IMG/VR virus record: IMGVR_UViG_3300021368_000005
Coordinates: 1-64,000 of that record
Direction: 5' to 3' (one strand)
DNA: 64,000 nucleotides
Source: a virus
The translations under genes were made by a program, and so were the position numbers. A model generated the notes under the pieces. The model was not told where the DNA came from, ran no database searches, and saw only the letters and a program-made list of their open reading frames with translations. How positions within the stretch are numbered: the first letter of the stretch is position 1; the number at the start of each line of letters is the position of its first letter. Shown here one piece after another: positions 1 to 64,000 of this stretch.

Positions 1-1268
1 TGGTATGTAAATATACTTGTTTGATAAGTATCAACAAATCTCCACTCAGATGTATTACCTAAAGAAAATGTTATAGCGGAACTATTTATGTTATTTGTTA
101 CTTGACCTGTAATATCTTTGTATTGAAACGTACCACTTTGGTTGTAATTCCAATCACCAGGTGGGTCTGTGAGAAGAGTTGCAGTTATTGCTGGTGCACC
201 ACCTTGGGAAATTTGTACTGTATGCGTTGATGTATCAATAGAATTCAATGATACAGTTATATTTGTACTTCTTGTTGATGTACTTGAATTTGAATTGTTT
301 GGATGTACATAAAATGAAGAATTACTTGTTTTAGTTGCTGTGAAATTACTATTACTACTTGTTACAGTATCAATATCGTAATTAGAGGTTACAGTAAAAT
401 TAACTCTATCACTATAACTTGAATCATCATAAGTAAAGTTAGAAGTTGAGTACCAAACTGAACCAATTTCATTTGCAGGTTCAACTGAAAAGGTTGGTTC
501 TTTTTGAACTCTTACAGTATCAGTAGCATTTGGGTCTGAAATGTTTTGTGGGTCAACAGTTACAGTTGCAGTTTTATCAGATGCAGTAGAATTAGCATCT
601 GATTTAACTTCTATAAATTCATCACCAGTACCACTAATATTAGATTGTGTAAAAGAATCACCCGAATCATGAATTCTATGGTAAAACCCACTATCACCAG
701 ATATACTTGCTACCCATGTTACCACATCCTCCGGGTCTGTTTCTATTTTGTAATATTCCCCTTCACCACCACCATGTCCATAAGTCATTACACCAGTTTG
801 TCTTACAATTGTAAGAGTAGCATCATTATCATCTTGATGAACACTAATTGTTTGTGTAGTTAATTCTGGTGATTCTAATGTAATAGTACCAGTCCTACTT
901 GTTGCATCTAAATCTTGTGATTGTATAACAATATCAAAAGTATTATCTGTTCCTTCTGAACCAGACCCCAACGCTACTGTAGCAAATGAAATATTTTCAT
1001 CGTTAATTTTGAAATTACCATCCGAGGTATAAGTTATTGTACTTGTTTGACCAGATGCTGATGCACTTACAATACTACTTGGACTTTTAGTAATAGAGGT
1101 TGCAAAGTTCTCTAAACTTAATCCAAACAACTCATTCATACCATGAGGAGCCGTTAATCCAAATTGTTCAGAAGCTGATTCTAAATCTAATTCAGCTGTT
1201 GAACTATTACCTAACTCTTCATTGATATCATCAAATCCTATTGCGTTTCCTTCTTCTGGTAATGGCAT
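1..1268 (-). CDS. Virion structural protein with BACON-like Ig repeats (3' end outside window)
   Basis: An open frame starts at ATG 1268-1266 and runs off the left edge after about 422 codons, so the C terminus is missing. The start overlaps the stop of the upstream giant fibre by one base (TAATG), so the two are translationally linked. The product opens MPLPEEGNAIGFDD and then becomes Thr/Ser/Asn-rich with recurring beta-strand units ending in patterns such as ISVHQDDND, VRVQKEPTF and VQISQGGAP. These spacings resemble BACON/Ig-like domains, which are common in Bacteroidetes adhesins and their phages. Its position next to the fibre suggests a tail appendage or fibre-associated adhesin. Domain identity is by eye only. 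Confidence 0.75.
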   Translation of the reverse strand, partial: MPLPEEGNAIGFDDINEELGNSSTAELDLESASEQFGLTAPHGMNELFGLSLENFATSITKSPSSIVSASASGQTSTITYTSDGNFKINDENISFATVALGSGSEGTDNTFDIVIQSQDLDATSRTGTITLESPELTTQTISVHQDDNDATLTIVRQTGVMTYGHGGGEGEYYKIETDPEDVVTWVASISGDSGFYHRIHDSGDSFTQSNISGTGDEFIEVKSDANSTASDKTATVTVDPQNISDPNATDTVRVQKEPTFSVEPANEIGSVWYSTSNFTYDDSSYSDRVNFTVTSNYDIDTVTSSNSNFTATKTSNSSFYVHPNNSNSSTSTRSTNITVSLNSIDTSTHTVQISQGGAPAITATLLTDPPGDWNYNQSGTFQYKDITGQVTNNINSSAITFSLGNTSEWRFVDTYQTSIFTY

Positions 1269-4200
1269 TACTTTAACCTTTTTATTTCTTCTTGTAACTT
1301 ATCTACTTTTTTATTCAGTTCTTTTATAGCTTCTATAAGTAAAGGAGTTAGTTTTTCGTATCGTACTCCATAGTAACCATTTACTGAATTCATTTTTGTT
1401 ATATGAGGTACAACCTTTTCTACATCTTGTGCTATTACTCCAATATCTTCTCCCTTAAATTGATGGATATCTTCATGTCCTTCTTTCCAATTAAAGAAAA
1501 CTCCTTTTATTTCATTTATTTTATCAAGTGGTTTGGAGATTTCAATAATATTTTCTTTTAATCGTTCATCTGATGTTGCAAAAGCAGTAATATTACCAGT
1601 TGCAGAAATAGAACCTGTAACTGATAATGCATCACCAGTTGTTGCGGTTGGTATTCTTACTAATTTAGTATCTGTTGTTACAACCTGTAATCCTCCTTTT
1701 GTAATCTCAGTTAAAGCATTATCACTTGAACCCGCCATTGTCAAGGTAGGTGTACTTGTAATTCGTGGAGCACCATAGTAAGCTCGTATTCTAGCACCAG
1801 TAACCGATGGTTCGGTATATGCATTAATATCTACATTAGTTATTTTTGTAATTACTCTGTAATATTTACTATCTTCTAAAGTTGCACTTAATGAAAATGA
1901 ACGAGAAGTACTTCCTAAATCTGCGGATGTACCTGAAGCTGTTTGAGTTAAAGTATATGACCATTCTTTTACATCAGACCAACCAGAAGAACCATTTGAA
2001 CTTTTTTGTAAAACTACTTTAATTTTAGCAGAAATTAAATGAATGAAAACTGAAGCCGCTACACCTATTATTTCTGATTCTAAATATTTGGTATTACCAC
2101 TATTAAGTACTGGTGCAGATACTGTTCCACTTATTGTAGCAGTTTTTCCATTATAACCACTACCACCAGTTTGAAATCTAATTGGGTTTGATGTAAATGT
2201 ACTCGATGTATCTGAGGTAACTCCACTCGTATCATCATATTCTGGAGTTCCTTGAGTAGAATTACTTCCATTAAACGTAGCTTCATTAGTATTTGCATTT
2301 GGAATAGTGCCACTTACAGTTGGAGTACTAACACTATCAACTTGAGTTAAATCATTTTTATTTTCAATATTAATCGCACCTGCTCCTACTTTTATATGAG
2401 CATTGTTTGAAGAATCACCTGTGTTAATTACAATACCAGAACTTGGAGATGTTAAGGCTGTACCTGAGAAGTTAAAACCTGCTATCTCACCATCAGTTGC
2501 ATCAACAGTACCTTGAATACTTAGAGTATCAGTACCCGCATTCCAATTTAATGAACCAGCTGTACCTGCTAATAAGAAGTTACCATCATCATCCATGTAG
2601 GTTTTCCAACCACCATCATAATAACCTAAGTTTGTATTTCCTAAGTATAAACCTGCCGATGAAGGGGTTGGTGATGATAAAACAAAATCTGCTGAAGATG
2701 CATCTGGTCCAAAGTTGAACTCTGAAGCACTTATCAATCCATCGGGTAATTGTTCACTACCACTAATTATCCCATCAGGTAGTTGTTCTGAACCACTTAT
2801 GATTCCATCTGGTAATTGTTCACTACCACTTATGATTCCATCGGGTAATTGACCAGAACCACTAATTATTCCATCGGGTAATTGTTCTGAACCACTAAGG
2901 ATTCCATCAGGTAATTGACCTGAACCACTTATTGTTCCAGCTGGTAATCCATCAGTTATATCACTTCCGGCTTCTAAGGTAATACTACCTACTATTGATA
3001 AATTAGAACCATTCCAACTTAATTTATCTCCAAGTGAAAATATATTAGATGAGCCAGATGCAAAATAGAATGGTGTATCACTATTATCGTAATTACCAGC
3101 ACCAACATAAATTCTTGAACCACTTCCATCTAATGTTATACCATTTTGACCTACTCTAAATGCGTTAGAAAAGTATCCTTGGTCACCACCAATATTTGGT
3201 GAGTAAATAATCCCTTCATCTATAAACGTATTTCCACTTCCATCTTGTAAAGCAGTTGTACCAGATATTACATCTGATAAATCGGTATTAACTTGTGCAT
3301 TTGATGCTGAAGTTTGTAATACCAATAAATCTGTTTCAGAAAGTGATGATGAAATAGATGAACTAACCGCATTTGCAGATTCAGAACCACTCAAGACCGC
3401 ATTAGCAGAAGATTCAGAACCACTAAGTACAGCATTTAATGCCGCCAATGAACTACTCTGAAGAGTATCATTTATTGCTCCTGGTGTATTTGAAAATTCT
3501 ATTGAACCTTGTATTGTTAATGTACTACCATCCCATAATAGTTGGTCATTTCCAAGTCCACTTTCTAGTGAAAGAGAAGCAGTACCAGAGTTTCCATTTA
3601 TACCTAAGAAAATACCATCTCCAACATCATACCCTTGTGTACCAGTTGATGCTCCCTGTCCTACTGAGATGTAAGGAGCAGAACCACTACCATATATTGT
3701 AATATTGGAAGCGGAACTTCCTCCACTATTATTCGTACCAACATTAATTGTATTTTGTACATATGATTCTTTGAATATTGCCAATTCCGCCGCAACAAAG
3801 TTTGAACCACTTCCCAATTCCTCCCAATATTCAGTTGATGATGATGGGTGTTGTAATCCATTACTTGTACCTGGTCCACTTGATGAAATAGCAAGATAAA
3901 ATAAATCATCATACAGTACAGAATCTTTTCTAGATAAAGAACCTGTTGTTACTATATAATCTCGTGTATTATCATAATCACCAGTGAATACTAAACCAGG
4001 ACCATTAGCACCTGCAAGACCAGGCTGTCCATCTGCTCCCTCTTGTACTGTATTGAAGTTTGCCTCTCTTCCGAATTCATATTCTCTTCCACTAAAGTCA
4101 GTATAAGAAACATTAACTATAAGGGATGATGATGCCGCTCCCATCGTACCAGGTAAACCACCATATTCATTTGTTGTTGGATTTACTTCGTTTGGTGTAA

Positions 4201-7200
4201 TACCAGAACCAGTTACGCCTGTAATTCTATAAGTGTTAGGAGTAGATGAATTATTAAATGTTATTTCATCTCCATCAATGTAAAGTTTGGTTGAACCACT
4301 TGTAAACTGATATGAAGAAGATGGAATTATTCCACTTGCAAACGCAGGTAACACTCCTCTTTCATTTGAAAGATATAAAACTATACCACCTAAAAAAGCA
4401 ATTGGGGTGATTGTTGTAGAATTATCAACTTGTAATCCAAACTCATCTGAGGAGGAGAATGAATATTCTACTGAACCACTTGTTAAATCTAAAGACGAAC
4501 CACTAACTGCAAAAGTTGCAACACCAGATGTAGAATCATCATTTACTAATATAAGTGGTGGTGCATTTCCAACTACCGAAGCTGAATTTGCTGATATGGC
4601 GATTGAATTTGAGGCTAAGTTTTTTCTTTTTACCTTAATAGTTGAAACTTGAGATAATGGGTCTACTGTACCATCATTTTGTTTGAAAGTTACTATACTT
4701 CTATCATTAGTAACAATCAAATCAGCAGCAGGTAATCCATCTTCTAATCTATAAATTGTTTCAAATTCTTCTTTATCTTCAACAGATGCCGTATAAACAA
4801 TTGAACTAACATTGAACGAAGAATCACTTCCACTAAAATTAGCAACCGATAATAACGCACTGTTGTTTGTTATATTTGTTAAACCACCAGGATAATCACC
4901 AGTATATGCAGATGGTTCTATATAATTACCATTTTCATCAAAAGCAGATGAGGCAAAATTAATAGAACCAGTAAGTGCTTGTGTTTTTGAAAAATTAAAT
5001 TTTATTTGTTGGAATGGTGGATTTGCAAGTGAACCAGTAAAGAATCTAAATGCAGGTGCATTACTTTCAAATTGAAATATCTTAACTAATTCAGTACTTA
5101 CCTTATTACCACCACTAAACTCTTTACTCTGTTCTATATTAACAGGTATAAAATTATTGTTTATATCATATAACTCAAATCTATAATCAAATGTTTCTAC
5201 CGGTAAGTTTCTTTCTTGTTCATCTAATGTCTTAAATAACTTAGGTGAGAAAGATTCATCTTGAGTTGGTTTTAATGATATTTTAGATATTTGCCAACCA
5301 TCTCCCCTAACATCAAATCCTAATTTACCTGAACCAGAATATGGCATTGTAAATAATTGACTAATCTCTCTTCTAGTTGCATATGATGAATCAGCAGTAA
5401 ATGTAGCAAGTTCTTCTCTAAATGGTAGTAGTGTTGTAGTAGAACCACTATAATATGCACCAGTTATAAAAGCAGTTAATGTTTTTGGAACAACTGTATC
5501 AGGTGCTTTTATAGATTGTGATATAAAAATAGGTGGTGTACTAAAAGAAGTTGTTCCTGTTCCATTTGTTGATGATGCCGTAAATATATTATCAAATTGT
5601 TTTACATATACATTTTCAATAGTACCATTGGTTACTTCAAACGTATAAGGTATCTGTAATCCATTAACAGCATCTGGTATTGTTAAATCAGTATTTGGAT
5701 TCAAATCATCTGTTATGAAAGCTCCATTTACACTTGAATCTACTACAAAAGGATAATCACCACTAGAATATAATCCACTACCAGCCTTAACAGGTACTTG
5801 AGATGAGAAAACAGTAGTTGAGGTTACTGAACCAGTAACTTCTGTACTTCCTGAGAATGGGAATATTTCTCTAGATTTTAGAGAACTAAAATCAGTTGAA
5901 CCAATTTGTGATATTGCAGTAATCTCATTAAGATTTGCATTAAGGGGTTCTATTGTTCTGTTCGTTCTATAATCAACATATATGAAGTGATTTCCTCCAA
6001 CATTAGAATCAAATATTGCTTGAGAACCAGTTGATAACATCCATAAAGGACTATAAGTAAAATCAGATGAATCCATATCATCCAAAATTATATTGGTACT
6101 ACCAGAATAAGATTCTATTACCGATTGAGATGTTGATGAATTATTATAATATAACAACGCATCTTTCTGAATATTTCTTAAAGCAAGTGCCGTTCTCAAA
6201 TTGGAACCTGATTGGAAATTTTCAATATGGAATTGTAATGAACCGGTTGATGTAGGTAGTTCACTAGAACCACTATCAGTAACTAAAACTAAATTAAAGT
6301 TACCTTGGGATGAAGAAACAGAATTAAAAGCGGTTATACTTGAGTTATATGTTGATAAAGCTCTTTGTGATGTTCCAGCAGATATATTTTCCTCCACATA
6401 TACAGAACCACTAAATGAGCCGGTACTCATCCAACCACTAAAGTGTATAAATTGGTCGTATATATAATTTGTATTATTAATATCAGTTGATGAAGATACT
6501 GATGATGCTACATAAATCTGGTCAGATTCTTCTACATATACATTTTCAATCTTATCATTATCGTTTCTAAATATATAAGGTATTTCTAATGGATTTGTAA
6601 AATTATCATCAGATGATGATGGTGAAGTAAACTCAGTTGTTAAAAAGTTTCTATCACTAAATTCTGTTGTACGAAATGGATATCCAGATTCTTGATATAA
6701 ATAATCTCCACCTTGTGGTGGTACTCTAGGAACAACTAAATCTGTTGAACCAGTAGAAATCCAATTACTACCACTTAAATCAAATAAATCATATAAATCA
6801 TATGAACGAGGTTGTGGTGCTAATTCTGTGAAATCAAGTTCACCAACAAACATTATAAACCCTTGATTAAAATCTAACTCTACAATATATCCTGTATTGG
6901 TATTACTTCCTATTGTAATAATTGCCTGTCCATTAACTAAACTTAAAACCCCACTTAATGTTCCATCTACTGCATTATGCCCAAATTCAATATCACCTGT
7001 TTCAAAATTAATAGAATGTATTTCGTAGGAACTACCATACAAAACATCACCATTAATAGAATCTAATCTTTTAACATTAATCAAATCAGCGTTCAAAGGT
7101 TCTATATTTCTAAGAGTTCTATAATCTATATGTAAATAATGATTTCCACTTCCACTATATGGTATTATTGCCTGAGAACCTGTTGATGTTGTATGCCAAG

Positions 7201-9130
7201 ATTGAGGATTATCATAATCATTAGTATCTATATCTTCTAAAGAATATTCTACTGAATTCCTAAAAGATGATAACTCATCTAATGAAGTGTTACTATGTTG
7301 ATAATATAATTTTGCATCTGTATCTACATTTCTAAGAGATATAGCAGCAATTGTAGTAGAAGAAGATGTATATGTTTCAATATAAGATGTAATTGAATTG
7401 GGTGAACCACCAACAGGTAAAGATGATGTATCACTATCTACCCAAAGTATAACATTGAAATCACCAGAAAGAGAACCTGATAAAGCAACTACCTTTGCAT
7501 TATCAGATGAAACTGTTTGTAATCTAGATGACGTACCCCAATCACCACTTGATGTATCGAGTGTAAGTGTGTTACTAGAATTTCCATCAACTGTAAAGCC
7601 ACTAGGTATTGAAGTATATGATGAGCCTGTATTATTTTGTGGTGTATCATAAAACTCAACTCTAGATGAATCAAATATCAAAGGTTTTGTTAAATCAATA
7701 CTTTGAGAATTTGGTGAATCCAATTCTGTATATGAACTTGCTGATAAATACGTTGGTGAATCAATAGGTAACTTTGATGGGTCGTATTTATACCAAAATG
7801 TTCGTACATAAGATTCTGATATTACTGTTGTTTCTCCTACAATAATATCTTCAAACGCTCCACTAACCAATGTTCTAAATCCTAATTCATAATCAACTCC
7901 ATTATAAACCTCAAAGGGAGTTTGAGTTAAGAACTCCAAAGATTCTGTTTGGAAACTACTACTAGGAACATTAAACCTAATCGATTCAAATAATAATTCA
8001 TCATCAAAGCTAACAGATGTTCCCGAACCACTTATTTGTAAAGAAGATGTTTCCCAATAGTTTGATACGTTTCCTTGTGCAAGTTTTCCAAATCCACCAT
8101 CTAAATCAGACATTGGATTCAAGTCATCTCTAAGAAGTTCACCGGCTACAATCTTAACTTCATCTGCAAATTTATAATCACCTACATCTGAACGAGATTT
8201 TTTATATATTTTTACTTTATCAACATTACCAGTAAATGTTTCTATATCTTTTATTACAATCCTACCATATGAACCAGTAACAGATGATTCAACCGTTGTT
8301 CTATTTGAAAAATCTTCAAATGTAATTGTATAATCAGATGAATCAAGTGTTGTTATTTTACCACTATCATCTAAAATAGGAGTATCAATTAATAAAGTGT
8401 TTTTGTTAACAACTTCTTTAACAGTTGCTTCAAAATCAATAGATGGAATTCTAATTGTATTCTCATCCATTGCTGAATTAAAGTTACTTCCACTTGATAA
8501 CTCCAACCTATATAAGACACCAGCTCTCCAAGTAGAAAAGTCTGTTCCTAGTGGTGGATTTTCGGCTAAACCTATTATCTTACCAGTCTGTGTAATGTTT
8601 GGAATGTTTTGTTCTAATATAGGTGATGCAACTTCTTCAATTTCAATTTGAGGTCTTTTGTAAAAAATAACTGGTGCAGAGTTCTTCATGTTTTTGTTTA
8701 TGAAAAACTCCTTTTCCCACTTAACATTATAAGCGTTTTCCCAATCAGCTGGTATAGGTCTCTTTATACCATCTTCATCAAAATAATCTTTTAATTCTCC
8801 TAATATTGTAATTTTGGCAGGACCTACTGGCGTATCATCGTAAACATGAGTTGATAGTACAATAGAGTTTCCGTCGTAATAATCAGGAATACCTCTACCT
8901 GGCTCAATGTATAAAGTTCCTCCCTCCGAATCAACTATTTCCATTTTTATCTCAGTTGATTCTTTTAAGCACTCACTACCTTCTAACAAGAAAAGATTCT
9001 TTCCAGCACTAAATGTTTCACTAAATTTACTTACTTTGAAGTATTGTGAGTTAGGGTCGTTATCTTTTATAAAGGTATTATATCCACTTAAGTTTTCAAA
9101 AGCGTTACCCTGTTTTTTTATACAAGCCAT
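1268..9130 (-). CDS. Giant tail fibre protein with C-terminal S74 intramolecular chaperone domain
   Basis: A 2620-residue protein very rich in Ser, Thr, Gly and Asn, as expected for a beta-structured phage fibre. The last ~110 residues carry the peptidase S74/endosialidase chaperone signature (SDERLKENI, then GVIAQDVEKVVP, then YEKLTPLLIEAIKEL and a coiled coil). In known family members this domain trimerises the fibre and then cuts itself off. A short collagen-like Gly-x-y stretch lies near residue 1700, and tandem SGSxQLPDGI repeats lie at about residues 2065-2132. Residues ~540-920 and ~960-1200 look like two copies of one module. A late-type promoter box lies 22 nt upstream of the start. 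Likely the long host-recognition fibre. Confidence 0.9.
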   Translation of the reverse strand: MACIKKQGNAFENLSGYNTFIKDNDPNSQYFKVSKFSETFSAGKNLFLLEGSECLKESTEIKMEIVDSEGGTLYIEPGRGIPDYYDGNSIVLSTHVYDDTPVGPAKITILGELKDYFDEDGIKRPIPADWENAYNVKWEKEFFINKNMKNSAPVIFYKRPQIEIEEVASPILEQNIPNITQTGKIIGLAENPPLGTDFSTWRAGVLYRLELSSGSNFNSAMDENTIRIPSIDFEATVKEVVNKNTLLIDTPILDDSGKITTLDSSDYTITFEDFSNRTTVESSVTGSYGRIVIKDIETFTGNVDKVKIYKKSRSDVGDYKFADEVKIVAGELLRDDLNPMSDLDGGFGKLAQGNVSNYWETSSLQISGSGTSVSFDDELLFESIRFNVPSSSFQTESLEFLTQTPFEVYNGVDYELGFRTLVSGAFEDIIVGETTVISESYVRTFWYKYDPSKLPIDSPTYLSASSYTELDSPNSQSIDLTKPLIFDSSRVEFYDTPQNNTGSSYTSIPSGFTVDGNSSNTLTLDTSSGDWGTSSRLQTVSSDNAKVVALSGSLSGDFNVILWVDSDTSSLPVGGSPNSITSYIETYTSSSTTIAAISLRNVDTDAKLYYQHSNTSLDELSSFRNSVEYSLEDIDTNDYDNPQSWHTTSTGSQAIIPYSGSGNHYLHIDYRTLRNIEPLNADLINVKRLDSINGDVLYGSSYEIHSINFETGDIEFGHNAVDGTLSGVLSLVNGQAIITIGSNTNTGYIVELDFNQGFIMFVGELDFTELAPQPRSYDLYDLFDLSGSNWISTGSTDLVVPRVPPQGGDYLYQESGYPFRTTEFSDRNFLTTEFTSPSSSDDNFTNPLEIPYIFRNDNDKIENVYVEESDQIYVASSVSSSTDINNTNYIYDQFIHFSGWMSTGSFSGSVYVEENISAGTSQRALSTYNSSITAFNSVSSSQGNFNLVLVTDSGSSELPTSTGSLQFHIENFQSGSNLRTALALRNIQKDALLYYNNSSTSQSVIESYSGSTNIILDDMDSSDFTYSPLWMLSTGSQAIFDSNVGGNHFIYVDYRTNRTIEPLNANLNEITAISQIGSTDFSSLKSREIFPFSGSTEVTGSVTSTTVFSSQVPVKAGSGLYSSGDYPFVVDSSVNGAFITDDLNPNTDLTIPDAVNGLQIPYTFEVTNGTIENVYVKQFDNIFTASSTNGTGTTSFSTPPIFISQSIKAPDTVVPKTLTAFITGAYYSGSTTTLLPFREELATFTADSSYATRREISQLFTMPYSGSGKLGFDVRGDGWQISKISLKPTQDESFSPKLFKTLDEQERNLPVETFDYRFELYDINNNFIPVNIEQSKEFSGGNKVSTELVKIFQFESNAPAFRFFTGSLANPPFQQIKFNFSKTQALTGSINFASSAFDENGNYIEPSAYTGDYPGGLTNITNNSALLSVANFSGSDSSFNVSSIVYTASVEDKEEFETIYRLEDGLPAADLIVTNDRSIVTFKQNDGTVDPLSQVSTIKVKRKNLASNSIAISANSASVVGNAPPLILVNDDSTSGVATFAVSGSSLDLTSGSVEYSFSSSDEFGLQVDNSTTITPIAFLGGIVLYLSNERGVLPAFASGIIPSSSYQFTSGSTKLYIDGDEITFNNSSTPNTYRITGVTGSGITPNEVNPTTNEYGGLPGTMGAASSSLIVNVSYTDFSGREYEFGREANFNTVQEGADGQPGLAGANGPGLVFTGDYDNTRDYIVTTGSLSRKDSVLYDDLFYLAISSSGPGTSNGLQHPSSSTEYWEELGSGSNFVAAELAIFKESYVQNTINVGTNNSGGSSASNITIYGSGSAPYISVGQGASTGTQGYDVGDGIFLGINGNSGTASLSLESGLGNDQLLWDGSTLTIQGSIEFSNTPGAINDTLQSSSLAALNAVLSGSESSANAVLSGSESANAVSSSISSSLSETDLLVLQTSASNAQVNTDLSDVISGTTALQDGSGNTFIDEGIIYSPNIGGDQGYFSNAFRVGQNGITLDGSGSRIYVGAGNYDNSDTPFYFASGSSNIFSLGDKLSWNGSNLSIVGSITLEAGSDITDGLPAGTISGSGQLPDGILSGSEQLPDGIISGSGQLPDGIISGSEQLPDGIISGSEQLPDGIISGSEQLPDGLISASEFNFGPDASSADFVLSSPTPSSAGLYLGNTNLGYYDGGWKTYMDDDGNFLLAGTAGSLNWNAGTDTLSIQGTVDATDGEIAGFNFSGTALTSPSSGIVINTGDSSNNAHIKVGAGAINIENKNDLTQVDSVSTPTVSGTIPNANTNEATFNGSNSTQGTPEYDDTSGVTSDTSSTFTSNPIRFQTGGSGYNGKTATISGTVSAPVLNSGNTKYLESEIIGVAASVFIHLISAKIKVVLQKSSNGSSGWSDVKEWSYTLTQTASGTSADLGSTSRSFSLSATLEDSKYYRVITKITNVDINAYTEPSVTGARIRAYYGAPRITSTPTLTMAGSSDNALTEITKGGLQVVTTDTKLVRIPTATTGDALSVTGSISATGNITAFATSDERLKENIIEISKPLDKINEIKGVFFNWKEGHEDIHQFKGEDIGVIAQDVEKVVPHITKMNSVNGYYGVRYEKLTPLLIEAIKELNKKVDKLQEEIKRLK
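2735..2935 (-). repeat. Tandem SGSxQLPDGI repeats inside the giant fibre
   Basis: About seven in-frame copies of a ~27-30 nt unit encoding SGS(G/E)QLPDG(I/L) follow one another within the fibre gene, at residues ~2065-2132. The copies are nearly identical at protein level but drift at third positions, so selection on the protein rather than recent slippage probably keeps them. They may form a regular beta-turn rod or linker before the receptor-binding end. Confidence 0.85.
5540..7600 (-). repeat. Internal duplication of a fibre module
   Basis: Two stretches of the fibre protein share ordered motifs. Copy A (about 7600-6480) contains NVILWVDS, LRNVDTDAKLYY, STGSQAI, GNHYLHIDYRT, NIEPLNADL, then IPYIF and KIENVYVEESDQIYVASS. 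Copy B (about 6430-5540) contains NLVLVTDS, LRNIQKDALLYY, STGSQAI, GNHFIYVDYRT, TIEPLNANL, then IPYTF and TIENVYVKQFDNIFTASS. The same order in both points to duplication of a ~350-residue unit followed by divergence. Confidence 0.8.
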
Positions 9131-9152
9131 ATTTTGTTCCTAATTATACTTC

Positions 9153-9162
9153 TATAAATATC
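9153..9162 (-). promoter_or_regulatory. Late-type promoter box for the giant fibre
   Basis: The minus strand reads GATATTTATA, 22 nt before the fibre ATG. It matches the TATATTTATA-like box found before many structural genes here, and no TTTG -33 element is seen. Proposed to be read by the phage late sigma factor (37590-38360). Assignment is by pattern only. Confidence 0.5.
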
Positions 9163-9179
9163 TCCAAAAAAACTTATTG

Positions 9180-9189
9180 AATATTTATA
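9180..9189 (+). promoter_or_regulatory. Late-type promoter box on the plus strand for the RHH gene
   Basis: The plus strand reads AATATTTATA, 26 nt before ATG 9216. This is the same box and spacing seen on the minus strand before structural genes, here in plus orientation exactly where the only plus-strand gene begins. It faces away from the fibre box at 9153-9162, so this 85-nt gap looks like a divergent promoter pair. Confidence 0.5.
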
Positions 9190-9215
9190 TATAGAAATAC
9201 ATAGAAAGTTATAGA

Positions 9216-9377
9216 ATGAGAAAATATACAACAATACAGATAAAAAAAGAAACCCATGAACTATTACAAGGGTATTGTAAAGAACATGGGTATAAATTAA
9301 GTGGATTGGTTGAAAATCTAATTAAACAAAAAGTTGGTACACCTAAACCTGATAATGTATTAAGGGTTTCTAAATAA
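9216..9377 (+). CDS. Ribbon-helix-helix (Arc/CopG-like) DNA-binding protein
   Basis: A 53-residue frame from ATG 9216 to TAA 9375-9377, the only plausible plus-strand gene in the window. It starts MRKYTTIQIKKETHELLQ and continues through GYKLSGLVENLIKQK. That is a basic strand, a helix, a short Gly turn and a second helix, the layout of ribbon-helix-helix repressors that bind DNA as dimers. Its last 8 nt overlap the 3' end of the convergent methyltransferase gene, and it is divergent from the giant fibre. Short RHH repressors usually control their own divergent promoter, so repression of the fibre promoter is a reasonable inference. A chance frame is unlikely given the residue pattern. Confidence 0.75.
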   Translation: MRKYTTIQIKKETHELLQGYCKEHGYKLSGLVENLIKQKVGTPKPDNVLRVSK

Positions 9378-9999
9378 ATTGAAATAGTGCAGAGTATAGC
9401 TGATAATCTGTATGGTGGTCAATAAAATCTATCATCTTTAATCTTGGATTCATACTCAATATTAAGTCAGTAGAAATATAATCTCCACTTTCAAATAACA
9501 TCAAATATCCATTTGGAATTAAAACCTTATCTAAATTTTCAAGTAAGTTTTTATGTAATTTTAATTTATCATCTAATACTATTCTTGGAGTAGATGTTGT
9601 TATCTTTTTATTAAATTTAATAAATTCATCATTGGATGGTATGTGAGGTGGATTACAAACAATCATATCTACTTTATCTCCATTATAATCATCAACACCA
9701 TTACTTAAATAAAAAGTTACCTCATCTTCCCAATTATTATCCTTATTTGTTTTTTTAATAACTGATTCTAATGGTTTGTGATTATCTACTAATGAAAGGG
9801 TTTTTATATTATATTTTTGCTTTAGGTGATATCCCATAAAACCAGGACCACTACACATTTCCATAAGAGAGTTTACTTTCGGCCAATCATAATCTTGCAT
9901 CAATTCAATCCAAAACTTTCCACCTCCATCTTGATTCCCTTCAAAATAAATTGGATACTTTCCATGTGTTAATGATTTTTCTAAATGATAAACCTTCAT
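9370..9999 (-). CDS. Class I SAM-dependent methyltransferase, HemK/PrmC-like motif
   Basis: A 209-residue protein with the Rossmann SAM-binding loop MCSGPGFMGYH (residues 48-58), an acidic strand end (SLVDNHKP, ~69-76) and the catalytic-type motif NPPH at 116-119. NPPY/NPPH motifs occur in enzymes that methylate amide or amino nitrogens, including PrmC-type release factor glutamine methyltransferases, so a protein or nucleic-acid N-methyltransferase is likely. Substrate is unknown. The ATG at 9999 touches the stop of the upstream SbcD-SbcC fusion, so they are co-translated, which hints at a link with DNA metabolism. Confidence 0.75.
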   Translation of the reverse strand: MKVYHLEKSLTHGKYPIYFEGNQDGGGKFWIELMQDYDWPKVNSLMEMCSGPGFMGYHLKQKYNIKTLSLVDNHKPLESVIKKTNKDNNWEDEVTFYLSNGVDDYNGDKVDMIVCNPPHIPSNDEFIKFNKKITTSTPRIVLDDKLKLHKNLLENLDKVLIPNGYLMLFESGDYISTDLILSMNPRLKMIDFIDHHTDYQLYSALFQFI

Positions 10000-12900
10000 T
10001 AAAACCTAACTTGTGAAAATCCTTTTTCTTTTTTAATTTCAATAAGTCCATCTACTACATCTCTCATTGAATCGATGTGTGAGATTACCATTACAAAATC
10101 AAACTGAGTTTTAAGGTATGTAAACAACATAAATAAGGATTGTAGGTTCTCACTATCTAATGTACCGAAACCTTCATCTATCACAAGGAAATTAGGTCTT
10201 GGTAGGTTACATACATTGATTAGAGCAACTCTAATTGCTAAACCACTAATAAACCTTTCCATACCACTACACATTTCCAAACTCCATCTTTGGTCTCCAT
10301 ATACAAGATATGCATTAATATTCTTACCATCAATCTCTAACTGCATTCCAAACTCTACAATTTGTGCAAGGATGTTATTTACCTCACCCTCAATCATTGG
10401 TAGAGATTTTTCAATCAATTCATATGATACACCATCTTTCGAAAGTGCATTTAGATAAAAATCAAATAATTTAGATTGTTGTTCTAAATCCTTTACCTCT
10501 TGAATTCTATCTTCAATTGTTTCTTTTTGGTTCTGAAGAGCAGATATTTTACCATTTAGTTTAAGAACATCAGAGTTAACTCTTTTCAACTCATCTTTAA
10601 CAGATGATTGTTTTGTTCGTACTCCACCAATTTGTTCTCTGATTTCTTTATTCTTCTGAATTTGTTTCTCATTCTTATAATATTCATCAATAAGTTGTTC
10701 TTGTTGAGCAGTTTGTGTATCTAATCGAATTTCTTCAGTTTCGGTTGTTGATAACTTGTTTATAAGTTGGGATATTTCTCTATCTAATTTATCCTCTTTA
10801 TCTTTAGCATCTTTATATTTATCCCACTCTTCTTCATATGATTGTAAAGTTTCTATATCTACCTTAAGATTTAACCTATCTTCATTTTCTTTTTGTATCA
10901 ACCCTTGATACTCTTTTATCTCAGTTTCAACCTTTTCTTTTGTTTCTAAAATAGATTTAGAATTTTCCATACAAATATCACACTCTTCATTATACTTGTG
11001 AGAATCTAAGTGTTCTTTTCTTTCATATAAGGAATCTAACTTTACTTGTAATTTATCTATATTTGATTCTACATCTCTTAATTTATCCTTTGATTTTTTT
11101 AAGTTACCAATACCAACTTCTAAATCTTCTTCATCAAATTTATCCAAAATCTCATCTAATGTGATTTGTTGTTCTTCTCTAAAAGTGATTCTATCTTGTA
11201 AAGAACCCTTTGTGGTTTCTAGGTTCTCTTTTTTGATTTCGAGGTTTTTCAATCTTTTCTCTAACTCTTCGATTGAAACTCCACTATCAGCGTTTAACTT
11301 TACGATTTTCTCATTTAGAGATATAATCTGTTTATTGAGAATATCTTCTTCATCTACCAAAGCCTTTTGGGACATCTCCAAAAGTTTATATTCGTTCTTG
11401 TCGGTTTTAAGTTCTGTGTCGATTTGAGCTAATTTTGTCGTAAAATCATCACTCTTAAATTTTCTGATAAGTGTTGCATTATCCCTATTTTCATCTGCTG
11501 CCTTTTGATATAATTTATCAAAGATATCTACTCCAATAAATTGAGAGAGTATCTCCTTACGTTCCGATTGTGATTTATCAATGAATAAAGCGTTGTTACC
11601 TTGTAGAGAAAGAGCAGTTAAAACAAAGTCCTCAAACTTACCTAAGTACTTTTCAATTTCTTTGTTGGTATCTTTTCTTTGTTCACCATTAAGTGATTCA
11701 ACAACTCCAGCATCTTCTTTCCAAAAATCTACATCTACCTTTACAGAAGTTTTCTTTCTAACGTACTTAGCCCGTCTTTCAATAAAGTAATCTACCCCAT
11801 CTATCTCAAAGTTAAACTTACAATAAAAGTTTTCTTTTCTATTGTTTAATATGTTCTTAGATATATTAGTACGAGAAGTTTTATCATATATACAAAAAGA
11901 AAGAGCATCCCACATAGATGATTTACCACTTGCATTTGGTGCAAAGATACCCATGATACCTTGTGCTTTATCAAATCTGATTTGATTACCTTCACCATAC
12001 GAGAACATATTAGAGAACTCAAATGTTTTTGGTGTCCATAAGATGTTACCAACAGAATCATTATCTTTTATCTGTCCATTTAACTCTGTATTTATTTCTG
12101 ATATCTTATCTAGTTCATCTGATTCTAGTAGATATTGTCTTTCTAAGTAATCTCTAATCAGTTGGTTTTGGAAGGTTTCATCTTTTACATTACCAACAAT
12201 GTTTTTATTTACCTTTTGATTTGTTTTTAGTTGTCCGATTGTATCGGTTCTAGTTACAGTAACTTCAGCAACTTTGAATAACTTCTTTAGTTCAGTTATT
12301 TTTCTCTTCATATCTGAAGCTTCTGTTCTTGTAAACCTTAATCTTAATCTTGGATACTTTGGAAGTTTAGTACCAACTTCATCATACACCCATTGAGGTA
12401 TCTTACCATCAACTACATCGACTGTTAAGAATCCATAATCATTATGTATGTGATGCTCGGTAAAGGTTCGAGTGGGTATATCCCACAATAAGTAACCATG
12501 ATTTTCAAGTAGTTCACCATGATTCTGTTGAATCATTGAACCTGCATAGGCAACCCACTCATATCCTTCACCAAATGTTTGTCTTTTGTGAATATCACCC
12601 AACATGGCCATATCGTATCCATCAAACATATCTACTTGAAATGAGTTTGAAGAAACGGTATAGCCGATATCTGTTTGAGCTTTGTTTACTGGTCCATGAA
12701 ATAAAACGATTTTATTTTCTCCATCAACGGTATCTCCCTTAGGCCAATTTTCCTTGTCATCCAATATAGAATAGACAACGAAAGTAAGATTATGGATATT
12801 ATAGATACCAGTATCACGAAGATAATGAATTCTATCGTTGTTAAGATTTTCGATAATAGGCGTGAGTACATCTAGTCTGTGTGAGTTATTTAAGTTACAA

Positions 12901-13157
12901 TCGTGATTACCTGTGATTAACACAGTTTCTCTTAACTTCGCACACTCGGTGAGAAACCAACTAATTTCGTGTACGAGTTCTGGTGACATCTCTGTTTTAG
13001 CATGAGCAATATCACCTGCAATATAAATGAGGGAATCCTCAATTTTATCTTCTTTTACTTGTTTTAGGAATTTTTTGAATACCAATTTGTATTCTTTATG
13101 CCTTTGTAGATTTCTAATGTGTAAATCTGCAAGGTGGTAAACTTTATTTACTATCAT
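9999..13157 (-). CDS. Fused SbcD-SbcC (gp47-gp46) recombination nuclease
   Basis: A 1052-residue single chain. Residues 1-~330 are a Mre11/SbcD/gp47-type metallophosphoesterase: ADLH (10-13), GD (48-49), GNHD (83-86), FHGP and GDIHKRQ. Residues ~370-1052 are the Rad50/SbcC/gp46 ATPase: Walker A APNASGKSS near 405, a long coiled coil, a zinc hook Cys-Asp-Ile-Cys at ~726-729, a signature CSGMERF near 965 and Walker B FLVIDEGFG near 992. In T4 and in bacteria these are two proteins forming an M2R2 complex that processes DNA ends for recombination; here they are one polypeptide. No stop or frameshift is seen at the junction. Lies between primase and methyltransferase with overlapping ends. Confidence 0.93.
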   Translation of the reverse strand: MIVNKVYHLADLHIRNLQRHKEYKLVFKKFLKQVKEDKIEDSLIYIAGDIAHAKTEMSPELVHEISWFLTECAKLRETVLITGNHDCNLNNSHRLDVLTPIIENLNNDRIHYLRDTGIYNIHNLTFVVYSILDDKENWPKGDTVDGENKIVLFHGPVNKAQTDIGYTVSSNSFQVDMFDGYDMAMLGDIHKRQTFGEGYEWVAYAGSMIQQNHGELLENHGYLLWDIPTRTFTEHHIHNDYGFLTVDVVDGKIPQWVYDEVGTKLPKYPRLRLRFTRTEASDMKRKITELKKLFKVAEVTVTRTDTIGQLKTNQKVNKNIVGNVKDETFQNQLIRDYLERQYLLESDELDKISEINTELNGQIKDNDSVGNILWTPKTFEFSNMFSYGEGNQIRFDKAQGIMGIFAPNASGKSSMWDALSFCIYDKTSRTNISKNILNNRKENFYCKFNFEIDGVDYFIERRAKYVRKKTSVKVDVDFWKEDAGVVESLNGEQRKDTNKEIEKYLGKFEDFVLTALSLQGNNALFIDKSQSERKEILSQFIGVDIFDKLYQKAADENRDNATLIRKFKSDDFTTKLAQIDTELKTDKNEYKLLEMSQKALVDEEDILNKQIISLNEKIVKLNADSGVSIEELEKRLKNLEIKKENLETTKGSLQDRITFREEQQITLDEILDKFDEEDLEVGIGNLKKSKDKLRDVESNIDKLQVKLDSLYERKEHLDSHKYNEECDICMENSKSILETKEKVETEIKEYQGLIQKENEDRLNLKVDIETLQSYEEEWDKYKDAKDKEDKLDREISQLINKLSTTETEEIRLDTQTAQQEQLIDEYYKNEKQIQKNKEIREQIGGVRTKQSSVKDELKRVNSDVLKLNGKISALQNQKETIEDRIQEVKDLEQQSKLFDFYLNALSKDGVSYELIEKSLPMIEGEVNNILAQIVEFGMQLEIDGKNINAYLVYGDQRWSLEMCSGMERFISGLAIRVALINVCNLPRPNFLVIDEGFGTLDSENLQSLFMLFTYLKTQFDFVMVISHIDSMRDVVDGLIEIKKEKGFSQVRF

Positions 13158-14095
13158 AAACCTTTTAATTTTTGTGATATAATATCACCAAATCCCGTCT
13201 GTTCGGATTCCTTTAATTTACTATTAACTTCTGAAAACCCCATATCAGATGCATCTTTATCTGTGGGTTTTATATTTTTTGTATCGATACCTTGTTGTTG
13301 AAATTGTATTGTATATTTTAGTGCTTGGTCTTGAGCATCTTCATCTAATAAAATATTAATATCTTTAACCTCGTTACTATATATACTATCATTTAATTTT
13401 CTTGGAACAAACTTACCAAGTAGAGGAATAGCATTTCGTTTCACAGCCATTGCATCAAATACTCCCTCTACTAAGGTAATTGGTTCATCCCAATTTATTT
13501 GGTTTTCAAACATTATAACATTTTTAGAAACCGGTGGATTCTTATACTTAAACTTTTCCTCATCGAATACAGAACGTGCGATGAAGTAATTGAGTCTATT
13601 ATTAGAATCATAACTCGGAATAATAATACGATTGGCATAATGACCACCATCACAGTAACCAATATTATATTTGATAATATCTCCACGAGTGATACCTCTT
13701 CTTTCAGCATACTCCTTTACCTTTCTGAACAAAGGATTAATACCCTTTGGTTCTTTTAGAAGTGATTGAAACTCACTAGGTAACCTCAACTCTACCTTTT
13801 CATCTTCAGTATCCTTGTTGTAAACAACATAATCATCACCATATATTTCATATAACTTTCTCAATTTACGAGAATCTACATGAAGTCTCTTTAATAAACG
13901 ATTTATTCGTTTTCCTTTTGCATCACATACCCAACAGTGCCATTGTTGTGTTTGTATGTTTATCTGTAATTTCTTTTTATGGTGATGACAAAATGGACAA
14001 TAATGAGCTTGTTCATCATTTTTCATAGATGTACCAGGACCCAAAACGTCATCCAATATTGTTATAACAGATTGTTTTTCGTGATGTGAAAGCAT
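13154..14095 (-). CDS. DnaG-like DNA primase (zinc finger plus TOPRIM)
   Basis: A 313-residue protein. The N terminus holds a CHC2-type zinc ribbon with Cys at 33, 36, 54 and 57 (CPFCHHH and CWVC). A TOPRIM-type catalytic segment follows, with LVEGVFDAM (Glu near 208) and ILLDEDAQDQA (Asp pair near 248). It is shorter than bacterial DnaG and lacks a C-terminal helicase-interaction domain, which fits a phage primase of the gp61 type. The stop overlaps the start of the SbcD-SbcC gene by 4 nt (ATGA), so replication and recombination genes form one operon under the class 1 promoter at 14115-14147. Confidence 0.9.
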   Translation of the reverse strand: MLSHHEKQSVITILDDVLGPGTSMKNDEQAHYCPFCHHHKKKLQINIQTQQWHCWVCDAKGKRINRLLKRLHVDSRKLRKLYEIYGDDYVVYNKDTEDEKVELRLPSEFQSLLKEPKGINPLFRKVKEYAERRGITRGDIIKYNIGYCDGGHYANRIIIPSYDSNNRLNYFIARSVFDEEKFKYKNPPVSKNVIMFENQINWDEPITLVEGVFDAMAVKRNAIPLLGKFVPRKLNDSIYSNEVKDINILLDEDAQDQALKYTIQFQQQGIDTKNIKPTDKDASDMGFSEVNSKLKESEQTGFGDIISQKLKGL

Positions 14096-14114
14096 AATTA
14101 GTCAATAAAACAAT

Positions 14115-14147
14115 GTAAATATACGAAAAATATTTTAATTTTCCAAG
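14115..14147 (-). promoter_or_regulatory. Class 1 (host-like) promoter for the primase operon
   Basis: On the minus strand a CTTGG (-33) is followed by 19 nt and TATATTTAC (-7), with TTTTCG directly before the -7 box, as in the seven related promoters. The -7 box lies 20 nt before the primase ATG. The -33 box overlaps the last codons of the GIY-YIG gene upstream. The downstream dyad is weak here (TTTACATTGTTTT). Confidence 0.8.
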
Positions 14148-14629
14148 TCTTTTCTAAAAAATTTTCCTAATAGATTATCGTTTAATGCCATATCATCACC
14201 CAAAACATCGTGTGAAAACTGTTCTTGTAACTCATAGTAGGTTAAAGCCTTCTTATTTTTACAAAATTTAAGGATTTTTAACTCCAATCTATCATTTATA
14301 TCATCTCTCCTATCTTCTAAAAGAGCTGTTTCATTTTCATGAAACCATAATTGTACAGTAGGATTAGAAGAACGATACTTTCTCCAATCAGATTCTTTTT
14401 GAACCATTTCGTACTTTTTCATTCGTTTATCTTCAAGTTTAGCAATTTCTCGTTTACCAAATTTTCTTTTTCTAACAGAAACTACTTGTTTCTTTCCGAT
14501 ATAGTATTGGCCTGTTTCGCCATTTGTTATTTTGTAGATAAAACCAAAAGTTCCTTCTGGCATGTCTGATAATTCTGTTATAATTTGTCCTTTATATGTC
14601 CAACTCATAGTTAAAAATTTTGAAATCAT
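14135..14629 (-). CDS. GIY-YIG nuclease-like protein
   Basis: A 164-residue protein with the GIY-YIG hallmark spread over residues 29-45 (GFIYKITN then YYIGKK), followed by a basic segment with several Arg/Lys and a helical C terminus. Phages carry such proteins as Seg-like free-standing homing endonucleases or repair nucleases. The first motif is degenerate (GFIY), and which residues are catalytic cannot be settled by eye. The 38-nt overlap with the upstream sulfotransferase gene makes the internal ATG at 14608 (MSWTYKG) a plausible real start. Confidence 0.75.
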   Translation of the reverse strand: MISKFLTMSWTYKGQIITELSDMPEGTFGFIYKITNGETGQYYIGKKQVVSVRKRKFGKREIAKLEDKRMKKYEMVQKESDWRKYRSSNPTVQLWFHENETALLEDRRDDINDRLELKILKFCKNKKALTYYELQEQFSHDVLGDDMALNDNLLGKFFRKDLEN

Positions 14630-15164
14630 TTGCGTACCTCTCTCGTACCCAAGTTAGAACATCCTTATCAATATATAGATGTTTATAAAAATTGTATTGA
14701 TTTAGGTTAGGATGTTTATCATAAATTGGATTACGATTTAGATGTGGTATATTTTCATTTGATTCTACTTTCTCTAAAATAAAATTCACATCGTTTATGA
14801 AATTTTCATACCTTCCAATAAAACTTACTTTTTTATCTTCGGTACTTCCATTTCGTATAAAATAGCTTTGGGGAAAAAACAAATAATCATTTTTATCGAT
14901 AGTTTCTATGAATCTATGTACTGACATGAATCCATCTTTTCTACATTGATGATTATATGCAGATGCAAATCGAGTATAAGGATTTCTTACAAAACACATG
15001 ATGTAGTAATCCTTTATGTTCTCAAATTTACCAATATGATTATGTGATTTAGAAACCCATTCAGTACCTACTACGTTTTGTAGTACTGATGTAATAGATG
15101 TTCCACCAGTCTTAGGTATATGAATAAATCCCCATTTTTTAGAACGATTTATCAGTAAACTCAA
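14592..15164 (-). CDS. Sulfotransferase family protein
   Basis: A 190-residue protein with the two PAPS-binding signatures of sulfotransferases: the 5'-phosphosulfate loop IPKTGGTS (16-23) and the 3'-phosphate site CFVRNPYTRFASAY (57-70). Such enzymes move sulfate from PAPS to hydroxyl or amino groups of sugars, lipids or proteins. It is short and probably soluble, with no membrane segment. A phage copy could modify host surface polysaccharide or a virion component, but no substrate can be read. It sits between structural and replication genes and differs from the second sulfotransferase at 59673-60203. Confidence 0.8.
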   Translation of the reverse strand: MSLLINRSKKWGFIHIPKTGGTSITSVLQNVVGTEWVSKSHNHIGKFENIKDYYIMCFVRNPYTRFASAYNHQCRKDGFMSVHRFIETIDKNDYLFFPQSYFIRNGSTEDKKVSFIGRYENFINDVNFILEKVESNENIPHLNRNPIYDKHPNLNQYNFYKHLYIDKDVLTWVRERYANDFKIFNYELDI

Positions 15165-15174
15165 ATTATATATT

Positions 15175-15363
15175 TTATAATTGTATTGTAGAAGAGTATG
15201 GTGTTTGGTTTAACTTACCACCTCTAGCTTGTTTAAGAGCTTTTTCATCTTTAGATAGTTCTTTCAAATCGAAATCATCTTTAGATATAGGAGTCTTATC
15301 AGCTCCTGTTCTTGGAAGCTTAGAAAAATCTGATTTATCGTATAAGTCTTTAATTGAAGCCAT
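15175..15363 (-). CDS. Small charged protein, function unknown
   Basis: A 62-residue Lys/Asp-rich protein beginning MASIKDLYDKSDFSKLP and ending YSSTIQL. No known motif. A GAGGA ribosome binding site precedes the ATG, and a late-type box lies 22 nt upstream, so it probably belongs with the virion genes at higher coordinates. Confidence 0.65.
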   Translation of the reverse strand: MASIKDLYDKSDFSKLPRTGADKTPISKDDFDLKELSKDEKALKQARGGKLNQTPYSSTIQL

Positions 15364-15385
15364 AATTATTTTCCTCGTTATATAA

Positions 15386-15395
15386 TATAAATATA
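15386..15395 (-). promoter_or_regulatory. Late-type promoter box
   Basis: The minus strand reads TATATTTATA, 22 nt before ATG 15363, in the short gap between two virion genes. It is preceded by a T-rich run without a TTTG -33 element. Confidence 0.55.
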
Positions 15396-15417
15396 ACTTT
15401 TTTTAGTTTAACGATTT

Positions 15418-16755
15418 TTATAAGTCTATTCTAACTATAAAGTTAACATCCATATCAGGATATTTTTTTATTGGTTTTGGTAATTTTGCTGTTGCAACTA
15501 AATCTCCTCTATCGTTATATAAACCAATAGTTGTTATAAATGTTGTTAAGTATGAACCAGTTGGGTCTGTTAGTGCTTTTGAGTAGTAATCATCCCAAGA
15601 ACCACTTACATAATCATTAGTTACAGAAGATGTTACTGAACCTGTATAGTGAGATACTCTTGAAATATCTTGTACATACTTTATTTTACGAGGTTCACTA
15701 TCCCAATTTAATGGTGGTCTACCAAACCTTCTTGGACCTATTGGAGTTGGTGTAAAATCATACGAACCACTTAAAGTAACTTCAACTGCAGATGGATTTT
15801 GTGAGTAGTTAAATTCACAACTACCAGCCTGTACTAATACTTCTAATTCATTTATTGTTTTAGTAGAACGATATTCTAATTCATATGTGGAGATATCTTC
15901 TAATGTATCATCGTTATGAACATCATGTGTAGTAATAGCAACAATACCATCTTGATATAAAACATTACCATATTGAATAGGTTTTAGTTTTGATGTTAAG
16001 AAATTTAATGGTTCGGTAAATTGAATAGTACCTTGTGTTCTTATATCAGAAGAACCACTAATATATTCTCCACCAATATCATTTGTAAACATATCCCATC
16101 TAACAAGGGTTCTATCATCAGTATCTCCCTCTACTGTTAGTGTCATCTCTGGTTCCATTAAATCTAAGTCCGATGATAATAAAATAGATTCTGTAACAGA
16201 TGTATCGGATACTCTCAAGTAAACTCCTCTACTTAAATCCCCATCATTACTCAATGAACCAGTTCCGAAAGAACCAAAATCTGCATCTAAGAATTGATAT
16301 TTTTTTCTAGTTCCAACTAAGTTTCCTTTTTTATCATCAACAAGAACTGAACCAGATGCTAATTGTGGAGAGGTAAACTTTACTGAACCTGGTTTTATTT
16401 CATCACCATATCTACTTTGAGTAATTGGAATTAAAAATAAAGTTTCATCTATTCTTCTTTCGTTAGAAAAATCAGACATATCAGTTATAGCACCAAACAT
16501 ATTTATCAAACCATTATCAGTAAAGTATTTGTGTTTGATTGATTGATACATAGGATACTTATGAAACGATGAAGTTATAGAACCACTTACTGTTCTTTCA
16601 AAGTTATCAGAATCAAACATTCCACTACCTGTATGGAAATCAGATGATTTATCGTATATCTTTAATACAGGATACTCCGCATGAGTTGCGTTAAATTTCT
16701 TATAGACTTTGAATTGTCTATTAGATACATTTGATTTTGGAATATTCTTAAGCAT
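15418..16755 (-). CDS. Virion structural protein, paralogue of the 410-residue neighbour
   Basis: 445 residues. The frame stays open to a TTG at 16788, but the ATG at 16755 (MLKNIPKSNVSNRQ) has a clear GAGGAG site 6 nt upstream and lies after a terminator and a late box, so it is taken as the start. The C terminus (TTIGLYNDRGDLVATAKLP then DVNFIVRIDL) matches that of the next gene (TSIGLMNDANEMLAVAKTS then EVLIKVKLDF), and both carry a (C/R)EFN(Y/F)SxNP motif about 60-70 residues earlier. The pair therefore look like diverged copies. Probably a tail or baseplate appendage protein. Confidence 0.8.
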   Translation of the reverse strand: MLKNIPKSNVSNRQFKVYKKFNATHAEYPVLKIYDKSSDFHTGSGMFDSDNFERTVSGSITSSFHKYPMYQSIKHKYFTDNGLINMFGAITDMSDFSNERRIDETLFLIPITQSRYGDEIKPGSVKFTSPQLASGSVLVDDKKGNLVGTRKKYQFLDADFGSFGTGSLSNDGDLSRGVYLRVSDTSVTESILLSSDLDLMEPEMTLTVEGDTDDRTLVRWDMFTNDIGGEYISGSSDIRTQGTIQFTEPLNFLTSKLKPIQYGNVLYQDGIVAITTHDVHNDDTLEDISTYELEYRSTKTINELEVLVQAGSCEFNYSQNPSAVEVTLSGSYDFTPTPIGPRRFGRPPLNWDSEPRKIKYVQDISRVSHYTGSVTSSVTNDYVSGSWDDYYSKALTDPTGSYLTTFITTIGLYNDRGDLVATAKLPKPIKKYPDMDVNFIVRIDL

Positions 16756-16769
16756 ATATTTCTCCTCTA

Positions 16770-16779
16770 TATAAATATA
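16770..16779 (-). promoter_or_regulatory. Late-type promoter box
   Basis: The minus strand reads TATATTTATA between the terminator (16787-16810) and the GAGGAG ribosome site of the gene starting at 16755. The gap to the ATG is only 15 nt, so the 5' leader would be very short if this box is used as inferred. Confidence 0.5.
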
Positions 16780-16786
16780 TGGAAAC

Positions 16787-16810
16787 AAAAAACCCCACCG
16801 AAGTGGGGTT
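16787..16810 (-). terminator. Rho-independent terminator after the 410-residue virion gene
   Basis: The minus strand reads AACCCCAC, loop TTCG, GTGGGGTT and then a T run. The 8-bp stem with a UUCG tetraloop lies 19 nt past the stop of the gene at 16829-18061 and just before the next gene, so it separates two virion transcripts. Confidence 0.9.
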
Positions 16811-16828
16811 GTTTAAGGTTAAGTTCTA

Positions 16829-18061
16829 TTAGAAGTCAAGTTTTACTTTGATTAATACTTCTTTATCGAATGATTTTTCAATTGGTTGTGAAGTTTTAGC
16901 AACTGCCAACATTTCATTTGCATCATTCATCAATCCAATTGATGTGATGTAAGTTCTTGGGTCTTGTTCAAAAGAAGATTCTCTAAACGTACCATCTGAA
17001 CCAGTTACGAATGTTGGGTTGTTTGAGAAGTTAAATTCTCTGTTTTGTGCTCTTACAAAGTAATGTGATGTAGAAAGGTTTTCTACTCTTCTTGCTTGGA
17101 AATCATCACCACCTTTAATCATTTCATGTAGTAAATAATGATTTCTTCCTTCATAATCAAATCCTTTATATAATCCAGCTCCACCAACAGAACCACTATC
17201 AATTGAATCACCAACAGTAGCATGAATAGCTGCAGGGTTAAATACTATGATACCTTGGTCAGGATAGAATAATCCAAATCCTTGTCCAGCGGCAACACCA
17301 CTAGAATAATTTTCTGCAATTGTTGCATCGTTTTCAGTTCCTAAATTAAGTGAACCACTAACGATGTTAAATACTCTACCAGCTTTTCCTACTGAATCAG
17401 AAAATTTCTTTCCACTATCATCGATGAACCTATGTGAACCATTAGAACCACTAAGTAGAATTTCTAAGTTTCCAGCATCTACTGATTCTTTATAGCGGGC
17501 ACGAGCTATATTAACCACATAGATATCTTCAGAATCTACACTTGCTCCAGATGAAGATGCAAATGAGAATAGTTCATCATCTTGTTCTAGTAATATTTGT
17601 CTATATTGAGCATAAGTTGCTTTAGTTGCTTGTAGTGAATTATCATCATTTGCTAATGATACCGAACCACTACCATATTTGTTACCAAAAGCAACTGAAT
17701 ATTGTACTTCAGCAGATGCATCAGATGCTGGGTCTGTTGAGTAAACATTCACATAGTATTGTGTTGAAGCAGCTGTTTGAGCTGATGATGTAAAGAAATT
17801 AGATAGAGAACCAGTATCTCCAGTCCAAAGACCAGTTGTTACTGTTTCTACTTTTCCTTGTACAGTATCAAACTCACCGAATCTTTTATAGATTCCAGTA
17901 GAAAGATTCCCACCTTGAGCGGCAATCTTATCACCACCAGTTAGATACTGATTGATGATTTCCGATAATTGTTCAGAAGTTACTTCACCATTTTGTGCCG
18001 ATAGATATGCTGCTAAATCGGATGATAAGTTTACTCCTGCTTGTCCTGTTATTTGTGCCAT
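16829..18061 (-). CDS. Virion structural protein (410 residues)
   Basis: Begins MAQITGQAGVNLSSDLAAYL and is rich in Ser, Gly, Ala and Asp. The C-terminal ~70 residues match those of the gene at 15418-16755. It is followed by a strong terminator while the neighbour gene has its own late box, so it may be the end of a highly expressed late unit. The stop of the gene upstream (18075) lies 13 nt before its start. Probably a tail-associated protein made in many copies; no exact family recognised. Confidence 0.78.
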   Translation of the reverse strand: MAQITGQAGVNLSSDLAAYLSAQNGEVTSEQLSEIINQYLTGGDKIAAQGGNLSTGIYKRFGEFDTVQGKVETVTTGLWTGDTGSLSNFFTSSAQTAASTQYYVNVYSTDPASDASAEVQYSVAFGNKYGSGSVSLANDDNSLQATKATYAQYRQILLEQDDELFSFASSSGASVDSEDIYVVNIARARYKESVDAGNLEILLSGSNGSHRFIDDSGKKFSDSVGKAGRVFNIVSGSLNLGTENDATIAENYSSGVAAGQGFGLFYPDQGIIVFNPAAIHATVGDSIDSGSVGGAGLYKGFDYEGRNHYLLHEMIKGGDDFQARRVENLSTSHYFVRAQNREFNFSNNPTFVTGSDGTFRESSFEQDPRTYITSIGLMNDANEMLAVAKTSQPIEKSFDKEVLIKVKLDF

Positions 18062-18074
18062 CTTTTATTTATCC

Positions 18075-18704
18075 TTATTTTGGTTGTACATAAGTAACTG
18101 TTACTGGTATTGTTTGTGAACCACCAGTTTCATTACCATATACAGTAATTGTTGTTTTTACAGTTGAGGTTATATTTGGATTTGGAATAAATGTAAATCC
18201 TAATCCAGTTTCTATTGCCGCAGTAGTTGTTATTTCATCACCAAGTGCCAGAGGAATAGTACCTGATGTTGCTGCTAAACCAGTACCAACGATTGAACCT
18301 GCATTCTTATTAGAAAGAATAACAGTATAACCTGATTGTTGATTTCCACTTGGTGAAGTAGTTGGTGACAACTGTACCTGACCAGAGTTTTGGTTTACTG
18401 ATATTGAAGGAATACCAAATTCTACTTTTGGAATTTTCTTTGTTCCTTTTGGTAAAGTTACCAATTTATATTTTAATGATTGTGTTTCATCTGGTGAAGC
18501 TTCTGTGATTGGAATCGCTTTAATAGCGGCATCGTAGTAAGCACTTCCTTTAGGGTGTGCTGGTTCGTACAATGAATAATCAATCTCATCATCTCCCAAT
18601 GCAAACTTAGTGATGTTTAATCCACCACCGTTAGCAAGTAGTTCTCTACCCTTTCTTGTAAGGATAGCATCAACTGTGATTTCTGCGTTATCTAAATATG
18701 CCAT
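18075..18704 (-). CDS. Virion structural protein (209 residues), tail/baseplate
   Basis: Begins MAYLDNAEITVDAILTRKG and includes ELLANGGG, then ITKFALGDDEIDYSLYEP, an N-terminal pattern I recall from structural proteins of marine T4-like phages. The C-terminal half (TSGTIPLALGDEITTTAAIE onwards) is a beta-rich Ig-like segment. GAGGA lies 8-12 nt before the ATG and a late-type box lies 27 nt upstream. A role as tail or fibre connector is inferred from its position. Confidence 0.75.
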   Translation of the reverse strand: MAYLDNAEITVDAILTRKGRELLANGGGLNITKFALGDDEIDYSLYEPAHPKGSAYYDAAIKAIPITEASPDETQSLKYKLVTLPKGTKKIPKVEFGIPSISVNQNSGQVQLSPTTSPSGNQQSGYTVILSNKNAGSIVGTGLAATSGTIPLALGDEITTTAAIETGLGFTFIPNPNITSTVKTTITVYGNETGGSQTIPVTVTYVQPK

Positions 18705-18731
18705 AATTTTTTTCCTCTATGTTATTCAATA

Positions 18732-18741
18732 TATAAATATA
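18732..18741 (-). promoter_or_regulatory. Late-type promoter box
   Basis: The minus strand reads TATATTTATA, 27 nt before ATG 18704 and just past the stop of the 1850-residue gene. The region upstream is A/T rich with no TTTG at the -33 distance. Confidence 0.55.
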
Positions 18742-18763
18742 ACTATTTTTAATTTTATTGTTT

Positions 18764-21700
18764 TTATTTTTTGTTCACCTCTAAAATTGGTTCACCTTTT
18801 CCTCTTGCAGTATCAGCAACCTTAAGAACATTAGGGTTCGTACAGAAAGTTTCTACTGGTGAACGTCTATCTAAAGTAGTATTTGAAGTTTGTCGTGAAC
18901 GTCCAAACAAACCTCTCTTTTTACCTAAATTAGAACCTGGTAGTTTACCTCCATTAGAATTTGCTCTCGATGCTGAGATTATATTTCCACCAGAAGGAGC
19001 TGGGTCACCAGGATTATTCATTACTATTATTTTTCTATCTTCTTGTTTTGTTACAATTTCATAATCAGGTTCTACAATCCAAACAAGTTTACCAAATCTA
19101 AAACCTTTTCTACCTGTTCCAGCAATAGGCCTTCTTTCTTTTACAGTAAATCTTTCAGTAACAACCCACACTTGTTTTCTTTCCTTTATCAATTTACCAT
19201 TCCCATCCAATCTAGTAATGTTAGCATATCCATTCTGTGCAAATATTCCAGCCAATCCATTTTTAAGATTTCTAGGGTCTACACCAATTTGCTGTTGACC
19301 TTGAGTTTCGAATTGTCTTAGTAGTTGTTGAACTTTAAGAACATCTGTTATTCTACCATCTCTTAAATCAGCTGAACTAATTAAAGTTGGAACACCTCCA
19401 CCCATTCTTGCATTATAACTAGGAACACCAAAGGTAAATCTTGGAGTTGTTCCTATCATTCTTCCTTCTCTTCTAAAGAATTCACTTCTGAATCTTAATC
19501 TTTGTAAAGCCGCAACTCTTGGGTCTAATCTTTTTACGTTTTGAGAACTTAATTTAACCTGGTCTTTTAAGTCAATCTTAGGGTCTTTTATTCTTGCAAG
19601 AACATCTTCTGCCGATGGCTTTCTATGTTGATATTTACTTCTTTCAAGTATATGTGGTTCAATTAATAATCCACTAGATACAATCGCTCTCGCAGGTACA
19701 AGAGTTTCTAATGTTTCAAATAATGATTGGTCTATATATCTTATCAACTGAATATATTCATATAAATTCAGAGTAAACCTTTCGAAATAATAGTTTCTAA
19801 GAGTTTTTAGTTGTTGATATTCTGCTTTATATCTATCAGATGGGTCTCCAATATAATCATCTATTTCAAACTGACCTAGTGATTTCATAATATCTGTATT
19901 AATCTCTTTTATTGGAGAGAAGAATAATCCTAACTTATTAGAATCAATAGGTGAAGTATCGAATGATTTTTTAGTTGAACGTTCTCTATAAGAAAGAGTT
20001 AACCCATTTGATATATCTTCATTTACACCTTCTTGTGTTTCAAATCTAAATTTATTCCCAACACCAAATCCACTTGAAGGAACATTTGCTGTTACAGTTC
20101 TTTCATAAGTTGTATAGTGGTATGGATAATCTGTTATAGAATCAAAGTTTGATGCAGTTACAAATGGAACTAAGTATGATTCATTTATAGATACATTTTT
20201 AATAGCAGTATCTGCATTTCTATCTTTAGGATATTCAAAATCTAAACGTAGAAGTAAATCTTCGGTAGATGATGAATGGTGGTTACCATCAATTGCATCT
20301 GGCATTAATGTGTGGTTATCTATTCTAGATTCACTCAATGCAGTTGTCCAATATCTAAACTCATCAATAGAACCAGTCATACTAGAACCACCAATAGTTA
20401 ATTGGCTATCTAGTTCCCAAGAGGAAGTTGGAACATTAGTAACGGACATTGATACCGCATTTCTAATTCTTTCATTAAATCCTTCTTTTACATATACATC
20501 AAACGAACCAGTTCCTATATGTTGTACAACTATCTGATTATATTCTTCATTGAAGAAAGGAATATTTTCTGTTGATGAACTTAATAAGTTAGAACCACTT
20601 ACATATTGTAGTTCAATCTTACCTTGGTTTCCTGATTGATATTTAACACCTAAGTTCCAACCAGATGAAGATATAAATGTTTGGTCTTGTTTTTGTTCAG
20701 TATTAAGTCTAATCTCAACAGCTTGAGGATGGTCTGATGTTTCTGTATATTCTTTCCATGGAACTAATATAGATTGAGAATCTTTGATATTAATTGCGGC
20801 TGTTCTATCTTCAAACGAGAACTTACTAACACCTCCATCCGCATTTCTAGGTCCTCCAAATTCAAGAACAGTTAGCATTGATGATGGTACACCATAACAA
20901 GCTAATGCTGCTTTTACTGCCCTACCAGTACCCTTGTGTTTTAGTAAATAAGGTAAGTTATTTAATAATCTTCTCCAAACTTCATTTTGTCTATCCTTAC
21001 CAGTCATTGAACGAACTGATGTTCCATCTTCAGTTGTTCCAAATGCATATTCCCAAAGTGCCTGTGCACTCGCTCCCATTTTAGAATCCCAACCTAGGGA
21101 TTTTAACATAGATGATAGTAGAGCATCTTTTATACCTGAGTTATATTTGTGTTCTAAGTTTTTAGATTCTGCCAATGATTTGGTATATGCCCATAATACA
21201 TCGAAATGATTACCAATCATATTAAAGAACATTTTGAACTCTTCATTTTCGGTACTATTCTTTACATGATTAGGTAAGTTATTTACTAAATAATCTTTAT
21301 TATAGTAATCATATTGTTGAGCAGATAGTGAGATACTATTTAACCAATCAACTGCTTCAGTAGAATCAGATGAAGATATAGAATTACCACCAGCACCAGG
21401 ATATGTTAATCCATCCAATGATGAACTTGTATATAAGAATGATTCGAATCCATCAAAATTATCTGAAACTTTCTGTTTAGATTCTTCATTTTGTTGTATT
21501 TCTTTTTTGATTCTTACTGAACCTGTGTAGAAAGAACCTGATTTTAGATTTTCTATTTTATCATCATAGAATTCTAATAGTTTTATTTTATATACGAAGT
21601 TGTTAACTCTTTCTTCAGCCGATGAATATTTTACAAAATTATTCCATGCCCAAGTAGAAGTTCCATCTATAAGAACAGAACCACTTGTTTCTAAAGATGA

Positions 21701-24316
21701 ACTAGCATAAGGTATCTTTAATGTTTTTAATGAGAACCCACTACCACTAACAAACTGACTCATTAAGTTGGTAGATGTTGTTGAACCACTTGCAACTAAG
21801 TCATCATATAGTTGGAATCCGATTGGGTCACATATACCTTCTCCAAAGTTAGGAGATAGTTCAATACACTCTTTTAATTCTTCATTTACTAAAGTAATCT
21901 GTTCTATTATAGGAAGAGATTGTATTTTTGAAATCCAAATCTGTTGGTTTGGTTCAACACTTCTAGGTAATGGTTCGTACATTTTAAGAACCAACGTTTG
22001 TTCTTCATGTGTTTTTTTATTGACTATCTGAGGTACGAATTCTCCATCTTCATTTTCTACATCTTGTACAACATCCTTATATTTTGCAAATGTTTCATAG
22101 TCAGTACACCATGTTGCAATAAGTTTATTATCTCCATCACCAAAGTGCATTAAGTGAGTTAGGAACTTTGAATTATCTTGTGCAAGTGCAGATGAATCAA
22201 ATTGATGACATATAGCCTCTGATATATCTCTATGTACCTCGGCTCTATCAAGAACTAGATTACCTTTATCGAATGCAATTTTTATTGATTCGGTTTTACC
22301 TTTAGTTACCGAATCACCTTCTTCGTTATATGGACAGAAATATAAATCAAAATAAATCCAATCAGCAGTATCAAGTAACGCTTCTCCAGCTTGTTTTAAT
22401 ATTTTTCCAATATTAAATTCTTGAGAACCTTGTGCCGGTCCTTTATTTAATATTTTATTTTTATTATCTACTTTACCAATAAAAATATCAATGTAATTAG
22501 TATTAACAGATTCCCAATTTACAGCAAAGTCAATATTATATCCTTTGAAATCTGCACCAATAATTGTCTCAGGATAATCTATTCGTGTAATATCTGGTCC
22601 TGGTAATAATTGCTTTTCAATAACAATAACAGGTATTTGTTTAGCATCACCTGTACCATTTATGTTGGAATCGGGTTGTAAATAAACTTGATAAGAACCT
22701 GGTCTATCAAAATCACTTGGTTTTAATACAAGTTTATTTGTGTGAGTATTTTTTCTAAACCTTCCTTTAGTTTTTATATTAACCCAATCAGCATTTTTAG
22801 TAGTGTATGGTATTACAAGTTCTTTATCAGCAACATCACCAATATTAATATAAACAATATCTTGAGATACCTCTAAAATAGGTTTTGTGTATCCTGGTGC
22901 ACTTTCACCACTAGTTCTAGTTTCAGTTACAGTATATGATGTTAGAGTATATGATGGACTAGGTGCTGGTTTTGGTTGATATTCTGGTTCAACCGCAATT
23001 TCTCCTTTAGTAATAGTAATTTTTAGATTATACTCTTTTTTCAATTCTAGAGCTTGGAATGAAAATCTAACATCCCCTCCCTTACCTACTTCTGATTTTT
23101 GTTCTGCTAATTTTTTTCCACTACCTACTTCATATAATGTATATTGATGATTATGTGTTGAAGTTGATGATGATGGAGTCCAATTTAAGAAAGTTGCAGT
23201 ATTTATAATAGTACTTTGTGCTGAACCCGATAATGTTTGTACTTTACCACCAAAATCAATCTCACCAGTCACACCCATTGGTAAATCATGTGTAATATTA
23301 AGTTTAGTAGTGTTATCAACTACTGGTTCTGGTTTTGGTGCTGACTGATTATAAGTAAATGTTATAGTTGTACCTGTATTAGTTGGTGTAAGGCTAGTAA
23401 CTAATTTACCATCTTTGGTTATATCAACTACATACTTAGTAATTGGTGCTACCTGATTGATTTTATCAACTGGTACTACAACTAGTCGTGTTTTAATTCT
23501 ATAAACTTCGTTTGCTTTACCAAGAGCTGAATCTTGTGCACCAATAGTTCTACCACTTAAATAATCTTTGGCATTTGCACGATGTGAAACTGTATATTGA
23601 GTTTTTTCACCAGTATCAGTAAACAATGCACCACGAGCTGTATTTGGTGTAAATGTGAAATGAATATTGGTTGAAAAATCTTTTGGTGGAATTGGTCTTG
23701 ATGGTTTCGGCTCGTCAGGCTCAACTCCGATTCTTACTTCTTTATCTAATTGTATAACCCCAATATCCCTACCAATTCTTTCTCCTGCATTCATTCGAGG
23801 TCCAACACCTATGGTGTTTACCACAATATCATTAAAAGTATCATCAACTGCAGGATTAAAAAAGTTTTGTTGTCTAATTTCTTCTGCTTGTCTATTATAT
23901 TCATCTACTCTAACCTGCATTGGTTCATAAACAATATCAGGTTCAGGTGGTTTTGGCTTTACCACCGCTGGTTTAGGAGTTTGTTTTGGTTTAGCGGGTT
24001 GTGGTGGTGCTGGAAGTGTAAACTGAGGCTCAGGTCTCGGAGTAAACCTCGGAGTTGCATTAAAAGCAGCAGGTAAATCCATCAATCTATTTATCTCATT
24101 CCCAATAGGTACTCCTCCACTTGTTGGCCCACCTCCCATAAGATTGGCCATATTACCACCACCTACTGAATAAGCTGCGCCTCCAGTCATGGCCGCAGGT
24201 GTGAACCCTCCCAATATACCCATAGAACTAGTATCATACCAGTTAGAACCATTCCAAGTCCAGTTACCTACTGATTGTCCTACAAATCTTCCGTTAAATC
24301 TTGGTTTCATTGCCAT
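18764..24316 (-). CDS. Very large virion protein with proline-rich, Ig-like and LamG-like domains
   Basis: 1850 residues. Order: Gly/Met-rich N terminus; Pro-rich linker with PKPxxP repeats (~100-130); Ig-like beta segments (~200-620); a central mixed region; a helical segment with NNLPYLLKHKGTGRAVKAAL (~1120), recalled from phage tail proteins; a concanavalin/LamG-like domain (~1190-1330) with QLTIGGSSMTGSIDEFRYW, the typical end of that fold; a helical part (~1430-1550); and a basic C terminus. LamG-like domains bind carbohydrate, so a tail protein that touches the host surface is likely. Exact T4 counterpart not recognised. Very large for a T4-type tail protein. Confidence 0.82.
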   Translation of the reverse strand: MAMKPRFNGRFVGQSVGNWTWNGSNWYDTSSMGILGGFTPAAMTGGAAYSVGGGNMANLMGGGPTSGGVPIGNEINRLMDLPAAFNATPRFTPRPEPQFTLPAPPQPAKPKQTPKPAVVKPKPPEPDIVYEPMQVRVDEYNRQAEEIRQQNFFNPAVDDTFNDIVVNTIGVGPRMNAGERIGRDIGVIQLDKEVRIGVEPDEPKPSRPIPPKDFSTNIHFTFTPNTARGALFTDTGEKTQYTVSHRANAKDYLSGRTIGAQDSALGKANEVYRIKTRLVVVPVDKINQVAPITKYVVDITKDGKLVTSLTPTNTGTTITFTYNQSAPKPEPVVDNTTKLNITHDLPMGVTGEIDFGGKVQTLSGSAQSTIINTATFLNWTPSSSTSTHNHQYTLYEVGSGKKLAEQKSEVGKGGDVRFSFQALELKKEYNLKITITKGEIAVEPEYQPKPAPSPSYTLTSYTVTETRTSGESAPGYTKPILEVSQDIVYINIGDVADKELVIPYTTKNADWVNIKTKGRFRKNTHTNKLVLKPSDFDRPGSYQVYLQPDSNINGTGDAKQIPVIVIEKQLLPGPDITRIDYPETIIGADFKGYNIDFAVNWESVNTNYIDIFIGKVDNKNKILNKGPAQGSQEFNIGKILKQAGEALLDTADWIYFDLYFCPYNEEGDSVTKGKTESIKIAFDKGNLVLDRAEVHRDISEAICHQFDSSALAQDNSKFLTHLMHFGDGDNKLIATWCTDYETFAKYKDVVQDVENEDGEFVPQIVNKKTHEEQTLVLKMYEPLPRSVEPNQQIWISKIQSLPIIEQITLVNEELKECIELSPNFGEGICDPIGFQLYDDLVASGSTTSTNLMSQFVSGSGFSLKTLKIPYASSSLETSGSVLIDGTSTWAWNNFVKYSSAEERVNNFVYKIKLLEFYDDKIENLKSGSFYTGSVRIKKEIQQNEESKQKVSDNFDGFESFLYTSSSLDGLTYPGAGGNSISSSDSTEAVDWLNSISLSAQQYDYYNKDYLVNNLPNHVKNSTENEEFKMFFNMIGNHFDVLWAYTKSLAESKNLEHKYNSGIKDALLSSMLKSLGWDSKMGASAQALWEYAFGTTEDGTSVRSMTGKDRQNEVWRRLLNNLPYLLKHKGTGRAVKAALACYGVPSSMLTVLEFGGPRNADGGVSKFSFEDRTAAINIKDSQSILVPWKEYTETSDHPQAVEIRLNTEQKQDQTFISSSGWNLGVKYQSGNQGKIELQYVSGSNLLSSSTENIPFFNEEYNQIVVQHIGTGSFDVYVKEGFNERIRNAVSMSVTNVPTSSWELDSQLTIGGSSMTGSIDEFRYWTTALSESRIDNHTLMPDAIDGNHHSSSTEDLLLRLDFEYPKDRNADTAIKNVSINESYLVPFVTASNFDSITDYPYHYTTYERTVTANVPSSGFGVGNKFRFETQEGVNEDISNGLTLSYRERSTKKSFDTSPIDSNKLGLFFSPIKEINTDIMKSLGQFEIDDYIGDPSDRYKAEYQQLKTLRNYYFERFTLNLYEYIQLIRYIDQSLFETLETLVPARAIVSSGLLIEPHILERSKYQHRKPSAEDVLARIKDPKIDLKDQVKLSSQNVKRLDPRVAALQRLRFRSEFFRREGRMIGTTPRFTFGVPSYNARMGGGVPTLISSADLRDGRITDVLKVQQLLRQFETQGQQQIGVDPRNLKNGLAGIFAQNGYANITRLDGNGKLIKERKQVWVVTERFTVKERRPIAGTGRKGFRFGKLVWIVEPDYEIVTKQEDRKIIVMNNPGDPAPSGGNIISASRANSNGGKLPGSNLGKKRGLFGRSRQTSNTTLDRRSPVETFCTNPNVLKVADTARGKGEPILEVNKK

Positions 24317-24381
24317 AATATTTTATCCATACATATTCATACGATTATAATCGTTTTGAGTGAAATCACTTTTATAATTTA

Positions 24382-26625
24382 TTATAAAAATATATTTTTA
24401 TAATTGTGAGTTAATATCCCATTCGCATAATAAGTATGTTTACCATCTAATGTTAGTAGATAAACTGTATCTACTCTTACAAGAAATAAACTATTTATTA
24501 CTATTTCTTCTTTTTCTCTTGTTAAAAATATATCACCTGTTTCAATTTCTAAGGTGGTTTTTATCATCCACTCATCTCCTCTTTTTACAAGATGTTTATG
24601 TTCTTCACTACATTCTAATAACCCATCATTGATAGAATAAACATTTCTATCATGCAACTCTTTGAAATCAACTACCTTATACTCATCATAATCATATTGT
24701 TCTATATTTTTACCTTTCCAATTATCTTCCACTTTATTCCAAGATGATAGTGTTTTTATATTCAACCCTCTTAAAGATTGTCCTTTTTTAACATCCTGAA
24801 CATTTATCATTGTACCATCTGCAGTTTCTATTTTTGTGTCAGCAACGAGACATCCGCCTCCGCCTCCACTTGAGAATCCTCCTCCACCACCACCACCTTT
24901 TGGTGTTGGTTTTGGTGCAGTATATCCACATTTAGGACTATTGTATTGTGATGTAATAGGACTTTTTAATCCACCGTTTCCATCTGCATACCCTATTTTT
25001 CTAGTTGTACCACTACAAGTATCTTTTACGATAGTACCTCTTGCGGGGTAACTTGGTCTTGGTGTGACAGTACCCGCTTGAGTCCAAGTTACAGAAGCAG
25101 ATTTTCCAGAGGCATCTCCACTACCAGTACAAGTAACTGTACCAGTTCTTGTAGGTCCTGTGTTTTCTGTAACTGTAACATTTGCTGTTCCTCCAAATCC
25201 ACCTGGGATACCATTACTTTTTATTTGAACCCAACTTGGGAAACTACAAGTTACACCAACTTTACCACTACACTTTGACCTTACAGGTGACCTCATGTGG
25301 TCGTTGTTATGAAAAACCCAACCTCCACTTAATGTATTTGGTCTTTCTTTTGAGGTGAAAGTTCTATCTGAAGCTGGAATGTAAATACTTATTCCACTCT
25401 TATAGGTTGCACAGGTAGTTCCTCCACTTGGTTTAGGTTGTGGTGGTTTTGGCCTAGGGGTTGGTGGATTAGGTCTTGGTGGAGGCGGTGGAGGTGGAGG
25501 TGGTGGTGGAACCGGTACTTTTCTGTACTTAGTTACCTGAACCTCATATGTACACTTATCATCCACAGTTGCCGAAGCATTATAGTTTTTAGCCTTAGGG
25601 TCTCTACATCCTCTTATAGCAGGTTTCTTTTCTGTTGGAGGTTCTGCATAAAATTCACCATCCGATTTGACAGTTTTTAATATTTTATCAACCTTATCTA
25701 AAGTTTCTTGTTGTTTTCTAGTTCTAACTGTTTTTTGAGCTATATCTTGTTTTGGTAAATGATAATCAACACAATTTTCTGCAATATCACATAATTGCAT
25801 TATTATTCCTTTACTATTAAAGTTAATACCAAATTTCTCACCAGTTGGTTGGCCAAATGTTGATTGTTCTTTAATATTAAAAAATCTATTATTTCTAAAG
25901 TTATCTAATGATTTATCAAATGAAATCTTTACTAAACTTAAAAATCTTTCAAAGTTATCAATTTTGAATTCCTTTTGTATTAACTTAATATAATTTTGAC
26001 CATCTTCAATCTTTCCTCTAAGTTGTAGCATTTTTTCTACAATCTTAGTTATATCGAATTGCTGAGAAAATTCATCTAAAAATAAAACAACATCTGCAAA
26101 GAAATCATCTCCACTAGTAAATGTTTTATATCTTAAATCTAAATCATCATTAGGTAATCCAGTCGATTCATCTATTACTGGTAAAACTCTAACTTCTGTT
26201 CTAGATGGTGATATTTCATGTATCCATGCTCTATCAAACATTCTATCTTCAGAACCCAATCTTCTGTTTAATAAAGCAACTGATGTTTTGAATACACCTT
26301 GTGAATATCCAGCTTCTTTAATTAATTTTTCAACATCAATAAAAAATTCTTCTGCTTGATTTCTCTTTATATTAAATTTTGTTTTATCAGCTTTACTAAA
26401 ATATTTTTTAATATTAGTATCTGTATATGAAATATATCTTACAGGTTTTCCATTTGAAGATTCTTGAGGTAGGGCGTTATCATTTGAATCATATACTATA
26501 AATTCAATTAAATCACCAACATCGAGACCAAAGATACCTCTACGAACTTCTCTTTCGAAAATTTCTCTATCTTTTTTCTCAACTCGATAACCTTTTTTTT
26601 CTTCTATGTTTTTGAAATCCTTCAT
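24382..26625 (-). CDS. Tail protein with C-terminal Hint (intein-like) autoprocessing domain
   Basis: 747 residues. A helical N-terminal part (1-~330) is followed by a flavobacterial-type motif GCRDPKAKNYN...DDKCTY (~339-357), a run of prolines (~375-400), a BACON/Ig-like part ending VTWTQAG (~470-535) and a glycine-rich linker. It ends in a ~150-residue Hint domain: CLVADTKIETADG from Cys592, a block B-like SEEHKHLV (His676), and YYANGILTHN ending at Asn741. No homing endonuclease insert is present. Only six residues follow His-Asn and the first is Tyr, not Cys/Ser/Thr, so normal splicing is unlikely. Hint-type cleavage at Cys592 or Asn741 is the inferred activity. Lies within the tail gene block. 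Confidence 0.85.
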   Translation of the reverse strand: MKDFKNIEEKKGYRVEKKDREIFEREVRRGIFGLDVGDLIEFIVYDSNDNALPQESSNGKPVRYISYTDTNIKKYFSKADKTKFNIKRNQAEEFFIDVEKLIKEAGYSQGVFKTSVALLNRRLGSEDRMFDRAWIHEISPSRTEVRVLPVIDESTGLPNDDLDLRYKTFTSGDDFFADVVLFLDEFSQQFDITKIVEKMLQLRGKIEDGQNYIKLIQKEFKIDNFERFLSLVKISFDKSLDNFRNNRFFNIKEQSTFGQPTGEKFGINFNSKGIIMQLCDIAENCVDYHLPKQDIAQKTVRTRKQQETLDKVDKILKTVKSDGEFYAEPPTEKKPAIRGCRDPKAKNYNASATVDDKCTYEVQVTKYRKVPVPPPPPPPPPPPRPNPPTPRPKPPQPKPSGGTTCATYKSGISIYIPASDRTFTSKERPNTLSGGWVFHNNDHMRSPVRSKCSGKVGVTCSFPSWVQIKSNGIPGGFGGTANVTVTENTGPTRTGTVTCTGSGDASGKSASVTWTQAGTVTPRPSYPARGTIVKDTCSGTTRKIGYADGNGGLKSPITSQYNSPKCGYTAPKPTPKGGGGGGGFSSGGGGGCLVADTKIETADGTMINVQDVKKGQSLRGLNIKTLSSWNKVEDNWKGKNIEQYDYDEYKVVDFKELHDRNVYSINDGLLECSEEHKHLVKRGDEWMIKTTLEIETGDIFLTREKEEIVINSLFLVRVDTVYLLTLDGKHTYYANGILTHNYKNIFL

Positions 26626-26628
26626 TTA

Positions 26629-27915
26629 TTATTTTTTATTCTTTCTAATCTTCCAACTCATCGAACTACCACTAGCAGTACTACCATCATCATATCTTAC
26701 AGATATTGTAAAGTTTCCACTATAATCTTTTGCTGACCACCACATATTACTTTTCTCTGGAGCAGGTGCACCTCTTCCACCGATGTTTTTATTCATATAT
26801 AGTTTAACATCTGTTTTTGAACCTTTTGCAATACTAACACTTTGTGATGTTCTTGGTTTACCATTATCAGTACCAAATCCAAGTGGACCATAACTAGATA
26901 AACCACCACTTACTCTTATACTTACTTGAGTAATTTTAGCACCACTATCTTTTAAGTTTTGTACTGTTAATGTTGCTATCTTACCTGGCTTTGGATTATC
27001 TACCGAAGTAACCCATTCAACATCATATCCATTTGATGGTGTATCTGCCTTTACTCCATAATAAGATTCACTATCACTCAATGGTTCTAATCCAGCTGCT
27101 GCCGCCGCTGTTTCTGCCGCCTGACCAGATAGTTGAGATTCTAATGCCTTTTGTTGGTTTTCTAAAGCCAATCGTTGAGCTTCAGCCGCTTTAGCCGCCG
27201 CTTCCCTTTGTGCCGCCGCTTGTTCGGTTTGTACCTTCAGAGCCTCCACACCAGCTTCAACTTGTCCTTCAAGACCAGATACAATTTTTCTAAGTGAAAG
27301 GAGTTCTTGTCTTAATACATCTTTTTGAGCAACTAAACCTTCTACTTGTGCATTTAATCTAACTCTTTCATTTGCTTCCTTAGTTGATTTTATAATAGCA
27401 ACAGTAAGTTTTCCAGCCACTTCTTTATATCGTTCAGTTGATTGTTGTAATTGATTATCCACAATCGCCTTACTAACTTGTACCGCATCTACTTCTACTA
27501 AAGCGGCTTGTAGTTCTGAAGATAACCTAGCATTTTCACCCTCTAACCTACTAACTTCTTCTACAGCTTCTGATAGTTCTTGTAGAGTCTGTTGATAATC
27601 ATCTTGTAAATCATCATATACTTCTCTAGGAACAACATCTGGTCTTGGAGGTCCTTCTGGTTTTACTAACTCATCTATTACAGTATCAACCGCCTTTTTA
27701 AGTTGGTCCTCTTTGTATGCAGGTTTTTCTATATAAGAAACAATCTCACCATCTCTATCACCCTTCATGTGGTCATATGGTTGGTCTGAGCCTGTTAGGA
27801 AAGTTGGTGAACCATCTATAAACGTATGGGTTTTAGACAAAGAATCTTCCGAGACTATGGCTCTGGAGCCACTCTTTACAAGTTCATCAAATCTAAATCT
27901 ATTTTCTAAAGCCAT
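26629..27915 (-). CDS. Virion protein with long coiled coil and C-terminal Ig-like domain
   Basis: 428 residues. Residues ~75-270 are a coiled coil rich in Ala, Glu, Gln and Leu, with an AAxxEAAAKAAEAQRLALE segment. Residues ~290-428 are a beta-rich domain (DVEWVTSVDNPKPG onwards) ending in a basic tail. The shape suggests a trimeric fibre, whisker or connector. The stop lies 3 nt before the start of the Hint-domain protein and the start lies 1 nt after the stop of the upstream gene, so these are co-transcribed tail genes. Confidence 0.75.
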   Translation of the reverse strand: MALENRFRFDELVKSGSRAIVSEDSLSKTHTFIDGSPTFLTGSDQPYDHMKGDRDGEIVSYIEKPAYKEDQLKKAVDTVIDELVKPEGPPRPDVVPREVYDDLQDDYQQTLQELSEAVEEVSRLEGENARLSSELQAALVEVDAVQVSKAIVDNQLQQSTERYKEVAGKLTVAIIKSTKEANERVRLNAQVEGLVAQKDVLRQELLSLRKIVSGLEGQVEAGVEALKVQTEQAAAQREAAAKAAEAQRLALENQQKALESQLSGQAAETAAAAAGLEPLSDSESYYGVKADTPSNGYDVEWVTSVDNPKPGKIATLTVQNLKDSGAKITQVSIRVSGGLSSYGPLGFGTDNGKPRTSQSVSIAKGSKTDVKLYMNKNIGGRGAPAPEKSNMWWSAKDYSGNFTISVRYDDGSTASGSSMSWKIRKNKK

Positions 27916-27916
27916 T

Positions 27917-28978
27917 TTACCTCTCTACTGTAAACGTTAAATCTTTATCTGAAAAATATTCTATAACCCCATTTCTTTCGGTCTTTACTTCAATATAATA
28001 ATCTCTTTCTGTTTCAAAGTTTGTAAGATTAAGCTTAAAGTAATTACCATTAGAATCACAAGATACTTTAGTGTAATCACTAAATGGAAGAATTACTTCA
28101 TCTGTTTGTATATCTTTAATTTGATAATACGTTGTTGATGGTAAAAAATACACATCTGTATATGCATGTTGATTTGAATAAGTTTTAAGAGGATATTTTT
28201 CTCTTCCAAAAACTCTAATCTGTGGTGTACTTCCTTTTTTGTATTTTGTTTTTAATCTCTTAAATGTTACATGAATATCATCAGATGTAAGTTCTGTTAG
28301 CGAACCAGTAGAAAAAGATGAATCATCCCAACCTATTCTTATTTTTGGTTGGTAAATTGTATTTGTCTCTTTGGAGAAAAATTTTAGTTGGCCATAGTCA
28401 TTTACATCATTCTCCAATGATGATGTATATTTTAGAATAAATCCTTCGTTTGGTAAATCACCACTAATCCAAGTATTAAGTGTTCCTAGAACATCCATTT
28501 CTATATCAGATGTCTCATATGAAAATGATTGTGATGAGAAAGAACCAGTAAACCAAATACCACCCTTACCATTAAATGAACCAGTTGTATCAGATGAGTG
28601 ATTTTCTTGACTCATCCAGTCTTGTCCTGTTCTACAACTATTCCATGTTACACCATCTGTTGATATTTCATCAAATCTAGTTCCTATACCCATATCCCAC
28701 GATTGAGATACTGCATAAGCATAAATTGTATAATCTGTTGGTATTTCACTTGATTCACATTCTCTAAGAATAAGTTCTGCAGAACTTGCAGTTATTTCTC
28801 CACTTGCTATTGATTGAGATATTGCATTAGTATCAAACTTAATTAAAGAATGAGATATATCTTTGAGATTACCATAGTATGTTTTTGATATCTCAAGTAT
28901 CTCATCTCTACCTGTATTTTGAGATGGTTGTTGTAAGTAAATGGTTGCATCTTTTGATGCTGTTACGAAGTAATACAT
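27917..28978 (-). CDS. Virion protein with DNRLRE-like N-terminal domain
   Basis: 353 residues. The opening (SKDATIYLQQPSQNTG, then LIKFD, then SSAELILRE) has the order of conserved features of DNRLRE-type beta-sandwich domains found in bacterial surface and carbohydrate-binding proteins, followed by beta-rich C-terminal segments. The ATG at 28978 shares its last base with the stop of the gp6-like gene, so translation is coupled to baseplate assembly genes. Likely a baseplate-attached appendage. Confidence 0.75.
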   Translation of the reverse strand: MYYFVTASKDATIYLQQPSQNTGRDEILEISKTYYGNLKDISHSLIKFDTNAISQSIASGEITASSAELILRECESSEIPTDYTIYAYAVSQSWDMGIGTRFDEISTDGVTWNSCRTGQDWMSQENHSSDTTGSFNGKGGIWFTGSFSSQSFSYETSDIEMDVLGTLNTWISGDLPNEGFILKYTSSLENDVNDYGQLKFFSKETNTIYQPKIRIGWDDSSFSTGSLTELTSDDIHVTFKRLKTKYKKGSTPQIRVFGREKYPLKTYSNQHAYTDVYFLPSTTYYQIKDIQTDEVILPFSDYTKVSCDSNGNYFKLNLTNFETERDYYIEVKTERNGVIEYFSDKDLTFTVER

Positions 28979-31014
28979 TAGATAACCCTCCCTTTTATAT
29001 CTTTACCAGGATACTTTAACTCAAATACCGATGGGTCTAAAGATGGATAAACCATCTTACCTTTAGTTGCATTACTAATATTGTATTTGTGTTTAGAGTA
29101 AACTCCTCCACATTTATTAACTATTTCACACTTTGGTACAGATAACACACCCTCTACTCCTGCAATTATTAATTCCAATTCAGAAATATTAATTGGTTGA
29201 TTAAATGCCCAATCATCAATATTAAAATATTTTTCTATTTCGGTTATACATTTTAACATTACTTCTCTTTTATTATAAGAGTTGTAAACCATTATCTCAA
29301 AGTCAACACCAATATTTATTACAAATCCATCTAATAAATTTATACCATCTGTTAATAATCTAAACTCTGATAAATATGTTTTAACATTTTCTTTAACTGC
29401 TTTATTTAATGAAGTTAAGTTTTTACTTGAGTTATAACCAAGTAAATATAAGTTTATAGCAAAAGGATTGTTTTTTTCTTCTTGACCAGATTTTCCAACT
29501 AAGAATCTCTGTAATTCTGTTTTTATCTCTTGTTCTGTTTTTTTATCTCCACTATTTAGTTTTTGAACCAATCCAGCAAATTCTTCAAGAGAATCAGGAT
29601 TATTCAATATAGAACTAGGTGAATTATTATCTAACTCTCCATCTGGTGCACAATAAGCTTTTGCAACTCCACCAAACTTAGGAGGAAGTGCCAATGCTCT
29701 TACTTGATAATCTTTTCTTGTTACTGCTCTATTTTGTGAACCAAAGTGTGCAAGTGCATTTTCTCTAATCTCATCAATAGTTTCTGCACCTCTACCACCA
29801 CTAGCAGGAATTTCATTTTCAGCTGCTATCGAGTTTTTAACAGTTCCATACATTTGTAGTTCATCATCATCAAACAAACTTAAATCTTCATCAAACTCCA
29901 TCTTAGTAATTCTTTTTATAGATGCTTTTGATACATTTGATTCAACACCACCACCAACTAAATATCTAATAGATAATGTGGTATTTGATGGAGCCTGTCC
30001 ATATGATTTAGATTTCAAGAAATTTGCTGGGTCAAATGATGCTCCTAACCTATCAATAGAATTATTTAATCCTAATCCTACATTCTTAAAGTTTGGTAAA
30101 AAAGTTTCATCAGATGAAGTTGAGTTACCCGCTCCAAATACAATACTTGTTGTATTATTTGGGTTTACTTGTCTAACAAATCTACGAGATGTTTTAGTTA
30201 CTCTTAATATACTAGGTACTGAATCCTTAAACTGTGCCAAATCTCCATCAAATTGAGATGTGTTTGGATAATCAGTATAAACCATTTCTTGAGCAAGGTA
30301 AGGAACTTCGTACCATTTATTTCCATTTGAATCTCTCACATCATATATTTGGATAATATTAGTATCAGCCAAATCTATTTTATCAAATTGTTTAGGTGAA
30401 CCAAATTCTATATTAACCTCTTTTTCTTCTGCTGAAATTGCATTAACATACTTTCTTATTAAGTAAAAAGTTGGTTCTTGTAATTCATTTCTTTCGTAAA
30501 CAGAAACTTCTCTTTCAAACTCATCATTAAAATCAACAAGTTCTGTTGTTCTAAATATAACTCCTGTGTCGGATGTAAGTTCCATTCCTTCTTTTATTCT
30601 AAGTAAATAACCCTCATCCATTTCGAACCTATTATCACCTTCGTATAAGTTTCCACTTGCTCTCCTTTTACTTGGAGTAAGTTGGTAAACAGCAACTTTT
30701 GTTAATGCAGGTGAAGTAACTTTTGGTTTATATCCTAAAAAGTTTGCAAGAGCAACAACATTATCTTTATCCTCCGCAGTATGTATCATTGATTCTTTTA
30801 ATGTATCATCGATATAATATCCAAGAACATCTCCTAAATAAGATGCCATTTCTATGAACATCATACCTGGTGATGATTCATTAAAATCAGAATATGTTGT
30901 AGGGAAATAAGTTTTAGCGTATTCAATTAAGTTATTTCTGAACTCACCAAAATCTTTATTAAGATACTGAATGTTCTTTCCTAAGTTTTTTCTATTTGTA
31001 CTGTTTAATGCCAT
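28978..31014 (-). CDS. Baseplate wedge subunit, T4 gp6-like
   Basis: 678 residues. The N terminus (FPTTYSDFNESSPGMMFIEM, then SYLGDVLGYYIDDTLKES) is the pattern I know from gp6 of T4-like phages, and the middle part contains the GAETIDEIRENALAHFGSQN region typical of baseplate J/gp6 proteins. In T4, gp6 dimers join neighbouring wedges into the baseplate ring. Length is close to T4 gp6. It is followed upstream by the gp25-like gene, as in other T4-like genomes. Confidence 0.92.
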   Translation of the reverse strand: MALNSTNRKNLGKNIQYLNKDFGEFRNNLIEYAKTYFPTTYSDFNESSPGMMFIEMASYLGDVLGYYIDDTLKESMIHTAEDKDNVVALANFLGYKPKVTSPALTKVAVYQLTPSKRRASGNLYEGDNRFEMDEGYLLRIKEGMELTSDTGVIFRTTELVDFNDEFEREVSVYERNELQEPTFYLIRKYVNAISAEEKEVNIEFGSPKQFDKIDLADTNIIQIYDVRDSNGNKWYEVPYLAQEMVYTDYPNTSQFDGDLAQFKDSVPSILRVTKTSRRFVRQVNPNNTTSIVFGAGNSTSSDETFLPNFKNVGLGLNNSIDRLGASFDPANFLKSKSYGQAPSNTTLSIRYLVGGGVESNVSKASIKRITKMEFDEDLSLFDDDELQMYGTVKNSIAAENEIPASGGRGAETIDEIRENALAHFGSQNRAVTRKDYQVRALALPPKFGGVAKAYCAPDGELDNNSPSSILNNPDSLEEFAGLVQKLNSGDKKTEQEIKTELQRFLVGKSGQEEKNNPFAINLYLLGYNSSKNLTSLNKAVKENVKTYLSEFRLLTDGINLLDGFVINIGVDFEIMVYNSYNKREVMLKCITEIEKYFNIDDWAFNQPINISELELIIAGVEGVLSVPKCEIVNKCGGVYSKHKYNISNATKGKMVYPSLDPSVFELKYPGKDIKGRVI

Positions 31015-31018
31015 AATC

Positions 31019-31450
31019 CTATTCCGCTATTTCTAATGAGACTTGATTAGTATCTATTGAATCACCAACTCTAAAAGTTAGATTTAATGTTGCTCGGTGT
31101 CTATCTTTCATCTCATCAGTCATATCTATTTCTATTTCTTCAATCGTAACATAAGGTAACCAATAACTTACAGAGTTTGTTATTTCTTTTTGAACTGATG
31201 TTTCAAATTCAGTTGTCATTGGTTCAAACAACAATTCATGTAAACCAGTACCAAATTCTGGTTGCATGATTCGTTCACCTTTTCTAGTTTGTAGAAGATT
31301 TCTAATGTTAGCCGAAGCCGCATCTACCAAGTTAAACGTTGACTTAAAAAGATTTGCACCTAACCTAACAGGATAATCTAAACCATAAGCATGATTATCA
31401 AAATCAGAATCAGTATCCTTTACAATACGTTTTGGTAAAACATATGACAT
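31019..31450 (-). CDS. Baseplate wedge subunit, T4 gp25-like
   Basis: 143 residues, the usual size for gp25. The segment NIRNLLQTRKGERIMQPEFG followed by TGLHELLFEP is the family signature: a conserved EFG and a (D/E)P pair that sits in the wedge core. In T4 the protein joins gp6 and gp53 around the hub and helps trigger sheath contraction. The stop is 4 nt before the gp6-like start. Confidence 0.93.
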   Translation of the reverse strand: MSYVLPKRIVKDTDSDFDNHAYGLDYPVRLGANLFKSTFNLVDAASANIRNLLQTRKGERIMQPEFGTGLHELLFEPMTTEFETSVQKEITNSVSYWLPYVTIEEIEIDMTDEMKDRHRATLNLTFRVGDSIDTNQVSLEIAE

Positions 31451-31463
31451 TATTTATCTCCAA

Positions 31464-32051
31464 TTACTTCTTAAACTTTTTTACAAGTGCCGAATTATCT
31501 CTGTTTAGAATTCTATCTAATCCAGCTAATCCAGTCGATACACCCAATCCACCTTTTCTACTTCCTTGAGATGGCATATCACCATATCCCATTTTAGCAG
31601 CCATTGAATGTTGCAAGTTCGGTGGTACACCTCCTCCCATAGCAACATCTGTTGAATCAAATGAAACCGTCTTATCCATTCCTTCATTTACTGTTTGTTG
31701 TGGCAAATTATCTAATACAGATTTTGCTGACGCTCCTCCAGCTTTTTGTTCTTTGGTAAACGGTTTTGTGTTATTCAATACCTCATTTATTTTTTCATTT
31801 CTTGTGAAACGTTTTTGAGGTTGTTTCGCTCTTTCTTGTTTTAGAACCTCATCTACTTTTGTAAATGGGTCTATATCTTCTGATATAGTTGATAAAGATA
31901 AATTTTCCCCACCACCTATACTATTTATTCTACGAGAAACTTCTTCCTCTAATATTTTAGGAAAAGTTTTCGTTAGAAAAGCCTCGTGCTTTTTAGCAAC
32001 TTCAGCTTCTACTATTGTTTTTATTACTTTTACTAGTTTTTTTGAATCCAT
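31464..32051 (-). CDS. Unknown baseplate-associated protein (195 residues)
   Basis: The frame reaches a TTG at 32057, but ATG 32051 (MDSKKLVKVIKTIVEAEVAK) two codons later is the natural start. The first ~45 residues are helical and charged, and the rest is low-complexity and polar with Gly/Met-rich patches (VAMGGGVPPNLQHSMAAKMG). No family recognised. Its place between the 337-residue gene and the gp25-like gene suggests a baseplate or hub role. A late-type box lies 25 nt upstream. Confidence 0.7.
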   Translation of the reverse strand: MDSKKLVKVIKTIVEAEVAKKHEAFLTKTFPKILEEEVSRRINSIGGGENLSLSTISEDIDPFTKVDEVLKQERAKQPQKRFTRNEKINEVLNNTKPFTKEQKAGGASAKSVLDNLPQQTVNEGMDKTVSFDSTDVAMGGGVPPNLQHSMAAKMGYGDMPSQGSRKGGLGVSTGLAGLDRILNRDNSALVKKFKK

Positions 32052-32076
32052 TGTCAATTGTTTTCATTTATCTTAA

Positions 32077-32086
32077 TATAAATATA
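32077..32086 (-). promoter_or_regulatory. Late-type promoter box
   Basis: The minus strand reads TATATTTATA, 25 nt before ATG 32051 and inside the gap between two baseplate genes. It likely heads the transcript carrying the gp25-like and gp6-like genes. Confidence 0.55.
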
Positions 32087-32107
32087 TTAATTTAGTTTTT
32101 ATAGATT

Positions 32108-33121
32108 TTAAGTACAATCATTACAACATAACTTTCTTTCTTTTTCCAATTCTTTTTGTAATTGAAATAAATTTTTAGCAAATTGTTCGTTTTTATCTGG
32201 TTGTACAGCCGCAATACTTCCTACCGCTTTTATAGCTTCTGAATAGAATCTATCCATTCCTAATTGGTCTTTTTTAATCTCCGCATCTAAAACCATTTCG
32301 GCTTTTTCAATTACACCATCAGCATCTTGTAATTTTTCTTTTAATTCATCATCAACAGAATCTGCTGGGAAAGATGTATTTAATCCCAATCTATCAGCTT
32401 CTTTTTCAGTTTCAGTTTTTAGATTTCCTACTCTATTTGTATTTCGTATATCAAACTCTGCTGAACCATTATCTAGTGGTCCTGATTGGTTGTTACTTGT
32501 GTTTGGTGCATCAGTTGAACTATTTTGATTTTTAGTTATACCAAACATAGGAATATCAGGAATATTATAAGCTGTCCAATTAACTACACCAGGTGCAGGT
32601 ATTGGTGATGGTGCCGATGGATACAAAGAAGTTGTCATAAACATTCCTTGAACAGTAAATAAATGTATTTTAGCAAACATTGTAAATGCACTTAAAAATG
32701 TAAGACAAGAAGCTGTAGGTATTTCAAATGGAACACTAGGCCATGTACCAGGATTTGTAACCATTCCAGATTGCATAAAAAGATTTTGTATTGAACCAGG
32801 TGCTGGTATTGGATAAGTTGGAAATGGTACAAGGGTTGCACCAGTCCAATAACCTTTAACAGCATTTCCTATATCTTTTATAAATGCATGACCAGATGGT
32901 GTTGTTGCCGCTAAAGCTGACATTTGTGATACGTTCATTAAGGATGTCATTAAAGGAATGTTACCTGCCATAATTGGTTCTTTACCAATCATAACACCAC
33001 CCCTTCTCATACATGAATCATATTCAGTAACAAACTTAACACCAAACTGTTGAGGTGTGTTTATCGCTATTGGATTGTTCATGTACAATAGCATATTTAC
33101 TTTGAACAAAGTCCACGACAT
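32108..33121 (-). CDS. Unknown virion/baseplate protein (337 residues)
   Basis: Begins MSWTLFKVNMLLYMNNPIAI. The first ~200 residues are rich in Met, Pro and aromatic residues with repeated (I/P)PAPG motifs (TYPIPAPGSIQ, SPIPAPGVVNW), and the C terminus is a charged helical segment with two closely spaced Cys (ending KLCCNDCT). No known family. It lies 3 nt past the stop of the gp5-like gene, so a hub or baseplate part is likely. Confidence 0.72.
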   Translation of the reverse strand: MSWTLFKVNMLLYMNNPIAINTPQQFGVKFVTEYDSCMRRGGVMIGKEPIMAGNIPLMTSLMNVSQMSALAATTPSGHAFIKDIGNAVKGYWTGATLVPFPTYPIPAPGSIQNLFMQSGMVTNPGTWPSVPFEIPTASCLTFLSAFTMFAKIHLFTVQGMFMTTSLYPSAPSPIPAPGVVNWTAYNIPDIPMFGITKNQNSSTDAPNTSNNQSGPLDNGSAEFDIRNTNRVGNLKTETEKEADRLGLNTSFPADSVDDELKEKLQDADGVIEKAEMVLDAEIKKDQLGMDRFYSEAIKAVGSIAAVQPDKNEQFAKNLFQLQKELEKERKLCCNDCT

Positions 33122-33124
33122 AAT

Positions 33125-34390
33125 TTACTCCGTAAAGTTTTTAGTTGATTTCGCATCTTTCAATTGAGATTTGATACGATTAAATACTGGTTTATTAATT
33201 GGTCCTGGTGATGTTGGTCCAGCTGGTGTTTTGAATACTTGTTGATTTATTGCATCTATAAGTTGTTCCAACAAATCAACTAACTTAGCACCTCTAATCA
33301 AAGGTTCTTTTTGTCCTGTTCCACCATTACCACTATCATCTGTATTCAGTCTTATTTGACCATCACCAGTTCCTAAGAAAAATGTACTGTTATTTCTATC
33401 AAGTGTTATGTTAACATTTCCACCAAAATCTAAATCGGCACCAGCCTCCCCATTATCAATCTTAAATGTACCATCTGAAATAAATCCATAATCTCCCTTA
33501 GAGAAAAATAACATTTCTGCGGCTTTTGATGAAATTAAAACTCTTTCTGAGTTTATTAGTATTTGGTCATTACCTTCATAATCGGGTAGTTCATGTTTTA
33601 TGGGATTTGTTTGAAAGTTAGAATTACCCTTTTCATCAACAGTACCAGGTTGAAATGGGATTCTATATTTATCACCTCCCATTAGAATGATAGAACCATC
33701 CTTATTTATATCTTCTTCAGTTACATCATTAACCTCTAAATCATTAATAGATGCATCGTTTTGTCTATTACGAATGATTATAGTTGGTGAAAATAAATTT
33801 TCACTATTATTATATCCACTAAATCTAATTGATTGGCCAAACCTAGATTGTATTATTCTATCTCCTTCATACAATCTTAACTTATGTACATTTTCTGGTG
33901 AAAAGTATTCTCCTAATTCAGATTCTCTTTCAGAACTATTAGAAGTTGCAGTACCAGTTTGAGATGTTTCTGAGTATGAGTTACCTGCTCCACCTGAATC
34001 TGCTTTTTCTGATAGTTTTTCTTCTGCATTAATTCTAGCGTTTCCAATATTAATATTAACACTTGGAATTCTTTTATAGTAAGTTGTTCCAGCTACCTCT
34101 ACTAATTGAACCGTTTCTCCTACAAGTGGAACACCTTCATCTGGTACTAGTGGTAAAAATAAAGGAAGGGCTTTTTTGTTTACAGAAAAATCACTAGCCT
34201 TTCGGATTCTTGCCGAACCAATATAAGCATCTACTAATTTAGTATTAGATTCTCCTTGAGATGATTCTATAATATTTTCATCATCTTCATTTAATATTAT
34301 ATGCTCAACAATACCAACATCAACACTTTTACCTGCAATGCTAAAACTAGATGCTCCTTGATATTGTTGTGATATTGTTTTTCTACCCAT
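33125..34390 (-). CDS. Baseplate central spike, T4 gp5-like without obvious lysozyme
   Basis: 421 residues. The OB-fold region shows VPLVGETVQLVE (~100) and LYEGDRIIQSRFGQSIRFSG (~170-190), and the C-terminal part has short repeated beta turns (INSERVLISSKAAEMLFFS, FKIDNGE, NITLDRNNSTFFLG), as expected for a needle-like beta helix. In T4, gp5 is the membrane-piercing spike and includes a lysozyme. No lysozyme sequence is visible here, so cell-wall digestion may rely on another protein. One-base overlap with the upstream gene. Confidence 0.78.
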   Translation of the reverse strand: MGRKTISQQYQGASSFSIAGKSVDVGIVEHIILNEDDENIIESSQGESNTKLVDAYIGSARIRKASDFSVNKKALPLFLPLVPDEGVPLVGETVQLVEVAGTTYYKRIPSVNINIGNARINAEEKLSEKADSGGAGNSYSETSQTGTATSNSSERESELGEYFSPENVHKLRLYEGDRIIQSRFGQSIRFSGYNNSENLFSPTIIIRNRQNDASINDLEVNDVTEEDINKDGSIILMGGDKYRIPFQPGTVDEKGNSNFQTNPIKHELPDYEGNDQILINSERVLISSKAAEMLFFSKGDYGFISDGTFKIDNGEAGADLDFGGNVNITLDRNNSTFFLGTGDGQIRLNTDDSGNGGTGQKEPLIRGAKLVDLLEQLIDAINQQVFKTPAGPTSPGPINKPVFNRIKSQLKDAKSTKNFTE

Positions 34391-34800
34391 TACTTACCTA
34401 CCTTTTGTTTGAGTTCCTCTATCTCATTTGTAAGTTCATCAACCTTGTGGTCTTGTTCATCAACTACTTCTTTTGCAGTATCTTCTATTTCTTTTAGTAG
34501 TTGTTCTTTTTCATCATCTGTTAGGAATCCTGTATCACCTTCTACCTTATCTTTAGATGCAATTATTCGTTGTGCAATTGCTGCCATCTTAATTAGTGAT
34601 TCATCGTTTCTAACTGATGTATCAACCAAATCTTTTATGATTGGACCAATTACTGCCATATCACCAGCATGTCTAATTACCTTTTTCATTTCGGCAATCA
34701 GTTCTGATATTCTTTGTTTCTTGTTTTGTTGGTTATCATAGATATCCTTAAACAATCCACTTAAATTTTTACCAGGAAATAATTCAAAGTTTGTACTCAT
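34390..34800 (-). CDS. Helical protein next to the spike gene (136 residues)
   Basis: Almost entirely alpha-helical, beginning MSTNFELFPGKNLSGLFKDI and ending in a Glu/Lys coiled coil (DELTNEIEELKQKVGK). No named family. It is the first gene of the spike/wedge transcript, with a late-type box 22 nt upstream. It could be a hub chaperone or minor tail protein, but this rests on position only. Confidence 0.7.
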   Translation of the reverse strand: MSTNFELFPGKNLSGLFKDIYDNQQNKKQRISELIAEMKKVIRHAGDMAVIGPIIKDLVDTSVRNDESLIKMAAIAQRIIASKDKVEGDTGFLTDDEKEQLLKEIEDTAKEVVDEQDHKVDELTNEIEELKQKVGK

Positions 34801-34822
34801 GATTATACCATATTATCTTGTA

Positions 34823-34832
34823 TATAAATATG
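34823..34832 (-). promoter_or_regulatory. Late-type promoter box
   Basis: The minus strand reads CATATTTATA, 22 nt before ATG 34800. A TTTTTTGATTTAC stretch lies directly upstream, but not at the -33 spacing. Confidence 0.5.
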
Positions 34833-34849
34833 GTAAATCAAAAAAGTGA

Positions 34850-34942
34850 CTATTTATCCATCCATTTGAAGAGTCTGTTCATAATAAACCAGAATGCAAT
34901 TAAGATTCCAATTACCTTAGATAACATGAATAAATTTTCCAT
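34850..34942 (-). CDS. Very small membrane peptide (30 residues)
   Basis: Frame from ATG 34942 to TAG 34850: a short polar start, a hydrophobic helix (MLSKVIGILIAFWFIM) and a basic end (NRLFKWMDK). This is the form of a one-pass inner-membrane peptide. No ribosome site is obvious, and the start lies 15 nt after a terminator, so expression would need read-through or a cryptic promoter. It sits next to a two-pass membrane protein and may share its role. Confidence 0.45.
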   Translation of the reverse strand: MENLFMLSKVIGILIAFWFIMNRLFKWMDK

Positions 34943-34952
34943 ATTGAGGGGT

Positions 34953-34983
34953 TAATAAAAGACCCCACCGAAGTGAGGTCTTT
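34953..34983 (-). terminator. Rho-independent terminator after the two-pass membrane protein
   Basis: The minus strand reads AAAGACCTCAC, loop TTCG, GTGGGGTCTTT (one G-T pair) and TTATT. It lies 22 nt past the stop at 35006. The stem-loop core resembles the terminator at 16787-16810. Confidence 0.85.
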
Positions 34984-35005
34984 AATCAATTGATTTTAAT
35001 AATCC

Positions 35006-35239
35006 TTATTTTTTCTTAAGGATGTGGTATAGAATAAAGGCACCTACTAATCCAAGTAAACCTTCACTACTCAATCCGCCTAAAATACCCATAATGTTTT
35101 CCACTACCGAGTTTTCTGGCCAGAATGGTATCGCCATTCCTTTGAATAATACTTCAAGTACTACTCCAAGAGCGATGATACTTATACCAATTTCTGTTAG
35201 TGATTTGGCCCAATCGCCAATCTTATTTAGAAATTCCAT
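35006..35239 (-). CDS. Small two-pass membrane protein, holin-like
   Basis: 77 residues from ATG 35239 (MEFLNKIGDWAKSLTEIG). An AGGAG site sits 6 nt before this ATG, so the 16 extra codons open upstream to 35287 are probably not used. Two hydrophobic helices (ISIIALGVVLEVLFKG and LGLVGAFILYHIL) are joined by a short loop, and a Lys tail ends the protein. Size and layout fit a holin or other small phage membrane protein; the function is not proven. It has its own terminator. Confidence 0.75.
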   Translation of the reverse strand: MEFLNKIGDWAKSLTEIGISIIALGVVLEVLFKGMAIPFWPENSVVENIMGILGGLSSEGLLGLVGAFILYHILKKK

Positions 35240-35388
35240 ATAGTTCTCCTTTGCTTTAATTAAGAAAATAACTTTTCCATATTCCAAAACATCGGACTGT
35301 CCAAGTAATAACTATGTAAGCTTGATAAAAAAAATAGTGAATATATATTGAATCCTCAATTAGAAGTGTGTATTGATGAAATATATAT

Positions 35389-35413
35389 AAAAAAACCCCA
35401 CAGTAGTGGGGTT
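35389..35413 (-). terminator. Rho-independent terminator after the exported 125-residue protein
   Basis: The minus strand reads AACCCCAC, loop TACT, GTGGGGTT and at least five T. It starts about 30 nt after the stop at 35443. Confidence 0.9.
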
Positions 35414-35442
35414 GAAACGTTACTAATCACTTTGAATTACGA

Positions 35443-35820
35443 TTAGGGCATATAACTTGCCAGTTTGTTTTCTAAGAACTTAATACGAGCTTTCATTTGT
35501 TCGTACTCTATCTCTTCATAAGTATAACGAGATTGTCCTTTCGGTTTAATCCAAACTAACTTTCCTTTGTTATACAACGCTTTTGTTCCTACATCATCAC
35601 TCCAATAAGAATGAGTTAATAATTTACCATCTTCAGTTTTGATGTATGTTCCTTTTTGGTGTATAGAACCATCTTCGTTGAATGCTCTATACTCGTAAAG
35701 ATTGTTATCTATCTGTGTAATAACTTTGGATTCTTGTCCAAAGAGTGGAATGGTACACATAGAAAATAATAGGATTGCTATTATTTGAACAATCTTTACT
35801 TTGATTAATTGTTCATTCAT
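35443..35820 (-). CDS. Exported protein with signal peptide, flavobacterial type
   Basis: 125 residues. A hydrophobic segment (IVQIIAILLFSMCTIPLFG) with a likely cleavage after FGQ directs it to the periplasm. The mature part has a short beta repeat (YEYRAFNEDGSIHQKGTY) resembling MORN/YwqK-type repeats common in flavobacterial secreted proteins, then a C-terminal helix. Its own late-type box and terminator make it a single-gene unit. It may act in the envelope during lysis or superinfection control. Function unknown. Confidence 0.7.
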   Translation of the reverse strand: MNEQLIKVKIVQIIAILLFSMCTIPLFGQESKVITQIDNNLYEYRAFNEDGSIHQKGTYIKTEDGKLLTHSYWSDDVGTKALYNKGKLVWIKPKGQSRYTYEEIEYEQMKARIKFLENKLASYMP

Positions 35821-35834
35821 AATTCCTCCTTTAG

Positions 35835-35844
35835 TATAAATATA
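35835..35844 (-). promoter_or_regulatory. Late-type promoter box
   Basis: The minus strand reads TATATTTATA, 14 nt before ATG 35820, with AAAGGAGGAATT (ribosome site) between. With the terminator at 35389-35413 it frames a one-gene transcript. Confidence 0.5.
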
Positions 35845-35877
35845 CCAATGTTAAGAAAATGTTACGGAATTGTTAAA

Positions 35878-37584
35878 TTATAGTATCTTTTTTTTGATAA
35901 TGTAGTTGTGAATCACAAGAGTATCCATTTCACAATTTAAGAAGGTTTCTATTGCCGATTTGGGGTCTAATACCATTGTCTGGTCTTTTAGATTAAATGA
36001 AGTATTAATTACAATAGGATATCCATTATCAGTATTCAACTGTGTAAGTAACTTATATAATCGATTATGTTGTTTGTGTTGTAGTGATTGAATTCTAGCA
36101 GAACCATCTATGTGGGTTATAGCAGGAAGTTTATCTCTATACTCTTCTTTAACTTTAACAACTTGATTCATATATGGAACATCTTTAATATAATCAAAAT
36201 ATCTAGATTGTTCTTCTGATTTTACTATTGGAGCGAAAGGTCTAAACCCTTCTCTCTTTTTAATAATACTGTTCAGTTTATCTTTCATCTGAGGGTCACA
36301 TGGATTGGCAAGAATAGAACGATTGCCTAATGCTCTTGCACCAAATTCCATTTTACCTTCAAACCACCCCACTACATTTCCATTTGTAATTTCTTTAGAA
36401 ATGATAGGTATGATTTCAGAATGTGTTTTCTTCTCGAACCAAACATCAACATTCATTTCTTCTAATACATCTTCAACATCCGAGTTTAAGTAATGAGGTC
36501 CTAGGTATGGAGTTTTGTTGTCAGGTCTATGCTCTCCATTTCTAACATGATATAGATGTAACGCGGCTCCAATTGCAGAACCTGCATCAGATGGAGCTGG
36601 TGGAATCCAAATATTTCTAAAGTTTGATTTTTCTAACACTTTTCCATTAGCAGTTCCATTATAGGCACACCCACCACTTAAACATAAGTTATGAGATGAA
36701 CGAAGTGCATATAATCTATCCACCAATCTAAAGAATAAAAATTCATATTCTTGTTGTAAAGTTGCTGCCAAATCTTTATGTGGTTGATTTAGGTTATCTT
36801 CGGGTAATCTGTTAGGTATCCCAAATAATTTTCCTAGTTTTTCATTAAACATATGAGTATCCGACCAATCATATGTAAAATAATCCATATTAAATTCAAA
36901 CCCACCATCATCAGTAAGAGTATATAGTTTTTTGAATTTATGAGTAAACTTTTTTGGATTACCATAAGGAGCCAATCCCATAACTTTATATTCACCCTCG
37001 TTTGGTTTGAATCCTAAGAATGCAGTTATTGCTGAGTACAACATACCAAGTGAATGTGGGAATTTTATATGTTGTACTTTTGTGATTTTATTTGCCTCAC
37101 CATAATACATACAAGTAGTTTCCCACTCACCCACTCCATCTACTGTTAGTATGGATGCTTTATCAAAAGGTGATGTATAGAATGCATAAGCAGCATGAGA
37201 AAGATGGTGGTCTCCATAAAATATTTCAATATCTTTATGAGTTATATCTACAATTTGATTTTCAAATCTAGTGTACTTTAGTTTATTTCTTTTAACTATA
37301 TTAGTACGATTAAAAAATTGAGATATGGGCCCTCTCTTAACTGATTGTGTTATTCTATCTATTTTGGATTCAGGATTATCATAAAAAGCAACACCTTCAA
37401 TATTAATTCCCTTAATATTAAATTCTTTATACAACCAATTGATTGTATTAATAGGAAAAGATGAATCGTGTTTTACACCTGTGAATCGTTCTTCCTCACA
37501 AGCACCTAAAACCTTTCCATCTTTAATTAAAGCTGCGGCACTATCATGATACCCACATGATACTCCTAAAATATAACCTTGCAT
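35878..37584 (-). CDS. Carbamoyltransferase, NodU/CmcH family
   Basis: 568 residues, full length for the family. The N-terminal Kae1/TsaD-like part has GVSCGYHDSAAALI, CEEERFTGVKHDSSFP, the metal site GDHHLSHAAYAFY (~122-134) and VDGVGEWETT. The C-terminal part has LSGGCAYNGTANGK, FGARALGNRSILA and REGFRPFAPIV. The enzymes transfer a carbamoyl group from carbamoyl phosphate, via carbamoyl-AMP, to a hydroxyl on a sugar, antibiotic or nodulation factor. A phage copy could modify a nucleotide, a glycan or a virion part. It follows the late sigma gene by 5 nt. Confidence 0.93.
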   Translation of the reverse strand: MQGYILGVSCGYHDSAAALIKDGKVLGACEEERFTGVKHDSSFPINTINWLYKEFNIKGINIEGVAFYDNPESKIDRITQSVKRGPISQFFNRTNIVKRNKLKYTRFENQIVDITHKDIEIFYGDHHLSHAAYAFYTSPFDKASILTVDGVGEWETTCMYYGEANKITKVQHIKFPHSLGMLYSAITAFLGFKPNEGEYKVMGLAPYGNPKKFTHKFKKLYTLTDDGGFEFNMDYFTYDWSDTHMFNEKLGKLFGIPNRLPEDNLNQPHKDLAATLQQEYEFLFFRLVDRLYALRSSHNLCLSGGCAYNGTANGKVLEKSNFRNIWIPPAPSDAGSAIGAALHLYHVRNGEHRPDNKTPYLGPHYLNSDVEDVLEEMNVDVWFEKKTHSEIIPIISKEITNGNVVGWFEGKMEFGARALGNRSILANPCDPQMKDKLNSIIKKREGFRPFAPIVKSEEQSRYFDYIKDVPYMNQVVKVKEEYRDKLPAITHIDGSARIQSLQHKQHNRLYKLLTQLNTDNGYPIVINTSFNLKDQTMVLDPKSAIETFLNCEMDTLVIHNYIIKKKIL

Positions 37585-37589
37585 TTATT

Positions 37590-38360
37590 TTATAAATATT
37601 CGTTATCTAAATAAGGATTTTCTTCTTCTACTTCTTTTTTAGGCTCCCAAAAAGAAGGTCTCCTTGGTTCTCTAAATTCACCATGTTCTAAATATTCATT
37701 TAGCATTTTTTTCTGATGTTTTTTCATTACGTTTACAACTTTTGTAATATAATGAGTTTTACAATCAGTCATTTCTCTTATAAGAAGATACAAATGCTTT
37801 TTATTAAAATTTTCAATGTGTTCACTTCTTCTAAATAATTCCAATACTGCATCTGCTATTTGTAAATCTCGTTTTTTTGTAAATACTGAATTTAAGTTTT
37901 CATCCCAATATCTTAACATTATATTCTTAAACTCTTTGAATTCATTATTTTCCTCTGATTCATAAAAATCATTTTCAGGATTCCATGTTGGTGGCATTTC
38001 TGAAAGAAGTGCGTTTTGTTTCCATCTTTTATAGTTACCATTGTTCTTTAGAATCAAGTGGTTTTTTGCAATAATAGTAAAGTAGGAAAAGGCCCTACCC
38101 TTACCTTCTTGGAACATATGAATTTTTTCTACCATAGTAGAAACTACTTCGGTTTGAATATCTTTTTTTGGTACATCAAAATAAGTAAACTTAAATGTAT
38201 TAATTACATTTTCTGCTAATTTTTCAAATGGATATTTAATTCTTTCTTCATATATTTTAGACCTTTCAGCGGGGTCTTTACTTTTATTGTATTCTATAAT
38301 TGCTTCTTGAGCAGGTGTTCCAAAATATATCTTGGATTTTTTTCTTCTAGGTCTAGGCAT
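37590..38360 (-). CDS. Late-transcription sigma factor, T4 gp55-like
   Basis: 256 residues. The middle part (DVPKKDIQTEVVSTMVEKIH then FQEGKGRAFSYFTIIAKNHL) is the region-2-like core seen in gp55 of T4-like phages, where the acidic/aromatic KxFxYF segment binds the -10 DNA and RNA polymerase. The N and C termini are basic. In T4, gp55 replaces sigma70 and directs polymerase to a -10-only TATAAATA promoter. Here the likely target is the lone TATATTTATA-like box before structural genes. The gene lies downstream of a class 1 promoter (39246-39278) and two small genes. Confidence 0.82.
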   Translation of the reverse strand: MPRPRRKKSKIYFGTPAQEAIIEYNKSKDPAERSKIYEERIKYPFEKLAENVINTFKFTYFDVPKKDIQTEVVSTMVEKIHMFQEGKGRAFSYFTIIAKNHLILKNNGNYKRWKQNALLSEMPPTWNPENDFYESEENNEFKEFKNIMLRYWDENLNSVFTKKRDLQIADAVLELFRRSEHIENFNKKHLYLLIREMTDCKTHYITKVVNVMKKHQKKMLNEYLEHGEFREPRRPSFWEPKKEVEEENPYLDNEYL

Positions 38361-38361
38361 A

Positions 38362-38640
38362 TTATTTTATATCGGTGTTTAGTTCATCAACAACCTTTTT
38401 TAATTCGTCAAAGGTAGCACCTACCTCATCATCTTTTTCAAAAGCTTGTTTATGGTCAAGTACTCTCATTCTATCCAATGATGCTTGTACTTTCTCCTGT
38501 ACGAACTTATTGTTTTCTACTAATGTATCTTCCAACTGTTCATTCTGTCTTAAAAGGTTTCTTACACCTATTAGTAAGACAATATTTAATATAACCGAAA
38601 TACCAATAATGATATTATAGGTTGTAAATAGTTCTATCAT
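38362..38640 (-). CDS. Membrane-anchored coiled-coil protein (92 residues)
   Basis: One N-terminal membrane helix (YNIIIGISVILNIVLLIGV) is followed by a coiled coil and an acidic end (FEKDDEVGATFDELKKV). It lies between the lysozyme-like gene and the late sigma gene with 1-nt gaps. The DDEVG tail is something I associate with small proteins of marine T4-like phages. A spanin-like or anchoring role is possible but unproven. Confidence 0.7.
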   Translation of the reverse strand: MIELFTTYNIIIGISVILNIVLLIGVRNLLRQNEQLEDTLVENNKFVQEKVQASLDRMRVLDHKQAFEKDDEVGATFDELKKVVDELNTDIK

Positions 38641-38641
38641 A

Positions 38642-39220
38642 TTATTTTATATTTAATTCGTAACCACTAAATTGAGTAAGGTACTTTGTTAACTTTGTAC
38701 CATTACCATCTGAGAAATCTTTCCCTTTCTTAAAGAATCTCTTAACATTACCAGGACCTGCCAAATGAGCAGCTGCCAATATTCCACTTTCAGTAATAGT
38801 TTCACCATTGATAGTTCTACCATCCCAATAAATTATATAATCTTTAAGAATTTTTTTATTATGAGAAAGTAAATCTAACATAGCCTGTTCCTGTAAATTT
38901 GGGTTATTTAAGAATTCTTTTTTAGATACTTTGTATCCGAGGTTTCTTAATGTTTTTCTACCAAACTGATATTTTCCCATGTAACCCCATTTGTTTACAA
39001 CATCATATCTGTTTGAAGATTCTCTCATTCCTATCGCATCAAGAAACATTTCTTGTTGGTCAATTTTGAGAGGTTCAACCTCAATTCTGATTACTGGCAT
39101 TTCAACTGGTTGTGTTGAAATAATAATCGGTTCTTCTTGTTTGAAAAAGAAATTATTTGCAAATCCTGTCGTTACTAGACAGGCTAAAATAATTCCTATC
39201 GATTTTTTTATCAAATTCAT
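38642..39220 (-). CDS. Exported lysozyme/lytic transglycosylase-like protein
   Basis: 192 residues. A signal-type hydrophobic stretch (SIGIILACLVTTGFA, 7-21) precedes a linker and a lysozyme-like domain. GMRESSNRYDVVN (Glu67 likely catalytic) and WGYMGKYQFG match the start of SLT/lysozyme folds, and a helical part with LAAAHLAGPGNVKRFF follows. Cleaves peptidoglycan; a signal peptide would let it reach the periplasm without a holin. An AGGAG site lies before the ATG and a class 1 promoter is just upstream, so it may be expressed early. Confidence 0.82.
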   Translation of the reverse strand: MNLIKKSIGIILACLVTTGFANNFFFKQEEPIIISTQPVEMPVIRIEVEPLKIDQQEMFLDAIGMRESSNRYDVVNKWGYMGKYQFGRKTLRNLGYKVSKKEFLNNPNLQEQAMLDLLSHNKKILKDYIIYWDGRTINGETITESGILAAAHLAGPGNVKRFFKKGKDFSDGNGTKLTKYLTQFSGYELNIK

Positions 39221-39245
39221 ATGGTACTCCTTCTGAATTTACTAT

Positions 39246-39278
39246 GTAAATATACGAAAAATATTTCATATATCCAAA
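39246..39278 (-). promoter_or_regulatory. Class 1 promoter for the lysozyme-like and late sigma operon
   Basis: TTTGG, then 19 nt, then TATATTTAC on the minus strand, with TTTTTCG joined to the -7 box. The box continues into the dyad TTTACATAGTAAA. It lies 26 nt before ATG 39220. Operon order: lysozyme-like, membrane coiled coil, gp55-like sigma, carbamoyltransferase. Confidence 0.85.
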
Positions 39279-39294
39279 TATTTTTTAACTTTTT

Positions 39295-39582
39295 TTAGGC
39301 TTTTCCTATTGGCCCCCAATATAACCCTTCCATTAGTGTTTCATCAAATGAATCGCTTATATCTTCTTCTATGTTTGTTGTAATTTCTTCGGATAGCTTT
39401 TCTTTAAGCTCCTGAACTTGTTTCTTTCTTGATTTAACATTACTCATAATCAATTCCTCAAGTTCATCGTGTGATACAACTTTTTTTTCTATAAGAAGTT
39501 CGCACAACGTTTCTATAACGGTAGATTGTGTAAATAATCTCTCGTTAAGGTTTTTAATTAATTCTCTTGATGTTAAGTTCAT
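39295..39582 (-). CDS. Unknown helical protein (95 residues)
   Basis: Begins MNLTSRELIKNLNERLFTQS and is almost all helix, rich in Glu and Lys, ending in an acidic stretch and GLYWGPIGKA. Overlaps the upstream 83-residue gene by 29 nt. No family recognised. Last gene of the deformylase operon. Confidence 0.65.
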   Translation of the reverse strand: MNLTSRELIKNLNERLFTQSTVIETLCELLIEKKVVSHDELEELIMSNVKSRKKQVQELKEKLSEEITTNIEEDISDSFDETLMEGLYWGPIGKA

Positions 39583-39805
39583 CTAATAAGTCCTTTAAGT
39601 TATCTACATCTTCATTTCCATAGACCAAATCACCAAATCCCTTTTCGATTGATTTTTCAGTATATCCCATGGCTTGAGCCATTCTAACACACATAACTTT
39701 GAATTCACTAATATCCATATCATCTGGTACTGTGAATTCTATTTCTTTTGCTTCTCGTATTTCATTTACGAGTTTATCGGTATATCTAAATATAAGTTTT
39801 CCCAT
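39554..39805 (-). CDS. Unknown small protein (83 residues)
   Basis: Begins MGKLIFRYTDKLVNEIREAK, with an alternating beta/helix layout (VPDDMDISEFKVMCVRMAQA, then GYTEKSIEKGFGD). The 3' end overlaps the next gene. Co-transcribed with peptide deformylase. No known motif. Confidence 0.65.
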   Translation of the reverse strand: MGKLIFRYTDKLVNEIREAKEIEFTVPDDMDISEFKVMCVRMAQAMGYTEKSIEKGFGDLVYGNEDVDNLKDLLDELNIKRIN

Positions 39806-39816
39806 CTTTCCGTAAG

Positions 39817-40434
39817 TTATAAGATTTCAGCTCCACTTTTTAATAGTGGTTCTGCTTTCTTGTATTTCATAAATTGAGTAGTTCCATCGGATAATTTTAC
39901 CATTACCCTTTCGTTTCTACCATACTTTTTTTCTCTAATAATTGTTTGAGTGTATCTCCTATCTGAATCAGTTATTAACTTCCCATCCAAGTGGTCAATC
40001 TCATGTTGAGCACAAACACACTCTAACAATCCCTCATCATTAAAAAACTCATCTGAGTTTTCCCATGTACCTGTTTCTGAATCAGGTGAGAATATAACTG
40101 TTCCTAAATTATCACACTCTAAAGTAAATGATTTATGTCTTACGGTTTTAACTGGTTTTCTCATTGTTTTATCTAAGGATAAACATTGTTCTACATAAGC
40201 AACTGTATCCTTTGATACCTCAGTTACTTTTGGGTTTATCAATACTAAAGGTTCTTTAACATTGATTACACAAGCACGAACATCTAATCCTATTTGATTG
40301 GCGGATAAACCTATACCGCCATGTCTTTTAAGTTCTTGTAGAAGAGTTGTTGATACTTCATCAATCATCTCTTGAGTCATTGGTTTTGGAGGTATAACAC
40401 CTCTTAACTTATTTGGGTCTTTAATTAATTTCAT
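39817..40434 (-). CDS. def: Peptide deformylase
   Basis: 205 residues with all three family motifs: GIGLSANQ (40-47; usually GxGLAAxQ), EQCLS with zinc ligand Cys84, and QHEIDHLDG with His144, Glu145 and His148. Removes the formyl group from nascent proteins. Phage deformylases in marine T4-like phages are thought to favour synthesis of certain proteins in infection. A ~15-residue insertion lies before the HEIDH motif (SPDSETGTWENSDEFF). The start overlaps the stop of the upstream gene by 4 nt. Confidence 0.94.
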   Translation of the reverse strand: MKLIKDPNKLRGVIPPKPMTQEMIDEVSTTLLQELKRHGGIGLSANQIGLDVRACVINVKEPLVLINPKVTEVSKDTVAYVEQCLSLDKTMRKPVKTVRHKSFTLECDNLGTVIFSPDSETGTWENSDEFFNDEGLLECVCAQHEIDHLDGKLITDSDRRYTQTIIREKKYGRNERVMVKLSDGTTQFMKYKKAEPLLKSGAEIL

Positions 40435-40664
40435 TCGAATAAATTTAATTGTGTTTTGTCTTTTACTAATTTTCTTTCTGATATATCCGAACCAATTGGT
40501 CTTTCATAAACAGTTTCACCACCATCAGGTGATTCATATATTATACCTGTTAATCCCAGTCCATCTGTTTTATCAATTCTATCCCAATACATCTTTCTAA
40601 TTTTCGCTCCCAATTCTTGGTCGTTGGGTGTTTCTTCCACTAAAGATTTTATATTTACAATCAT
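40431..40664 (-). CDS. Unknown small protein (77 residues)
   Basis: Begins MIVNIKSLVEETPNDQELGA, with GLTGIIYESPDGGETVYERP in the middle and an end of TQLNLFE. No known family. It is linked by 4-nt overlaps to the nucleotidyltransferase upstream and the deformylase downstream. Confidence 0.7.
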   Translation of the reverse strand: MIVNIKSLVEETPNDQELGAKIRKMYWDRIDKTDGLGLTGIIYESPDGGETVYERPIGSDISERKLVKDKTQLNLFE

Positions 40665-41092
40665 CTCTCATTTTCACTTTTTAATAACCAACTAGATGAT
40701 TGAATCTTATCACCAAGTCCATCAATTAGTTCAATACCAAATTTCTCACATATTTCTCTTTCAGGAATAGTATCATTATTTTGGTCACCTCCATTAGCAA
40801 AAGCCAACTTTAGTGAATCATAAAATTTATTTACCATTACCTCTAGTGTTTTGTTTTGTGTAGAATCCTTATCAACAGATATCCAAGCCATATCTACTAC
40901 ACTTAGAGCTCTGATGATTTCAATTCTTTCTTCCTCATCTTGGAAGAACTTAGAGCCTTTTAGCTCTCTTTGTTTATCATTATTAACTATTACTATCAAA
41001 ATATCCCCTACCTCTTTGGCCTTTTCAAATAACTCTAAATGACCTTTATGAAGTGGATTGAAATATCCTGATACAATAACTGCTTTTTTCAT
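40661..41092 (-). CDS. Cytidylyltransferase-like nucleotidyltransferase
   Basis: 143 residues with the HxGH motif of the superfamily (GYFNPLHKGHLE, His15 and His18) and the later QSSSWLL motif near 130 in place of ISSTxxR. Such small enzymes join CTP, ATP or another NTP to a phosphorylated small molecule (glycerol-phosphate, phosphopantetheine or heptose-phosphate types). The exact substrate cannot be told. First gene of the operon behind a class 1 promoter. Confidence 0.85.
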   Translation of the reverse strand: MKKAVIVSGYFNPLHKGHLELFEKAKEVGDILIVIVNNDKQRELKGSKFFQDEEERIEIIRALSVVDMAWISVDKDSTQNKTLEVMVNKFYDSLKLAFANGGDQNNDTIPEREICEKFGIELIDGLGDKIQSSSWLLKSENER

Positions 41093-41112
41093 TTAATTAT
41101 ACTTTTGTTATA

Positions 41113-41144
41113 CAAAGATACGAAAATTATTTTACAATTCCAAA
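41113..41144 (-). promoter_or_regulatory. Class 1 promoter for the nucleotidyltransferase-deformylase operon
   Basis: TTTG, then 20 nt, then TATCTTTG on the minus strand, the full Bacteroidetes consensus, with TTTTCG before the -7 box. Downstream a different dyad is seen (CTTTG-TATAA-CAAAAG). It lies 21 nt before ATG 41092. Confidence 0.85.
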
Positions 41145-41145
41145 T

Positions 41146-42108
41146 TTATTTCCAAGAAAAATTTGCACCCATGTGTCCGAATGATGCCGAATCACCGAAT
41201 ATGGGTTTTTTAAGTTCTAAGAAATCTATAATTCCTTTTGGTGATAAATCATATCCTTTAATAAATTCATGTTCTCCATCAACCATGGCAGTTGCTTGAA
41301 GAGGTTGGTCATATCCAATTGCATATGCAAGTTGTACGAATACTTCCTTTGCTCCTCTCTCTCGAAGAATATCTACTGCGATTCTTCTTGCCATGTAAGC
41401 GGCACTTCTATCAACTTTAGTTGCATCCTTACCACTAAATGCTCCACCACCAAGTGGAACTCTTGGGCCATAATTATCTACTGCTAATTTTCTACCAGTC
41501 AACCCAGCATCGGCGGTGAACCCACCAATGTTCCAATCACCTGCAGGATTACAATGTAATGATTCAATATGATACTGAGGAAAATCCTCAAAGTATTCCA
41601 TTACTAATTTTTCTAATTCATCTGCTGGTGCACAACAGAATGATGCAACAACTCTTAATGAATTACCATTCATCGTAACTTGAGTCTTACCATCAGTTGG
41701 ATATTTGTTAAAAATAGATTTATTAAGTTCTCTTGATAAATAATATTCCTGTGGAAGATATTCTTGATTATCATCACAAGCATAACCAATCATAATTCCT
41801 TGGTCACCTGCTCCACCAGTATCAACTCCATTAGCAATCTCTGGTGATTGTGTATTGATGTTGGTTATAACTTTTAGTGAATCATCAGTTGTAATATCTT
41901 TTACTACTGATTCTATTTCTTCATCTGTAATTTTATACTCCGAGGTAACCTCACCTGTTACATATACTAACCCATTGCCTCCACAAGTTTCTATTGCTAC
42001 TCGTGAATTTGGGTCATGTGTTAAGTGAATATCTAATAATGTGTCTGAAATTCTATCACACATTTTATCTGGATGCATCGGAGATACACATTCTGCTGTT
42101 CTAATCAT
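41146..42108 (-). CDS. metK: S-adenosylmethionine synthetase (short form)
   Basis: 320 residues against about 380-400 for bacterial enzymes. Key motifs are present: HPDK (12-15), GGAGDQGIMIGYA, GGGAFSGKDATKVDRSAAY and the C-terminal end SFGHMGANFSWK. The missing length seems to lie in internal loops, since both ends are present. Makes SAM from methionine and ATP. Its presence fits the several SAM users in this window (two methyltransferases, a SET protein, a radical SAM enzyme). Start overlaps the preceding 36-residue gene (ATGA). Confidence 0.93.
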   Translation of the reverse strand: MIRTAECVSPMHPDKMCDRISDTLLDIHLTHDPNSRVAIETCGGNGLVYVTGEVTSEYKITDEEIESVVKDITTDDSLKVITNINTQSPEIANGVDTGGAGDQGIMIGYACDDNQEYLPQEYYLSRELNKSIFNKYPTDGKTQVTMNGNSLRVVASFCCAPADELEKLVMEYFEDFPQYHIESLHCNPAGDWNIGGFTADAGLTGRKLAVDNYGPRVPLGGGAFSGKDATKVDRSAAYMARRIAVDILRERGAKEVFVQLAYAIGYDQPLQATAMVDGEHEFIKGYDLSPKGIIDFLELKKPIFGDSASFGHMGANFSWK

Positions 42109-42215
42109 TTATTTAATTTTTGTTGTAGTTTTTGAATTTTTAACTTTATTTCTTGTGTTTGTGGTTTCACAAGTTTTAACTTTACTATTTCTTCTATTAC
42201 CTTTTCGTTATCCAT
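42105..42215 (-). CDS. Small helical peptide (36 residues)
   Basis: Frame from ATG 42215 (MDNEKVIEEIVKLKLVKP) to TGA 42107-42105. Overlaps the metK start by 4 nt and the upstream 57-residue gene by 8 nt. This tight coupling and the heptad pattern (IKLKIQKLQQKLNK) favour a real gene. It may pair with the coiled-coil peptide upstream. Confidence 0.55.
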   Translation of the reverse strand: MDNEKVIEEIVKLKLVKPQTQEIKLKIQKLQQKLNK

Positions 42216-42381
42216 TTTTCTTCATTTGATTTAATAAGTCTTTATACTTTTTATTCCACTTAGAAATTTCTTCTTTATATCCTTGTTTTATAGACTCTTG
42301 TTTTTCTAATTTTTGTCTAAGGTCTTTATTTTCTTTTTCTAAGTTTTCTATCTTAAGTTGGTATAATCTTGTATGTTCCAT
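42208..42381 (-). CDS. Small coiled-coil protein (57 residues)
   Basis: Frame from ATG 42381 (MEHTRLYQLKIENLEKENKD) to TAA 42210-42208. Nearly all Glu, Lys, Leu and Gln in heptads, so probably a coiled coil. It lies one nt past the stop of thymidylate synthase and overlaps the next small gene. Function unknown. Confidence 0.6.
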   Translation of the reverse strand: MEHTRLYQLKIENLEKENKDLRQKLEKQESIKQGYKEEISKWNKKYKDLLNQMKKNG

Positions 42382-42382
42382 A

Positions 42383-43273
42383 TTAATTACTTAAAGGTGC
42401 TTTTATTGTGGGGTGAGATTTATATCCTATGATTTCATAATCAAATTCACCATTTAGAATATCCACATTTGATAATTTTATTGTTGGTAGTTGGTATGAA
42501 CTTCTTAATCTTTGTTCTTCTGCCTGTTCTAAGTGATTCTTATATAAGTGAGTATCACCTAAGTTACCAATCAGCTCACCAGGTTGTAAATTTGTTTCTT
42601 CACATAATAGTAGTAATAACATCCCATAAGATGCGATGTTAAATGGTAACCCCAAGAAAGTATCAACACTTCTCTGATTCCATAATAGAGATAACTTACC
42701 ATCGTTTACATAACATTGAAAAGAATAATGACAAGGTGGTAAAGTCATTTGGTCTAACTTACCAACATCCCATGCAGATATCATCAATCTTCTACTGTGG
42801 GGATTTTCTTTTAAGTTTGTAATAAGTTCTTTTAGTTGGTCAATATGTCCTCCCCAAGTTTTCCAAGCTCTCCAACCTTTTCCATAAACAGGACCAAGTT
42901 CCCCCCATGTTCTTGAAAACAACTCATCATCTTTTATTTTTTGAACAAAATCTTTTTCTGATAGATACTCATCCAAATCCCATGTAGCTGCTCTTTCATA
43001 TGTTTTATAAGCATCACCATTCCAAATATTACATCCATTCTGAACAAGATATCGGATGTTGGTATCTCCTTTGAGAAACCATTTTAGTTCTGTCATGATT
43101 GATTTTATCGCCATCTTTTTTGTTGTAAGAAGTGGAAACCCATCACTCATCTTATGTCTGATTTGTTTTCCGAAAACAGATATTGTACCTGTACCAGTTC
43201 TATCGGTTTTTTCTTTTCCTTCTAATAATATTTCCTGAAGTAATTGTTGGTAGTCTAAATCTAAGTTATTCAT
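42383..43273 (-). CDS. thyA: Thymidylate synthase
   Basis: 296 residues with the classic ThyA motifs: DRTGTGT near the N terminus, WGELGPVYGKGWRAW, catalytic Cys near 181 in LPPCHYSFQCYV, LLWNQRSVDTFLGLPFN and the end GYKSHPTIKAPL. Converts dUMP to dTMP using methylene-THF. With the dCMP deaminase (59218-59676) it gives the phage its own dTMP supply. Overlaps the SET gene by 8 nt. Confidence 0.97.
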   Translation of the reverse strand: MNNLDLDYQQLLQEILLEGKEKTDRTGTGTISVFGKQIRHKMSDGFPLLTTKKMAIKSIMTELKWFLKGDTNIRYLVQNGCNIWNGDAYKTYERAATWDLDEYLSEKDFVQKIKDDELFSRTWGELGPVYGKGWRAWKTWGGHIDQLKELITNLKENPHSRRLMISAWDVGKLDQMTLPPCHYSFQCYVNDGKLSLLWNQRSVDTFLGLPFNIASYGMLLLLLCEETNLQPGELIGNLGDTHLYKNHLEQAEEQRLRSSYQLPTIKLSNVDILNGEFDYEIIGYKSHPTIKAPLSN

Positions 43274-43601
43274 ATTGTGCTGTCATTCCATCATAGGATT
43301 CAAACCTATAATATACTGTTAATTCTTCTCCTGCCTTTATTGGTCTTATAGAGTGTAATGTTCTTTCTTCTGTATTGGTACTGATATAACAATTAGGATT
43401 TTCACTATGATTGATAAATCCACCAAGAGGAGTTCGTACCCATTCTCTTCTTGTGGTAGAAACTGCAAATACATGAGTTTCACCAAATACTTCTCCAGCT
43501 GAGAAATCTCTTTCTGCAGTTAACCCTAAACCCTCAATTGCACTTCCCATTATTGTTAACCCTTCTGGCAATGGTCTATATGTATCTTCGAATTGTTTCA
43601 T
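43266..43601 (-). CDS. SET-domain protein (lysine methyltransferase fold)
   Basis: 111 residues with the SET core: GGFINHSENPNC (60-71; family NHSxxPN) and IKAGEELTVYY (88-98; family GEELxxxY), and an N-terminal strand set (TAERDFSAGEVFGE). SET enzymes transfer methyl from SAM to protein lysines; those of bacteria and phages have few known targets. It lies in one overlapping operon with the helicase, thyA and metK, which would supply SAM. It has no extra domains, so it may be a minimal catalytic unit. Confidence 0.88.
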   Translation of the reverse strand: MKQFEDTYRPLPEGLTIMGSAIEGLGLTAERDFSAGEVFGETHVFAVSTTRREWVRTPLGGFINHSENPNCYISTNTEERTLHSIRPIKAGEELTVYYRFESYDGMTAQYE

Positions 43602-44980
43602 TTTATATTAGCCAAACGTTCTATTTCTTTTTTTACTTTTATGTTCCAAGGCCCCCAAGTGATATTATCAATCAACCACTTTCTGTAATAAGGTGGGATT
43701 GATGCAACTGGTTTACCTTTATATTTTCCAAAGGTCATATAAACCTTTTCTATATCACCATCTTCATTCTTCTTTTCTGCAAGATTAATACCACCTTCTA
43801 AGTGGATTCCTATTTCGTGCATTGGAATACCTGTGATTTGTTTCTTACCTTCACCAAACAATTCCCACTCTTCACCACCAGTATCTTTATAATATAGTTC
43901 TTCTACCTTACCAAACTTTTCTACTGAACCTACAAAATCAACAACTAAACAATTTTCTTTTTCATCGTGGATACGAGTTCCTCTACCAACAAACTGATAC
44001 CACCAAGAGATTGATGCGGTTGGTCTACCTGTAATCAAGCAATCTAATTCAGGATAATCGAATCCAACTGTAAGTACATTAACTTGTACAATAACTCGTA
44101 TCTGTTGGTTTCTAAACTCTTCTATGATTCTCTTTCTATCTGCCTTAGGAGTTCCACCATGTACAACTGCAGCTTGTGGAATCTTTCTTGCAAGTTCTGT
44201 TGCTTGTTCTATCGTTGGTACTGCAACAAGAATAGATTTTCTATCATATACTTCTTCAATCTTCTTTACAATCTTATCACCAATGTTTTGGTTCTCATAA
44301 GAACGAGCAATAGATTCTTGTGTATATTCAGCACCACTTGAATTGTAAACTAAGGCACCAGTATCGAAATCATAAGATTGATATTCTAATGGTGTCCAAT
44401 AACCCAACTTAACAATATCTTGAATCTGAGAAACATGAAGAATGTATTTGAAGAACACTCCATGTTTAGAACGATTTGTTAACATTACCAACTTTGAATA
44501 TGGGCCAGTATCTCCCATGTTGGTTTGTAATTTTAAGGGGGTTGCAGTAAGACCAAGTACATGAGTTGCTTTCATACCATCTACAAACCTTCGAAGTTGA
44601 CCGGATTTGTTTCGTGGATACCTATCGCACTCATCGATTATAATCTTAGTGACCCCCATATCTTTGAATTGATGTGCTATGTTAATTATCGAACCGATAG
44701 TTGCATAAGTAACATCACCCAATTCTTTACTACCCATTGAGGCTGAGTAGATTGATGCCTCTCCACCAAGTGTTATGAACTTATTATAGTTTTGTTCTAA
44801 TAGTTCTTTTGATGGTTGTAGTACAAGAATCTTTTCACCAAGTTCTTTTGCAATTGCAGCGATAACAATCGATTTACCGAAGGCAGTTGGTGCCACGATA
44901 ATTGATGGTTTCATCTTTGGAGTTCGTAAAAACTCAACTCCAATTGCTACTGGTTCTATTTGATTCTTTCTTAGTTTCAA
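43598..44980 (-). CDS. SF2 helicase, UvsW-like, with C-terminal DUF3820-like domain
   Basis: 460 residues. Motif I PTAFGKS (31-37), a DECD box (IIIDECDRY), motif III LTATP, and a C-terminal helicase lobe ending QFVGRGTRIHDEKENCLVVD. In T4, UvsW unwinds R-loops and stalled forks and helps move from origin- to recombination-driven replication. After the helicase core a short domain, FGKYKGKPVASIPPYYRKWL, matches the pattern of DUF3820, whose role is unknown. Start and stop overlap neighbours by 4 nt. Confidence 0.88.
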   Translation of the reverse strand: MKLRKNQIEPVAIGVEFLRTPKMKPSIIVAPTAFGKSIVIAAIAKELGEKILVLQPSKELLEQNYNKFITLGGEASIYSASMGSKELGDVTYATIGSIINIAHQFKDMGVTKIIIDECDRYPRNKSGQLRRFVDGMKATHVLGLTATPLKLQTNMGDTGPYSKLVMLTNRSKHGVFFKYILHVSQIQDIVKLGYWTPLEYQSYDFDTGALVYNSSGAEYTQESIARSYENQNIGDKIVKKIEEVYDRKSILVAVPTIEQATELARKIPQAAVVHGGTPKADRKRIIEEFRNQQIRVIVQVNVLTVGFDYPELDCLITGRPTASISWWYQFVGRGTRIHDEKENCLVVDFVGSVEKFGKVEELYYKDTGGEEWELFGEGKKQITGIPMHEIGIHLEGGINLAEKKNEDGDIEKVYMTFGKYKGKPVASIPPYYRKWLIDNITWGPWNIKVKKEIERLANIK

Positions 44981-45564
44981 AGTCCTAAATCTTTTCTAAT
45001 ATCTTCTTTTACTGTTCTTAAATATTTGGTTCTTTTTTTATGAGAAACAAAAGGAACAGACCAGAATTGTTTTGTTTTGAACCACATAGATAACCTCCAA
45101 CCAAACACGAAGGTAAATACACCCATTACTAGTCTTAGTTTGACTGAGTTAAGATATAGAGTTCTAACAGGTAGTGATGGAGCTCCATGTGTAATGTAAG
45201 TTCTAACTTTTTTATCTTTAAGGAATGGTTTTGGATATGCATATAGTTTTGTAAAGTTTACAAACTTATATGCAAAACCTGGTGTAAATACCTCATCAAA
45301 GAATACTTCCATTCTTGGTGTTAACCTAAACCACCATACTGGTGAAATAAAATAAATATGAGTTGACCAAGTTACCAATTCTTGGTACTTCTTAATCAAA
45401 TCTGTTCTTGGTCTTTGGAAACTATCTCTGTATAAATCAATCACTCGATATGATTGTTTATGTTTCCTCATCTGTCTTGTAGCAGTTTTGTAGATACCAT
45501 TCCAACAGAATGATTTCTTATCAGGATGACCCACTACAATTAAAATCTTTTTTTGTTTACTCAC
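44977..45564 (-). CDS. Flavodoxin-fold NAD(P)H:quinone oxidoreductase-like protein
   Basis: 195 residues. The start ILIVVGHPDKKSFCW is the FMN/FAD-binding opening of NQO/KefF-type reductases, followed by YFISPVWWFRLTPRMEVFFD (~92-111), the second flavin loop, and a GFAYKF motif. Reduces quinones or similar compounds with NAD(P)H. The role in infection is unclear; it may help redox balance or stress defence. Embedded by 4-nt overlaps in the helicase operon. Confidence 0.85.
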   Translation of the reverse strand: MSKQKKILIVVGHPDKKSFCWNGIYKTATRQMRKHKQSYRVIDLYRDSFQRPRTDLIKKYQELVTWSTHIYFISPVWWFRLTPRMEVFFDEVFTPGFAYKFVNFTKLYAYPKPFLKDKKVRTYITHGAPSLPVRTLYLNSVKLRLVMGVFTFVFGWRLSMWFKTKQFWSVPFVSHKKRTKYLRTVKEDIRKDLGL

Positions 45565-45776
45565 AACTTATATTTCTTTTTATATTTCTCTAAAAAATAC
45601 ATACCTACTCCTATTTCTAAAATCTCATGTTCATATGGAACATAAGGTTTTCTTTTTGTAGTAGATATAATATCATCGACTCTTACGTGCTCAAATACCT
45701 CGATGAATATTTTACCATTCTTTCTTGGCTTCTTGTGTACTACAACTACCGGTGATATTCTATTGTAGTTACCCAC
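45561..45776 (-). CDS. Unknown small protein (71 residues, GTG start)
   Basis: The start is GTG at 45776-45774, inside the last codons of the 46-residue gene upstream. The product is basic and beta-rich (ISPVVVVHKKPRKNGKIFIE), then YVPYEHEILEIGVGMYFLEK. No family recognised. Overlaps the oxidoreductase start by 4 nt. Confidence 0.6.
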   Translation of the reverse strand: MGNYNRISPVVVVHKKPRKNGKIFIEVFEHVRVDDIISTTKRKPYVPYEHEILEIGVGMYFLEKYKKKYKL

Positions 45777-45909
45777 TTAATAAACCATATATTATAACAC
45801 CCAATATAACAACTAAAAGGCCCATGCAAGAAACAAACATTAGTTTTTCATTACTATTGGCTTGTTTTTTACTTCTACCTTGTCTGTATTTCATATCATT
45901 TTCCGTCAT
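45769..45909 (-). CDS. Small one-pass membrane protein (46 residues)
   Basis: ATG 45909 with a clear GAGGAG site about 6 nt upstream. A basic N-terminal part (MTENDMKYRQGRSKKQ) is followed by a membrane helix (LMFVSCMGLLVVILGVIIYG). The strong ribosome site and overlap with the next gene support it. Function unknown. Confidence 0.65.
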   Translation of the reverse strand: MTENDMKYRQGRSKKQANSNEKLMFVSCMGLLVVILGVIIYGLLSG

Positions 45910-46057
45910 GATGTCTCCTCTTTAATTTTTTATATTTCTTTTTAAGATTCTTAGCATCTGCTCTTTTTCTTTTTTCAATAGTTTCTAAAGTTTCTTTAAC
46001 TTTCTTTCTTTTATTCCTAGCGGTTTCTGATTTTTGTAATCTTTTTCCTCTATCCAT
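45896..46057 (-). CDS. Highly basic small protein (53 residues)
   Basis: ATG 46057 behind AAGGAG. Very Lys/Arg rich (ETARNKRKKVKETLETIEKR, then KNLKKKYKKLKRRHH), probably one long helix that could bind nucleic acid. Overlaps the next small gene by 14 nt. Confidence 0.6.
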   Translation of the reverse strand: MDRGKRLQKSETARNKRKKVKETLETIEKRKRADAKNLKKKYKKLKRRHHDGK

Positions 46058-46066
46058 AATAACTCC

Positions 46067-46243
46067 TTATATAAATTTATTAACATTGATTTTCTTTTCA
46101 ATATCTTTTAACTTTTCTTTCATGTAGTACTTTGCATATTCTTCCATCAAAGTATCTAACATTGTATAATGTGACCAAGCCTCTGATTCAATGGGTTTGT
46201 TTTCCCATTCGTTTTCGTCTAACCACTCTTTAGGTTTCATCAT
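46067..46243 (-). CDS. Small acidic/helical protein (58 residues)
   Basis: Start at ATG 46243 or the adjacent ATG 46240 (MMKPKEWLDENEWENKPIES), stop TAA 46069-46067. The C-terminal half is helical (LMEEYAKYYMKEKLKDIEKK). The start is 1 nt past the stop of the two-pass membrane protein upstream. No family recognised. Confidence 0.6.
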   Translation of the reverse strand: MMKPKEWLDENEWENKPIESEAWSHYTMLDTLMEEYAKYYMKEKLKDIEKKINVNKFI

Positions 46244-46244
46244 A

Positions 46245-46490
46245 TTACATCATCATTTCTACTTTTAATCCCAAGTAGAGTGTTACACTTACAATTGTTA
46301 TTAAAAATATCCAATACAAAATTTTCTTAAAAGTAAAGTAAGGTGGAGTTGTTGCCCACTTCCATCTTTCCTCACCTTTTGCTTGGTTTCGTTTGTACAT
46401 ATCAGTTTTCTCAAAAAGGTCTTGACCAAATTGATATAAGAAAAAAATTGTTCCTACGAATATAAAAATGAATATTGTTTCCCAGTTCAT
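46245..46490 (-). CDS. Small two-pass membrane protein (81 residues)
   Basis: Two membrane helices (TIFIFIFVGTIFFLYQF and ILYWIFLITIVSVTLYLGL) flank a charged loop (DMYKRNQAKGEERWKW). It follows the UV endonuclease by 4 nt. Function unknown. Confidence 0.7.
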   Translation of the reverse strand: MNWETIFIFIFVGTIFFLYQFGQDLFEKTDMYKRNQAKGEERWKWATTPPYFTFKKILYWIFLITIVSVTLYLGLKVEMMM

Positions 46491-46494
46491 ATTT

Positions 46495-47394
46495 TTATTT
46501 TATATAAGGTAATATTGATAACTCTTTTGCTTTAGCTTCTACCATAACATCTACATCGTTGCCATATAAGTTAGGTAACTCGTTGATGTAATCTGAATGA
46601 GCTTGTGGTTTTAGTTTCTCATTACTCTCATGTAATGCTTTTGATTCTGAATAGTGAACAATTGGTTTGATATTTTTTGGCCATGTAGAGATTGCCAATT
46701 CAAGTGCCTCTTGTTCTGATAAACCACCTGTGTTGAATTTGTGGTGGTGATAATCGAATACAATAGGGATACCAATTCTTTCGTGTATGTACATCAAATC
46801 TTTTACTGAGTACATAGATGCTTTATCATCATTCTCAACAGTTAACCTACCTTGTACTGATTCTGATAATCTTTCAAAGTTCTTACAGAATCTATCCATA
46901 GCAGATTTCTTATCACCATACACACCATTACAATGAATGTTTAGTTTGTTGTAAGGTGTACGAGATAATCCTAACATATCGAATACTTTACCATGTAATT
47001 CTAAATCAGTAATAGTATTTTGTACAACATTCTCTCTTGGAGATACAAGTACATTGAAAGGACCAGGATGTGCGGTGATACGAATACCATGTTCTTTAGC
47101 GTAATATCCACATGCCTGAAGTACTGTTTCAATTCGTTTGTAATATGGTGAGTTTTCAATGCCATACTCTGAAGCCCATGGAAATATATCAGAAGATAAT
47201 CTAAAACATTTGATATTGTTCTGATTGTTCCATTCTAAGATAGTGAATAAATCTCTAGCGTTTTGAAGAGATAATTCACCAGCATATCCAACACCCTTCT
47301 CTAAAAAGGTTCTCTTAATCATTGAACGATTAGTAGTTACTTTTGGTTTTTGTTTACCCAAAGTCATGTTAATACAAGCGTATCCTAAATTCAT
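46495..47394 (-). CDS. uvsE: UV damage endonuclease (UVDE family)
   Basis: 299 residues, the family's usual size. Opens LGYACINMTLG, then FRLSSDIFPWASEYG, ITAHPGPFNVL, LNIHCNGVYGDK, LTVENDD and VFDYHHHKFN, all metal-ligand motifs of the TIM-barrel UvdE nuclease. Nicks DNA 5' of UV photoproducts to start repair. Useful for a phage in sunlit surface water. It has its own class 1 promoter. Confidence 0.95.
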   Translation of the reverse strand: MNLGYACINMTLGKQKPKVTTNRSMIKRTFLEKGVGYAGELSLQNARDLFTILEWNNQNNIKCFRLSSDIFPWASEYGIENSPYYKRIETVLQACGYYAKEHGIRITAHPGPFNVLVSPRENVVQNTITDLELHGKVFDMLGLSRTPYNKLNIHCNGVYGDKKSAMDRFCKNFERLSESVQGRLTVENDDKASMYSVKDLMYIHERIGIPIVFDYHHHKFNTGGLSEQEALELAISTWPKNIKPIVHYSESKALHESNEKLKPQAHSDYINELPNLYGNDVDVMVEAKAKELSILPYIK

Positions 47395-47422
47395 ATTATA
47401 TCTTTTATAGTTTATTTACAAA

Positions 47423-47455
47423 GTAAATATACGAAAAAAAATCGATATATCCAAA
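47423..47455 (-). promoter_or_regulatory. Class 1 promoter for the UV endonuclease operon
   Basis: TTTGG, then 19 nt, then TATATTTAC on the minus strand, with TTTTCG before the -7 box and the dyad TTTACTTTGTAAA. It lies 29 nt before ATG 47394. It probably also drives the membrane, small-protein and oxidoreductase genes further down. Confidence 0.88.
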
Positions 47456-47459
47456 TTTT

Positions 47460-48692
47460 TTAGTAAGTTTTTGTAGTAAAATCGTCAGGATAACCTTCTT
47501 TTAACTTATCAAGCTGTCCTTGAGAACCACCAGCATGATTTAACCAGTACTCAATTGCCTGCCTATTGTTAATCCATCTTTCTTTTTTTGACCAATCAAA
47601 CCATGGGTGAAACCAATATGCTTTACCTTTATATGATTGTTTCCATCCATCGGTTTCGTAATATTTTCTAAGTTCCTCTTGTGATATCTGACCATCTCCA
47701 TCCAAGTCAGCTTCTCTTTCTTCATCTGATATTATACCATCGCCATCAATATCTAAATCAGATTCATCAATAGAATCTTCCCATTCTTCATCTTCTAAAC
47801 CATCTCCTAAAGTATTATCCCATAAATCATCTTCTTCATCTTCCTCAGGTACTTCATCATATAACTCTCTCTTACGAATTACTTTTTCTTTTTTAACAAC
47901 ACCTCTATCAATTAATACAGCGTTGTTAAAAGCAATTACAAGTGCAACCGCCAATGGGTCAAATACAAATATAATAATTAAGATAAACCAATTGATAATT
48001 TGGTCCATGGGTTTATCTAACAATCCACTAAGATATTGTAGAGGTCCTAATTCGGATGATACTCCCTCCATTGATTCAACATCTAATATTTTTATTTGAA
48101 TAGATTGTAGTGAATCTGCCGCTACTTCTCTTTTCGCTTGAACACCTTTACGATTTTCTTCCTCCACTCCAATACGTTGTTGAGCCAATCTAAGTTCAGT
48201 AGTGGAGATTGTGTTTCTAACGCCCCCAACCACCGAGGTGTCTCGTACTTGGATTGAGGAACTCCTTGCATTACTGAGAGTACTAATGTTATTACTAATT
48301 CTTTCAAGTTCTTCATCATAACGTGCTAAATCATCAGCCCAAAACTTTTCTTTCTGTTGTAAGAAAGCCAATTGTTTTTCTTTTATGTTGAATTGGTTAA
48401 ATGTATCTTGGAATGCCGATGTTAAGAATCCATAGATACCCAATGATGTTATAAGGATTAAAATAATAACTGCTCCACTTAGATACAATCTAAACGCTTT
48501 ATTTATTTTATCCCAATAGTTGTAAAGATATCCAGCGGTAATAAGTTTAGCAGCTTCTAATGAACTTGCCATGATTATTACAGATAATGAAGCACCAGCA
48601 AATAGTTTAGATAAACCACTAACTGAAAAGAACGCCGCATTAAATGCCACGAATAAAGCCGATAATCCTAATAATAAAGTTCTGAATTTCAT
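47460..48692 (-). CDS. Membrane protein with coiled coil and EF-hand-like calcium loops
   Basis: 410 residues. Three N-terminal membrane helices (up to ~90), a coiled coil (~95-210), a fourth helix (WFILIIIFVFDPLAVALVIA, ~235-255) and an acidic tail. The tail holds two calcium-type loops, DIDGDGIISDEE and DLDGDGQISQEE (~311-335), as in EF-hand or dockerin motifs, then an aromatic C terminus. Similar N-terminal regions occur in T4-like phage membrane proteins. It may sense Ca2+ or take part in envelope remodelling; both are guesses. Confidence 0.78.
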   Translation of the reverse strand: MKFRTLLLGLSALFVAFNAAFFSVSGLSKLFAGASLSVIIMASSLEAAKLITAGYLYNYWDKINKAFRLYLSGAVIILILITSLGIYGFLTSAFQDTFNQFNIKEKQLAFLQQKEKFWADDLARYDEELERISNNISTLSNARSSSIQVRDTSVVGGVRNTISTTELRLAQQRIGVEEENRKGVQAKREVAADSLQSIQIKILDVESMEGVSSELGPLQYLSGLLDKPMDQIINWFILIIIFVFDPLAVALVIAFNNAVLIDRGVVKKEKVIRKRELYDEVPEEDEEDDLWDNTLGDGLEDEEWEDSIDESDLDIDGDGIISDEEREADLDGDGQISQEELRKYYETDGWKQSYKGKAYWFHPWFDWSKKERWINNRQAIEYWLNHAGGSQGQLDKLKEGYPDDFTTKTY

Positions 48693-48697
48693 AAGGT

Positions 48698-48877
48698 CTA
48701 CCCCCTAACTACAATCTCTCGGACTTTCTCCAGTCCTCCAAGTACTTCTCGTAGATAAGTATCTGCCGTTTTAGAATCGGCAGGTCTTTCACCTGTAACC
48801 ATTTCTTTTACAATCTTAACTCGTGTTTCCATCATTTCGATTGTATCGTCTACTTTTTGTTTGTAAATATCTTTCAT
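48698..48877 (-). CDS. Small helical protein (59 residues)
   Basis: ATG 48877 (MKDIYKQKVDDTIEMMETRV) to TAG 48700-48698. Two amphipathic helices joined by GERPADSKTADTYL. It fills the gap upstream of the EF-hand membrane gene, ending 5 nt before that start. A late-type box lies 23 nt upstream. Confidence 0.65.
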   Translation of the reverse strand: MKDIYKQKVDDTIEMMETRVKIVKEMVTGERPADSKTADTYLREVLGGLEKVREIVVRG

Positions 48878-48900
48878 TTGATATATTTTATTGTTACTAT

Positions 48901-48910
48901 TATAAATATT
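48901..48910 (-). promoter_or_regulatory. Late-type promoter box
   Basis: The minus strand reads AATATTTATA, 23 nt before ATG 48877, in the gap after the first 2OG oxygenase gene. No TTTG -33 element at the right distance. Confidence 0.45.
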
Positions 48911-48925
48911 AAGATATAAAATTTC

Positions 48926-49660
48926 TTATAAATAATGTATCCTTGAACCTAACGATACTCTTTTATAATTTTTAGGTACATCTTGTGTCATGCTGTGCCA
49001 AGCATCATAGGTATTTGAGTGTAATACTGTAATTCCATTTTGGAATGGAATTGATTTTACTTTATTAAACATATGTTTTCTATGGGTAAATGCATTACAT
49101 GGATGTTCATATGGTAACTCAGAAGGTATAAATGCATCTTCGTAAATATCATTACCAATGTGTTTATAAAAACTAGTACCAATATCTGTGTAATCGTTTG
49201 TTGGTGGTACATAAGTTTGCATAGTTACAACAGGATAAGGTATTTTACTTTTATAATCCGCACCACCTGGATGTAAAAAATCTATATGTATATCGGTTGC
49301 GTCCCCACCTGTTTTGAAAGTATCTTCCCAAATATAAGTTGTAAATTCACCAAGTTCTTTAGTTTGTTCTTGATGTAGTTCTAGATTAAACTTTTCTAGT
49401 ATAATTTTTTTTATTTCCCCCTTTTTCTCAAATGCATTCATATGAATACCATCAATAGTATCCTCGTAATACGAATCAGTAAATTTAATAGGAGAAGAGG
49501 CTCTTCCATTAAATGAGTCACTTTGTTCAATATGAAACTTAGTATAATCTATATGATAGCCCAAGTCTAAAATCATATGAGGAAATGGTTCTGATAAAAC
49601 CTCAGCAACTTTTAGTTTTTCTAATACTGTATTCAAATATAAGTGATAATAATCATTCAT
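48926..49660 (-). CDS. 2OG-Fe(II) oxygenase-like protein A
   Basis: 244 residues. WEDT (111-114) is followed by the iron-binding HxD as IHIDF (His125, Asp127); the distal His lies in AWHSM (~222) and an Arg in KRVSLGSRIHYL could hold 2-oxoglutarate. The fold predicted is the double-stranded beta helix of this superfamily, which hydroxylates proteins, nucleic acids or small molecules. The next gene shares the WEDT...HIDF block, so the two are paralogues. Substrate unknown. Confidence 0.7.
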   Translation of the reverse strand: MNDYYHLYLNTVLEKLKVAEVLSEPFPHMILDLGYHIDYTKFHIEQSDSFNGRASSPIKFTDSYYEDTIDGIHMNAFEKKGEIKKIILEKFNLELHQEQTKELGEFTTYIWEDTFKTGGDATDIHIDFLHPGGADYKSKIPYPVVTMQTYVPPTNDYTDIGTSFYKHIGNDIYEDAFIPSELPYEHPCNAFTHRKHMFNKVKSIPFQNGITVLHSNTYDAWHSMTQDVPKNYKRVSLGSRIHYL

Positions 49661-49663
49661 GTT

Positions 49664-50488
49664 TTATATTTTTGGATATGATATATACATATGTTTTCTA
49701 ACTATATCTTCTTCGATATCAGGTGAAGAATGATAAGATGTCATATCAGATAACATTGCATATCCTGTATTTAGTTTGAATGGTGCTCTGAATATAAAAT
49801 CACAGTTTTCTTTTCTAAATCCCTCTTCCCAATCTTCAGAGTATTTGTGTGGGTCCCAGTATTCAGTACCATAATCTATCGTAGATTCATCATCAGGTAA
49901 GAATATTCCTAATGTTATATAAAAATCATTGAAATCAATATGTACATCATTAACAGTAAAAGATTGAGTATCTTCCCATAAACTTACACCTGGTGTTCCT
50001 AATTCTACCTTTTCAAATAACTTGTCAACTAATGCACATTTAACATGAATATTATTAATAACATCAGTATAAAGTTCGTTTAGGTATTTATGATTTTTGA
50101 AATCATGGAATTGATATCTACCTGGTGGTTCACCTGTACTCATCTCATCTCGTGATGGCCAATGATTTTGTATATTACTTAACAAGGTTGGTTCAATTAT
50201 ATTATCCAACATTATATGTTTAGATGGATATACCTTTAACTCAGAATCTTGTATTGATTGAAGAGCATGTTCTGTTACCTTTGATATCTTTATTTCAAAT
50301 CCATCAGGATGGGTTATACTTTCAACCATCCCACCCATTAGTAAAATAGGTAATCTAGGATATCTTGGTACTTTTCTCTCATCACAATTACAAGAATTCA
50401 TATAACCACACTTAACACACCTAACCCTCGGCCAATCGGGGTCGTATTCTGATGGGTGGTATGGTATTCCTTCTTTAGTTCTTGCCAT
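49664..50488 (-). CDS. 2OG-Fe(II) oxygenase-like protein B with zinc-ribbon start
   Basis: 274 residues. An N-terminal Cys cluster (CVKCGYMNSCNC, 24-35) looks like a small metal site. The oxygenase part has WEDT, then VNDVHIDFNDF (HxD near 182-184) and a distal His in TSYHSSPD (~252). It shares motif order with protein A, 3 nt downstream, so they are probably a duplicated pair. The cluster's position before a catalytic domain suggests substrate binding. A late-type box lies only 7 nt before the ATG. Confidence 0.68.
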   Translation of the reverse strand: MARTKEGIPYHPSEYDPDWPRVRCVKCGYMNSCNCDERKVPRYPRLPILLMGGMVESITHPDGFEIKISKVTEHALQSIQDSELKVYPSKHIMLDNIIEPTLLSNIQNHWPSRDEMSTGEPPGRYQFHDFKNHKYLNELYTDVINNIHVKCALVDKLFEKVELGTPGVSLWEDTQSFTVNDVHIDFNDFYITLGIFLPDDESTIDYGTEYWDPHKYSEDWEEGFRKENCDFIFRAPFKLNTGYAMLSDMTSYHSSPDIEEDIVRKHMYISYPKI

Positions 50489-50495
50489 TGTATAT

Positions 50496-50505
50496 TATAA
50501 ATATA
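50496..50505 (-). promoter_or_regulatory. Late-type promoter box between hsp20 terminator and oxygenase B
   Basis: The minus strand reads TATATTTATA, right after the T run of the terminator at 50505-50529 and 7 nt before ATG 50488. If used, transcription would start at or within a few bases of the ATG, giving a nearly leaderless message. The start codon could also lie further downstream. Confidence 0.4.
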
Positions 50506-50529
50506 AAAAAAGGGGAATTGCTTCCCCTT
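50505..50529 (-). terminator. Rho-independent terminator after hsp20
   Basis: The minus strand reads AAGGGGAA, loop GCAA, TTCCCCTT and more T. It lies 24 nt past the hsp20 stop, so hsp20 is a single-gene transcript. Confidence 0.9.
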
Positions 50530-50552
50530 CTCTTATTGGCTCAAAATCAAGA

Positions 50553-50924
50553 TTAATATGCAATCTTTAGTGATTTTGCTTTTTTATTGACCTTTTTGTC
50601 AATAAGGAGAGTGAGTAGTCCGTTATCGAACTTAGCAGTTGTTTTTGTACCATCATAATCAGTACCAACTGTTAGTGTTAAATCAATATCTTTAACAAAT
50701 GAAGAAGTATCTTCTGCTTTTTTAGATTTGATTGTAATTTCTTCTTCAGTAACATCTACTGTAATATCTTTTGGATTATGTCCAATAGTGTTAACTGTAA
50801 CTTTTTGTTTTCCATCTTCTAAAGTTTCTGCTTCAAATGATGAATTTAATCTGTTTGTTGTTTTTGTTGTGTAGATATCTCTAAAAAAATTATCTACGAA
50901 GTTTTCATTAATTGTGTAAAACAT
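50553..50924 (-). CDS. Small heat-shock protein (Hsp20/alpha-crystallin)
   Basis: 123 residues. The alpha-crystallin beta sandwich is visible as VTVNTIGHNPKDITVDVTEE, ITIKSKKAE, a loop with DYDGTKTTAKFDNGLLTLLI, and a basic end. Prevents protein aggregation; marine T4-like phages often carry one, possibly for capsid or tail folding. The gene has its own promoter region with two TGACA-N3-TGTCA palindromes (51004-51048) and a strong terminator, so it seems regulated apart from its neighbours. Confidence 0.88.
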   Translation of the reverse strand: MFYTINENFVDNFFRDIYTTKTTNRLNSSFEAETLEDGKQKVTVNTIGHNPKDITVDVTEEEITIKSKKAEDTSSFVKDIDLTLTVGTDYDGTKTTAKFDNGLLTLLIDKKVNKKAKSLKIAY

Positions 50925-51003
50925 AATATTCCTTTTTTTTTAATTAAACATTTACTATCTAATGTACCAAATTTGTACCAATCGATATTTTCATGACATA
51001 AGA

Positions 51004-51048
51004 TGACAGTTTGTCAGTTTTATGAATGTATGTAATGACACTTTGTCA
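51004..51048 (-). promoter_or_regulatory. Paired TGACA-N3-TGTCA palindromes upstream of hsp20
   Basis: TGACAGTTTGTCA (51004-51016) and TGACACTTTGTCA (51036-51048) are perfect 5-bp inverted repeats with 3-nt centres, spaced 32 nt centre to centre, about three helical turns. Closer to the gene is a direct repeat of TTGGTACA (minus strand, about 50962-50980). The arrangement looks like a two-site operator or activator array for hsp20. The second site overlaps the stop of the DNA methyltransferase gene. Confidence 0.65.
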
Positions 51049-52299
51049 TTTTTCAAATATCCAAATAGGTTCTCCAAAAGTTTTATCTTGATTCTCTTCT
51101 GAATTTTTTAGAGTTTCTTCTGAGTATTGATTTTGATTATGTTCTGTATTCTTTACTGTTCCTGCTCCTCCACTATTAGGTCTCTTAGCCATTTCCATAC
51201 CAATACAACCTTTGTAAGTTAATCCTTTTGATATTAAGAAATCTCCCATTGGGTTTGTGATTTCTTTCCAATCTTTACCACCACCCTTTCCACTAGTGAA
51301 TACATCAGCAATATTGATTGCCATTTTACCACCCTTTTTCATAGTTGGTATAATTTTTTCTAATGCCTTGTGTAGGAAATATTCATTCCAAGCATCTATT
51401 GATTTGTATCTTACCCAACTTTGAGTTTCATCATCACCATATCTTTCTACGTTAAAGTAAGGAGGTGATGTAAATACTAAATCAAAGTAATCGTTATATT
51501 CTGAATAATCAAAATCTTCTGCTGGTGATTGGTGAAAGTTTGTTTTAGTTGGTGATTCAAAGAAAGTAGTATGTTTTTGATAAAAATCTCTTTGTTGTTC
51601 ATAGATAGGATGGTTCTCTTTACGAGGGTCTAATCCAACATAATGTTCTATGGTTTCACTTGCAAAGGCTCCACTTAATCTATCGCCCCATCCCATTGAG
51701 AAATCTAACATAGTTTTACTACCTAGATATTCTGTAAGAGCCTTTGTAACATTTGGTTTGTGTTGAGATGCGATATACTTTCTCAAACCAATCATTACTC
51801 TCAATTCTTTTTTACCAACTTGATTTAGTTTCAATGAATAAGCCGCTCCCATTAAAGATATCATAAAGTCCCTCGTTCTCCAAGTTCTTGCTGGACCAGG
51901 ATAACCTGATGAACATATACTCCACCTATTCTTCTCTTGAAAAAAATTAGATGAAAGATTACCTAGATTATATCGTTTGAATAATATTTGTTTATCTTCA
52001 TATGTAAGAGGATATTTAGATTCTCTTGATTTTCTTGGAAACCATTCTTCTTCCTTTAACAACTCATTCCACCTAATACCTTTAAGTTTCATATAATCAT
52101 CTCGTGCATCTTCTATACTGTACTTATCAGTTGCATATGGAAGTGGGTACTTCATAAACAAATCCGCCAACATTTCTTTTACTTGGTCTTTGGGATATGA
52201 TTCTTTTAAGGTTTCCCAATCTTCTGGTGATATAGTAGGATACTCTCCATCGTAATTACCTTTTTCATATTTTCCTAATATATCTTCACCTATATTCAT
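51046..52299 (-). CDS. DNA methyltransferase-like protein with TSPPY motif
   Basis: 417 residues. The catalytic-type motif TSPPYFNVERYG (~275-286) is the SPPY form of N4-cytosine or N6-adenine amino-methyltransferases. A SAM-loop-like stretch LDFSMGWGDRLSG (~198-210) and an acidic VGLDPRK follow the usual order for this class. A ~150-residue N-terminal helical part is of unknown role. No restriction nuclease is next to it, so it may be an orphan that protects phage DNA from host restriction. The substrate base is not certain. Confidence 0.8.
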   Translation of the reverse strand: MNIGEDILGKYEKGNYDGEYPTISPEDWETLKESYPKDQVKEMLADLFMKYPLPYATDKYSIEDARDDYMKLKGIRWNELLKEEEWFPRKSRESKYPLTYEDKQILFKRYNLGNLSSNFFQEKNRWSICSSGYPGPARTWRTRDFMISLMGAAYSLKLNQVGKKELRVMIGLRKYIASQHKPNVTKALTEYLGSKTMLDFSMGWGDRLSGAFASETIEHYVGLDPRKENHPIYEQQRDFYQKHTTFFESPTKTNFHQSPAEDFDYSEYNDYFDLVFTSPPYFNVERYGDDETQSWVRYKSIDAWNEYFLHKALEKIIPTMKKGGKMAINIADVFTSGKGGGKDWKEITNPMGDFLISKGLTYKGCIGMEMAKRPNSGGAGTVKNTEHNQNQYSEETLKNSEENQDKTFGEPIWIFEK

Positions 52300-52628
52300 T
52301 CTTCTATTTCTTGTTTTGTTAGAGCTCTATAAAGTATTTCTACTTCTTCTTCTGAGGTACATATTCCTAAACCATTAAAGTCATTTATCTCAGTATAGAA
52401 CTCTCCTTTCTTTATTTTCAAATCTTGATAATCATCATTATAAGAGGATACCATTATAGGAGCATCAGGGTCAGGATTATCTTTTGGTAAAACAAGCTCA
52501 TAGTAATAATATTCTCCACTATCTCCATCTTCACCTTCGTGTGGTTCTTCTACTTTTTTAACCCACCCCTGTCTTTCAAATGTTTCTTCTGTTATTGGAG
52601 TTAATGGCCAAGGTTCTTCTTTTATCAT
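52296..52628 (-). CDS. Unknown acidic protein (110 residues)
   Basis: Begins MIKEEPWPLTPITEETFERQ, with a strongly acidic middle (EEPHEGEDGDSGEYYYYELV) and a mixed C terminus (EEEVEILYRALTKQEIEE). Aromatic and beta-prone in the centre. 4-nt overlaps on both sides tie it to the lipoprotein and the methyltransferase. A DNA mimic is possible from its charge but nothing else supports this. Confidence 0.65.
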   Translation of the reverse strand: MIKEEPWPLTPITEETFERQGWVKKVEEPHEGEDGDSGEYYYYELVLPKDNPDPDAPIMVSSYNDDYQDLKIKKGEFYTEINDFNGLGICTSEEEVEILYRALTKQEIEE

Positions 52629-53080
52629 TCTAATACTATTTTAATTGTATCTGAAACTAGATGTTCTCGTATCGTACCAGTTAATATAAGAGTATCTCCT
52701 ACCATTGTTTTTACAGGTCCGATTACATTGTTTACTTTACCATCTATAACGTAGGAGGATTGATTAGAAGTACTCACAGAGGTTTCATCTTGTAGATACC
52801 ATTCTAAGTTACTATCCCAACTTACTTTAAGTGGTTCATCTTGGTAGTAATCATATACTCTACCACTAACTCGATGTATCGTTTGGTGTACATCTTGTCT
52901 TAGTTCTAAATGATAATACCCATTATTATCAAGTGGAAGTCTACCATCGAGTTCTAATTTTGGTTCTTCTAATAATATTATATCTTCATCGGGTGTACAT
53001 GATGCTGCTATGAACATCAAAGCCAGTACAATAAATAACATTACATAATCAAAGAATCCTAATCTTTCTTTTTTTCTCAT
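52625..53080 (-). CDS. Lipoprotein with beta-rich domain
   Basis: 151 residues. A basic start, a hydrophobic helix (YVMLFIVLALMFIAASC) and a lipobox with Cys28 point to lipid anchoring in the envelope. The exported part is beta-rich (LELDGRLPLDNNGYYHLELR onwards). It could mask a receptor or act in lysis; no family recognised. Confidence 0.75.
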   Translation of the reverse strand: MRKKERLGFFDYVMLFIVLALMFIAASCTPDEDIILLEEPKLELDGRLPLDNNGYYHLELRQDVHQTIHRVSGRVYDYYQDEPLKVSWDSNLEWYLQDETSVSTSNQSSYVIDGKVNNVIGPVKTMVGDTLILTGTIREHLVSDTIKIVLE

Positions 53081-53562
53081 AAAAGATAATCTAAAATTGA
53101 TTGCCAGTTTGGGAATTTACCTTCTTTACCAGTTTCCCAATTTACACCGAATTGTAATAGTTCACCACTAAACTCACCAGCACCATTCTTAGTTCTATCA
53201 TCAATTAAGTAATCACCCATCAATAAATCTTTTCTGTGAGTAACAAACATCTTTTTGTGGAACAAGTCACCGAAGTAATCTTCTATCCACATTCTCTTAT
53301 CACCAGCCGAACCCGCGTTACCCCAAGGAGCTGAAGTAGCTATGTATAAATCATATTTACCACTTTCATGTAGTTTATTAATCGCCTCAATAGCACCCTC
53401 GATTGGAGGTGGGTTTCTGAATAACCCTTGTATGTGGTCAGGAAACTCCTTGTACCTTTCTACTAAGTGGGGGTGTTTATCAAACCAATCTTGTATTGCC
53501 GCTCCAAAGTCAACAATCACACCATCCATATCAATGTAAACTATTTTTTTCTTATTCACCAT
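53077..53562 (-). CDS. 5'(3')-deoxyribonucleotidase-like HAD phosphatase
   Basis: 161 residues. HAD motif I is DMDGVIVDFG (Asp11 and Asp13). ATSAPWGN is motif II and DYLIDDRTKNG carries the acidic motif IV. Matches the NT5C/YorS group that removes phosphate from deoxynucleoside monophosphates, so likely part of nucleotide recycling or balance. First gene behind a class 1 promoter. Confidence 0.88.
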   Translation of the reverse strand: MVNKKKIVYIDMDGVIVDFGAAIQDWFDKHPHLVERYKEFPDHIQGLFRNPPPIEGAIEAINKLHESGKYDLYIATSAPWGNAGSAGDKRMWIEDYFGDLFHKKMFVTHRKDLLMGDYLIDDRTKNGAGEFSGELLQFGVNWETGKEGKFPNWQSILDYLL

Positions 53563-53578
53563 ATCACTTATTTACAAT

Positions 53579-53611
53579 GTAAATATACGAAAAATATTTG
53601 GATTTACCAAA
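53579..53611 (-). promoter_or_regulatory. Class 1 promoter for the nucleotidase operon
   Basis: TTTGG, then 19 nt, then TATATTTAC on the minus strand, with TTTTTCG before the -7 box and the dyad TTTACATTGTAAA. It lies 17 nt before ATG 53562. Likely transcribes the nucleotidase, lipoprotein, acidic protein and DNA methyltransferase. Confidence 0.88.
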
Positions 53612-53642
53612 TATTTTCGTAACTATTTTTAATAATTTTTGT

Positions 53643-53819
53643 TTAATCTTCTTGGGGTAGGTGAGACCTAAATCCTAATACTGGTACATGACCTGTAATT
53701 TCGATTTCTCTTTTTCTAATAAATTGTTTAGATACTTTTAGGGTTTCTAAATCTGTTTCATTCATTACCCAATCTTTGAAAAGGTAAGTTAACACTTTGG
53801 ATTTAATTGCTTTAATCAT
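53643..53819 (-). CDS. Small basic protein (58 residues)
   Basis: ATG 53819 (MIKAIKSKVLTYLFKDWVMN) to TAA 53645-53643. A helical start and a beta-like end (REIEITGHVPVLGF). It fills the gap between the class 1 promoter and the 65-residue gene, and its size and style match the neighbouring small genes. Confidence 0.6.
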   Translation of the reverse strand: MIKAIKSKVLTYLFKDWVMNETDLETLKVSKQFIRKREIEITGHVPVLGFRSHLPQED

Positions 53820-53837
53820 AATTTAAGTTTTAATTGT

Positions 53838-54035
53838 TTAATAAAAATTGCTCATTGCCGTTTTTAATCCTTCCTTAGTTGCTAAGTGAACTGAATCTAC
53901 CCTTACTACAAGGTTAGGATTATCTTTATATTGTTGTACTGCTAATTTCTTAGCTCCTCGTAGAGTTCTTGCCCAACAAGTATTCCACCCTCCACCTTCA
54001 AAGGTGAACATATATTCTTTTAATTCTAAGCCCAT
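53838..54035 (-). CDS. Unknown small protein (65 residues)
   Basis: Begins MGLELKEYMFTFEGGGWNTC, then WARTLRGAKKLAVQQYKD, a beta hairpin followed by a helix and strands. Part of the small-gene cluster at 53643-54860, where two near-identical class 1 promoters occur. No family recognised. Overlaps the upstream gene by 10 nt. Confidence 0.65.
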   Translation of the reverse strand: MGLELKEYMFTFEGGGWNTCWARTLRGAKKLAVQQYKDNPNLVVRVDSVHLATKEGLKTAMSNFY

Positions 54036-54217
54036 ATTATTTGTGATTTATCGATTAATGTATTTACAGTTCCTAAAAGATTATTACCATAATCTACTTG
54101 TACTCTAACCAAACCATTAAGGTCTTTATCCCAATCGCATTGGTAGTTATCATCTGTAACAATTCCTTCTTGGATTTGTCCGTATTTATTTTCAAATTTA
54201 ATTTTAGTATTTATCAT
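54026..54217 (-). CDS. Unknown small beta-rich protein (63 residues)
   Basis: Begins MINTKIKFENKYGQIQEGIV, with a strand pattern through LNGLVRVQVDYGNNLLGTVN. An SH3-like small barrel is possible. Likely one of several early proteins of unknown target. Confidence 0.62.
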   Translation of the reverse strand: MINTKIKFENKYGQIQEGIVTDDNYQCDWDKDLNGLVRVQVDYGNNLLGTVNTLIDKSQIIWA

Positions 54218-54227
54218 ATTTTAAGTT

Positions 54228-54455
54228 TTATTTTAACCAAAGGTCGTATATGTAATCGTAAGAAGTTTTAAGATTCTCAGCTAACTTAGCAAATAATCTT
54301 TCTCTAACTATACTATCATCAACACCGAAGTAGTTATAAACATCACCTCCGATGAATAGTTCATTTAACAAACCTTCAAAGTTTGCATTTTCATTAATTT
54401 CAACACCCAACTCATCAGTTGGATAGTTTTCTAAATAAAATTCTTTAAGTGTCAT
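54228..54455 (-). CDS. Unknown small acidic helical protein (75 residues)
   Basis: Begins MTLKEFYLENYPTDELGVEI, with an acidic, helical layout ending TSYDYIYDLWLK. First gene behind the class 1 promoter at 54481-54513, so probably an early protein. No known family. Confidence 0.65.
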   Translation of the reverse strand: MTLKEFYLENYPTDELGVEINENANFEGLLNELFIGGDVYNYFGVDDSIVRERLFAKLAENLKTSYDYIYDLWLK

Positions 54456-54480
54456 ATTTTAATTATTAATCATTTACATT

Positions 54481-54513
54481 GTAAATGTACGAAAAAAAGC
54501 CGAGACTGCCAAA
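54481..54513 (-). promoter_or_regulatory. Class 1 promoter of the small-gene cluster
   Basis: TTTGG, then 19 nt, then TACATTTAC, with TTTTTTTCG before the -7 box and the dyad TTTACAATGTAAA. It lies 26 nt before ATG 54455. The spacer GCAGTCTCGGC plus T run is the same as in the promoter at 54877-54909. Confidence 0.87.
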
Positions 54514-54524
54514 TATTTTAACAC

Positions 54525-54638
54525 TTATTTTAGTGTCATTGTTATTAACTCAAACTCTTCATTAGTAATTATACCTTCCATAAGAGCCAAATACTCTTTC
54601 GATACATCTCTACCAGTTATTTTATTTATTATAATCAT
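54525..54638 (-). CDS. Small peptide (37 residues)
   Basis: ATG 54638 (MIIINKITGRDVSKEYLALM) to TAA 54527-54525, 3 nt after the stop of the 72-residue gene. A short strand then helices. It ends just before the -33 box of the next promoter, so the gene and promoter boundaries fit together. Confidence 0.5.
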   Translation of the reverse strand: MIIINKITGRDVSKEYLALMEGIITNEEFELITMTLK

Positions 54639-54641
54639 ATC

Positions 54642-54860
54642 TTATCTATATAAAGTTACAAATAGTCCGAAGTTCTTATCAAATACCTGAATAAGGTTTT
54701 CATAATCACCACTTTTCATTTCGTTAAGAATTTTATTACTATCTAAATCAAGTTGTTTAGCAAGATTCTTAGCAGTTGCCAAAAGGTAAAAAGCATTACC
54801 TTGAGGTCCAGTCAAATCGATTTCGATTCCTTTGTTTTGAGTTTTTTTACTTTTAATCAT
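54642..54860 (-). CDS. Unknown small protein (72 residues)
   Basis: Begins MIKSKKTQNKGIEIDLTGPQ, followed by a helix LLATAKNLAKQLDLDSNKIL and a beta end. The GPQGNAFYLLATA segment is something I recall from small phage proteins of unknown function. Led by its own class 1 promoter. Confidence 0.68.
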   Translation of the reverse strand: MIKSKKTQNKGIEIDLTGPQGNAFYLLATAKNLAKQLDLDSNKILNEMKSGDYENLIQVFDKNFGLFVTLYR

Positions 54861-54876
54861 ATCACTTATTTACATA

Positions 54877-54909
54877 GTAAATATACGAAAAAAAGCCGAG
54901 ACTGCCAAG
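54877..54909 (-). promoter_or_regulatory. Class 1 promoter, near copy of the one at 54481-54513
   Basis: CTTGG, then 19 nt, then TATATTTAC, with the same GCAGTCTCGGC spacer and T run as the promoter 400 nt away, and the dyad TTTACTATGTAAA. It lies 17 nt before ATG 54860. Confidence 0.87.
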
Positions 54910-54930
54910 CAAAAAGTGAATTATTTTTGA

Positions 54931-55992
54931 TTAAATTAGGGTTGTTTTTTCCTCTATAAATTCATGTAAATTATGAAATGTCTGAGGAGCTGGTAAGAAC
55001 TCATTGGCGTGTTTTATAAAGTCTTTGTGATTTTCGTGAGTTGTATCCCACACATTATGTTTATCAAATTCTTGTGGAGTAAAAGTTCCCCAATTATTTA
55101 TCTTACCATAAAACACTTTTGTTTTCTTCTTGAAGATACTCATCATCAAGTCATAGAATATTTTCATTTCCATGTAGTTATGATTCTGAACAACGAATGA
55201 TGTTTTTACACTATTTAGTGTTCTTATTGTAGAAATAAATTTTAGGTTATCAATTAATTCATTCCATTTACCATTTATTCTTGTTTTATTTTCATAAGTA
55301 TCTTTAGTTCCAGCATCAATACTTATTTCACATGATTTGACAAATCTATGTATGTTTGGCATAGAATCCCACATTTTTTTATTCCAATAAGTTGCGTTGG
55401 TATGTAAGTGAATTCTTTCTAATTTAGGATACTTAGATGTATCAAAGTTTCTTAAATAATCTCTAAACCCAACTGATATAAATGGGTCTCCACTTCCTGT
55501 TATGTATATTACTTTTACTGATGAAGCATAATCATCCTCTATTTCTTGGATGGTTGCTTTAACAGTTTTTATTTTATTACTATCGGCAATAAACATTTCA
55601 ATTCTACAAGAAGGACATGCCAAATTACAACTTCTATCAAAAGAAAATTGTATTGTTCTTGGTGCGAATTCTATATCCTTTTTATGTTTATCTACTTTCT
55701 CTTGAACCTCATCTGGTAAGAATCCTTTTCGATATAAAGGTCTGTGTTCTTTTACTCCCTTTGGTATAGCAAGTAAAAATGGACACTGTTGTTTATCACA
55801 GTATTTATAAGAACCATCTATTATAGAATCTCTTATATCTTTAGCAACATCAGAATTAAAAGATTCTCGTGCACTCATACCCTTTGGAAGATGTTTAGTT
55901 AACCAAGAAGGGCAACATAAAAAACTTCTAAAGTCATGTACTTCAATTCCATCAAATGGAACTGCACAAATAAAATCTTTATATTCACTCAT
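54931..55992 (-). CDS. Radical SAM enzyme
   Basis: 353 residues. The iron-sulfur motif CNLACPSC (CxxxCxxC; Cys122, 126, 129) is followed by a glycine-rich stretch YITGSGDPF and IHLHTNATYW. Two further Cys groups near the N terminus (CC at 26-27; CDKQQC at 65-70) could bind a second cluster or zinc. The order resembles SPASM-type peptide-modifying enzymes with an added N-terminal metal site. Uses SAM to form a radical; the substrate is unknown. The start shares a base with the PhoH stop. Confidence 0.88.
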   Translation of the reverse strand: MSEYKDFICAVPFDGIEVHDFRSFLCCPSWLTKHLPKGMSARESFNSDVAKDIRDSIIDGSYKYCDKQQCPFLLAIPKGVKEHRPLYRKGFLPDEVQEKVDKHKKDIEFAPRTIQFSFDRSCNLACPSCRIEMFIADSNKIKTVKATIQEIEDDYASSVKVIYITGSGDPFISVGFRDYLRNFDTSKYPKLERIHLHTNATYWNKKMWDSMPNIHRFVKSCEISIDAGTKDTYENKTRINGKWNELIDNLKFISTIRTLNSVKTSFVVQNHNYMEMKIFYDLMMSIFKKKTKVFYGKINNWGTFTPQEFDKHNVWDTTHENHKDFIKHANEFLPAPQTFHNLHEFIEEKTTLI

Positions 55993-56654
55993 TACGAATA
56001 TTCGTTTAGTAATTTTAATAACTCATCGAGAGCTTCATGTCTATGATTATCTTGTAAAGATACAGAATATACATATTGTGATGATTTGAGTTTTGGTACA
56101 TCATGTACTGCAGAATCATTTGAAAACTTCAAATCTATTTGTTGAGGGTCACCTGTAAGAACCATAGTAGAACCTTTACCCAACCTACCCAATACCATAC
56201 CAAGTTGTTGTTTAGTTAGATTTTGAAACTCATCTACAATCACACAAGCGTTATCAAATGTTCTACCTCTAAAGTGAGATAGTGATACTAACTCAATGTT
56301 TTCATCCGATTCCATCTTCTGTAATATATCAGGTTTGTTATAAACCTTTCTCATATTAGAACGAATCGGTACTAACCAAGGCTCCATCTTTTCATCTAAT
56401 GAACCTGGTAGGTATCCATTATCTTCGTTTGATACTGTTGGTCTTGTTATAATGATTTGATTTATCTGTCTTGTAAAAAACATATCTAATGCAACTTGTA
56501 CCGCTAGTAAGGTTTTTCCACTACCAGCTTTACCCAATATAAAATTATATGGGTGATATAAGATGTTTGCTTTAGCATCTTTTTGTTCTTCTGAAAGAGT
56601 TATTGAAAATTTTATTTTACCTTTTGGTGCCTGTTTACTCATGTTCTGTGCCAT
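55992..56654 (-). CDS. phoH: PhoH-like ATPase
   Basis: 220 residues with Walker A GKAGSGKT (41-48), IITRPTVSNEDNGYLPGSLD (a PhoH hallmark), and Walker B CVIVDEFQN followed by LTGDPQQID. Common in marine phages; often tied to phosphate stress or RNA metabolism, with unclear role. An alternative start at the internal ATG (residue 5) is possible. Overlaps the GNAT-like gene by 20 nt. Confidence 0.94.
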   Translation of the reverse strand: MAQNMSKQAPKGKIKFSITLSEEQKDAKANILYHPYNFILGKAGSGKTLLAVQVALDMFFTRQINQIIITRPTVSNEDNGYLPGSLDEKMEPWLVPIRSNMRKVYNKPDILQKMESDENIELVSLSHFRGRTFDNACVIVDEFQNLTKQQLGMVLGRLGKGSTMVLTGDPQQIDLKFSNDSAVHDVPKLKSSQYVYSVSLQDNHRHEALDELLKLLNEYS

Positions 56655-57189
56655 TTTTTTCCTTTATAAAATTATGATTAGTGAAACCGTTTCTATAACA
56701 TAATTGTGCAGATGCTCGATTCCAATCATCTGAGTAAAGATACATTGTGTCTGTATTCGTTGAATCGAAACTATATTCAAATCCTTGTCTATAAAATATC
56801 ATTGCAGAATTACCTCTATCTGGTTTGTGCTTTCTACTTACCAGAGCTCCTCCAATATAAATTTCATTTTCGTTTATATCCTGATAATGAGATTTCCAAT
56901 CAACAGTTACACAATTAGTATTAGTCCAATGCCATCCTAAACACTTTTCTTCATACATCCATAAATGACATTGTGAACCAAACTCCAACCTTTCATAAAC
57001 TATTTCAGGAGTTGGTGTACCATCCCATTGTAAATCTTCATGGTGATACTCGATTGATTTTTTTATGTGATTTAAGTTTTGGGAAAAGTTATCTGTTGAT
57101 AGTGTATTGAACCAATATCTATTATCAAACTTATGAGGACGTAGATTATGTTTATATAATCTAAATTGAACTATGTTATTTATATTCAT
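56635..57189 (-). CDS. GNAT-like acetyltransferase
   Basis: 184 residues. The C-terminal half looks like the acetyl-CoA part of a GNAT fold: IYIGGALVSRKHKPDRGNSA (motif A-like), then FYRQGFEYSF, then DDWNRASAQLCYRNGF (motif B end). The N-terminal half is rich in His, Asn and Trp. Acceptor unknown. The classic Q/RxxGxG/A loop is imperfect here, so the activity needs proof. A late-type box lies 19 nt before the ATG. Confidence 0.6.
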   Translation of the reverse strand: MNINNIVQFRLYKHNLRPHKFDNRYWFNTLSTDNFSQNLNHIKKSIEYHHEDLQWDGTPTPEIVYERLEFGSQCHLWMYEEKCLGWHWTNTNCVTVDWKSHYQDINENEIYIGGALVSRKHKPDRGNSAMIFYRQGFEYSFDSTNTDTMYLYSDDWNRASAQLCYRNGFTNHNFIKEKNGTEHE

Positions 57190-57208
57190 AAAGTAACTTC
57201 TTTACTAA

Positions 57209-57218
57209 TATAAATATT
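57209..57218 (-). promoter_or_regulatory. Late-type promoter box
   Basis: The minus strand reads AATATTTATA, 19 nt before ATG 57189 in a 43-nt intergenic gap, followed downstream by AAAGAAG as a possible ribosome site. Confidence 0.45.
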
Positions 57219-57232
57219 ATACTATTTTTTTA

Positions 57233-57739
57233 TTATATGATAGAGTTAGTTTTTAGATGTTTTGTTTCATCGAACCACCAAAAAACAGCAACTTCTCTAT
57301 AACCATTTTTTATTTCTCGTACTTCGTGCATATCAGTACCACCATTATAAGTTATATATTCTTTCTTACTTTCAAATGGAACAAATTTATTATTGATATA
57401 AAACTCCCCACCTTCCAATTCAATTGATTCCAACATTATAACAAGAGTAAATGTAGATTTATCATAATGAGCTTTTGTTTTTGCATTTGGAGAATACTGT
57501 ATTTTATGCATTGTTACAATATTATTCTCATCTTGATTAACCAATTCACTAACAAATTTTTTAAGTTCGGTATTATCTAAACTATAATAAGTCATTTTAT
57601 GATGACCACCAACATATCCCTTTGTTTTGTAAACACCAGGTGCTGTTTCTTTTAATTCTTCGTATTCTTTAGGATTAGATATTTTAGCGGAGTTTAACAA
57701 ATCTTTCAATTTGTTATATTCTATATCAGTTAGTTTCAT
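57233..57739 (-). CDS. 2OG-Fe(II) oxygenase-like protein C
   Basis: 168 residues. His91-Tyr-Asp93 and His138 (GTDMHEVREI) fit the iron triad, and Arg148 in NGYREVAVFWWFDE the 2-oxoglutarate site. LEGGEFYIN between them is the usual GGxF turn of small phage oxygenases. Similar in layout to the prolyl-4-hydroxylase-like gene at 60427-60990. Substrate unknown. Confidence 0.78.
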   Translation of the reverse strand: MKLTDIEYNKLKDLLNSAKISNPKEYEELKETAPGVYKTKGYVGGHHKMTYYSLDNTELKKFVSELVNQDENNIVTMHKIQYSPNAKTKAHYDKSTFTLVIMLESIELEGGEFYINNKFVPFESKKEYITYNGGTDMHEVREIKNGYREVAVFWWFDETKHLKTNSII

Positions 57740-57748
57740 TATAAGAAA

Positions 57749-58129
57749 TTAAATTACCTTTTCTCTGTACTTTCCATTTAGAGGAATCCCTCTTCTGATT
57801 GCCTCTAAATCAGATAAGAACCAATCTATATCTGCACACTTTTCGTAGTTTTCTTGTTTTTCAAACCATCGTAGACATATAGTTAGAAATTCTTTGAATT
57901 CTTCATTTGGGATTCTAATAACTGCACCAGCATTTGGATGAATTACCATCACCAATTCTTTTTTACCTAATTTAGAAGCTTTGTGTATTTGAGATGATAT
58001 CTGGTCAAGAACTTCATTTCCTCTAGATTCCAAAAATGTTTTTGCTCTAGGATTCTCGTTTACATCTAAGTATCTTCTCCAATTTACCGTACTAAATGCT
58101 GTTGCTCTTTTCATACAATTACTGTTCAT
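57749..58129 (-). CDS. Unknown protein (126 residues)
   Basis: Opens MNSNCMKRATAFSTVNWRRY; the internal ATG at residue 6 (58114) avoids the 11-nt overlap with the upstream gene and is another possible start. Alpha-beta layout with LVMVIHPNAGAVIRIPNEEF and a Cys/Trp-containing helical end. No family recognised. Confidence 0.65.
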   Translation of the reverse strand: MNSNCMKRATAFSTVNWRRYLDVNENPRAKTFLESRGNEVLDQISSQIHKASKLGKKELVMVIHPNAGAVIRIPNEEFKEFLTICLRWFEKQENYEKCADIDWFLSDLEAIRRGIPLNGKYREKVI

Positions 58130-59030
58130 TAAATGATGTTATTGGAGCATAACTATTTTTTTGGTCTATACCTGTTATAACATCATCAAAGTTTAATCCC
58201 ATTGGTTGGTCATATGATATAACAGAGAATGGTTGAATTCCACTTCCTCCACTTGATGGTGCAATTCTTATAGTATCTCCCTTAACATTATTACTATTAT
58301 CTGATGATTTAATTCTATCAGTTAACTTACCTCTACTACGCGAAAAGAATCCACCTCCTTTACTTTTTGGTGCTGGTCTAGGAACATCTCCCTTCTTAAC
58401 TGTAATTGGTTTCGGTTCTTCTGCTTCCACTTTAATTACAGGTTCAGGTGGTTTGGGTTGTGTAATTGTTGGTGGAGTTGATATAGTAACCGAGGTTGCT
58501 GTTGAAATATCTTCAAATGTTTCAAACTCCAAACCAGGATATTGACCAGAAACATCTAAATCAGGTGAATAACTAGTAGTGAATATACTAAAGCTTCCAA
58601 TACTTTGTGGAGCCAAAACAGTATCAGTTGTGTTTGGATTGAAAAAATCATTTAAGTAAGTTAATACATCGGTTACTGTTGTAATTTTTCTAGTTACAGC
58701 AACTTCCGCATATCTAGTTCGTGTTGTACCACCATGAACAATAACATCGGGTTCTTGTCTAGTTACAGAACCCAATGTAACACTTATAGTTGGTATTGTA
58801 CTTTTAGATATATAAGGGTTACCTAATCTTTTTAGTGAATTTAGATAACCAGCATCTGTGTATGCGGCTCCATTTATTTTTATAATTATTCCATTTAGGT
58901 ATGGATAATTGACACCACTAATCCCTTCAAGTCCATCGTTTCTTACAGACCCTATTGAACCAAGTGGTCCTCTTAATGAGTTTCCACTATATGTTCCATA
59001 CTGATTCGTTATGTCAGATAATGATATCAT
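58119..59030 (-). CDS. Probable virion protein with proline-rich middle (303 residues)
   Basis: Beta-rich, Gly/Ser/Thr-rich N-terminal half (RGPLGSIGSV then GVNYPYLNGIIIKINGAAYT), a linker of PxPP repeats (TQPKPPEPVIKVEAEEPKPI) and a basic, Ser-rich C terminus (GGGFFSRSRGKLTDR). The linker and SRxR end resemble those of the 1850-residue tail protein, so it is likely a virion part although it sits among enzymes. A late-type box overlaps the region just before the ATG. Confidence 0.65.
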   Translation of the reverse strand: MISLSDITNQYGTYSGNSLRGPLGSIGSVRNDGLEGISGVNYPYLNGIIIKINGAAYTDAGYLNSLKRLGNPYISKSTIPTISVTLGSVTRQEPDVIVHGGTTRTRYAEVAVTRKITTVTDVLTYLNDFFNPNTTDTVLAPQSIGSFSIFTTSYSPDLDVSGQYPGLEFETFEDISTATSVTISTPPTITQPKPPEPVIKVEAEEPKPITVKKGDVPRPAPKSKGGGFFSRSRGKLTDRIKSSDNSNNVKGDTIRIAPSSGGSGIQPFSVISYDQPMGLNFDDVITGIDQKNSYAPITSFNEQ

Positions 59031-59035
59031 ATACT

Positions 59036-59045
59036 AATAAATATA
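59036..59045 (-). promoter_or_regulatory. Possible late-type promoter box
   Basis: The minus strand reads TATATTTATT, only 5 nt before ATG 59030. One mismatch to the commonest box and a very short gap make it a weak call. Confidence 0.3.
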
Positions 59046-59056
59046 GGGAAAACTAA

Positions 59057-59215
59057 TTACTTGGTAAGTTCGTGAAAAGCTTTATGAATGGAGTTGTGTG
59101 TATCTAGTGAAGAGTCATCTTCTCTAAATTTTTGTGCAAGTTCCCAGACCTCTGTTCTTATTCCGAGTGAATGGGATTTGTATAGGATTTCTTCTGTGAT
59201 TTTTTCATTTGTCAT
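59057..59215 (-). CDS. Small helical protein (52 residues)
   Basis: ATG 59215 (MTNEKITEEILYKSHSLGIR) to TAA 59059-59057, 2 nt after the dCMP deaminase stop. Acidic and helical, ending IHKAFHELTK. The tight spacing supports a real gene; no family recognised. Confidence 0.62.
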   Translation of the reverse strand: MTNEKITEEILYKSHSLGIRTEVWELAQKFREDDSSLDTHNSIHKAFHELTK

Positions 59216-59217
59216 AA

Positions 59218-59676
59218 CTACATACCTGCAAAAGAATCATCGTAAAATTGTACATTAACTCCTGCCTCCTCTAACATTGACCAACTTCTTTCGTAGTTTT
59301 CTTCCCAATGTGAGCCTTTAGTAGTAACACCTCTTTCACAAAAAATTCTTGTTATACCTGAGTTTATAATTCCTCGTGCACAATCTGAACAAGGGATTCC
59401 ACAACTGAGATACATTGTACAATCTTTGGTTGATACTCCAATTCTTGCTGCATTATAAATAGCATTTCTCTCAGCATGTTCAAACCAAAAATACTTTTCT
59501 GGCCTTTGTTGTCTTTCTTTTTCGTTATCCTTTAATCCTCTTGGAAATGAGTTGTAACCAGTAGATACAATTTCCTTATCCTTACCAACAATGATTGCAC
59601 CGATTTGTGTGTTCTCATCTTTGGATTTAAGTTTGACTGTGTGAGCCAATGTTCTAAAATATTCTACCCATCTCAT
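59218..59676 (-). CDS. Deoxycytidylate deaminase
   Basis: 152 residues. Zinc site HAERNA (His67, Glu69) and CGIPCSDC (Cys96 and Cys99 in PCxxC), with TQIGAIIV and STGYNSFPRG at the front as in T4 gpCd. Converts dCMP to dUMP for the thymidylate synthase. Overlaps the second sulfotransferase by 4 nt. Confidence 0.93.
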   Translation of the reverse strand: MRWVEYFRTLAHTVKLKSKDENTQIGAIIVGKDKEIVSTGYNSFPRGLKDNEKERQQRPEKYFWFEHAERNAIYNAARIGVSTKDCTMYLSCGIPCSDCARGIINSGITRIFCERGVTTKGSHWEENYERSWSMLEEAGVNVQFYDDSFAGM

Positions 59677-60203
59677 ATTATATAACTATCTATGTTTTTA
59701 TTTTTTATTTTATCTACTCTAAGTCTATTATTTGAATTTGTATCAAAAATATCTTCATAATAAGTTATGGGTATTGAGGTTTTTTCAGATAAGGAATTCA
59801 AATATTTATTAGATTCAGTTATGTGATTTAATGCATGCTTAATATTTGGTAATGATTTATATTCATATTTATCATACCAGTTATTTGTCCAAAGAGCGCT
59901 TGCATATGATTCTGAGGCTTCTTTTGTATTTTTTCTTGATAATAAAATTACTTCATCAAATTCTTTTACAAAATCTATTGACCATTCTAGCCATCTATCA
60001 TAATTAATTTTTTTAGAATAAGTGCCATCTTGTCCTACAAGTAATTTAACAACAACATTTTTTTTATCACTAGTATATAAGTTTTTTTCATATGCCCTAT
60101 AACTAAATGGTTCGAATATATGTTCTAAATTTTTTTCAGAAGAAATGGATTTCATTAAAGAAGTAGAGCCAGACCTTGGTACTGATATTATTAATACTTT
60201 CAT
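59673..60203 (-). CDS. Second sulfotransferase-like protein
   Basis: 176 residues. The opening loop VPRSGSTSL (8-16) is the PAPS-binding motif in its PRSGST form, and VILLSRKNTKEASESYASAL near the middle fits the 3'-phosphate site. Short compared with typical enzymes (about 250-300 residues). Different from the PKTGGTS-type enzyme at 14592-15164, so the phage has two families. Substrate unknown. Confidence 0.75.
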   Translation of the reverse strand: MKVLIISVPRSGSTSLMKSISSEKNLEHIFEPFSYRAYEKNLYTSDKKNVVVKLLVGQDGTYSKKINYDRWLEWSIDFVKEFDEVILLSRKNTKEASESYASALWTNNWYDKYEYKSLPNIKHALNHITESNKYLNSLSEKTSIPITYYEDIFDTNSNNRLRVDKIKNKNIDSYII

Positions 60204-60211
60204 ATATATAA

Positions 60212-60427
60212 CTATATTAGTTTAACTATTTCAGCATCTTCTATTTCATTACAAAAGATAAATAAGTTTAATCTGTTAGATTTGAATACGATATCACACC
60301 CCAACCACTCCTTTACTGCCTGTGCATTTAGAACTCGTGTTATTGGATATCTAGCTACAATTTGATATGGGGTTTGGTTTATATATTCTATGGGACCACA
60401 TTTATCAGGATACCTACCAGTTCTCAT
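60212..60427 (-). CDS. Unknown small protein (71 residues)
   Basis: Begins [20 protein letters not shown], mixed alpha/beta with VKEWLGCDIVFKSNRLNLFI. Shares a base with the stop of the hydroxylase upstream. Possibly one functional unit with it; no family recognised. Confidence 0.62.
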   Translation of the reverse strand: MRTGRYPDKCGPIEYINQTPYQIVARYPITRVLNAQAVKEWLGCDIVFKSNRLNLFIFCNEIEDAEIVKLI

Positions 60428-60990
60428 TACACAAATTTATTTTCACGAACCCATACAATTAATATCCACTTTTCACCTTTAGTAACAGGTAAACCAGCAT
60501 GTTCTGATTCGGCTATCCCCATTCCATTTTCATAATTTAACCAACATATAGCTTTTCCTAATTCTGGTTTAACTACTTTTTTTAGTTGAGGAAACTCAGT
60601 TGCACCACCTTCAAAATCATCATTTAAGTAAACTAAAAAAGAATGTGTTCTATTTCCAGATTCACCGATTTCAACGTTCTCATCAACACTATCTTTAGAA
60701 AAAAAATCATGATGAATTTTATACTCACCCCCCACATCATATTTTACGATATGAAGTTCTTCTTGATTTTCAATTGGGGTTTGTGTCAAATAAGATACTT
60801 GTTTTTTTATTTCATCTAAATAAGGTGAATCTATATCACCCAACCAACAAGAGTTAGCAACTCTATATCCTTCTATTTCCTCACCAACAGTACCAGCCTC
60901 TTCTAACTTAGTTGATGCAAGTCCAATTAAGAAGTCACACCATTGTTTAGAAAAAAACTTAGGATACTGTACTAATATGTTAGATTCCAT
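60427..60990 (-). CDS. 2OG-Fe(II) oxygenase D, prolyl-4-hydroxylase-like
   Basis: 187 residues with the P4H order: [14 protein letters not shown] (His93 and Asp95 of HxD), [31 protein letters not shown], and [20 protein letters not shown] (His164 and Lys174, the latter expected to bind 2-oxoglutarate). Strongest of the four oxygenase calls. Phage P4H-like enzymes have uncertain targets, perhaps collagen-like or proline-rich virion proteins, both of which occur in this window. Confidence 0.9.
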
Positions 60991-61006
60991 AATAATAAAT
61001 TATTTA

Positions 61007-61092
<86 letters not shown>

Positions 61093-61134
61093 TACCTTTG
61101 AATTACCAAATAGTAAATTGTGTTTTAATATTAG

Positions 61135-61208
61135 AGCCTTTGGAGGGACTCGAACCCACGACCTGTTGATTACAAATCAACTGCTCTAGCCAGCTGAGCT
61201 ACAAAGGC
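61135..61208 (-). tRNA. tRNA-Thr (TGT)
   Basis: Acceptor GCCTTTG/CAAAGGC, D arm AGCTCAGCTGGCTAGAGC, anticodon arm GTTGA-TTTGTAA-TCAAC (anticodon TGT), T loop GGTTCGAGTCC. All arms pair. No CCA encoded. Confidence 0.93.
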
Positions 61209-61214
61209 GTTTTG

Positions 61215-61553
61215 TTAGAAGTTTTGTCTTAGTGCCAAAAAATCATCTCTCATTTGTTGTACCTCTTTTAGTAGTTCTTCGTTTGTTGGAGGTATTCTTT
61301 CCATAATAGATTTTGTAAGTATATCTAATTTATTTATTGTATCTTTTTTTATATTGGTTTCAGTATCAACAATAAATTGATTTAACTCTAACAAATCATT
61401 ATTAATTCTTAAATGAGTTTGTTGGTCAGTTATAGATATTCTATTATTCGTTTCTATATGTAAATCTTCTACTCTTTTTTGTAGTTTATATATTCCTCTT
61501 GCTAACAAAATACATGAGGTAGATAAAAGTACTATTGCTATTGTTGTAATCAT
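61215..61553 (-). CDS. Membrane-anchored coiled-coil protein (112 residues)
   Basis: An N-terminal membrane helix (IAIVLLSTSCILLARGIY) is followed by a long charged helix (LHIETNNRISITDQQTHLRI onwards). The cysteine within the helix is not in a clear lipobox. Lies between tRNA-Thr and tRNA-Glu. Function unknown. Confidence 0.68.
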   Translation of the reverse strand: MITTIAIVLLSTSCILLARGIYKLQKRVEDLHIETNNRISITDQQTHLRINNDLLELNQFIVDTETNIKKDTINKLDILTKSIMERIPPTNEELLKEVQQMRDDFLALRQNF

Positions 61554-61567
61554 AATTTATAATTTAG

Positions 61568-61639
61568 TAGCCCCTAGGAGAATCGAACTCCTCTTTCCAG
61601 GATGAAAACCTGGCGTCCTAACCGATAGACGAAGGGGCC
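61568..61639 (-). tRNA. tRNA-Glu (TTC)
   Basis: Acceptor GGCCCCT/AGGGGCT with one G-T pair, D arm with GGTTAGGAC, anticodon arm CCAGG-TTTTCAT-CCTGG (anticodon TTC), T loop GTTCGATTC. Its 5' 22 nt overlap the 3' end of the membrane protein gene at 61618-62109. Confidence 0.92.
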
Positions 61640-62109
61640 AAAATTTTCTTCTCAACTGATTGAAAAGAAAACTTAAGTAGGTAACTGAAAAACAAATCAC
61701 CTAATATAGAGTTTATAAAGAAGGGTAATGCCATTGTATAACAAAGTAAAAACCCTTCCAATGTTTTAGGGTAACCACCTAACCAAACTCCAAAGTTGGT
61801 GATTATGAAAAATATTAGAGATGATATTAGTACGTTGTGTACTTTTATTTTTTTCCAATATCTACCCAATAAACTTATTAATAAAAAAGAACCATAAACC
61901 CATAGTGTAATTCCATAGAATCCTAAATAGATATCTGATAGAACCATTGCTATAAGTGGTAGGGATATTCCCAACCATTTGTTCTTGAAATTTGTTGAAC
62001 CAAATAAAGCCAATGCTGTGATTGGTGTAAAGTTTGGTGGATGTGGTAATAATCTTACTAACACAGCCACAACAACAAATCCAATAAGTAATAGTTCTCT
62101 TTTATTCAT
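61618..62109 (-). CDS. Multi-pass membrane protein, DUF6580/ECF S-component-like
   Basis: 163 residues with about five membrane helices. The N-terminal pattern RLLPHPPNFTPITALALFGS, then LPLIAMVLSDIYLGFYG is that of a widespread bacterial membrane family (DUF6580), thought related to ECF transporter substrate-binding parts. The stop lies inside the tRNA-Glu gene. A phage copy may aid uptake of a cofactor, but this is inference. Confidence 0.75.
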   Translation of the reverse strand: MNKRELLLIGFVVVAVLVRLLPHPPNFTPITALALFGSTNFKNKWLGISLPLIAMVLSDIYLGFYGITLWVYGSFLLISLLGRYWKKIKVHNVLISSLIFFIITNFGVWLGGYPKTLEGFLLCYTMALPFFINSILGDLFFSYLLKFSFQSVEKKILAPSSIG

Positions 62110-62114
62110 ATATT

Positions 62115-62993
62115 TTATAGATTCTCGTATTCAGTAATGAATTCGATGAACCAAGCAATTAACGTATATTCTTTAGCAGCGTTCCAAGCAGTTGTTAGTT
62201 CATCTACTAAAGTTCTAAAGTTAATCACATTTGTATCTGTTGATGTATCGTAAAAATTACTAACGGCTGTAGTCATTGATACAGTACCACTTTTGATTGC
62301 GTTATCGAATAACCAATCAGATTCAGCACTAATCAATCCTTTCAACGTAGTTGCCGATACACTTGAAGAAGTTAAACCAATTGAGATTGAATCAATTGCT
62401 TTGTTAAGATTAACATCTGTAATAGTTGCTGCAACCATAACATCTAATTTATCTCTCAATAGTTTGAAATTCTTATACGTTAAAATCTCATCTTCCAATA
62501 CAGCAGCTTGTGCTTGTAACGTAGTAACTTGAGTTTGAAGAGAAGTTACACTTGTAGTAAGTGTAGTAACTTGTTCTGTCAATGTAGTGTTACTTGTTGT
62601 TAACGTAGTATTAGAAGTAGTTAACGTTGCTACTTGTGCATCTAAAACATCCTTTTCAGAAGTTAAAGTTGCAACTTGTGCATTCAAATCAGCTACGTTA
62701 TCAGTTAATGTTTGAACTGTTGCATTTTCAGCGGTTAACGTAGTGTTTGATTCAGTAAGAGTACTTACAGAAGCTTCTAAACTAGCAACTTCAGTTGTTA
62801 GATTAGTAACTTGTGTTGTAAGGTCTGTTACTTGTGTTGTCAACGTATTGTTATCAAATTGTAACTCAGTAATCTGAGTGTTCAATTGATTCTTAATGTT
62901 GTCAACATCCTCTGGTGAAAGCCAATCGGACTTTTCACAACTTACAGTTATTCCAATAACTGAAAGCAAAAATAATAAAATTACTTTTTTCAT
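62115..62993 (-). CDS. Lipoprotein with Thr-rich coiled-coil repeats
   Basis: 292 residues. A lipoprotein signal (ILLFLLSVIGITVSC, Cys19) is followed by a ~140-residue repeat region of seven-residue units like LTTQVTD, LTTSNTT and LTEQVTT, then a helical C-terminal domain (~170-292). The heptads suggest a trimeric or dimeric stalk anchored in the envelope. It could block secondary infection or act as a spanin-like linker; neither is proven. The signal form is typical of Bacteroidetes. Confidence 0.78.
   Translation of the reverse strand: MKKVILLFLLSVIGITVSCEKSDWLSPEDVDNIKNQLNTQITELQFDNNTLTTQVTDLTTQVTNLTTEVASLEASVSTLTESNTTLTAENATVQTLTDNVADLNAQVATLTSEKDVLDAQVATLTTSNTTLTTSNTTLTEQVTTLTTSVTSLQTQVTTLQAQAAVLEDEILTYKNFKLLRDKLDVMVAATITDVNLNKAIDSISIGLTSSSVSATTLKGLISAESDWLFDNAIKSGTVSMTTAVSNFYDTSTDTNVINFRTLVDELTTAWNAAKEYTLIAWFIEFITEYENL
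62520..62910 (-). repeat. Thr-rich heptad repeats in the lipoprotein gene
   Basis: Around twenty in-frame 21-nt units encode (L/V)TTxVTx-type heptads. Units vary at third positions. Part of the coding sequence of the lipoprotein, not an intergenic repeat. Confidence 0.8.
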
Positions 62994-63018
62994 AATTACA
63001 TTAATTTAGTTAATGTAG

Positions 63019-63092
63019 TGGAGAATATCGGAGTCGAACCGATGACCTCTTCGGTGCAAGCGAAGCGCTCTAGCCATCTGAGCTAATTCCCC
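63019..63092 (-). tRNA. tRNA-Ala (TGC)
   Basis: Acceptor GGGGAAT/ATTCTCC with one G-T pair, D arm AGCTCAGATGGCTAGAGC, anticodon arm CTTCG-CTTGCAC-CGAAG (anticodon TGC), T loop GGTTCGACTCC. No CCA encoded. Confidence 0.93.
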
Positions 63093-63129
63093 TTCGAGTA
63101 TATAAGTATATATAACTTATATTCTTGAA

Positions 63130-63321
63130 TCAGGACCAATCATCATCATCATAGTTTTTCCAATTCTTTTTGGATTTACCTTTTCGAGAATAATCTTTTT
63201 TAGATTTATGAACCCTTTCGGTAGTTTTTTTACCAATGTGGTGAGATGCCTCACCATAGGTCATATCATCCCAAGTCAATTTCTCTTGATACTGGTTTTT
63301 CTTCTTCTGTTTCTTCATCAC
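63130..63321 (-). CDS. Small highly basic protein (63 residues)
   Basis: Lys-rich (MMKKQKKKNQYQEKLTWDDM, then KKDYSRKGKSKKNWKNYDDD), ending in an acidic run. Overlaps the upstream gene by 56 nt, so the true start may be the second ATG (63318) or further in. No family recognised. Confidence 0.55.
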   Translation of the reverse strand: MMKKQKKKNQYQEKLTWDDMTYGEASHHIGKKTTERVHKSKKDYSRKGKSKKNWKNYDDDDWS

Positions 63322-63466
63322 TAATCAGTTCCATTTTGGTATTATTCCTATGTCTTAGATACTGTTGCTCAGTCCAAGTTGGAGTTCTATCGGTTATAAA
63401 CTCTAATGAATAAATCTTTTGAGATTGCTCTCCTTCTTCGGTAACTAAATATGTTAATTTTCTCAT
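63266..63466 (-). CDS. Unknown small protein (66 residues)
   Basis: Begins MRKLTYLVTEEGEQSQKIYS, a beta-strand start with a charged C terminus (DEETEEEKPVSREIDLG). The 4-nt overlap with the 164-residue gene upstream suggests one operon. Confidence 0.6.
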   Translation of the reverse strand: MRKLTYLVTEEGEQSQKIYSLEFITDRTPTWTEQQYLRHRNNTKMELISDEETEEEKPVSREIDLG

Positions 63467-63957
63467 AAGTTTTCTTGGTATAAACTTTCTCTTAGAGTAT
63501 CCAAATCTAACAAAATATCTGAATCCCCTACTGTGTGATTTAATTCTTCTATCTTATGTTCTTCTGAAGTATATCTGAATGCTCCACTTAAACCATCTTT
63601 ATTAATATATGTTCCTGTCAGAAATGATTTTTTACTAACCTCTTTAATATTTTCAGCAAGCTTTAATAATAATTGATGAGGTACAGAGTTCTCTGTTGTT
63701 ATTTCCAAAACTATATTATCCAAATCATCAACATGATATGATGATGATATATTCCAAACTCCTGCTCCAAGTGTTTCATTCCATGATTGTTCATCTGTAA
63801 TATCAACATCAAATATATTCTTAACTAGTTCGTTTGCACCTAGAAAAGTTTCATCTTTAGATTTAGTAAATATTTTATCTAAATATTTAGATAACTTACT
63901 ATTTCCACCATGGAATTTAAGTGATGTGTAAAATAAAACTGGTAATTGCTCTTCCAT
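63463..63957 (-). CDS. Unknown protein (164 residues)
   Basis: Mixed alpha/beta protein beginning MEEQLPVLFYTSLKFHGGNS, with WNETLGAGVWNISSSYHVDD in the middle and an acidic end (ILLDLDTLRESLYQENL). First gene of an operon behind a class 1 promoter, so probably early. No family I can name. Confidence 0.7.
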   Translation of the reverse strand: MEEQLPVLFYTSLKFHGGNSKLSKYLDKIFTKSKDETFLGANELVKNIFDVDITDEQSWNETLGAGVWNISSSYHVDDLDNIVLEITTENSVPHQLLLKLAENIKEVSKKSFLTGTYINKDGLSGAFRYTSEEHKIEELNHTVGDSDILLDLDTLRESLYQENL

Positions 63958-63974
63958 TTGTTTGTAATGATTTA

Positions 63975-63982
63975 CAAATATA
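63975..63982 (-). promoter_or_regulatory. Class 1 promoter (-7 half only, -33 outside window)
   Basis: The minus strand reads TTTTTTTCG joined to TATATTTG, the full TAnnTTTG consensus, 17 nt before ATG 63957. A TTTG would be expected from position 64003, beyond the window. Downstream TTTGTAAA takes the place of the dyad. Confidence 0.7.
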
Positions 63983-64000
63983 CGAAAAAAATATTAGAAA

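Follow-up and report, generated by a model that had tools for sequence, protein, structure and literature searches.

A conserved, probably autoregulated ribbon-helix-helix gene lies antisense beside the tail fibre gene of uncultured aquatic phages

Small repressors of the ribbon-helix-helix (RHH) class that control their own genes through repeated operators are already known. Phage P22 Arc and plasmid CopG, which belong to temperate-phage and plasmid copy-number control, are RHH proteins of about 45-53 residues; to our knowledge, neither has been linked to a gene that diverges from a tail fibre gene. Some RHH proteins, among them omega, the repressor of plasmid pSM19035, occupy repeats in their own promoter by cooperative binding, and their affinity depends on the number of repeats; the omega operator consists of 7-bp repeats (heptads; PMC3874152). 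For phage T4, the late promoter consensus in the sense direction is TATAAATA (PMC1524935). Here, we describe an RHH gene lying antisense between a recombination nuclease gene and a tail fibre gene, with facing promoter-like boxes at fixed spacing. No description of this gene, of such a conserved arrangement or of tail fibre regulation by an RHH protein was found in the open-access literature searched.

The window, i.e., the whole stretch of DNA analysed, covers 64 kb of a viral record of 73,613 bases, which is itself a fragment. The features of the junction are the following:

1268..9130, minus strand: divergent fibre gene, 2620 aa, with an S74 endosialidase-chaperone domain near the C-terminus (E 1.6e-14)
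9153..9161, minus strand: ATATTTATA box facing the fibre gene, 22 nt before the fibre ATG; its core is present in nearly all related junctions
9181..9189, plus strand: ATATTTATA box directed toward the RHH gene, 26 nt before the RHH ATG
9187..9216, plus strand: tandem array TATAGAAATA CATAGAAAGT TATAGAATGA, three 10-bp units (YATAGAAANN), predicted RHH operator
9216..9377, plus strand: RHH gene, 53 aa
9370..9999, minus strand: convergent gene with a small-methyltransferase domain (Pfam MTS, E 1.9e-10)
9999..13157, minus strand: fused SbcCD (gp47/gp46-like) recombination nuclease (PHROG_77, SbcC-like, E 2.4e-60)

The layout is as the first-pass annotation had described it: the ORF coordinates match a 53-residue plus-strand gene divergent from a 2620-residue fibre, and the 85-nt gap between them (9131-9215) holds one ATATTTATA box per strand, correctly directed toward the fibre and the RHH gene, respectively. 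Calling the 2620-aa protein a fibre is reasonable because of its S74 domain near the C-terminus. On the other side of the junction, the methyltransferase gene is a window-specific neighbour, missing there in most relatives, and SbcCD is the conserved downstream neighbour, as judged from their gene order. Further along, a SegE-like GIY-YIG endonuclease gene (window 14135-14629, Pfam E 1.5e-20) adjoins a primase-like gene.

Relatives of the RHH protein are found in 155 viral stretches of IMG/VR, at up to 96% identity, when its own sequence is used for the search, and a profile search of IMG/VR with the RHH family returns 198 relatives; tblastn of the protein against cultured phages gives no match. 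In comparisons of the gene with six close relatives, synonymous differences number 8-11 (about 31 sites) and nonsynonymous ones 3-7 (about 122 sites). By sequence comparison, the ATG-started ORF 9216-9377(+) is thus a real gene, as indicated by its relatives, its synonymous excess, its PHROG match and its predicted fold, and the protein-level constraint together with the conserved family argues that the RHH protein itself is under selection.

The protein matches PHROG_3180, labelled Arc-like repressor (E 5.6e-5), and every one of its Pfam and NCBIfam matches is under the curated cut-off. Its AlphaFold2 model (monomer, 49-row alignment, mean pLDDT 78) has an extended N-terminus followed by helices 11-24 and 28-40, i.e., the strand-helix-helix order of the RHH (MetJ/Arc) superfamily over about 45 residues, the strand itself being unassigned in the monomer. 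Almost every PDB neighbour listed for the model is an RHH protein, with Arc, CopG and omega among them. Taken singly, these matches are all weak (best Foldseek E 0.24, Z up to 6.2). The fold predicted for residues 1-53 therefore agrees with the RHH identity first proposed from the sequence. A PDB sequence search with the RHH family profile gave matches only at chance level.

The C-terminus of the protein carries a tail around KPxNVL (window 9336-9374, and relatives in A1 and A3), which is modelled with low confidence. This tail extends beyond the RHH domain and is partly common to the A1 and K types described below; its conservation suggests a contact with a partner. The last RHH codons overlap the convergent gene, which may place an extra constraint on the tail. 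Like omega (PMC3874152), the protein is small and of RHH type, and its own promoter region contains repeats that form a predicted operator. However, omega sits in a plasmid toxin-antitoxin operon, whereas the RHH gene has no adjacent toxin gene such as a type II antitoxin would have in its operon: no plus-strand gene follows it, and its downstream neighbour is convergent, as it also is in those phage relatives that were inspected.

The ATATTTATA box is found in 12 exact copies in the window, against a mean of 4.7 in shuffled sequences, and none of 100 shuffles reaches 12. Eleven of these copies are on the minus strand, at the starts of minus-strand genes, and the sole plus-strand copy precedes the RHH gene. 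T4 late promoters are likewise short A+T-rich boxes just before structural genes, but their sense-strand TATAAATA appears here as its reverse complement, since the box read in the gene direction is ATATTTATA at all 12 sites (PMC1524935). The description of the fibre gene as "T4-like late" in the first-pass annotation is for that reason not established, and the label "late-type" of the boxes reflects local usage only. T4 late promoters depend on the late sigma factor gp55, on gp33 and on the clamp; gp55 has no match among those window proteins that were scanned, the record being partial. In a carbamoyltransferase-like gene (window 35878-37584, PHROG_1601, E 3.8e-116), only 6 nt separate the ATATTTATA box from the start as annotated.

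Another class of promoter-like element, TTTCGTATATTTAC and its variants, is found on the minus strand at window positions 14128, 39259, 47436, 53592, 54494, 54890 and 63987, mainly before metabolic genes. Primase, endonuclease and nucleotidyltransferase genes are also among those that it precedes. Its sequence is similar to the -33/-7 promoter of Bacteroidetes, TTTG/TAnnTTTG (PMC6847099), which suggests that the host of the phage may belong to the Bacteroidota. The RHH gene was given as the only plus-strand gene in the first-pass annotation; all host-like promoter matches in the window are on the minus strand, as are its four tRNAs.

The array at 9187-9216, which was absent from the first-pass annotation, separates the RHH box from the start codon of the gene, and its three 10-bp repeats form a predicted operator in the gene's own promoter region, as in omega or CopG, but with a period of 10 bp instead of the 7 bp of omega. 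Nowhere else in the 64 kb do three 10-bp units agree in 7 or more of their 10 columns, and the array is also the only exact match to ATAGAA-N4-ATAGAA in the window. Taken by itself, the window array has only a moderately low probability of arising by chance: p is 0.008 when the period is set at 10 and 0.165 when any period from 6 to 15 is allowed. Across relatives, lag-10 identity is 0.65 versus 0.37 expected in the window's group and 0.57 versus 0.41 expected in a second group. Both groups have another peak at lag 20, and the second also has one at lag 30; kinship among relatives is ignored in these statistics, as in those on spacing. The repeat sequence differs between the two groups and the 10-bp period is common to both. 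AAAGAAAACTAA, which is part of the second group's array, is also present within a coding sequence of several relatives, where it was not counted as an operator. In two relatives (L077:3387-4001 and L080:3387-4001), an SGNH-hydrolase-like gene is inserted between the box and array, on one side, and the RHH gene, on the other; box and array remain upstream of the inserted gene, as fits a promoter element.

A search with DNA only, for three ATAGAA units at 10-bp spacing, fetched 88 stretches, among them nine contigs of the RHH family and one otherwise unrelated contig, L129, in which a distant RHH gene (38% identity) starts 17 bp from the array. The L129 protein matches Pfam Omega_Repress with an E of 5e-4, under the curated cut-off, and a search for its relatives returned only itself; given the more than 70 other loci fetched, this pairing could be luck. 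The majority of the 88 stretches lack an RHH neighbour and consist of 10-bp repeats that are simple or unrelated, so the ATAGAA motif alone is unspecific.

The spacing of the junction is nearly fixed. Wherever the RHH box is canonical (41 of 41 distinct junctions), the two boxes lie 19-21 bp from each other, and the distance from the RHH box to the ATG ranges from 27 to 62 bp, with clusters near 27, 38, 50 and 61 (steps of about 10-12 bp), as expected if repeat units were gained and lost. When the box definition is relaxed slightly and the sample is widened, the spacing is 17-21 bp in 57 of 69 junctions; 54 of the 69 fall at 18-21 bp, against a mean of 1.0 and a maximum of 5 in mononucleotide shuffles, which ignore kinship. 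A nearer variant RHH box, mostly ATACTTAT, is found at 11-13 bp in 11 of the 69 (one subclade), and L331 has no recognisable RHH box in the range examined.

When SbcCD is used as the anchor instead of the RHH gene, 80 loci are obtained. The order SbcCD then fibre, on the same strand, is widespread among them and extends to Microcystis phage Mel-JY01, where SbcCD is followed by a same-strand gene homologous to the fibre N-terminus; the Mel-JY01 junction differs by the lack of an RHH gene and by a different methyltransferase gene. An antisense RHH gene of the window's type (A1) lies in the junction of 26 loci, and 12 further loci, missed by the A1 profile, have a second type (K, "MKKKYSFTIEESL...") at the same place, also with facing boxes. 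The two types align over nearly their whole length (hhalign probability 92%, E 5e-7) and have the same predicted helices, and PHROG_3180 is matched by all four of the K proteins that were compared with PHROGs (E 9.5e-6 to 0.09). At their junction, K-type relatives have no ATAGAA array, so a K-type operator would have to differ.

In an SbcCD tree made with a quick method and having several long branches, 37 of the 38 RHH-bearing rows fall inside one clade of 41 rows (support 97), which also includes two RHH-less pairs. This distribution favours a single gain of the RHH gene, vertical descent and at least two losses; from these comparisons, the SbcCD-fibre order is older than the antisense RHH gene, which belongs to one clade. 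Related phages without the RHH gene mostly retain the fibre box. Inside the clade, RHH-less L304 and L323 have kept it, with no facing RHH box seen; in L281, the boxes are degenerate, and L319 is a further RHH-less member. RHH relatives of 53-67% identity are also present on three contigs (L084:464-616, L085:1068-1217 and L086:3211-3384) binned to Bacteroidota metagenome genomes (Chitinophaga, Pedobacter), where the surrounding genes look chromosomal; these chromosome-like copies have no repeat array.

The best reading of these results, which we consider reasonably probable, is that of an autoregulated RHH repressor with its operator over its own transcription start and a possible indirect effect on the fibre promoter. 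The RHH transcription factor would be made from its own ATATTTATA promoter, and its dimers would bind side by side on the tandem 10-bp repeats just downstream of the RHH box. The bound array, if positioned over the start as we assume, would cover the RHH transcription start and leader, and RHH transcription would then be shut off by its own product. We infer binding to the array, autorepression, and promoter competition together with its sign; for binding and autorepression, the grounds are the position of the array and the behaviour of omega (PMC3874152). The autoregulation suggested in the first-pass annotation gains support from an array between box and ATG whose period is kept across the family. 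The fibre and RHH promoters are back to back at a nearly fixed 17-21 bp. At this distance, about two helical turns, the two promoters can probably not be occupied by polymerases at the same time, so that RHH binding may free the fibre promoter instead of blocking it. RHH occupancy would therefore change the firing of the fibre promoter more plausibly by removing a competing promoter than by direct block. A more specific version, which we regard as tentative and rather unlikely, is a timing switch: with promoters excluding each other at this distance in the late programme, the RHH promoter would hold back the fibre until enough RHH has built up to close that promoter, whereupon fibre synthesis would be released.

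The sharing of one gap by two promoters at nearly fixed spacing, and the maintenance of the RHH gene beside the fibre across the clade, could also be expected of the dedicated fibre repressor proposed in the first-pass annotation, which would be bound at the junction and block the fibre promoter, delaying or limiting the largest structural protein. This proposal is less favoured and seems unlikely, because the array lies toward the RHH gene, some 26-55 bp upstream of the fibre box, and because RHH-less relatives mostly keep the fibre box, including L304 and L323 within the clade. Small phage RHH proteins often act in trans, and the main targets of the RHH protein might be host genes or other genes of the phage, its role at the junction being limited to autoregulation. 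Its conserved C-terminal tail past the RHH domain could bind a partner, and further targets may lie outside a 73.6-kb fragment; yet the 64-kb window has neither a second exact ATAGAA-N4-ATAGAA nor a second three-unit 10-bp array, and we consider main action elsewhere doubtful, indeed quite unlikely. Finally, since the RHH gene is convergent with the gene downstream of it, which it overlaps or almost touches both in the window and in relatives, the plus-strand transcript could matter more than the protein, as an antisense RNA lowering methyltransferase and SbcCD expression, but the strong protein-level constraint and the conserved protein family make this very improbable.

In T4-like phages, the usual view is that a late sigma factor turns on the structural genes jointly, with little control of individual genes. 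The presence, in a large group of uncultured aquatic phages, of a conserved repressor-like gene that is probably self-regulated and keeps a fixed promoter spacing beside the fibre suggests a separate control layer. With a predicted operator, variation in its copy number and natural RHH-less relatives, this control is directly testable.

Follow-up and report, generated by a model that had tools for sequence, protein, structure and literature searches.

The fused gene and its neighbours

The window, i.e. the whole stretch of 64,000 nucleotides analysed (positions 1 to 64,000 of IMG/VR record IMGVR_UViG_3300021368_000005), contains a fused gene in a minus-strand run of genes. The fused gene and its immediate neighbours are as follows:

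9370–9999, minus strand: small methyltransferase (PF05175, E 1.9e-10); its start overlaps the stop of the fused gene (TAATG)
9999–13157, minus strand: fused Mre11/SbcD/gp47–Rad50/SbcC/gp46 gene, 1052 aa (ORF; Pfam, PHROG and NCBIfam matches; relatives)
13154–14095, minus strand: DNA primase-like protein (phrog_47, E 4.8e-44); its stop overlaps the start of the fused gene (ATGA)
14135–14629, minus strand: SegE-like GIY-YIG endonuclease (PF19835, E 1.5e-20), a conserved upstream neighbour

The fused ORF runs from 13157 to 9999 and comprises 1052 codons from ATG to TAA. Its product begins with an Mre11/SbcD/gp47 nuclease and continues, without a change of frame, as a Rad50/SbcC/gp46 ATPase; both are complete. 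Pfam matches above the cut-off were obtained for Metallophos (PF00149, residues 5–191) and for the AAA_23/Rad50 head (PF13476, residues 382–618). SbcC_Walker_B was matched at residues 961–1012, and PHROG 77 (SbcC-like) spanned residues 281–1050. The nuclease motifs are DLH (11–13), GD (48–49), GNHD (83–86) and GDIHKR (187–192). The ATPase motifs are Walker A (APNASGKS, 406–413), the signature (CSGMERF, 963–969) and Walker B (D994/E995), and the hook CDIC lies at residues 726–729. The ORF, the domain matches and the relatives bore out the first-pass annotation, which had placed a gp47-like nuclease and a gp46-like ATPase in one 1052-residue chain. All the motifs that it listed were present, the nuclease set first and the ATPase set after, and were nearly invariant in 76 aligned sequences. 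Not all of them are canonical, since GDIH carries an Asp at a position that is His in most Mre11/SbcD proteins (GHxH).

Translational coupling is likely because of the overlaps with the primase (ATGA) and the methyltransferase (TAATG). A primase relative was found upstream of the fused gene in 100 of 113 loci and the SegE-like GIY-YIG protein in 78, while the methyltransferase was a neighbour in only 4. The GIY-YIG gene is adjoined by a sulfotransferase-like gene (14592–15164; Sulfotransfer_2, E 1.3e-15), a homologue of which lies upstream in 53 of the 113 loci. A promoter scan around the fused gene gave fewer matches than chance. The window also encodes baseplate wedge genes, thymidylate synthase, a DNA helicase and PhoH, and a Nol-like carbamoyltransferase (35878–37584; phrog_1601, E 3.8e-116) is located among the structural genes. 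On this gene content, the window therefore belongs to a large tailed phage. Related contigs are up to 288 kb long.

Parts of the fused protein

The fused protein was modelled as a monomer with AlphaFold using 34 family sequences (mean pLDDT 82, pTM 0.47), and the model was compared with solved structures using VIA-align. Conservation was read from an alignment of 76 full-length sequences, and pN/pS was calculated for the window gene against 31 relatives. The following parts were delineated, all on the minus strand:

12438–13157: Mre11-type phosphoesterase domain, residues 1–240 (D11, H13, D49, H52, N84, H85, H154, D188, H190; PF00149, invariant motif residues, SbcD structure match)
12249–12437: Mre11 capping domain, residues 241–303 (inside the SbcD match 1–303; mixed beta/alpha in the model)
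12072–12179: helix-loop-helix (Rad50-binding domain of Mre11), residues 327–362 (model helices; aligns with split gp47 C-termini)
12039–12071: fusion joint, residues 363–373 (flanked by the last helix of gp47 and strand 1 of Rad50; pN/pS 0.48)
11478–12038: Rad50 ATPase N-lobe, residues 374–560 (Walker A 406–413, Q-loop Q519; structure alignment)
10458–11477: antiparallel coiled coil with the hook at its apex, residues 561–900 (long model helices; pN/pS 0.28–0.37)
10971–10982: zinc-hook CDIC, residues 726–729 (C726 in 75/76 and C729 in 76/76 aligned sequences)
10002–10457: Rad50 ATPase C-lobe, residues 901–1052 (signature 963–969, Walker B D994 and E995, D-loop, H-switch H1027; SbcC_Walker_B, conservation)

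Residues 1–303 of the model matched the SbcD fold, including the capping domain (S. aureus 7dog, Z 25.3; E. coli 4m0v, Z 24.4), and residues 374–1052 matched E. coli SbcC and the archaeal P. furiosus Rad50 (Z 28–29). Long helices were modelled at 544–905, interrupted at 719–733, where the CDIC hook lies. In the nuclease half, D11, H13, D49, N84, H85, H154 and H190 are conserved; in the ATPase half, this holds for Walker A, signature, Walker B, D-loop and H-switch. The folded domains and the hook had pN/pS values of 0.07–0.17, with the C-lobe (0.07) being the most conserved region. The coil evolves faster than the folded domains, and the joint yielded the highest value of the protein, being its least conserved stretch. 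Nuclease, capping domain, helix-loop-helix, short joint and Rad50 head, coil and hook are all complete and under purifying selection.

The first-pass annotation had asked whether a linker at about residues 330–370 replaces the Mre11 C-terminal helices that bind the coiled coil. This idea was rejected. The model has two helices at 327–341 and 346–362, followed by a short break, and residues 327–362 fall on the C-termini of the free-standing gp47 proteins of T4, S-PRM1, KMSP1, SIOphi and SPO1. According to the model and the alignment, the fused protein retains the helix-loop-helix, which is predicted to bind the coil. In the structure alignment, residue 1 of Rad50 itself falls at 373–374. The fusion is thus almost seamless, because gp47 keeps its helix-loop-helix and only about 11 residues (363–373), the sole new part, join it to Rad50.

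Proposed function and the Asp of the GDIH motif

The protein is very probably a single-chain SbcCD/gp46–gp47 enzyme of the Mimivirus R555 type, which serves an aquatic tailed phage as a homodimer resecting and tethering DNA ends. Sequence, fold, conservation and context are established; activity, dimerisation and cis docking are proposed by analogy with the family. Two chains would dimerise via their ATP-bound Rad50 heads and nuclease domains, with the helix-loop-helix of each chain docked on the root of its own coiled coil. ATP hydrolysis would open and close the way for DNA ends to the Mn-dependent site of the nuclease, and the zinc hook would tether two DNA ends. The resected or hairpin-opened products would be passed to a phage RecA/UvsX-type recombinase, which would then drive recombination-dependent replication and repair. 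The products of T4 gp46/gp47 feed recombination-dependent replication. A RecA-family recombinase was detected in eight of the nine records searched; none was found in the phage's own 73.6-kb record, which is a fragment. The first-pass annotation also proposed that the fusion fixes a 1:1 stoichiometry. The ratio is indeed enforced, but it is not changed: normal Mre11–Rad50 complexes are M2R2, i.e. already 1:1, so the fusion enforces rather than alters it.

The GDIH motif has Asp in place of the first His of GHxH in 76/76 aligned sequences, with the second His kept. The protein may differ in nuclease activity or in its preferred metal, because this Asp replaces the metal-ligand His H206 of P. 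furiosus Mre11. It is conceivable, though unlikely, that the changed metal site together with the covalent coupling of nuclease and ATPase results in a gating different from that of split SbcCD. We also considered GDxxH as a peculiarity shared with R555. This was dropped, since the His at that position is the normal Mre11 residue (P. furiosus H52).

The presence of the Asp throughout the clade of the window protein could also point to a weakened active site. The protein would then be a structural DNA tether, or an SMC-like nuclease of defence or counter-defence, instead of an end-processing enzyme. The model does resemble further ATPases of the SMC type, among them chains of Lamassu and JetABC. 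We consider such a role improbable, however, as the remaining nuclease residues are invariant and the same GH-to-GD change occurs in a clearly split phage subunit (PG07 reads GDLH). In addition, the fused gene lies beside the primase, and it gives the sole Rad50-like match in most of the large genomes searched, as one would expect for a core replication–recombination gene. One AAA_23 (Rad50-like) match per record was obtained in 10 of 11 records, namely in the fragmentary 73.6-kb record itself and in 9 of 10 others, up to 484 kb. The exception, a 735-kb phage, had extra SMC-like matches, apart from which no second, split gp46 copy was seen in the 11 records. Separate Metallophos proteins, of a kind not assigned, were present in some of the searched records.

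The weak conservation of the joint would also suit a chain that is cleaved there after synthesis into ordinary, separate gp47 and gp46. We regard this as highly improbable, because the joint shows no evident conserved cleavage motif, and its shortness and fairly steady length across the family are those expected of a tether. A single-chain end-processing enzyme thus remains our preferred reading. With 1052 residues and a short coil, this compact natural SbcCD would lend itself to structural and single-molecule studies of the Mre11–Rad50 cycle, since nuclease and ATPase cannot dissociate.

Relatives across the joint

A first IMG/VR scan returned 79 loci with relatives of 58–90% identity; 31 more loci, at about 26–42%, came from two additional scans and a scan of genomes. 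The contigs are partly non-independent, as some are near copies. All 79 first-scan relatives were open in one frame through residues 327–373. Full length in one frame was reached by 71 of them, 7 were cut by contig ends, and the remaining one (L068) carried a frameshift in the coil. The later loci were likewise open through the joint (31/31), and all were single ORFs except for one (L147, see below). Among cultured phages, fused annotated CDSs were found in Microcystis phage Mel-JY01 (1066 aa), Sphingomonas phage PAU (gp288, 1301 aa), Tenacibaculum phage PTm1 (1318 aa) and Chryseobacterium phage MA9V-1 (1326 aa). Hence, the other single-chain SbcD–SbcC phage proteins that the first-pass annotation suggested searching for do exist.

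A single error that removed a stop or shifted the frame at residues 330–370 could have joined gp47 and gp46, since the split genes are neighbours in other phages, but the chance of such a sequencing or assembly artefact is negligible, given the relatives from many metagenomes in one frame across the joint, the cultured-phage CDSs of 1066–1326 aa, and the purifying selection on the helix-loop-helix and the domains.

Searches of plasmids gave no close relatives; only weak partial matches were obtained, mostly to SMC-type ATPases. Prokaryote genomes yielded one relative, in a viral-looking contig of an archaeal (Nitrosopelagicus) MAG (L117, CALBOT010000005.1). It is a fused protein of 1043 aa with 41% identity and an adjoining phage-type primase. 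The contig probably stems from a phage and was placed in the MAG by binning.

Some members depart from the common form. In the sub-clade of L118 and L083, the P-loop deviates from the usual form, and L118 reads FENQEGKT around Walker A. In a 484-kb uncultured phage (L082, LR756508.1), the fused gene is present as three tightly packed ORFs (2950–7175). The nuclease domain is interrupted just behind GDIHKRQ; the first ORF is followed by an inserted ORF and then by the ORF with the rest. The inserted ORF (305 aa) has CxxC pairs resembling a zinc ribbon, together with a signature of TnsA/HNH-type endonucleases. A group I intron was rejected, as the interrupted copy gave no Rfam match to this or any intron family. 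The space between the two parts is filled by the inserted ORF. By analogy, the arrangement looks like that of nrdA in phage Aeh1, a genes-in-pieces case; homing endonucleases occur in T4-like phages and have been reviewed.

The L147 copy (3313–6547) consists of two overlapping ORFs, with the boundary at the same nuclease-domain loop and without an insert. The second ORF begins with an ATG inside the end of the first, preceded by GAGGAA. This break may be a real split, a frameshift or a sequencing error, the last being possible because L147 is a single short contig. In the tree, the two copies are placed apart from each other within the fused clade. We suggest, with considerable doubt, that the chain was broken again in two clade members, one of them through an inserted endonuclease gene, and that both breaks fell in the same loop of the nuclease domain and not at the old gp47/gp46 boundary.

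Origin of the fusion

A tree was calculated from the nuclease and ATPase of 14 intact fused proteins, 2 interrupted ones and 7 split phage pairs. Fused and split forms separated with a UFBoot value of 99 (IQ-TREE) and a FastTree support of 0.995, and the Mel-JY01, PAU, PTm1 and MA9V-1 proteins grouped with the window protein. Judging from this tree, one fusion event would suffice within the phage sample. In the split phages, the order is nuclease then ATPase, and the two genes are directly adjacent in KMSP1 and PG07, which makes simple in-frame joining plausible. Most likely, the fusion arose once in the lineage sampled, by joining of adjacent operon genes, nuclease then ATPase. Over a wider sample, cellular and viral fusions were reported not to be monophyletic (Yoshida et al. 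2011, PMC3175470).

Comparison with known systems

Mimivirus R555 was described as a fusion of an N-terminal Mre11 and a C-terminal Rad50 (Yoshida, Claverie and Ogata, Virol J 2011, PMC3175470). Twelve further Mre11/Rad50 fusions were reported from bacteria, plasmids, eukaryotes and the Bacillus phage 0305phi8-36 (PMC3175470). The first-pass annotation stated that nuclease and ATPase are separate in T4 and in bacteria; this holds for the two genes of T4, but fused forms, bacterial ones included, have been known since 2011 (PMC3175470). The single-chain form was thus already described, and the gene found here adds a phage case, which does not overturn current understanding. Our search, with limited reach into subscription journals, found no later paper on phage Mre11/Rad50 fusions, and no biochemistry of this protein or any R555-type fusion was found in the literature.

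The gene is an R555-type fusion, with both domains in one ORF, the nuclease first and, in the model, a short joint. It shares with R555 the domain order, the single chain and the helix-loop-helix, which R555-type fusions retain together with a linker of 9–12 residues, about the length of the joint here (PMC3175470). Asp at the position of P. furiosus Mre11 H206 is also common to both (PMC3175470). The window protein differs from R555 in its shorter coiled coil (1052 vs. 1351 aa in total). It also belongs to a tailed phage with baseplate genes, from a lineage with a RecA-type recombinase, which Mimivirus does not have. The best BFVD match was a full-length Tupanvirus protein (26% identity, E 6e-74). 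The top structure matches included full-length giant-virus proteins of Tupanvirus, Harvfovirus, Yasminevirus and Catovirus; the top nine were about 970–1420 aa long, and all seven named ones came from large eukaryotic DNA viruses.

The 2011 authors argued that the R555 homologues so abundant in viral metagenomes from aquatic habitats come from phages; phage primases lie on the same scaffolds, often as direct neighbours (PMC3175470). A primase is likewise the neighbour here, and the deep and diverse set of phage members backs that proposal.

The proteins of PAU (gp288), PTm1, MA9V-1 and Mel-JY01 are fused in the same way, each within a single annotated CDS. The first, second and third of these (1301–1326 aa) belong to the other sub-clade, and PHROG 35725, a profile of 1376 positions, covers the nuclease as well as the ATPase domain of a fused protein from there. 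Mel-JY01 is 37.5% identical to the window protein over the full length. T4 gp47/gp46 and SPO1 gp21.3/gp21.9 comprise the same two enzyme parts, and the gp47 C-terminus aligns with residues 327–362, but in these phages the parts are encoded by two genes with small ORFs between them. Both halves of the fused protein superpose on E. coli SbcD and SbcC. The E. coli enzyme has a much longer SbcC coiled coil and consists of two subunits, whereas the phage protein is one chain.

Follow-up and report, generated by a model that had tools for sequence, protein, structure and literature searches.

A very small SET-domain gene traded between marine phages as single-gene cargo, independent of the neighbouring metK

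Small SET proteins of viruses and prokaryotes

A very small viral SET protein is known from Paramecium bursaria chlorella virus 1. This protein, vSET (A612L; PDB 1N3J, 3KMA), is an active enzyme of 119 amino acids. It methylates H3K27 of its host, is carried in the virus particles and is likely to act as a repressor of host transcription (PMC3946773). Further SET lysine methyltransferases from outside the eukaryotes are NUE, LegAS4/RomA, BaSET and Go1-SET, originating from bacteria and archaea. The known bacterial enzymes are mostly secreted effectors acting on eukaryotic histones (PMC10117894), and the substrate of Go1-SET is MC1-alpha, a DNA-binding protein of archaea (PMC3980110).

The phage SET protein described here shares the SAM and tyrosine motifs with vSET and is likewise very small, but its middle region is shorter and it carries a conserved signature, GxTH(V/I) followed by RTPLGGF. 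The hosts differ as well: the virus encoding vSET infects a eukaryotic alga that possesses histones, whereas the host of the phage is a bacterium. The best matches in both sequence and fold come from the MLL/KMT2 group (PF00856; PDB 7W67, 4Z4P), with which the phage protein has the motifs NHS.PNC and GEELT..Y in common. In contrast to this group, it lacks the post-SET zinc site and nearly the whole SET-I insert, and it has no known partner proteins. Among phages, it belongs to the same family as PHROG 28741, with relatives in P-SSM7, P-RSM6 and Kolga EXVC016S. This PHROG lacks a functional name and its member proteins are annotated as hypothetical. The methylation of protein lysines by phages has hardly been explored.

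Gene arrangement around the SET gene

The analysed window is a stretch of 64 kb from a 73.6-kb IMG/VR viral contig. All genes of the region at 41146-44980 lie on the minus strand. Read in the direction of transcription, the gene of an SF2 DNA helicase (43598-44980; 460 amino acids, TTG start, SF2 helicase domains at 58 and 54 bits) overlaps by 4 bp the gene of the SET-domain protein (43266-43601; 111 amino acids), which was assigned by Pfam SET, PHROG 28741, an alignment and an AF2 model. The thyA start lies over the SET stop codon with an overlap of 8 bp; the encoded thymidylate synthase ThyA (42383-43273) has 296 amino acids and a Pfam score of 317.5 bits. A gap of 1 bp separates thyA from an ORF for a coiled-coil-like protein of 57 amino acids (42208-42381, taken from the ORF list). 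This ORF overlaps by 8 bp one of 36 amino acids (about 42105-42215, read directly from the sequence), which in turn overlaps the start of metK by 4 bp. MetK (41146-42108) is a short, phage-type S-adenosylmethionine synthetase of 320 amino acids with the Pfam N, M and C domains. The run of overlapping or nearly touching genes from the helicase through SET, ThyA and two small ORFs to MetK, as originally predicted, was thus exact in its coordinates, with junctions of 4-8 bp overlap or a 1-bp gap. The profile matches that identify SET, MetK, ThyA and the helicase exceed what chance would give.

The run exceeds this region on both sides. Upstream, a flavodoxin-like gene (44977-45564, minus strand) overlaps the helicase gene by 4 bp. 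Beyond metK, after a gap of 53 bp, follow a nucleotidyltransferase (NTase) gene, an ORF of 77 amino acids and a peptide deformylase gene (39817-40434). Homologues of the 57-amino-acid ORF occupy the same position in MetK phages without SET. Such tight packing is usual in phages and indicates joint transcription at most; an overlap of genes within a phage transcript is no evidence that the products of neighbours cooperate.

Conserved residues and predicted fold of the SET protein

The SET protein scores 45.1 bits against the Pfam SET profile PF00856 (cutoff 22.4), and its residues 7-101 match PHROG 28741 (E=2.8e-16). The SAM-binding motifs GLGL (residues 24-27) and NHS (64-66) are present, and the catalytic Tyr98 is found within GEELTVYY. 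In an alignment of 40 viral SET relatives, residues N64, H65, S66, P69, N70, E93 and Y98 are invariant, with the invariance of NHS and NHSENPN partly biased by the search patterns, as some loci were found through the NHS motif. In the same alignment, G24 is conserved in 39 and G26 in all 40 sequences.

The AF2 model of the protein (pLDDT 85, pTM 0.73) is confident over residues 11-100 and disordered at the C-terminal residues 102-111. Searched with Foldseek, it yielded 202 PDB matches at E<=0.001, of which the top 50 are all SET or PR domains, led by MLL1 (E=7e-6) and vSET (E=9e-6) with TM scores of 0.63-0.66. The likeness in fold is moderate, with rmsd values mostly of 3.4-5.7 Å. A profile search against the PDB led to SET lysine methyltransferases, vSET among them, at E=1e-9. 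The SET fold that had been predicted is confirmed by the profile match above the cutoff together with the model at pLDDT 85. In the structure model, the catalytic tyrosine and the SAM pocket, on which that prediction had been staked, are both intact.

At the position of SET-I, only about 12 residues lie between GETH and RTPLGGF, so that nearly all of SET-I is missing. The post-SET region and its cysteines are absent, and the whole protein contains a single cysteine. In known SET enzymes, the SET-I region shapes substrate specificity, and in many members SET-I and post-SET complete the substrate cleft; membership in the SET family does not require them. Their loss does not exclude the phage protein from the family because vSET is equally minimal. 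In a profile alignment, as opposed to a superposition, the lysine-pocket tyrosine of MLL-type enzymes (in the 'IYMF' of KMT2D) is matched by Thr42, whose neighbour His43 is almost invariant. This alignment suggests that the product or the substrate could be unusual. Judged from its sequence, the gene apparently encodes an intact, if very small, lysine methyltransferase.

Occurrence of SET genes in phages and prokaryotes

A SET protein in a bacteriophage had been considered rare, a view that did not hold. A search with the query SET sequence alone confirmed 107 viral stretches as carriers, and an alignment-based search revealed at least 588 IMG/VR stretches encoding relatives of this subfamily. 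Pfam SET was present in six of 28 control records selected by an unrelated gene, and among the proteins listed in the paper on Stenotrophomonas phage Ps15 is one with a SET domain (PMC9025141). Of the cultured phages, P-SSM7, P-RSM6 and Kolga EXVC016S carry the gene, and the protein is annotated as hypothetical throughout. In a fourth, Rhodoferax phage P26218, SET makes up the C-terminal portion of a larger protein (L088:3455-4330), fused to a cupin-like N-terminal half in an ORF annotated as tail-fibre-like. The BFVD database already holds an entry 'SET domain containing protein' from an uncultured Caudovirales. A full-text literature search found no functional work on any phage SET protein, only one passing mention. 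Phage SET genes of this kind are common but unstudied.

Among 84,980 prokaryote genomes, the subfamily is nearly absent, with five distant loci detected in a search for the motif NHSENPNC.

Phages encode further SET-like subfamilies, represented by L338, L339 and L341 (140-150 amino acids), L336 and L337 (157 amino acids) and L343 (142 amino acids). The NHS motif is lacking in the 140-150-amino-acid subfamily (L338, L339), and therefore phage SET-like proteins are not all obviously active. In several contigs, genes of 140-150 amino acids lie approximately 6 kb upstream of a methyltransferase of the type encoded at 51046-52299 in the window, described below.

The SET gene is mobile cargo under purifying selection

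The synonymous divergence of SET (dS 0.12-0.22) is far below that of its neighbouring genes (0.5-1.8). Between the window and its relative L001, 8 of 71 synonymous sites differ in SET, compared to 38-58% in the genes for MetK, ThyA, the helicase, the UvdE endonuclease (46495-47394) and the peptide deformylase. The comparison to L002, a record without MetK, gave 13.5 of 70 synonymous sites for SET and 50-68% for the neighbouring genes. Fisher tests on the exact synonymous site counts yielded p values from 2.5e-5 to 3e-12 for these contrasts. At the DNA level, SET itself is about 96% identical and the sequence flanking it mostly 40-75%, and the transitions at the gene ends are sharp. In the comparison to L006, SET (dS 0.65) and MetK (dS 0.62) diverged alike, and the inheritance of SET therefore looks vertical there. 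The dN/dS ratio of SET is 0.06-0.13 for the pairs with L001 and L002 and 0.06-0.21 over all SET pairs; the former range indicates that the gene has been kept functional. SET is thus a mobile single-gene cargo that is traded horizontally between marine phages.

We found no conserved neighbour of SET: among 163 neighbour clusters from 57 non-redundant SET loci, none had more than four members. The neighbours include genes for DNA polymerases, ligase, helicase, terminase, portal and baseplate proteins as well as metabolic genes.

The junction between the helicase gene and thyA is a hotspot for cargo, with the 3′ end of the helicase gene forming one border of the slot. This slot is empty in ten relatives and filled by glycosyltransferase-like or other genes without assigned function in L090, L096, L097 and L124.

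MetK and possible users of its SAM

All three MetK domains score above the Pfam cutoffs (PF00438, PF02772 and PF02773 with 131, 74 and 43 bits, respectively), with the match to the central domain spanning only about half of the profile. MetK contains the motifs HPDK, GAGDQG and GGGAFSGKD.TKVDRS, which are conserved across 16 viral relatives, and relatives were found in 153 phage records. The short MetK of Streptococcus phages (PHROG 1569) shares 40-42% identity with the window MetK over the full length, although these phages belong to different lineages and their records have no match to the window SET family.

Two further proteins in the window are candidate SAM users. The first (51046-52299, minus strand; 417 amino acids) is a Rossmann-fold, class I methyltransferase-like protein with an SPPY motif. 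It matches a DNA methyltransferase PHROG (E=9e-6), reaches 24.3 bits for Pfam N6_N4_Mtase, just below the cutoff of 26.7, and its AF2 model matches class I methyltransferases. Approximately 200 amino acids of its N-terminal sequence have no assignment, and it has 167 viral relatives. The second is a radical-SAM-like protein (54931-55992, minus strand), a possible SAM user with 28 bits for Pfam Radical_SAM, just below the cutoff of 29.5. A C5-cytosine methylase was not found in the phage's own contig.

In the reading we prefer, MetK, as a separate core gene of this lineage, would supplement the SAM pool for every enzyme that draws on it, perhaps also for the class I methyltransferase at 51046-52299. 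A serious competitor, to which we give somewhat less than even chances, is that MetK chiefly provides SAM for the methylation of nucleic acids or for other uses, through this methyltransferase or the radical-SAM-like protein, or that it stands in for host SAM that runs short in the course of infection. The presence of both proteins in the same window as MetK is in line with this, as is the fact that short MetK proteins are common in phages without a match to the window SET family, such as Streptococcus prophages. However, relatives of the 51046-52299 protein occurred in only two of 26 MetK records, and MetK was found in none of 28 records selected for this methyltransferase. The methyltransferase is not tied to MetK, and therefore no single consumer of the SAM was pinned down. 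As the specific recipient of SAM from MetK, the 51046-52299 protein was rejected, since the two do not co-occur beyond the lineage of the window.

Candidate function and target of the SET protein

Our favoured reading, which we hold to be somewhat better than an even bet, is that SET is a compact enzyme methylating protein lysines with SAM as the donor and that its gene passes as single-gene cargo between marine phages, with MetK as a separate core gene. The SET gene occupies a variable slot between the helicase gene and thyA, within a presumed long transcript of nucleotide-metabolism genes to which metK also belongs. Its product would bind SAM via the GLGL and NHS motifs, the target lysine would enter through the SET channel, and methyl transfer by means of Tyr98 would take place during infection at one or a few lysines, most likely in a host protein and with lower probability in a virion protein. 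SET is probably active, with a host or virion protein as the target. By analogy with vSET and Go1-SET, a protein-lysine substrate from the host is the most likely one.

Bacteria lack histones and have hardly any SET proteins of this type. The large, mobile family of minimal phage SETs might be the bacterial-virus counterpart of vSET and methylate a conserved host protein of the nucleoid, transcription or translation to redirect the host, an extension that we put forward tentatively and regard as less likely than not. The occurrence of a compact SET family in hundreds of marine viral contigs provides a concrete starting point for asking whether methylation is a means by which phages alter bacterial proteins.

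It is rather unlikely that virion or packaging proteins of the phage are methylated instead of host proteins. In several unrelated lineages SET is indeed located among late genes, adjoining terminase- and portal-like genes, in P-RSM6 it adjoins a gp25-like protein and a baseplate wedge subunit, and in Rhodoferax phage P26218 the fusion to an N-terminal domain lies in the tail-fibre-like-annotated ORF. In other lineages, including the window phage, SET resides among replication and nucleotide genes instead (ThyA, helicase, DNA polymerases, ligase), and its spread over different virion types disfavours one fixed structural substrate.

We consider it just as improbable that SET is a scaffold that binds SAM or a substrate without methyltransferase activity, for example as an inhibitor or sensor. 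Its very small size, the lack of most of SET-I and of any post-SET region, the apparent replacement of the pocket tyrosine and the existence of a divergent phage SET-like family without NHS would fit such a role. Against it stand the invariance of the SAM-contact residues and of Tyr98 in the 40 relatives, the low dN/dS and the activity of vSET, an enzyme of similar size (119 amino acids).

Candidate substrates encoded by the phages themselves were rejected. A phage-encoded HU was not detected, with no match to PF00216 in 21 SET records, and a conserved neighbour was lacking among the 163 clusters of the 57 loci. Lysine-rich small proteins close to SET occur only in the lineages L051-L080, on the opposite strand, and are absent in the window phage. 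Two such small, basic proteins encoded opposite SET (L080:7532-7801 and L070:3336-3545) are possible substrates in those marine lineages.

MetK and SET are independent of each other

The original prediction had the SAM synthetase feeding the SET protein as its partner, which was contradicted by the tests of presence and absence, synteny and divergence, and the pairing was rejected. A SAM synthetase was found in three of 63 SET-bearing records (3/30, 0/5 and 0/28 in the three sets, whole records searched), and these three are the window contig and two relatives from one lineage. Conversely, the window SET subfamily, the only one covered by this count, was present in two of 79 MetK loci of viral contigs. 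A whole-record Pfam search detected other SET subfamilies in three more MetK records (G058, G070 and G073), located away from MetK. Because of these cases, a control set of 28 records was added, selected by an unrelated gene and all without MetK. SET occurred in three of 23 other MetK records compared to six of these 28 controls (p=0.49); as most of the records are fragmentary, all MetK and SET counts are lowered, in both groups.

The gene order is consistent with this result. In ten MetK relatives, thyA follows the helicase gene after 2-21 bp, then metK, with the SET slot empty, and in four further ones other genes occupy the slot. In L002-L005 and L008, SET is followed by thyA and MetK is lacking; thyA follows SET in eight loci, all of one lineage. 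The histories of the two genes are not shared either, as the comparison to L001 gave a dS of 0.12 for SET and of 0.63 for MetK. MetK and SET are therefore independent, and MetK is an accidental neighbour of SET. Although both proteins are predicted to be functional and are encoded in one packed run in the window phage and L006, likewise in L001 with an extra gene, it is very improbable that they form one module selected together in which MetK supplies SAM to SET, given that MetK accompanies SET in a single lineage, the gene block exists without SET in at least ten MetK relatives and SET-thyA without MetK in five loci, SET is no commoner with MetK than without, and SET was recently exchanged without MetK.

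Other genes of the window phage

Elsewhere in the window, we noted a gene for a Nol-like carbamoyltransferase (35878-37584) and one for a 2OG-Fe(II) oxygenase (60427-60990). The baseplate wedge protein encoded at 28978-31014 is closest to those of Microcystis phage Mel-JY01 and Flavobacterium phages.

Follow-up and report, generated by a model that had tools for sequence, protein, structure and literature searches.

Oxygenase-like genes of the window

The window analyzed here, a stretch of 64,000 nucleotides, belongs to an uncultured oceanic virus that infects bacteria and encodes at least five iron-dependent oxygenases. Four of these genes are located on the minus strand of the window: P1 (48926..49660, 244 amino acid residues) and P2 (49664..50488, 274 residues), the downstream and upstream genes of an adjacent 2OG-Fe(II) oxygenase-like pair, as well as P3 (57233..57739, 168 residues) and P4 (60427..60990, 187 residues). 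The fifth 2OG-like gene lies beyond the window, at record positions 71599-72225 (PF13640, E 0.013; NCBIfam FlmC family, E 5e-4). The four open reading frames had been picked out in the initial annotation by an HxD motif with a distal His, and these residues were present in each of them. Motif counting was nevertheless rejected as evidence for four oxygenases, since the pattern occurred at chance level: HxD...H...R/K was found in 13 of the 47 ORFs of at least 130 residues (11.9 expected in shuffles) and its stricter form in 5 (2.7 expected), and the matches included the thymidylate synthase, the carbamoyltransferase and the GNAT-like protein. The assignment of all four as 2OG-Fe(II) oxygenase-like was upheld by profiles, clearly for P4 and weakly for P3, and by predicted folds for P1 and P2.

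P4, a prolyl-4-hydroxylase-type 2OG-Fe(II) oxygenase with HHD...H, scored above the PF13640 cut-off (E 1.4e-14; 55.3 bits against 27), matched phrog_61 (E 1.6e-24) and was 40% identical to the 'prolyl 4-hydroxylase' of Microcystis phage Mel-JY01. The PiuC/P4H-like P3 (HYD...H) matched PF13640 below the cut-off (residues 80-155; E 0.0044; 18.4 bits against 27) and phrog_61 with E 8e-4, and tblastn weakly matched it to a Pseudomonas phage gene annotated as a 2OG-Fe(II) oxygenase; its dN/dS relative to the closest relative (0.023) was the lowest among 16 genes. Both P3 and P4 belong to the ordinary P4H/PiuC type of phage oxygenase and have no link to the pair.

Several other modification genes were found. 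A TobZ/NodU-type O-carbamoyltransferase is encoded at 35878..37584 on the minus strand (PF02543, 8.6e-73; PF16861, 6.8e-64), and a Twitch-domain-like radical SAM protein at 54931..55992 on the same strand (NCBIfam NF033640, E 1.3e-20, below its cut-off; PF04055, 2.9e-6), whose operon also contains the PhoH and GNAT-like genes. The record also carries glycosyltransferases, sulfotransferases, a dCMP deaminase-like gene and a DNA methyltransferase.

Fold, active-site residues and N-terminus of P1 and P2

Neither P1 nor P2 matched any family in Pfam, PHROGs or NCBIfam; none of the 24 scanned members of their families matched PF13640 at the curated cut-off, and a sequence-profile search of the PDB with P1 and P2 returned no 2OG protein hydroxylase. 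That the two are paralogues, as had been proposed, was confirmed by pairwise alignment (25% identity, E 2e-4) and by mutual matches of the P1 and P2 profiles (E about 1e-10 to 1e-20). Structure prediction, which the initial annotation had named as a check, returned a double-stranded beta helix (DSBH) for both proteins. The AF2 model of P1 (pLDDT 76.6) was closest in the PDB to OGFOD1 (Z 13.4), PasI (13.1) and P. putida P4H (12.3). The P2 model (pLDDT 78.5, with blocks of 81-96 across residues 71-274), whose DSBH domain spans residues 67-274, was closest to PasI (Z 19.9), Tpa1 and PolD (both 18.8) and OGFOD1 (18.7), with P4H at 16.5-16.8. Because PasI and PolD, which act on small nucleoside-like substrates, tie with protein hydroxylases, the fold leaves the substrate class undecided.

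The putative iron and 2OG residues are HID 125-127, H222 and R234/R240 in P1, and HID 183-185, H253 and R264 in P2. The triad was invariant among the 11 aligned relatives of P1 and the 13 of P2, and the H, D, H and R columns showed no variation in either family, highly diverged relatives included. Relative to the closest relative, all four window genes are under purifying selection (dN/dS 0.02-0.25, with 0.25 for P1 and 0.14 for P2). P1 evolves faster than P2. The modelled fold, together with the conserved triad and basic residue, supports placing P1 and P2 in the Fe(II)/2OG-dependent dioxygenase superfamily.

The Cys-rich N-terminus reported earlier is real and belongs to P2. Residues 1-60 (50309..50488, minus strand) form a conserved, Pro-rich segment with the cluster C24-x2-C27-x5-C33-x-C35; the family consensus is C-x2-C-x5-C-x-[CH], and relatives usually carry Cys/Cys/Cys/His. 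Between the window and relatives of the other lineage, this segment is the most conserved part of P2 (57-71% identity, against 25-34% for residues 61-165 and 37-43% for residues 166-274). The full putative zinc-knuckle set was present in the window P2 and most relatives. The fourth ligand was missing from L060 and L119, and in L003, a 91%-identical relative, all four Cys were replaced together, indicating that a putative zinc site there would be dispensable. The segment was found in no other architecture: its matches were full P2 proteins or copies truncated where the contig stops or the reading frame is disrupted.

Distribution of the pair and its promoter motifs

P2 was found in 33 other viral contigs, and P1 came immediately after it in all 31 that reach beyond P2, the remaining two stopping within the gene; the tally combined separate searches started from P2, P1 and the P2 N-terminus. 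The two genes are separate ORFs in the window and in its relatives, and in a second, gp43-linked lineage they overlap by a near-constant 26 nt. In a tree of 15 P1 and 16 P2 rows, each protein formed one group (support 99/97); therefore, the duplication is older than the split between the window and gp43-linked lineages, which keep the pair together at two unrelated genome positions. No relatives of the pair were detected in 50,697 phage records, nor in 84,980 bacterial and archaeal genomes by two pattern-based scans, whose reach is limited to relatives sharing the patterns. Likewise, tblastn of window or gp43-linked P1 and P2 against phages gave no match, nor did a profile search of seven representative phage genomes. 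As judged from these searches, P2-P1 is an unnamed, inseparable pair carried by dozens of marine viruses and not found in the bacterial genomes and isolated phages covered.

The initial annotation had combined the oxygenases with the radical SAM, GNAT, sulfotransferase and carbamoyltransferase genes into a single modification toolkit. This grouping was not supported, as pair-bearing records of the other lineage lack several of its members: no P3, PF13640-type or carbamoyltransferase gene was found in these records, which are fragments but include contigs of 119 and 217 kb (the P3 search was run without a positive control). The exception was a 340-kb pair-bearing record with one PF13640 and one carbamoyltransferase gene; overall, a carbamoyltransferase was present in one of nine other pair-bearing records.

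The pair is preceded by late-type promoter motifs in both lineages. In the window, the region upstream of P2 (50489..50545, minus strand) contains a terminator-like hairpin (GGGGAAGCAATTCCCC and a T run) and then TATTTATA at 50496-50503, which partially overlaps the T run and lies just 7 nt from the ATG. This motif, common to structural genes and unchanged before P2 in L003, precedes P2 and eight other starts in the window, that of the tail fibre among them (9 of 28 gaps on the coding strand, against 0.3 expected). It is not specific to structural genes, because it is also found upstream of the GNAT/radical SAM/PhoH operon, before position 57189. Of 12 loci of the gp43-linked lineage, 11 had GATAAATA upstream of the pair operon, and in four the motif also stood before the adjoining structural gene (22 upstream matches against 1.25 expected). 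The T4-type motif TATAAATA was rejected as a late promoter of the window: it occurred 20 times against 14.5 expected, with no significant excess, and mostly on the opposite strand.

Directly upstream of P2, and outside the pair, lies an Hsp20 gene (50553..50924, minus strand; PF00011, E 5e-8). The downstream neighbor of P1 encodes a 410-residue protein (47460..48692, minus strand) with a hydrophobic, membrane-type N-terminus and an EF-hand-like region as its sole family match. In the gp43-linked lineage, a neighbor of the pair matches a PHROG 'structural protein'; the structural neighbors there are accounted for by shared ancestry.

Proposed function and comparison with known systems

We propose that P2 and P1 are sister 2OG-Fe(II) dioxygenases that would be expressed late in infection from a single operon, each predicted to bind Fe(II) through its HxD...H triad and 2-oxoglutarate through its Arg. 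The two would most likely form a two-subunit hydroxylase, in which the conserved, Cys-containing N-terminus of P2 may dock P1 or the substrate, and the pair would hydroxylate a late protein, such as a virion component, possibly on prolines. We infer complex formation, zinc binding, a protein rather than a small-molecule substrate, and its location in the virion; the account as a whole is tentative, if the one we favor. Its stricter version, a virus-specific hydroxylase with both subunits catalytically complete, mutually dependent and acting on virion proteins late in infection, appears rather doubtful, and P1 and P2 could instead act on separate substrates. Among the targets suggested by the initial annotation (tail proteins, DNA or host glycans), a virion protein is the best supported, given the late-type motifs and a 747-residue tail-region protein (24382-26625) with 11 consecutive Pro. 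The Pro-rich stretch is thus real, and the collagen-like ones were overstated, the tail fibre (1268-9130) having no more than five GXY triplets. Host glycans may also be a target.

PasI and PolD are top structural matches of P2 and rank close to the top in the P1 comparison, which would also suit enzymes acting sequentially or jointly on a glycan precursor or another small molecule, such as a sugar nucleotide for the viral glycosyltransferases and sulfotransferases. These genes and the carbamoyltransferase share the record, but they show no linkage to the pair, a carbamoyltransferase is rare among pair-bearing records, and Z scores to protein hydroxylases are equal or near; we consider this reading somewhat improbable. 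Hydroxylation of a host protein (a ribosomal protein or EF-Tu), shifting host translation, would agree with Tpa1/OGFOD1 (Z 18-19) and the EF-Tu-binding P4H being among the closest structures to P2. It is unlikely, as a substrate is not inferable from fold similarity and late-type promoters suit virion or lysis-phase targets more than host takeover.

A role in DNA base modification or repair has been suggested for cyanophage 2OG oxygenases (PMC3037559), and the carbamoyltransferase, thymidylate synthase homologue, dCMP deaminase-like gene and DNA methyltransferase of this virus recall the gene neighborhood described around a 5hmC carbamoyltransferase (PMC8670742, MetaGPA). In that study, Asp at position 177 of the thymidylate synthase homologue denoted dCMP use, and Asn denoted dUMP use and unmodified contigs. 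The window enzyme (42383-43273) has Asn (LPFNIASY, position equated by motif), which argues against the DNA target of the initial annotation; moreover, most pair-bearing relatives lack the carbamoyltransferase, and DNA-repair dioxygenases rank below PasI and OGFOD1 in the P1 Foldseek list. A DNA role is therefore very unlikely. Finally, only one partner might be catalytic and the other might assist it; two-domain Tpa1/OGFOD1, whose second DSBH is regarded as non-catalytic, offers a parallel for such a helper domain. Strict pairing of the paralogues and the faster evolution of P1 fit this arrangement, but the complete H, D, H, R set is retained in both partners, even in highly diverged relatives, and this reading is unlikely.

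Among the accessory genes of marine phages whose role is unexplained, those for 2OG oxygenases are some of the most frequent: 76 of 153 cyanophage genomes carry them (PMC10452541), they are seasonally enriched (PMC11561400), and the literature searched named no substrate for a phage 2OG oxygenase. The strictly paired, late-type, virus-only cassette offers a sharply testable case. If the proposed two-subunit virion hydroxylase is real, it would represent a class of post-translational modification by phages that this literature does not describe, and the pair would imply that current family libraries overlook part of the viral 2OG repertoire.

Among known systems, the phrog_61/PF13640 phage oxygenases (T4-GC 240, cyanophage PiuC), which adjoin tail genes in P-SSM4 and ACG-2014f, include P4 and probably P3, whereas P1 and P2 match neither family. 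PasI and PolD, 2OG enzymes from the biosynthesis of nucleoside-type natural products, resemble P2 in size and give its top structural scores, yet the viral enzymes form an inseparable tandem with no biosynthetic cluster nearby. Tpa1/OGFOD1 hydroxylates a prolyl residue of ribosomal protein uS12 (Rps23), and P. putida P4H binds EF-Tu. The viral proteins share with Tpa1/OGFOD1 the DSBH and the HxD...H...R arrangement (Z 18-19 over about 190 residues for P2, 12-13 for P1) and, if the viral complex forms, two DSBH units acting together. Identity is 10-14%, without a sequence-profile match in the PDB, and the Cys-containing N-terminus of P2 lies outside the matched region. Unlike the single chain of Tpa1/OGFOD1, the viral DSBH units are encoded by two separate genes, and both retain the iron triad.

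Oxygenase-like and other modification genes

The virus record comprises 73,613 bases, of which the window covers bases 1-64000, and it looks like a fragment of a T4-like myovirus, because gp25 and baseplate genes, a tail fibre, PhoH and gp46/47-like genes are present. The baseplate wedge protein was nearest (36-39% identity) to those of Microcystis phage Mel-JY01, an uncultured phage and Flavobacterium phage immuto, and no DNA-level relative of window positions 40000-64000 was found among 50,697 phage records. A DUF6580 membrane-type protein (PF20221, 4.8e-49) is encoded at 61618-62109, adjoining and slightly overlapping tRNA-Glu within a small tRNA cluster.

All four ORFs described as 2OG-Fe(II) oxygenase-like in the initial annotation were found exactly where it had placed them, on the minus strand: P1 (48926-49660), P2 (49664-50488), P3 (57233-57739) and P4 (60427-60990). 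Each contains the HxD and distal His on which that description was based, but these residues carry no weight by themselves, being near shuffle level: of the 47 ORFs that reach 130 aa, 13 show the HxD/E...H...R/K pattern, and shuffled proteins give 11.9. The assignment was upheld by profiles for P4 (clear PF13640/phrog_61, prolyl-4-hydroxylase type) and P3 (PF13640/phrog_61 again, but weak), and by a predicted double-stranded beta helix (DSBH) for P1 and P2, which had no relevant family match in Pfam, PHROGs or NCBIfam. P3 showed the lowest dN/dS (0.023) among 16 genes compared, and a fifth 2OG-like gene lies beyond the window (record 71599-72225).

The accompanying modification genes, several of which were initially read as one toolkit, are real; they include a twitch-domain-like radical SAM gene, sulfotransferases, a TobZ/NodU-type carbamoyltransferase, glycosyltransferases, a small SET-domain protein (43266-43601; PF00856, 1.4e-11), possibly a phage protein lysine methyltransferase, and, beyond the window, a flavin-dependent tryptophan halogenase (record 67611-68801, L004:7611-8801; PF04820, 3.9e-65), whose closest phage match is in Pelagibacter phage HTVC008M (31.5%). 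They do not, however, form one unit with the P2-P1 pair, because PF13640 proteins, P3 and the carbamoyltransferase were largely not found in the pair-bearing records (fragments) of the other lineage. For marine T4-like viruses there is nothing unusual about P3, P4 or the accessory genes, and such modification genes are common in marine phages; among 153 cyanophage genomes, 2OG oxygenases were reported in 76 and halogenases in 20 (PMC10452541).

As to the suggested targets, DNA hypermodification is unsupported, because the thymidylate synthase keeps the Asn of LPFNIASY, a residue associated with dUMP (PMC8670742). The suggested Pro-rich stretch does exist, as 11 consecutive prolines in a tail-region protein (24382-26625), for which Pfam gave a weak BACON match only. 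The C-terminal stretch of this protein (CLVADTKIETADG...ILTHN) looks similar to a Hint/intein-type domain.

Fold, pairing and ancestry of P2 and P1

AlphaFold2 models of P1 and P2 were built on alignments of viral relatives, and this structure prediction, proposed earlier as a check, yielded DSBH domains for both. With matches less than 1 Z apart treated as tied, P2 matched PasI (Z 19.9, rmsd 5.1, 194 residues), PolD (18.8, 2.6, 188), Tpa1 (18.8, 2.6, 194), OGFOD1 (18.7, 2.4, 187) and P. putida P4H (16.8, 2.8, 172), and P1 matched OGFOD1 (13.4, 3.4, 181), PasI (13.1, 3.7, 180) and P4H (12.3, 3.3, 166). The iron ligands and the Arg predicted to bind 2OG were invariant in alignments of the relatives of both proteins. 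Their predicted fold places both proteins among the 2OG oxygenases.

A set of 2.9 million viral contigs was searched with patterns and profiles, begun separately from the WEDT...HxD motif, P2, P1 and the P2 N terminus, and P2 was found in 33 contigs besides the window. P1 followed directly in all 31 contigs continuing past P2, the remaining two ending inside P2; in one additional contig (L109) the P2 frame is broken. The genes are separated by 3 nt in the window and overlap outside its lineage; in the listed loci the overlap is almost constant at 26 nt. In a tree of 32 rows, all P1 sequences formed one group and all P2 another (99/97 support), so the adjacent paralogues noted initially arose by a duplication that predates the divergence of the window and polymerase-linked lineages. 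In the latter, whose loci share ancestry and hence are not independent, the pair adjoins the DNA polymerase gene, and in the window lineage it sits between hsp20 and the gene for a 410-aa protein. Given the strict order, the old duplication and the two genome positions, the pair behaves as one unit. The window hsp20 gene (50553-50924) has a dS of 0.05 against the close relative L003 (neighbours 0.2-0.9), a sign of recent exchange. In polymerase-linked relatives (L058:1-1268, L069:1-1236 and others), a protein with VGDSGGFQIGKG resembles, by eye, tRNA-guanine transglycosylase/DpdA, a possible hint that their DNA contains deazaguanine.

Residues 1-60 of P2, a low-confidence region of the model, are its best conserved part (57-71% identity between lineages vs 25-43% in the rest) and were detected only in P2. 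The Cys-rich N terminus noted initially was recovered here as C-x2-C-x5-C-x-[CH], which looks like a putative zinc site. L003 P2 is 91% identical to window P2, yet all four Cys are absent (TGT to GGC, TCC, TCT and TTT) and the remainder is kept; the putative site was therefore lost there as a unit and cannot be essential in every virus.

Promoter motifs, proposed role and distribution

In the polymerase-linked lineage, GATAAATA, a near match to TATAAAT, the T4 late promoter given in PMC3037559, lay 33-58 nt upstream of the pair operon at 11 of 12 loci, and at four it was also present ahead of the adjacent structural gene; in all, 22 copies were counted in upstream regions vs 1.25 expected. The enriched coding-strand motif of the window is TATTTATA. 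Of the 28 gene starts that have free space upstream, 9 are preceded by it (0.3 expected); among these are P2, the tail fibre gene and further genes of the tail region. The GNAT/rSAM/PhoH operon likewise carries it. The copy at P2, identical in L003, is a weaker case, because part of it coincides with a terminator T run and the ATG is 7 nt away. A second window motif, TTTTCGTATATTTAC, occurs upstream of mainly non-structural genes (starts 63957, 54860, 54455, 53562, 47394, 41092 and 39220), and TTTTCGTA has 7 upstream copies vs 0.18 expected; this suggests that TTTTCGTATATTTAC marks a different class of promoter from TATTTATA, either early or middle.

The likeliest mechanism, put forward tentatively, is that P2 and P1 are two subunits of one hydroxylase, which would act late, on a virion protein; through its N terminus, P2 would dock onto P1 or onto the substrate. 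A main rival is a small-molecule or glycan role, which we consider unlikely; protein and small-molecule substrates cannot be distinguished by the fold. A host protein as the target, the other main rival, appears more improbable still.

In pattern-based scans of 84,980 bacterial and archaeal genomes and in searches of phage records, no relative of P1 or P2 turned up; profiles run against seven representative phage genomes gave no hits either, whereas the P2 profile search detected 12 of 12 known carriers. A more distant single-gene 2OG-like relative (G005; L082:2527-3126) carries WEDT...HVD...HSS, so the P1/P2 superfamily includes unpaired members too. P2 and P1, with their unusual strict pairing, form a new branch of 2OG oxygenases that has to date been seen only in viruses.
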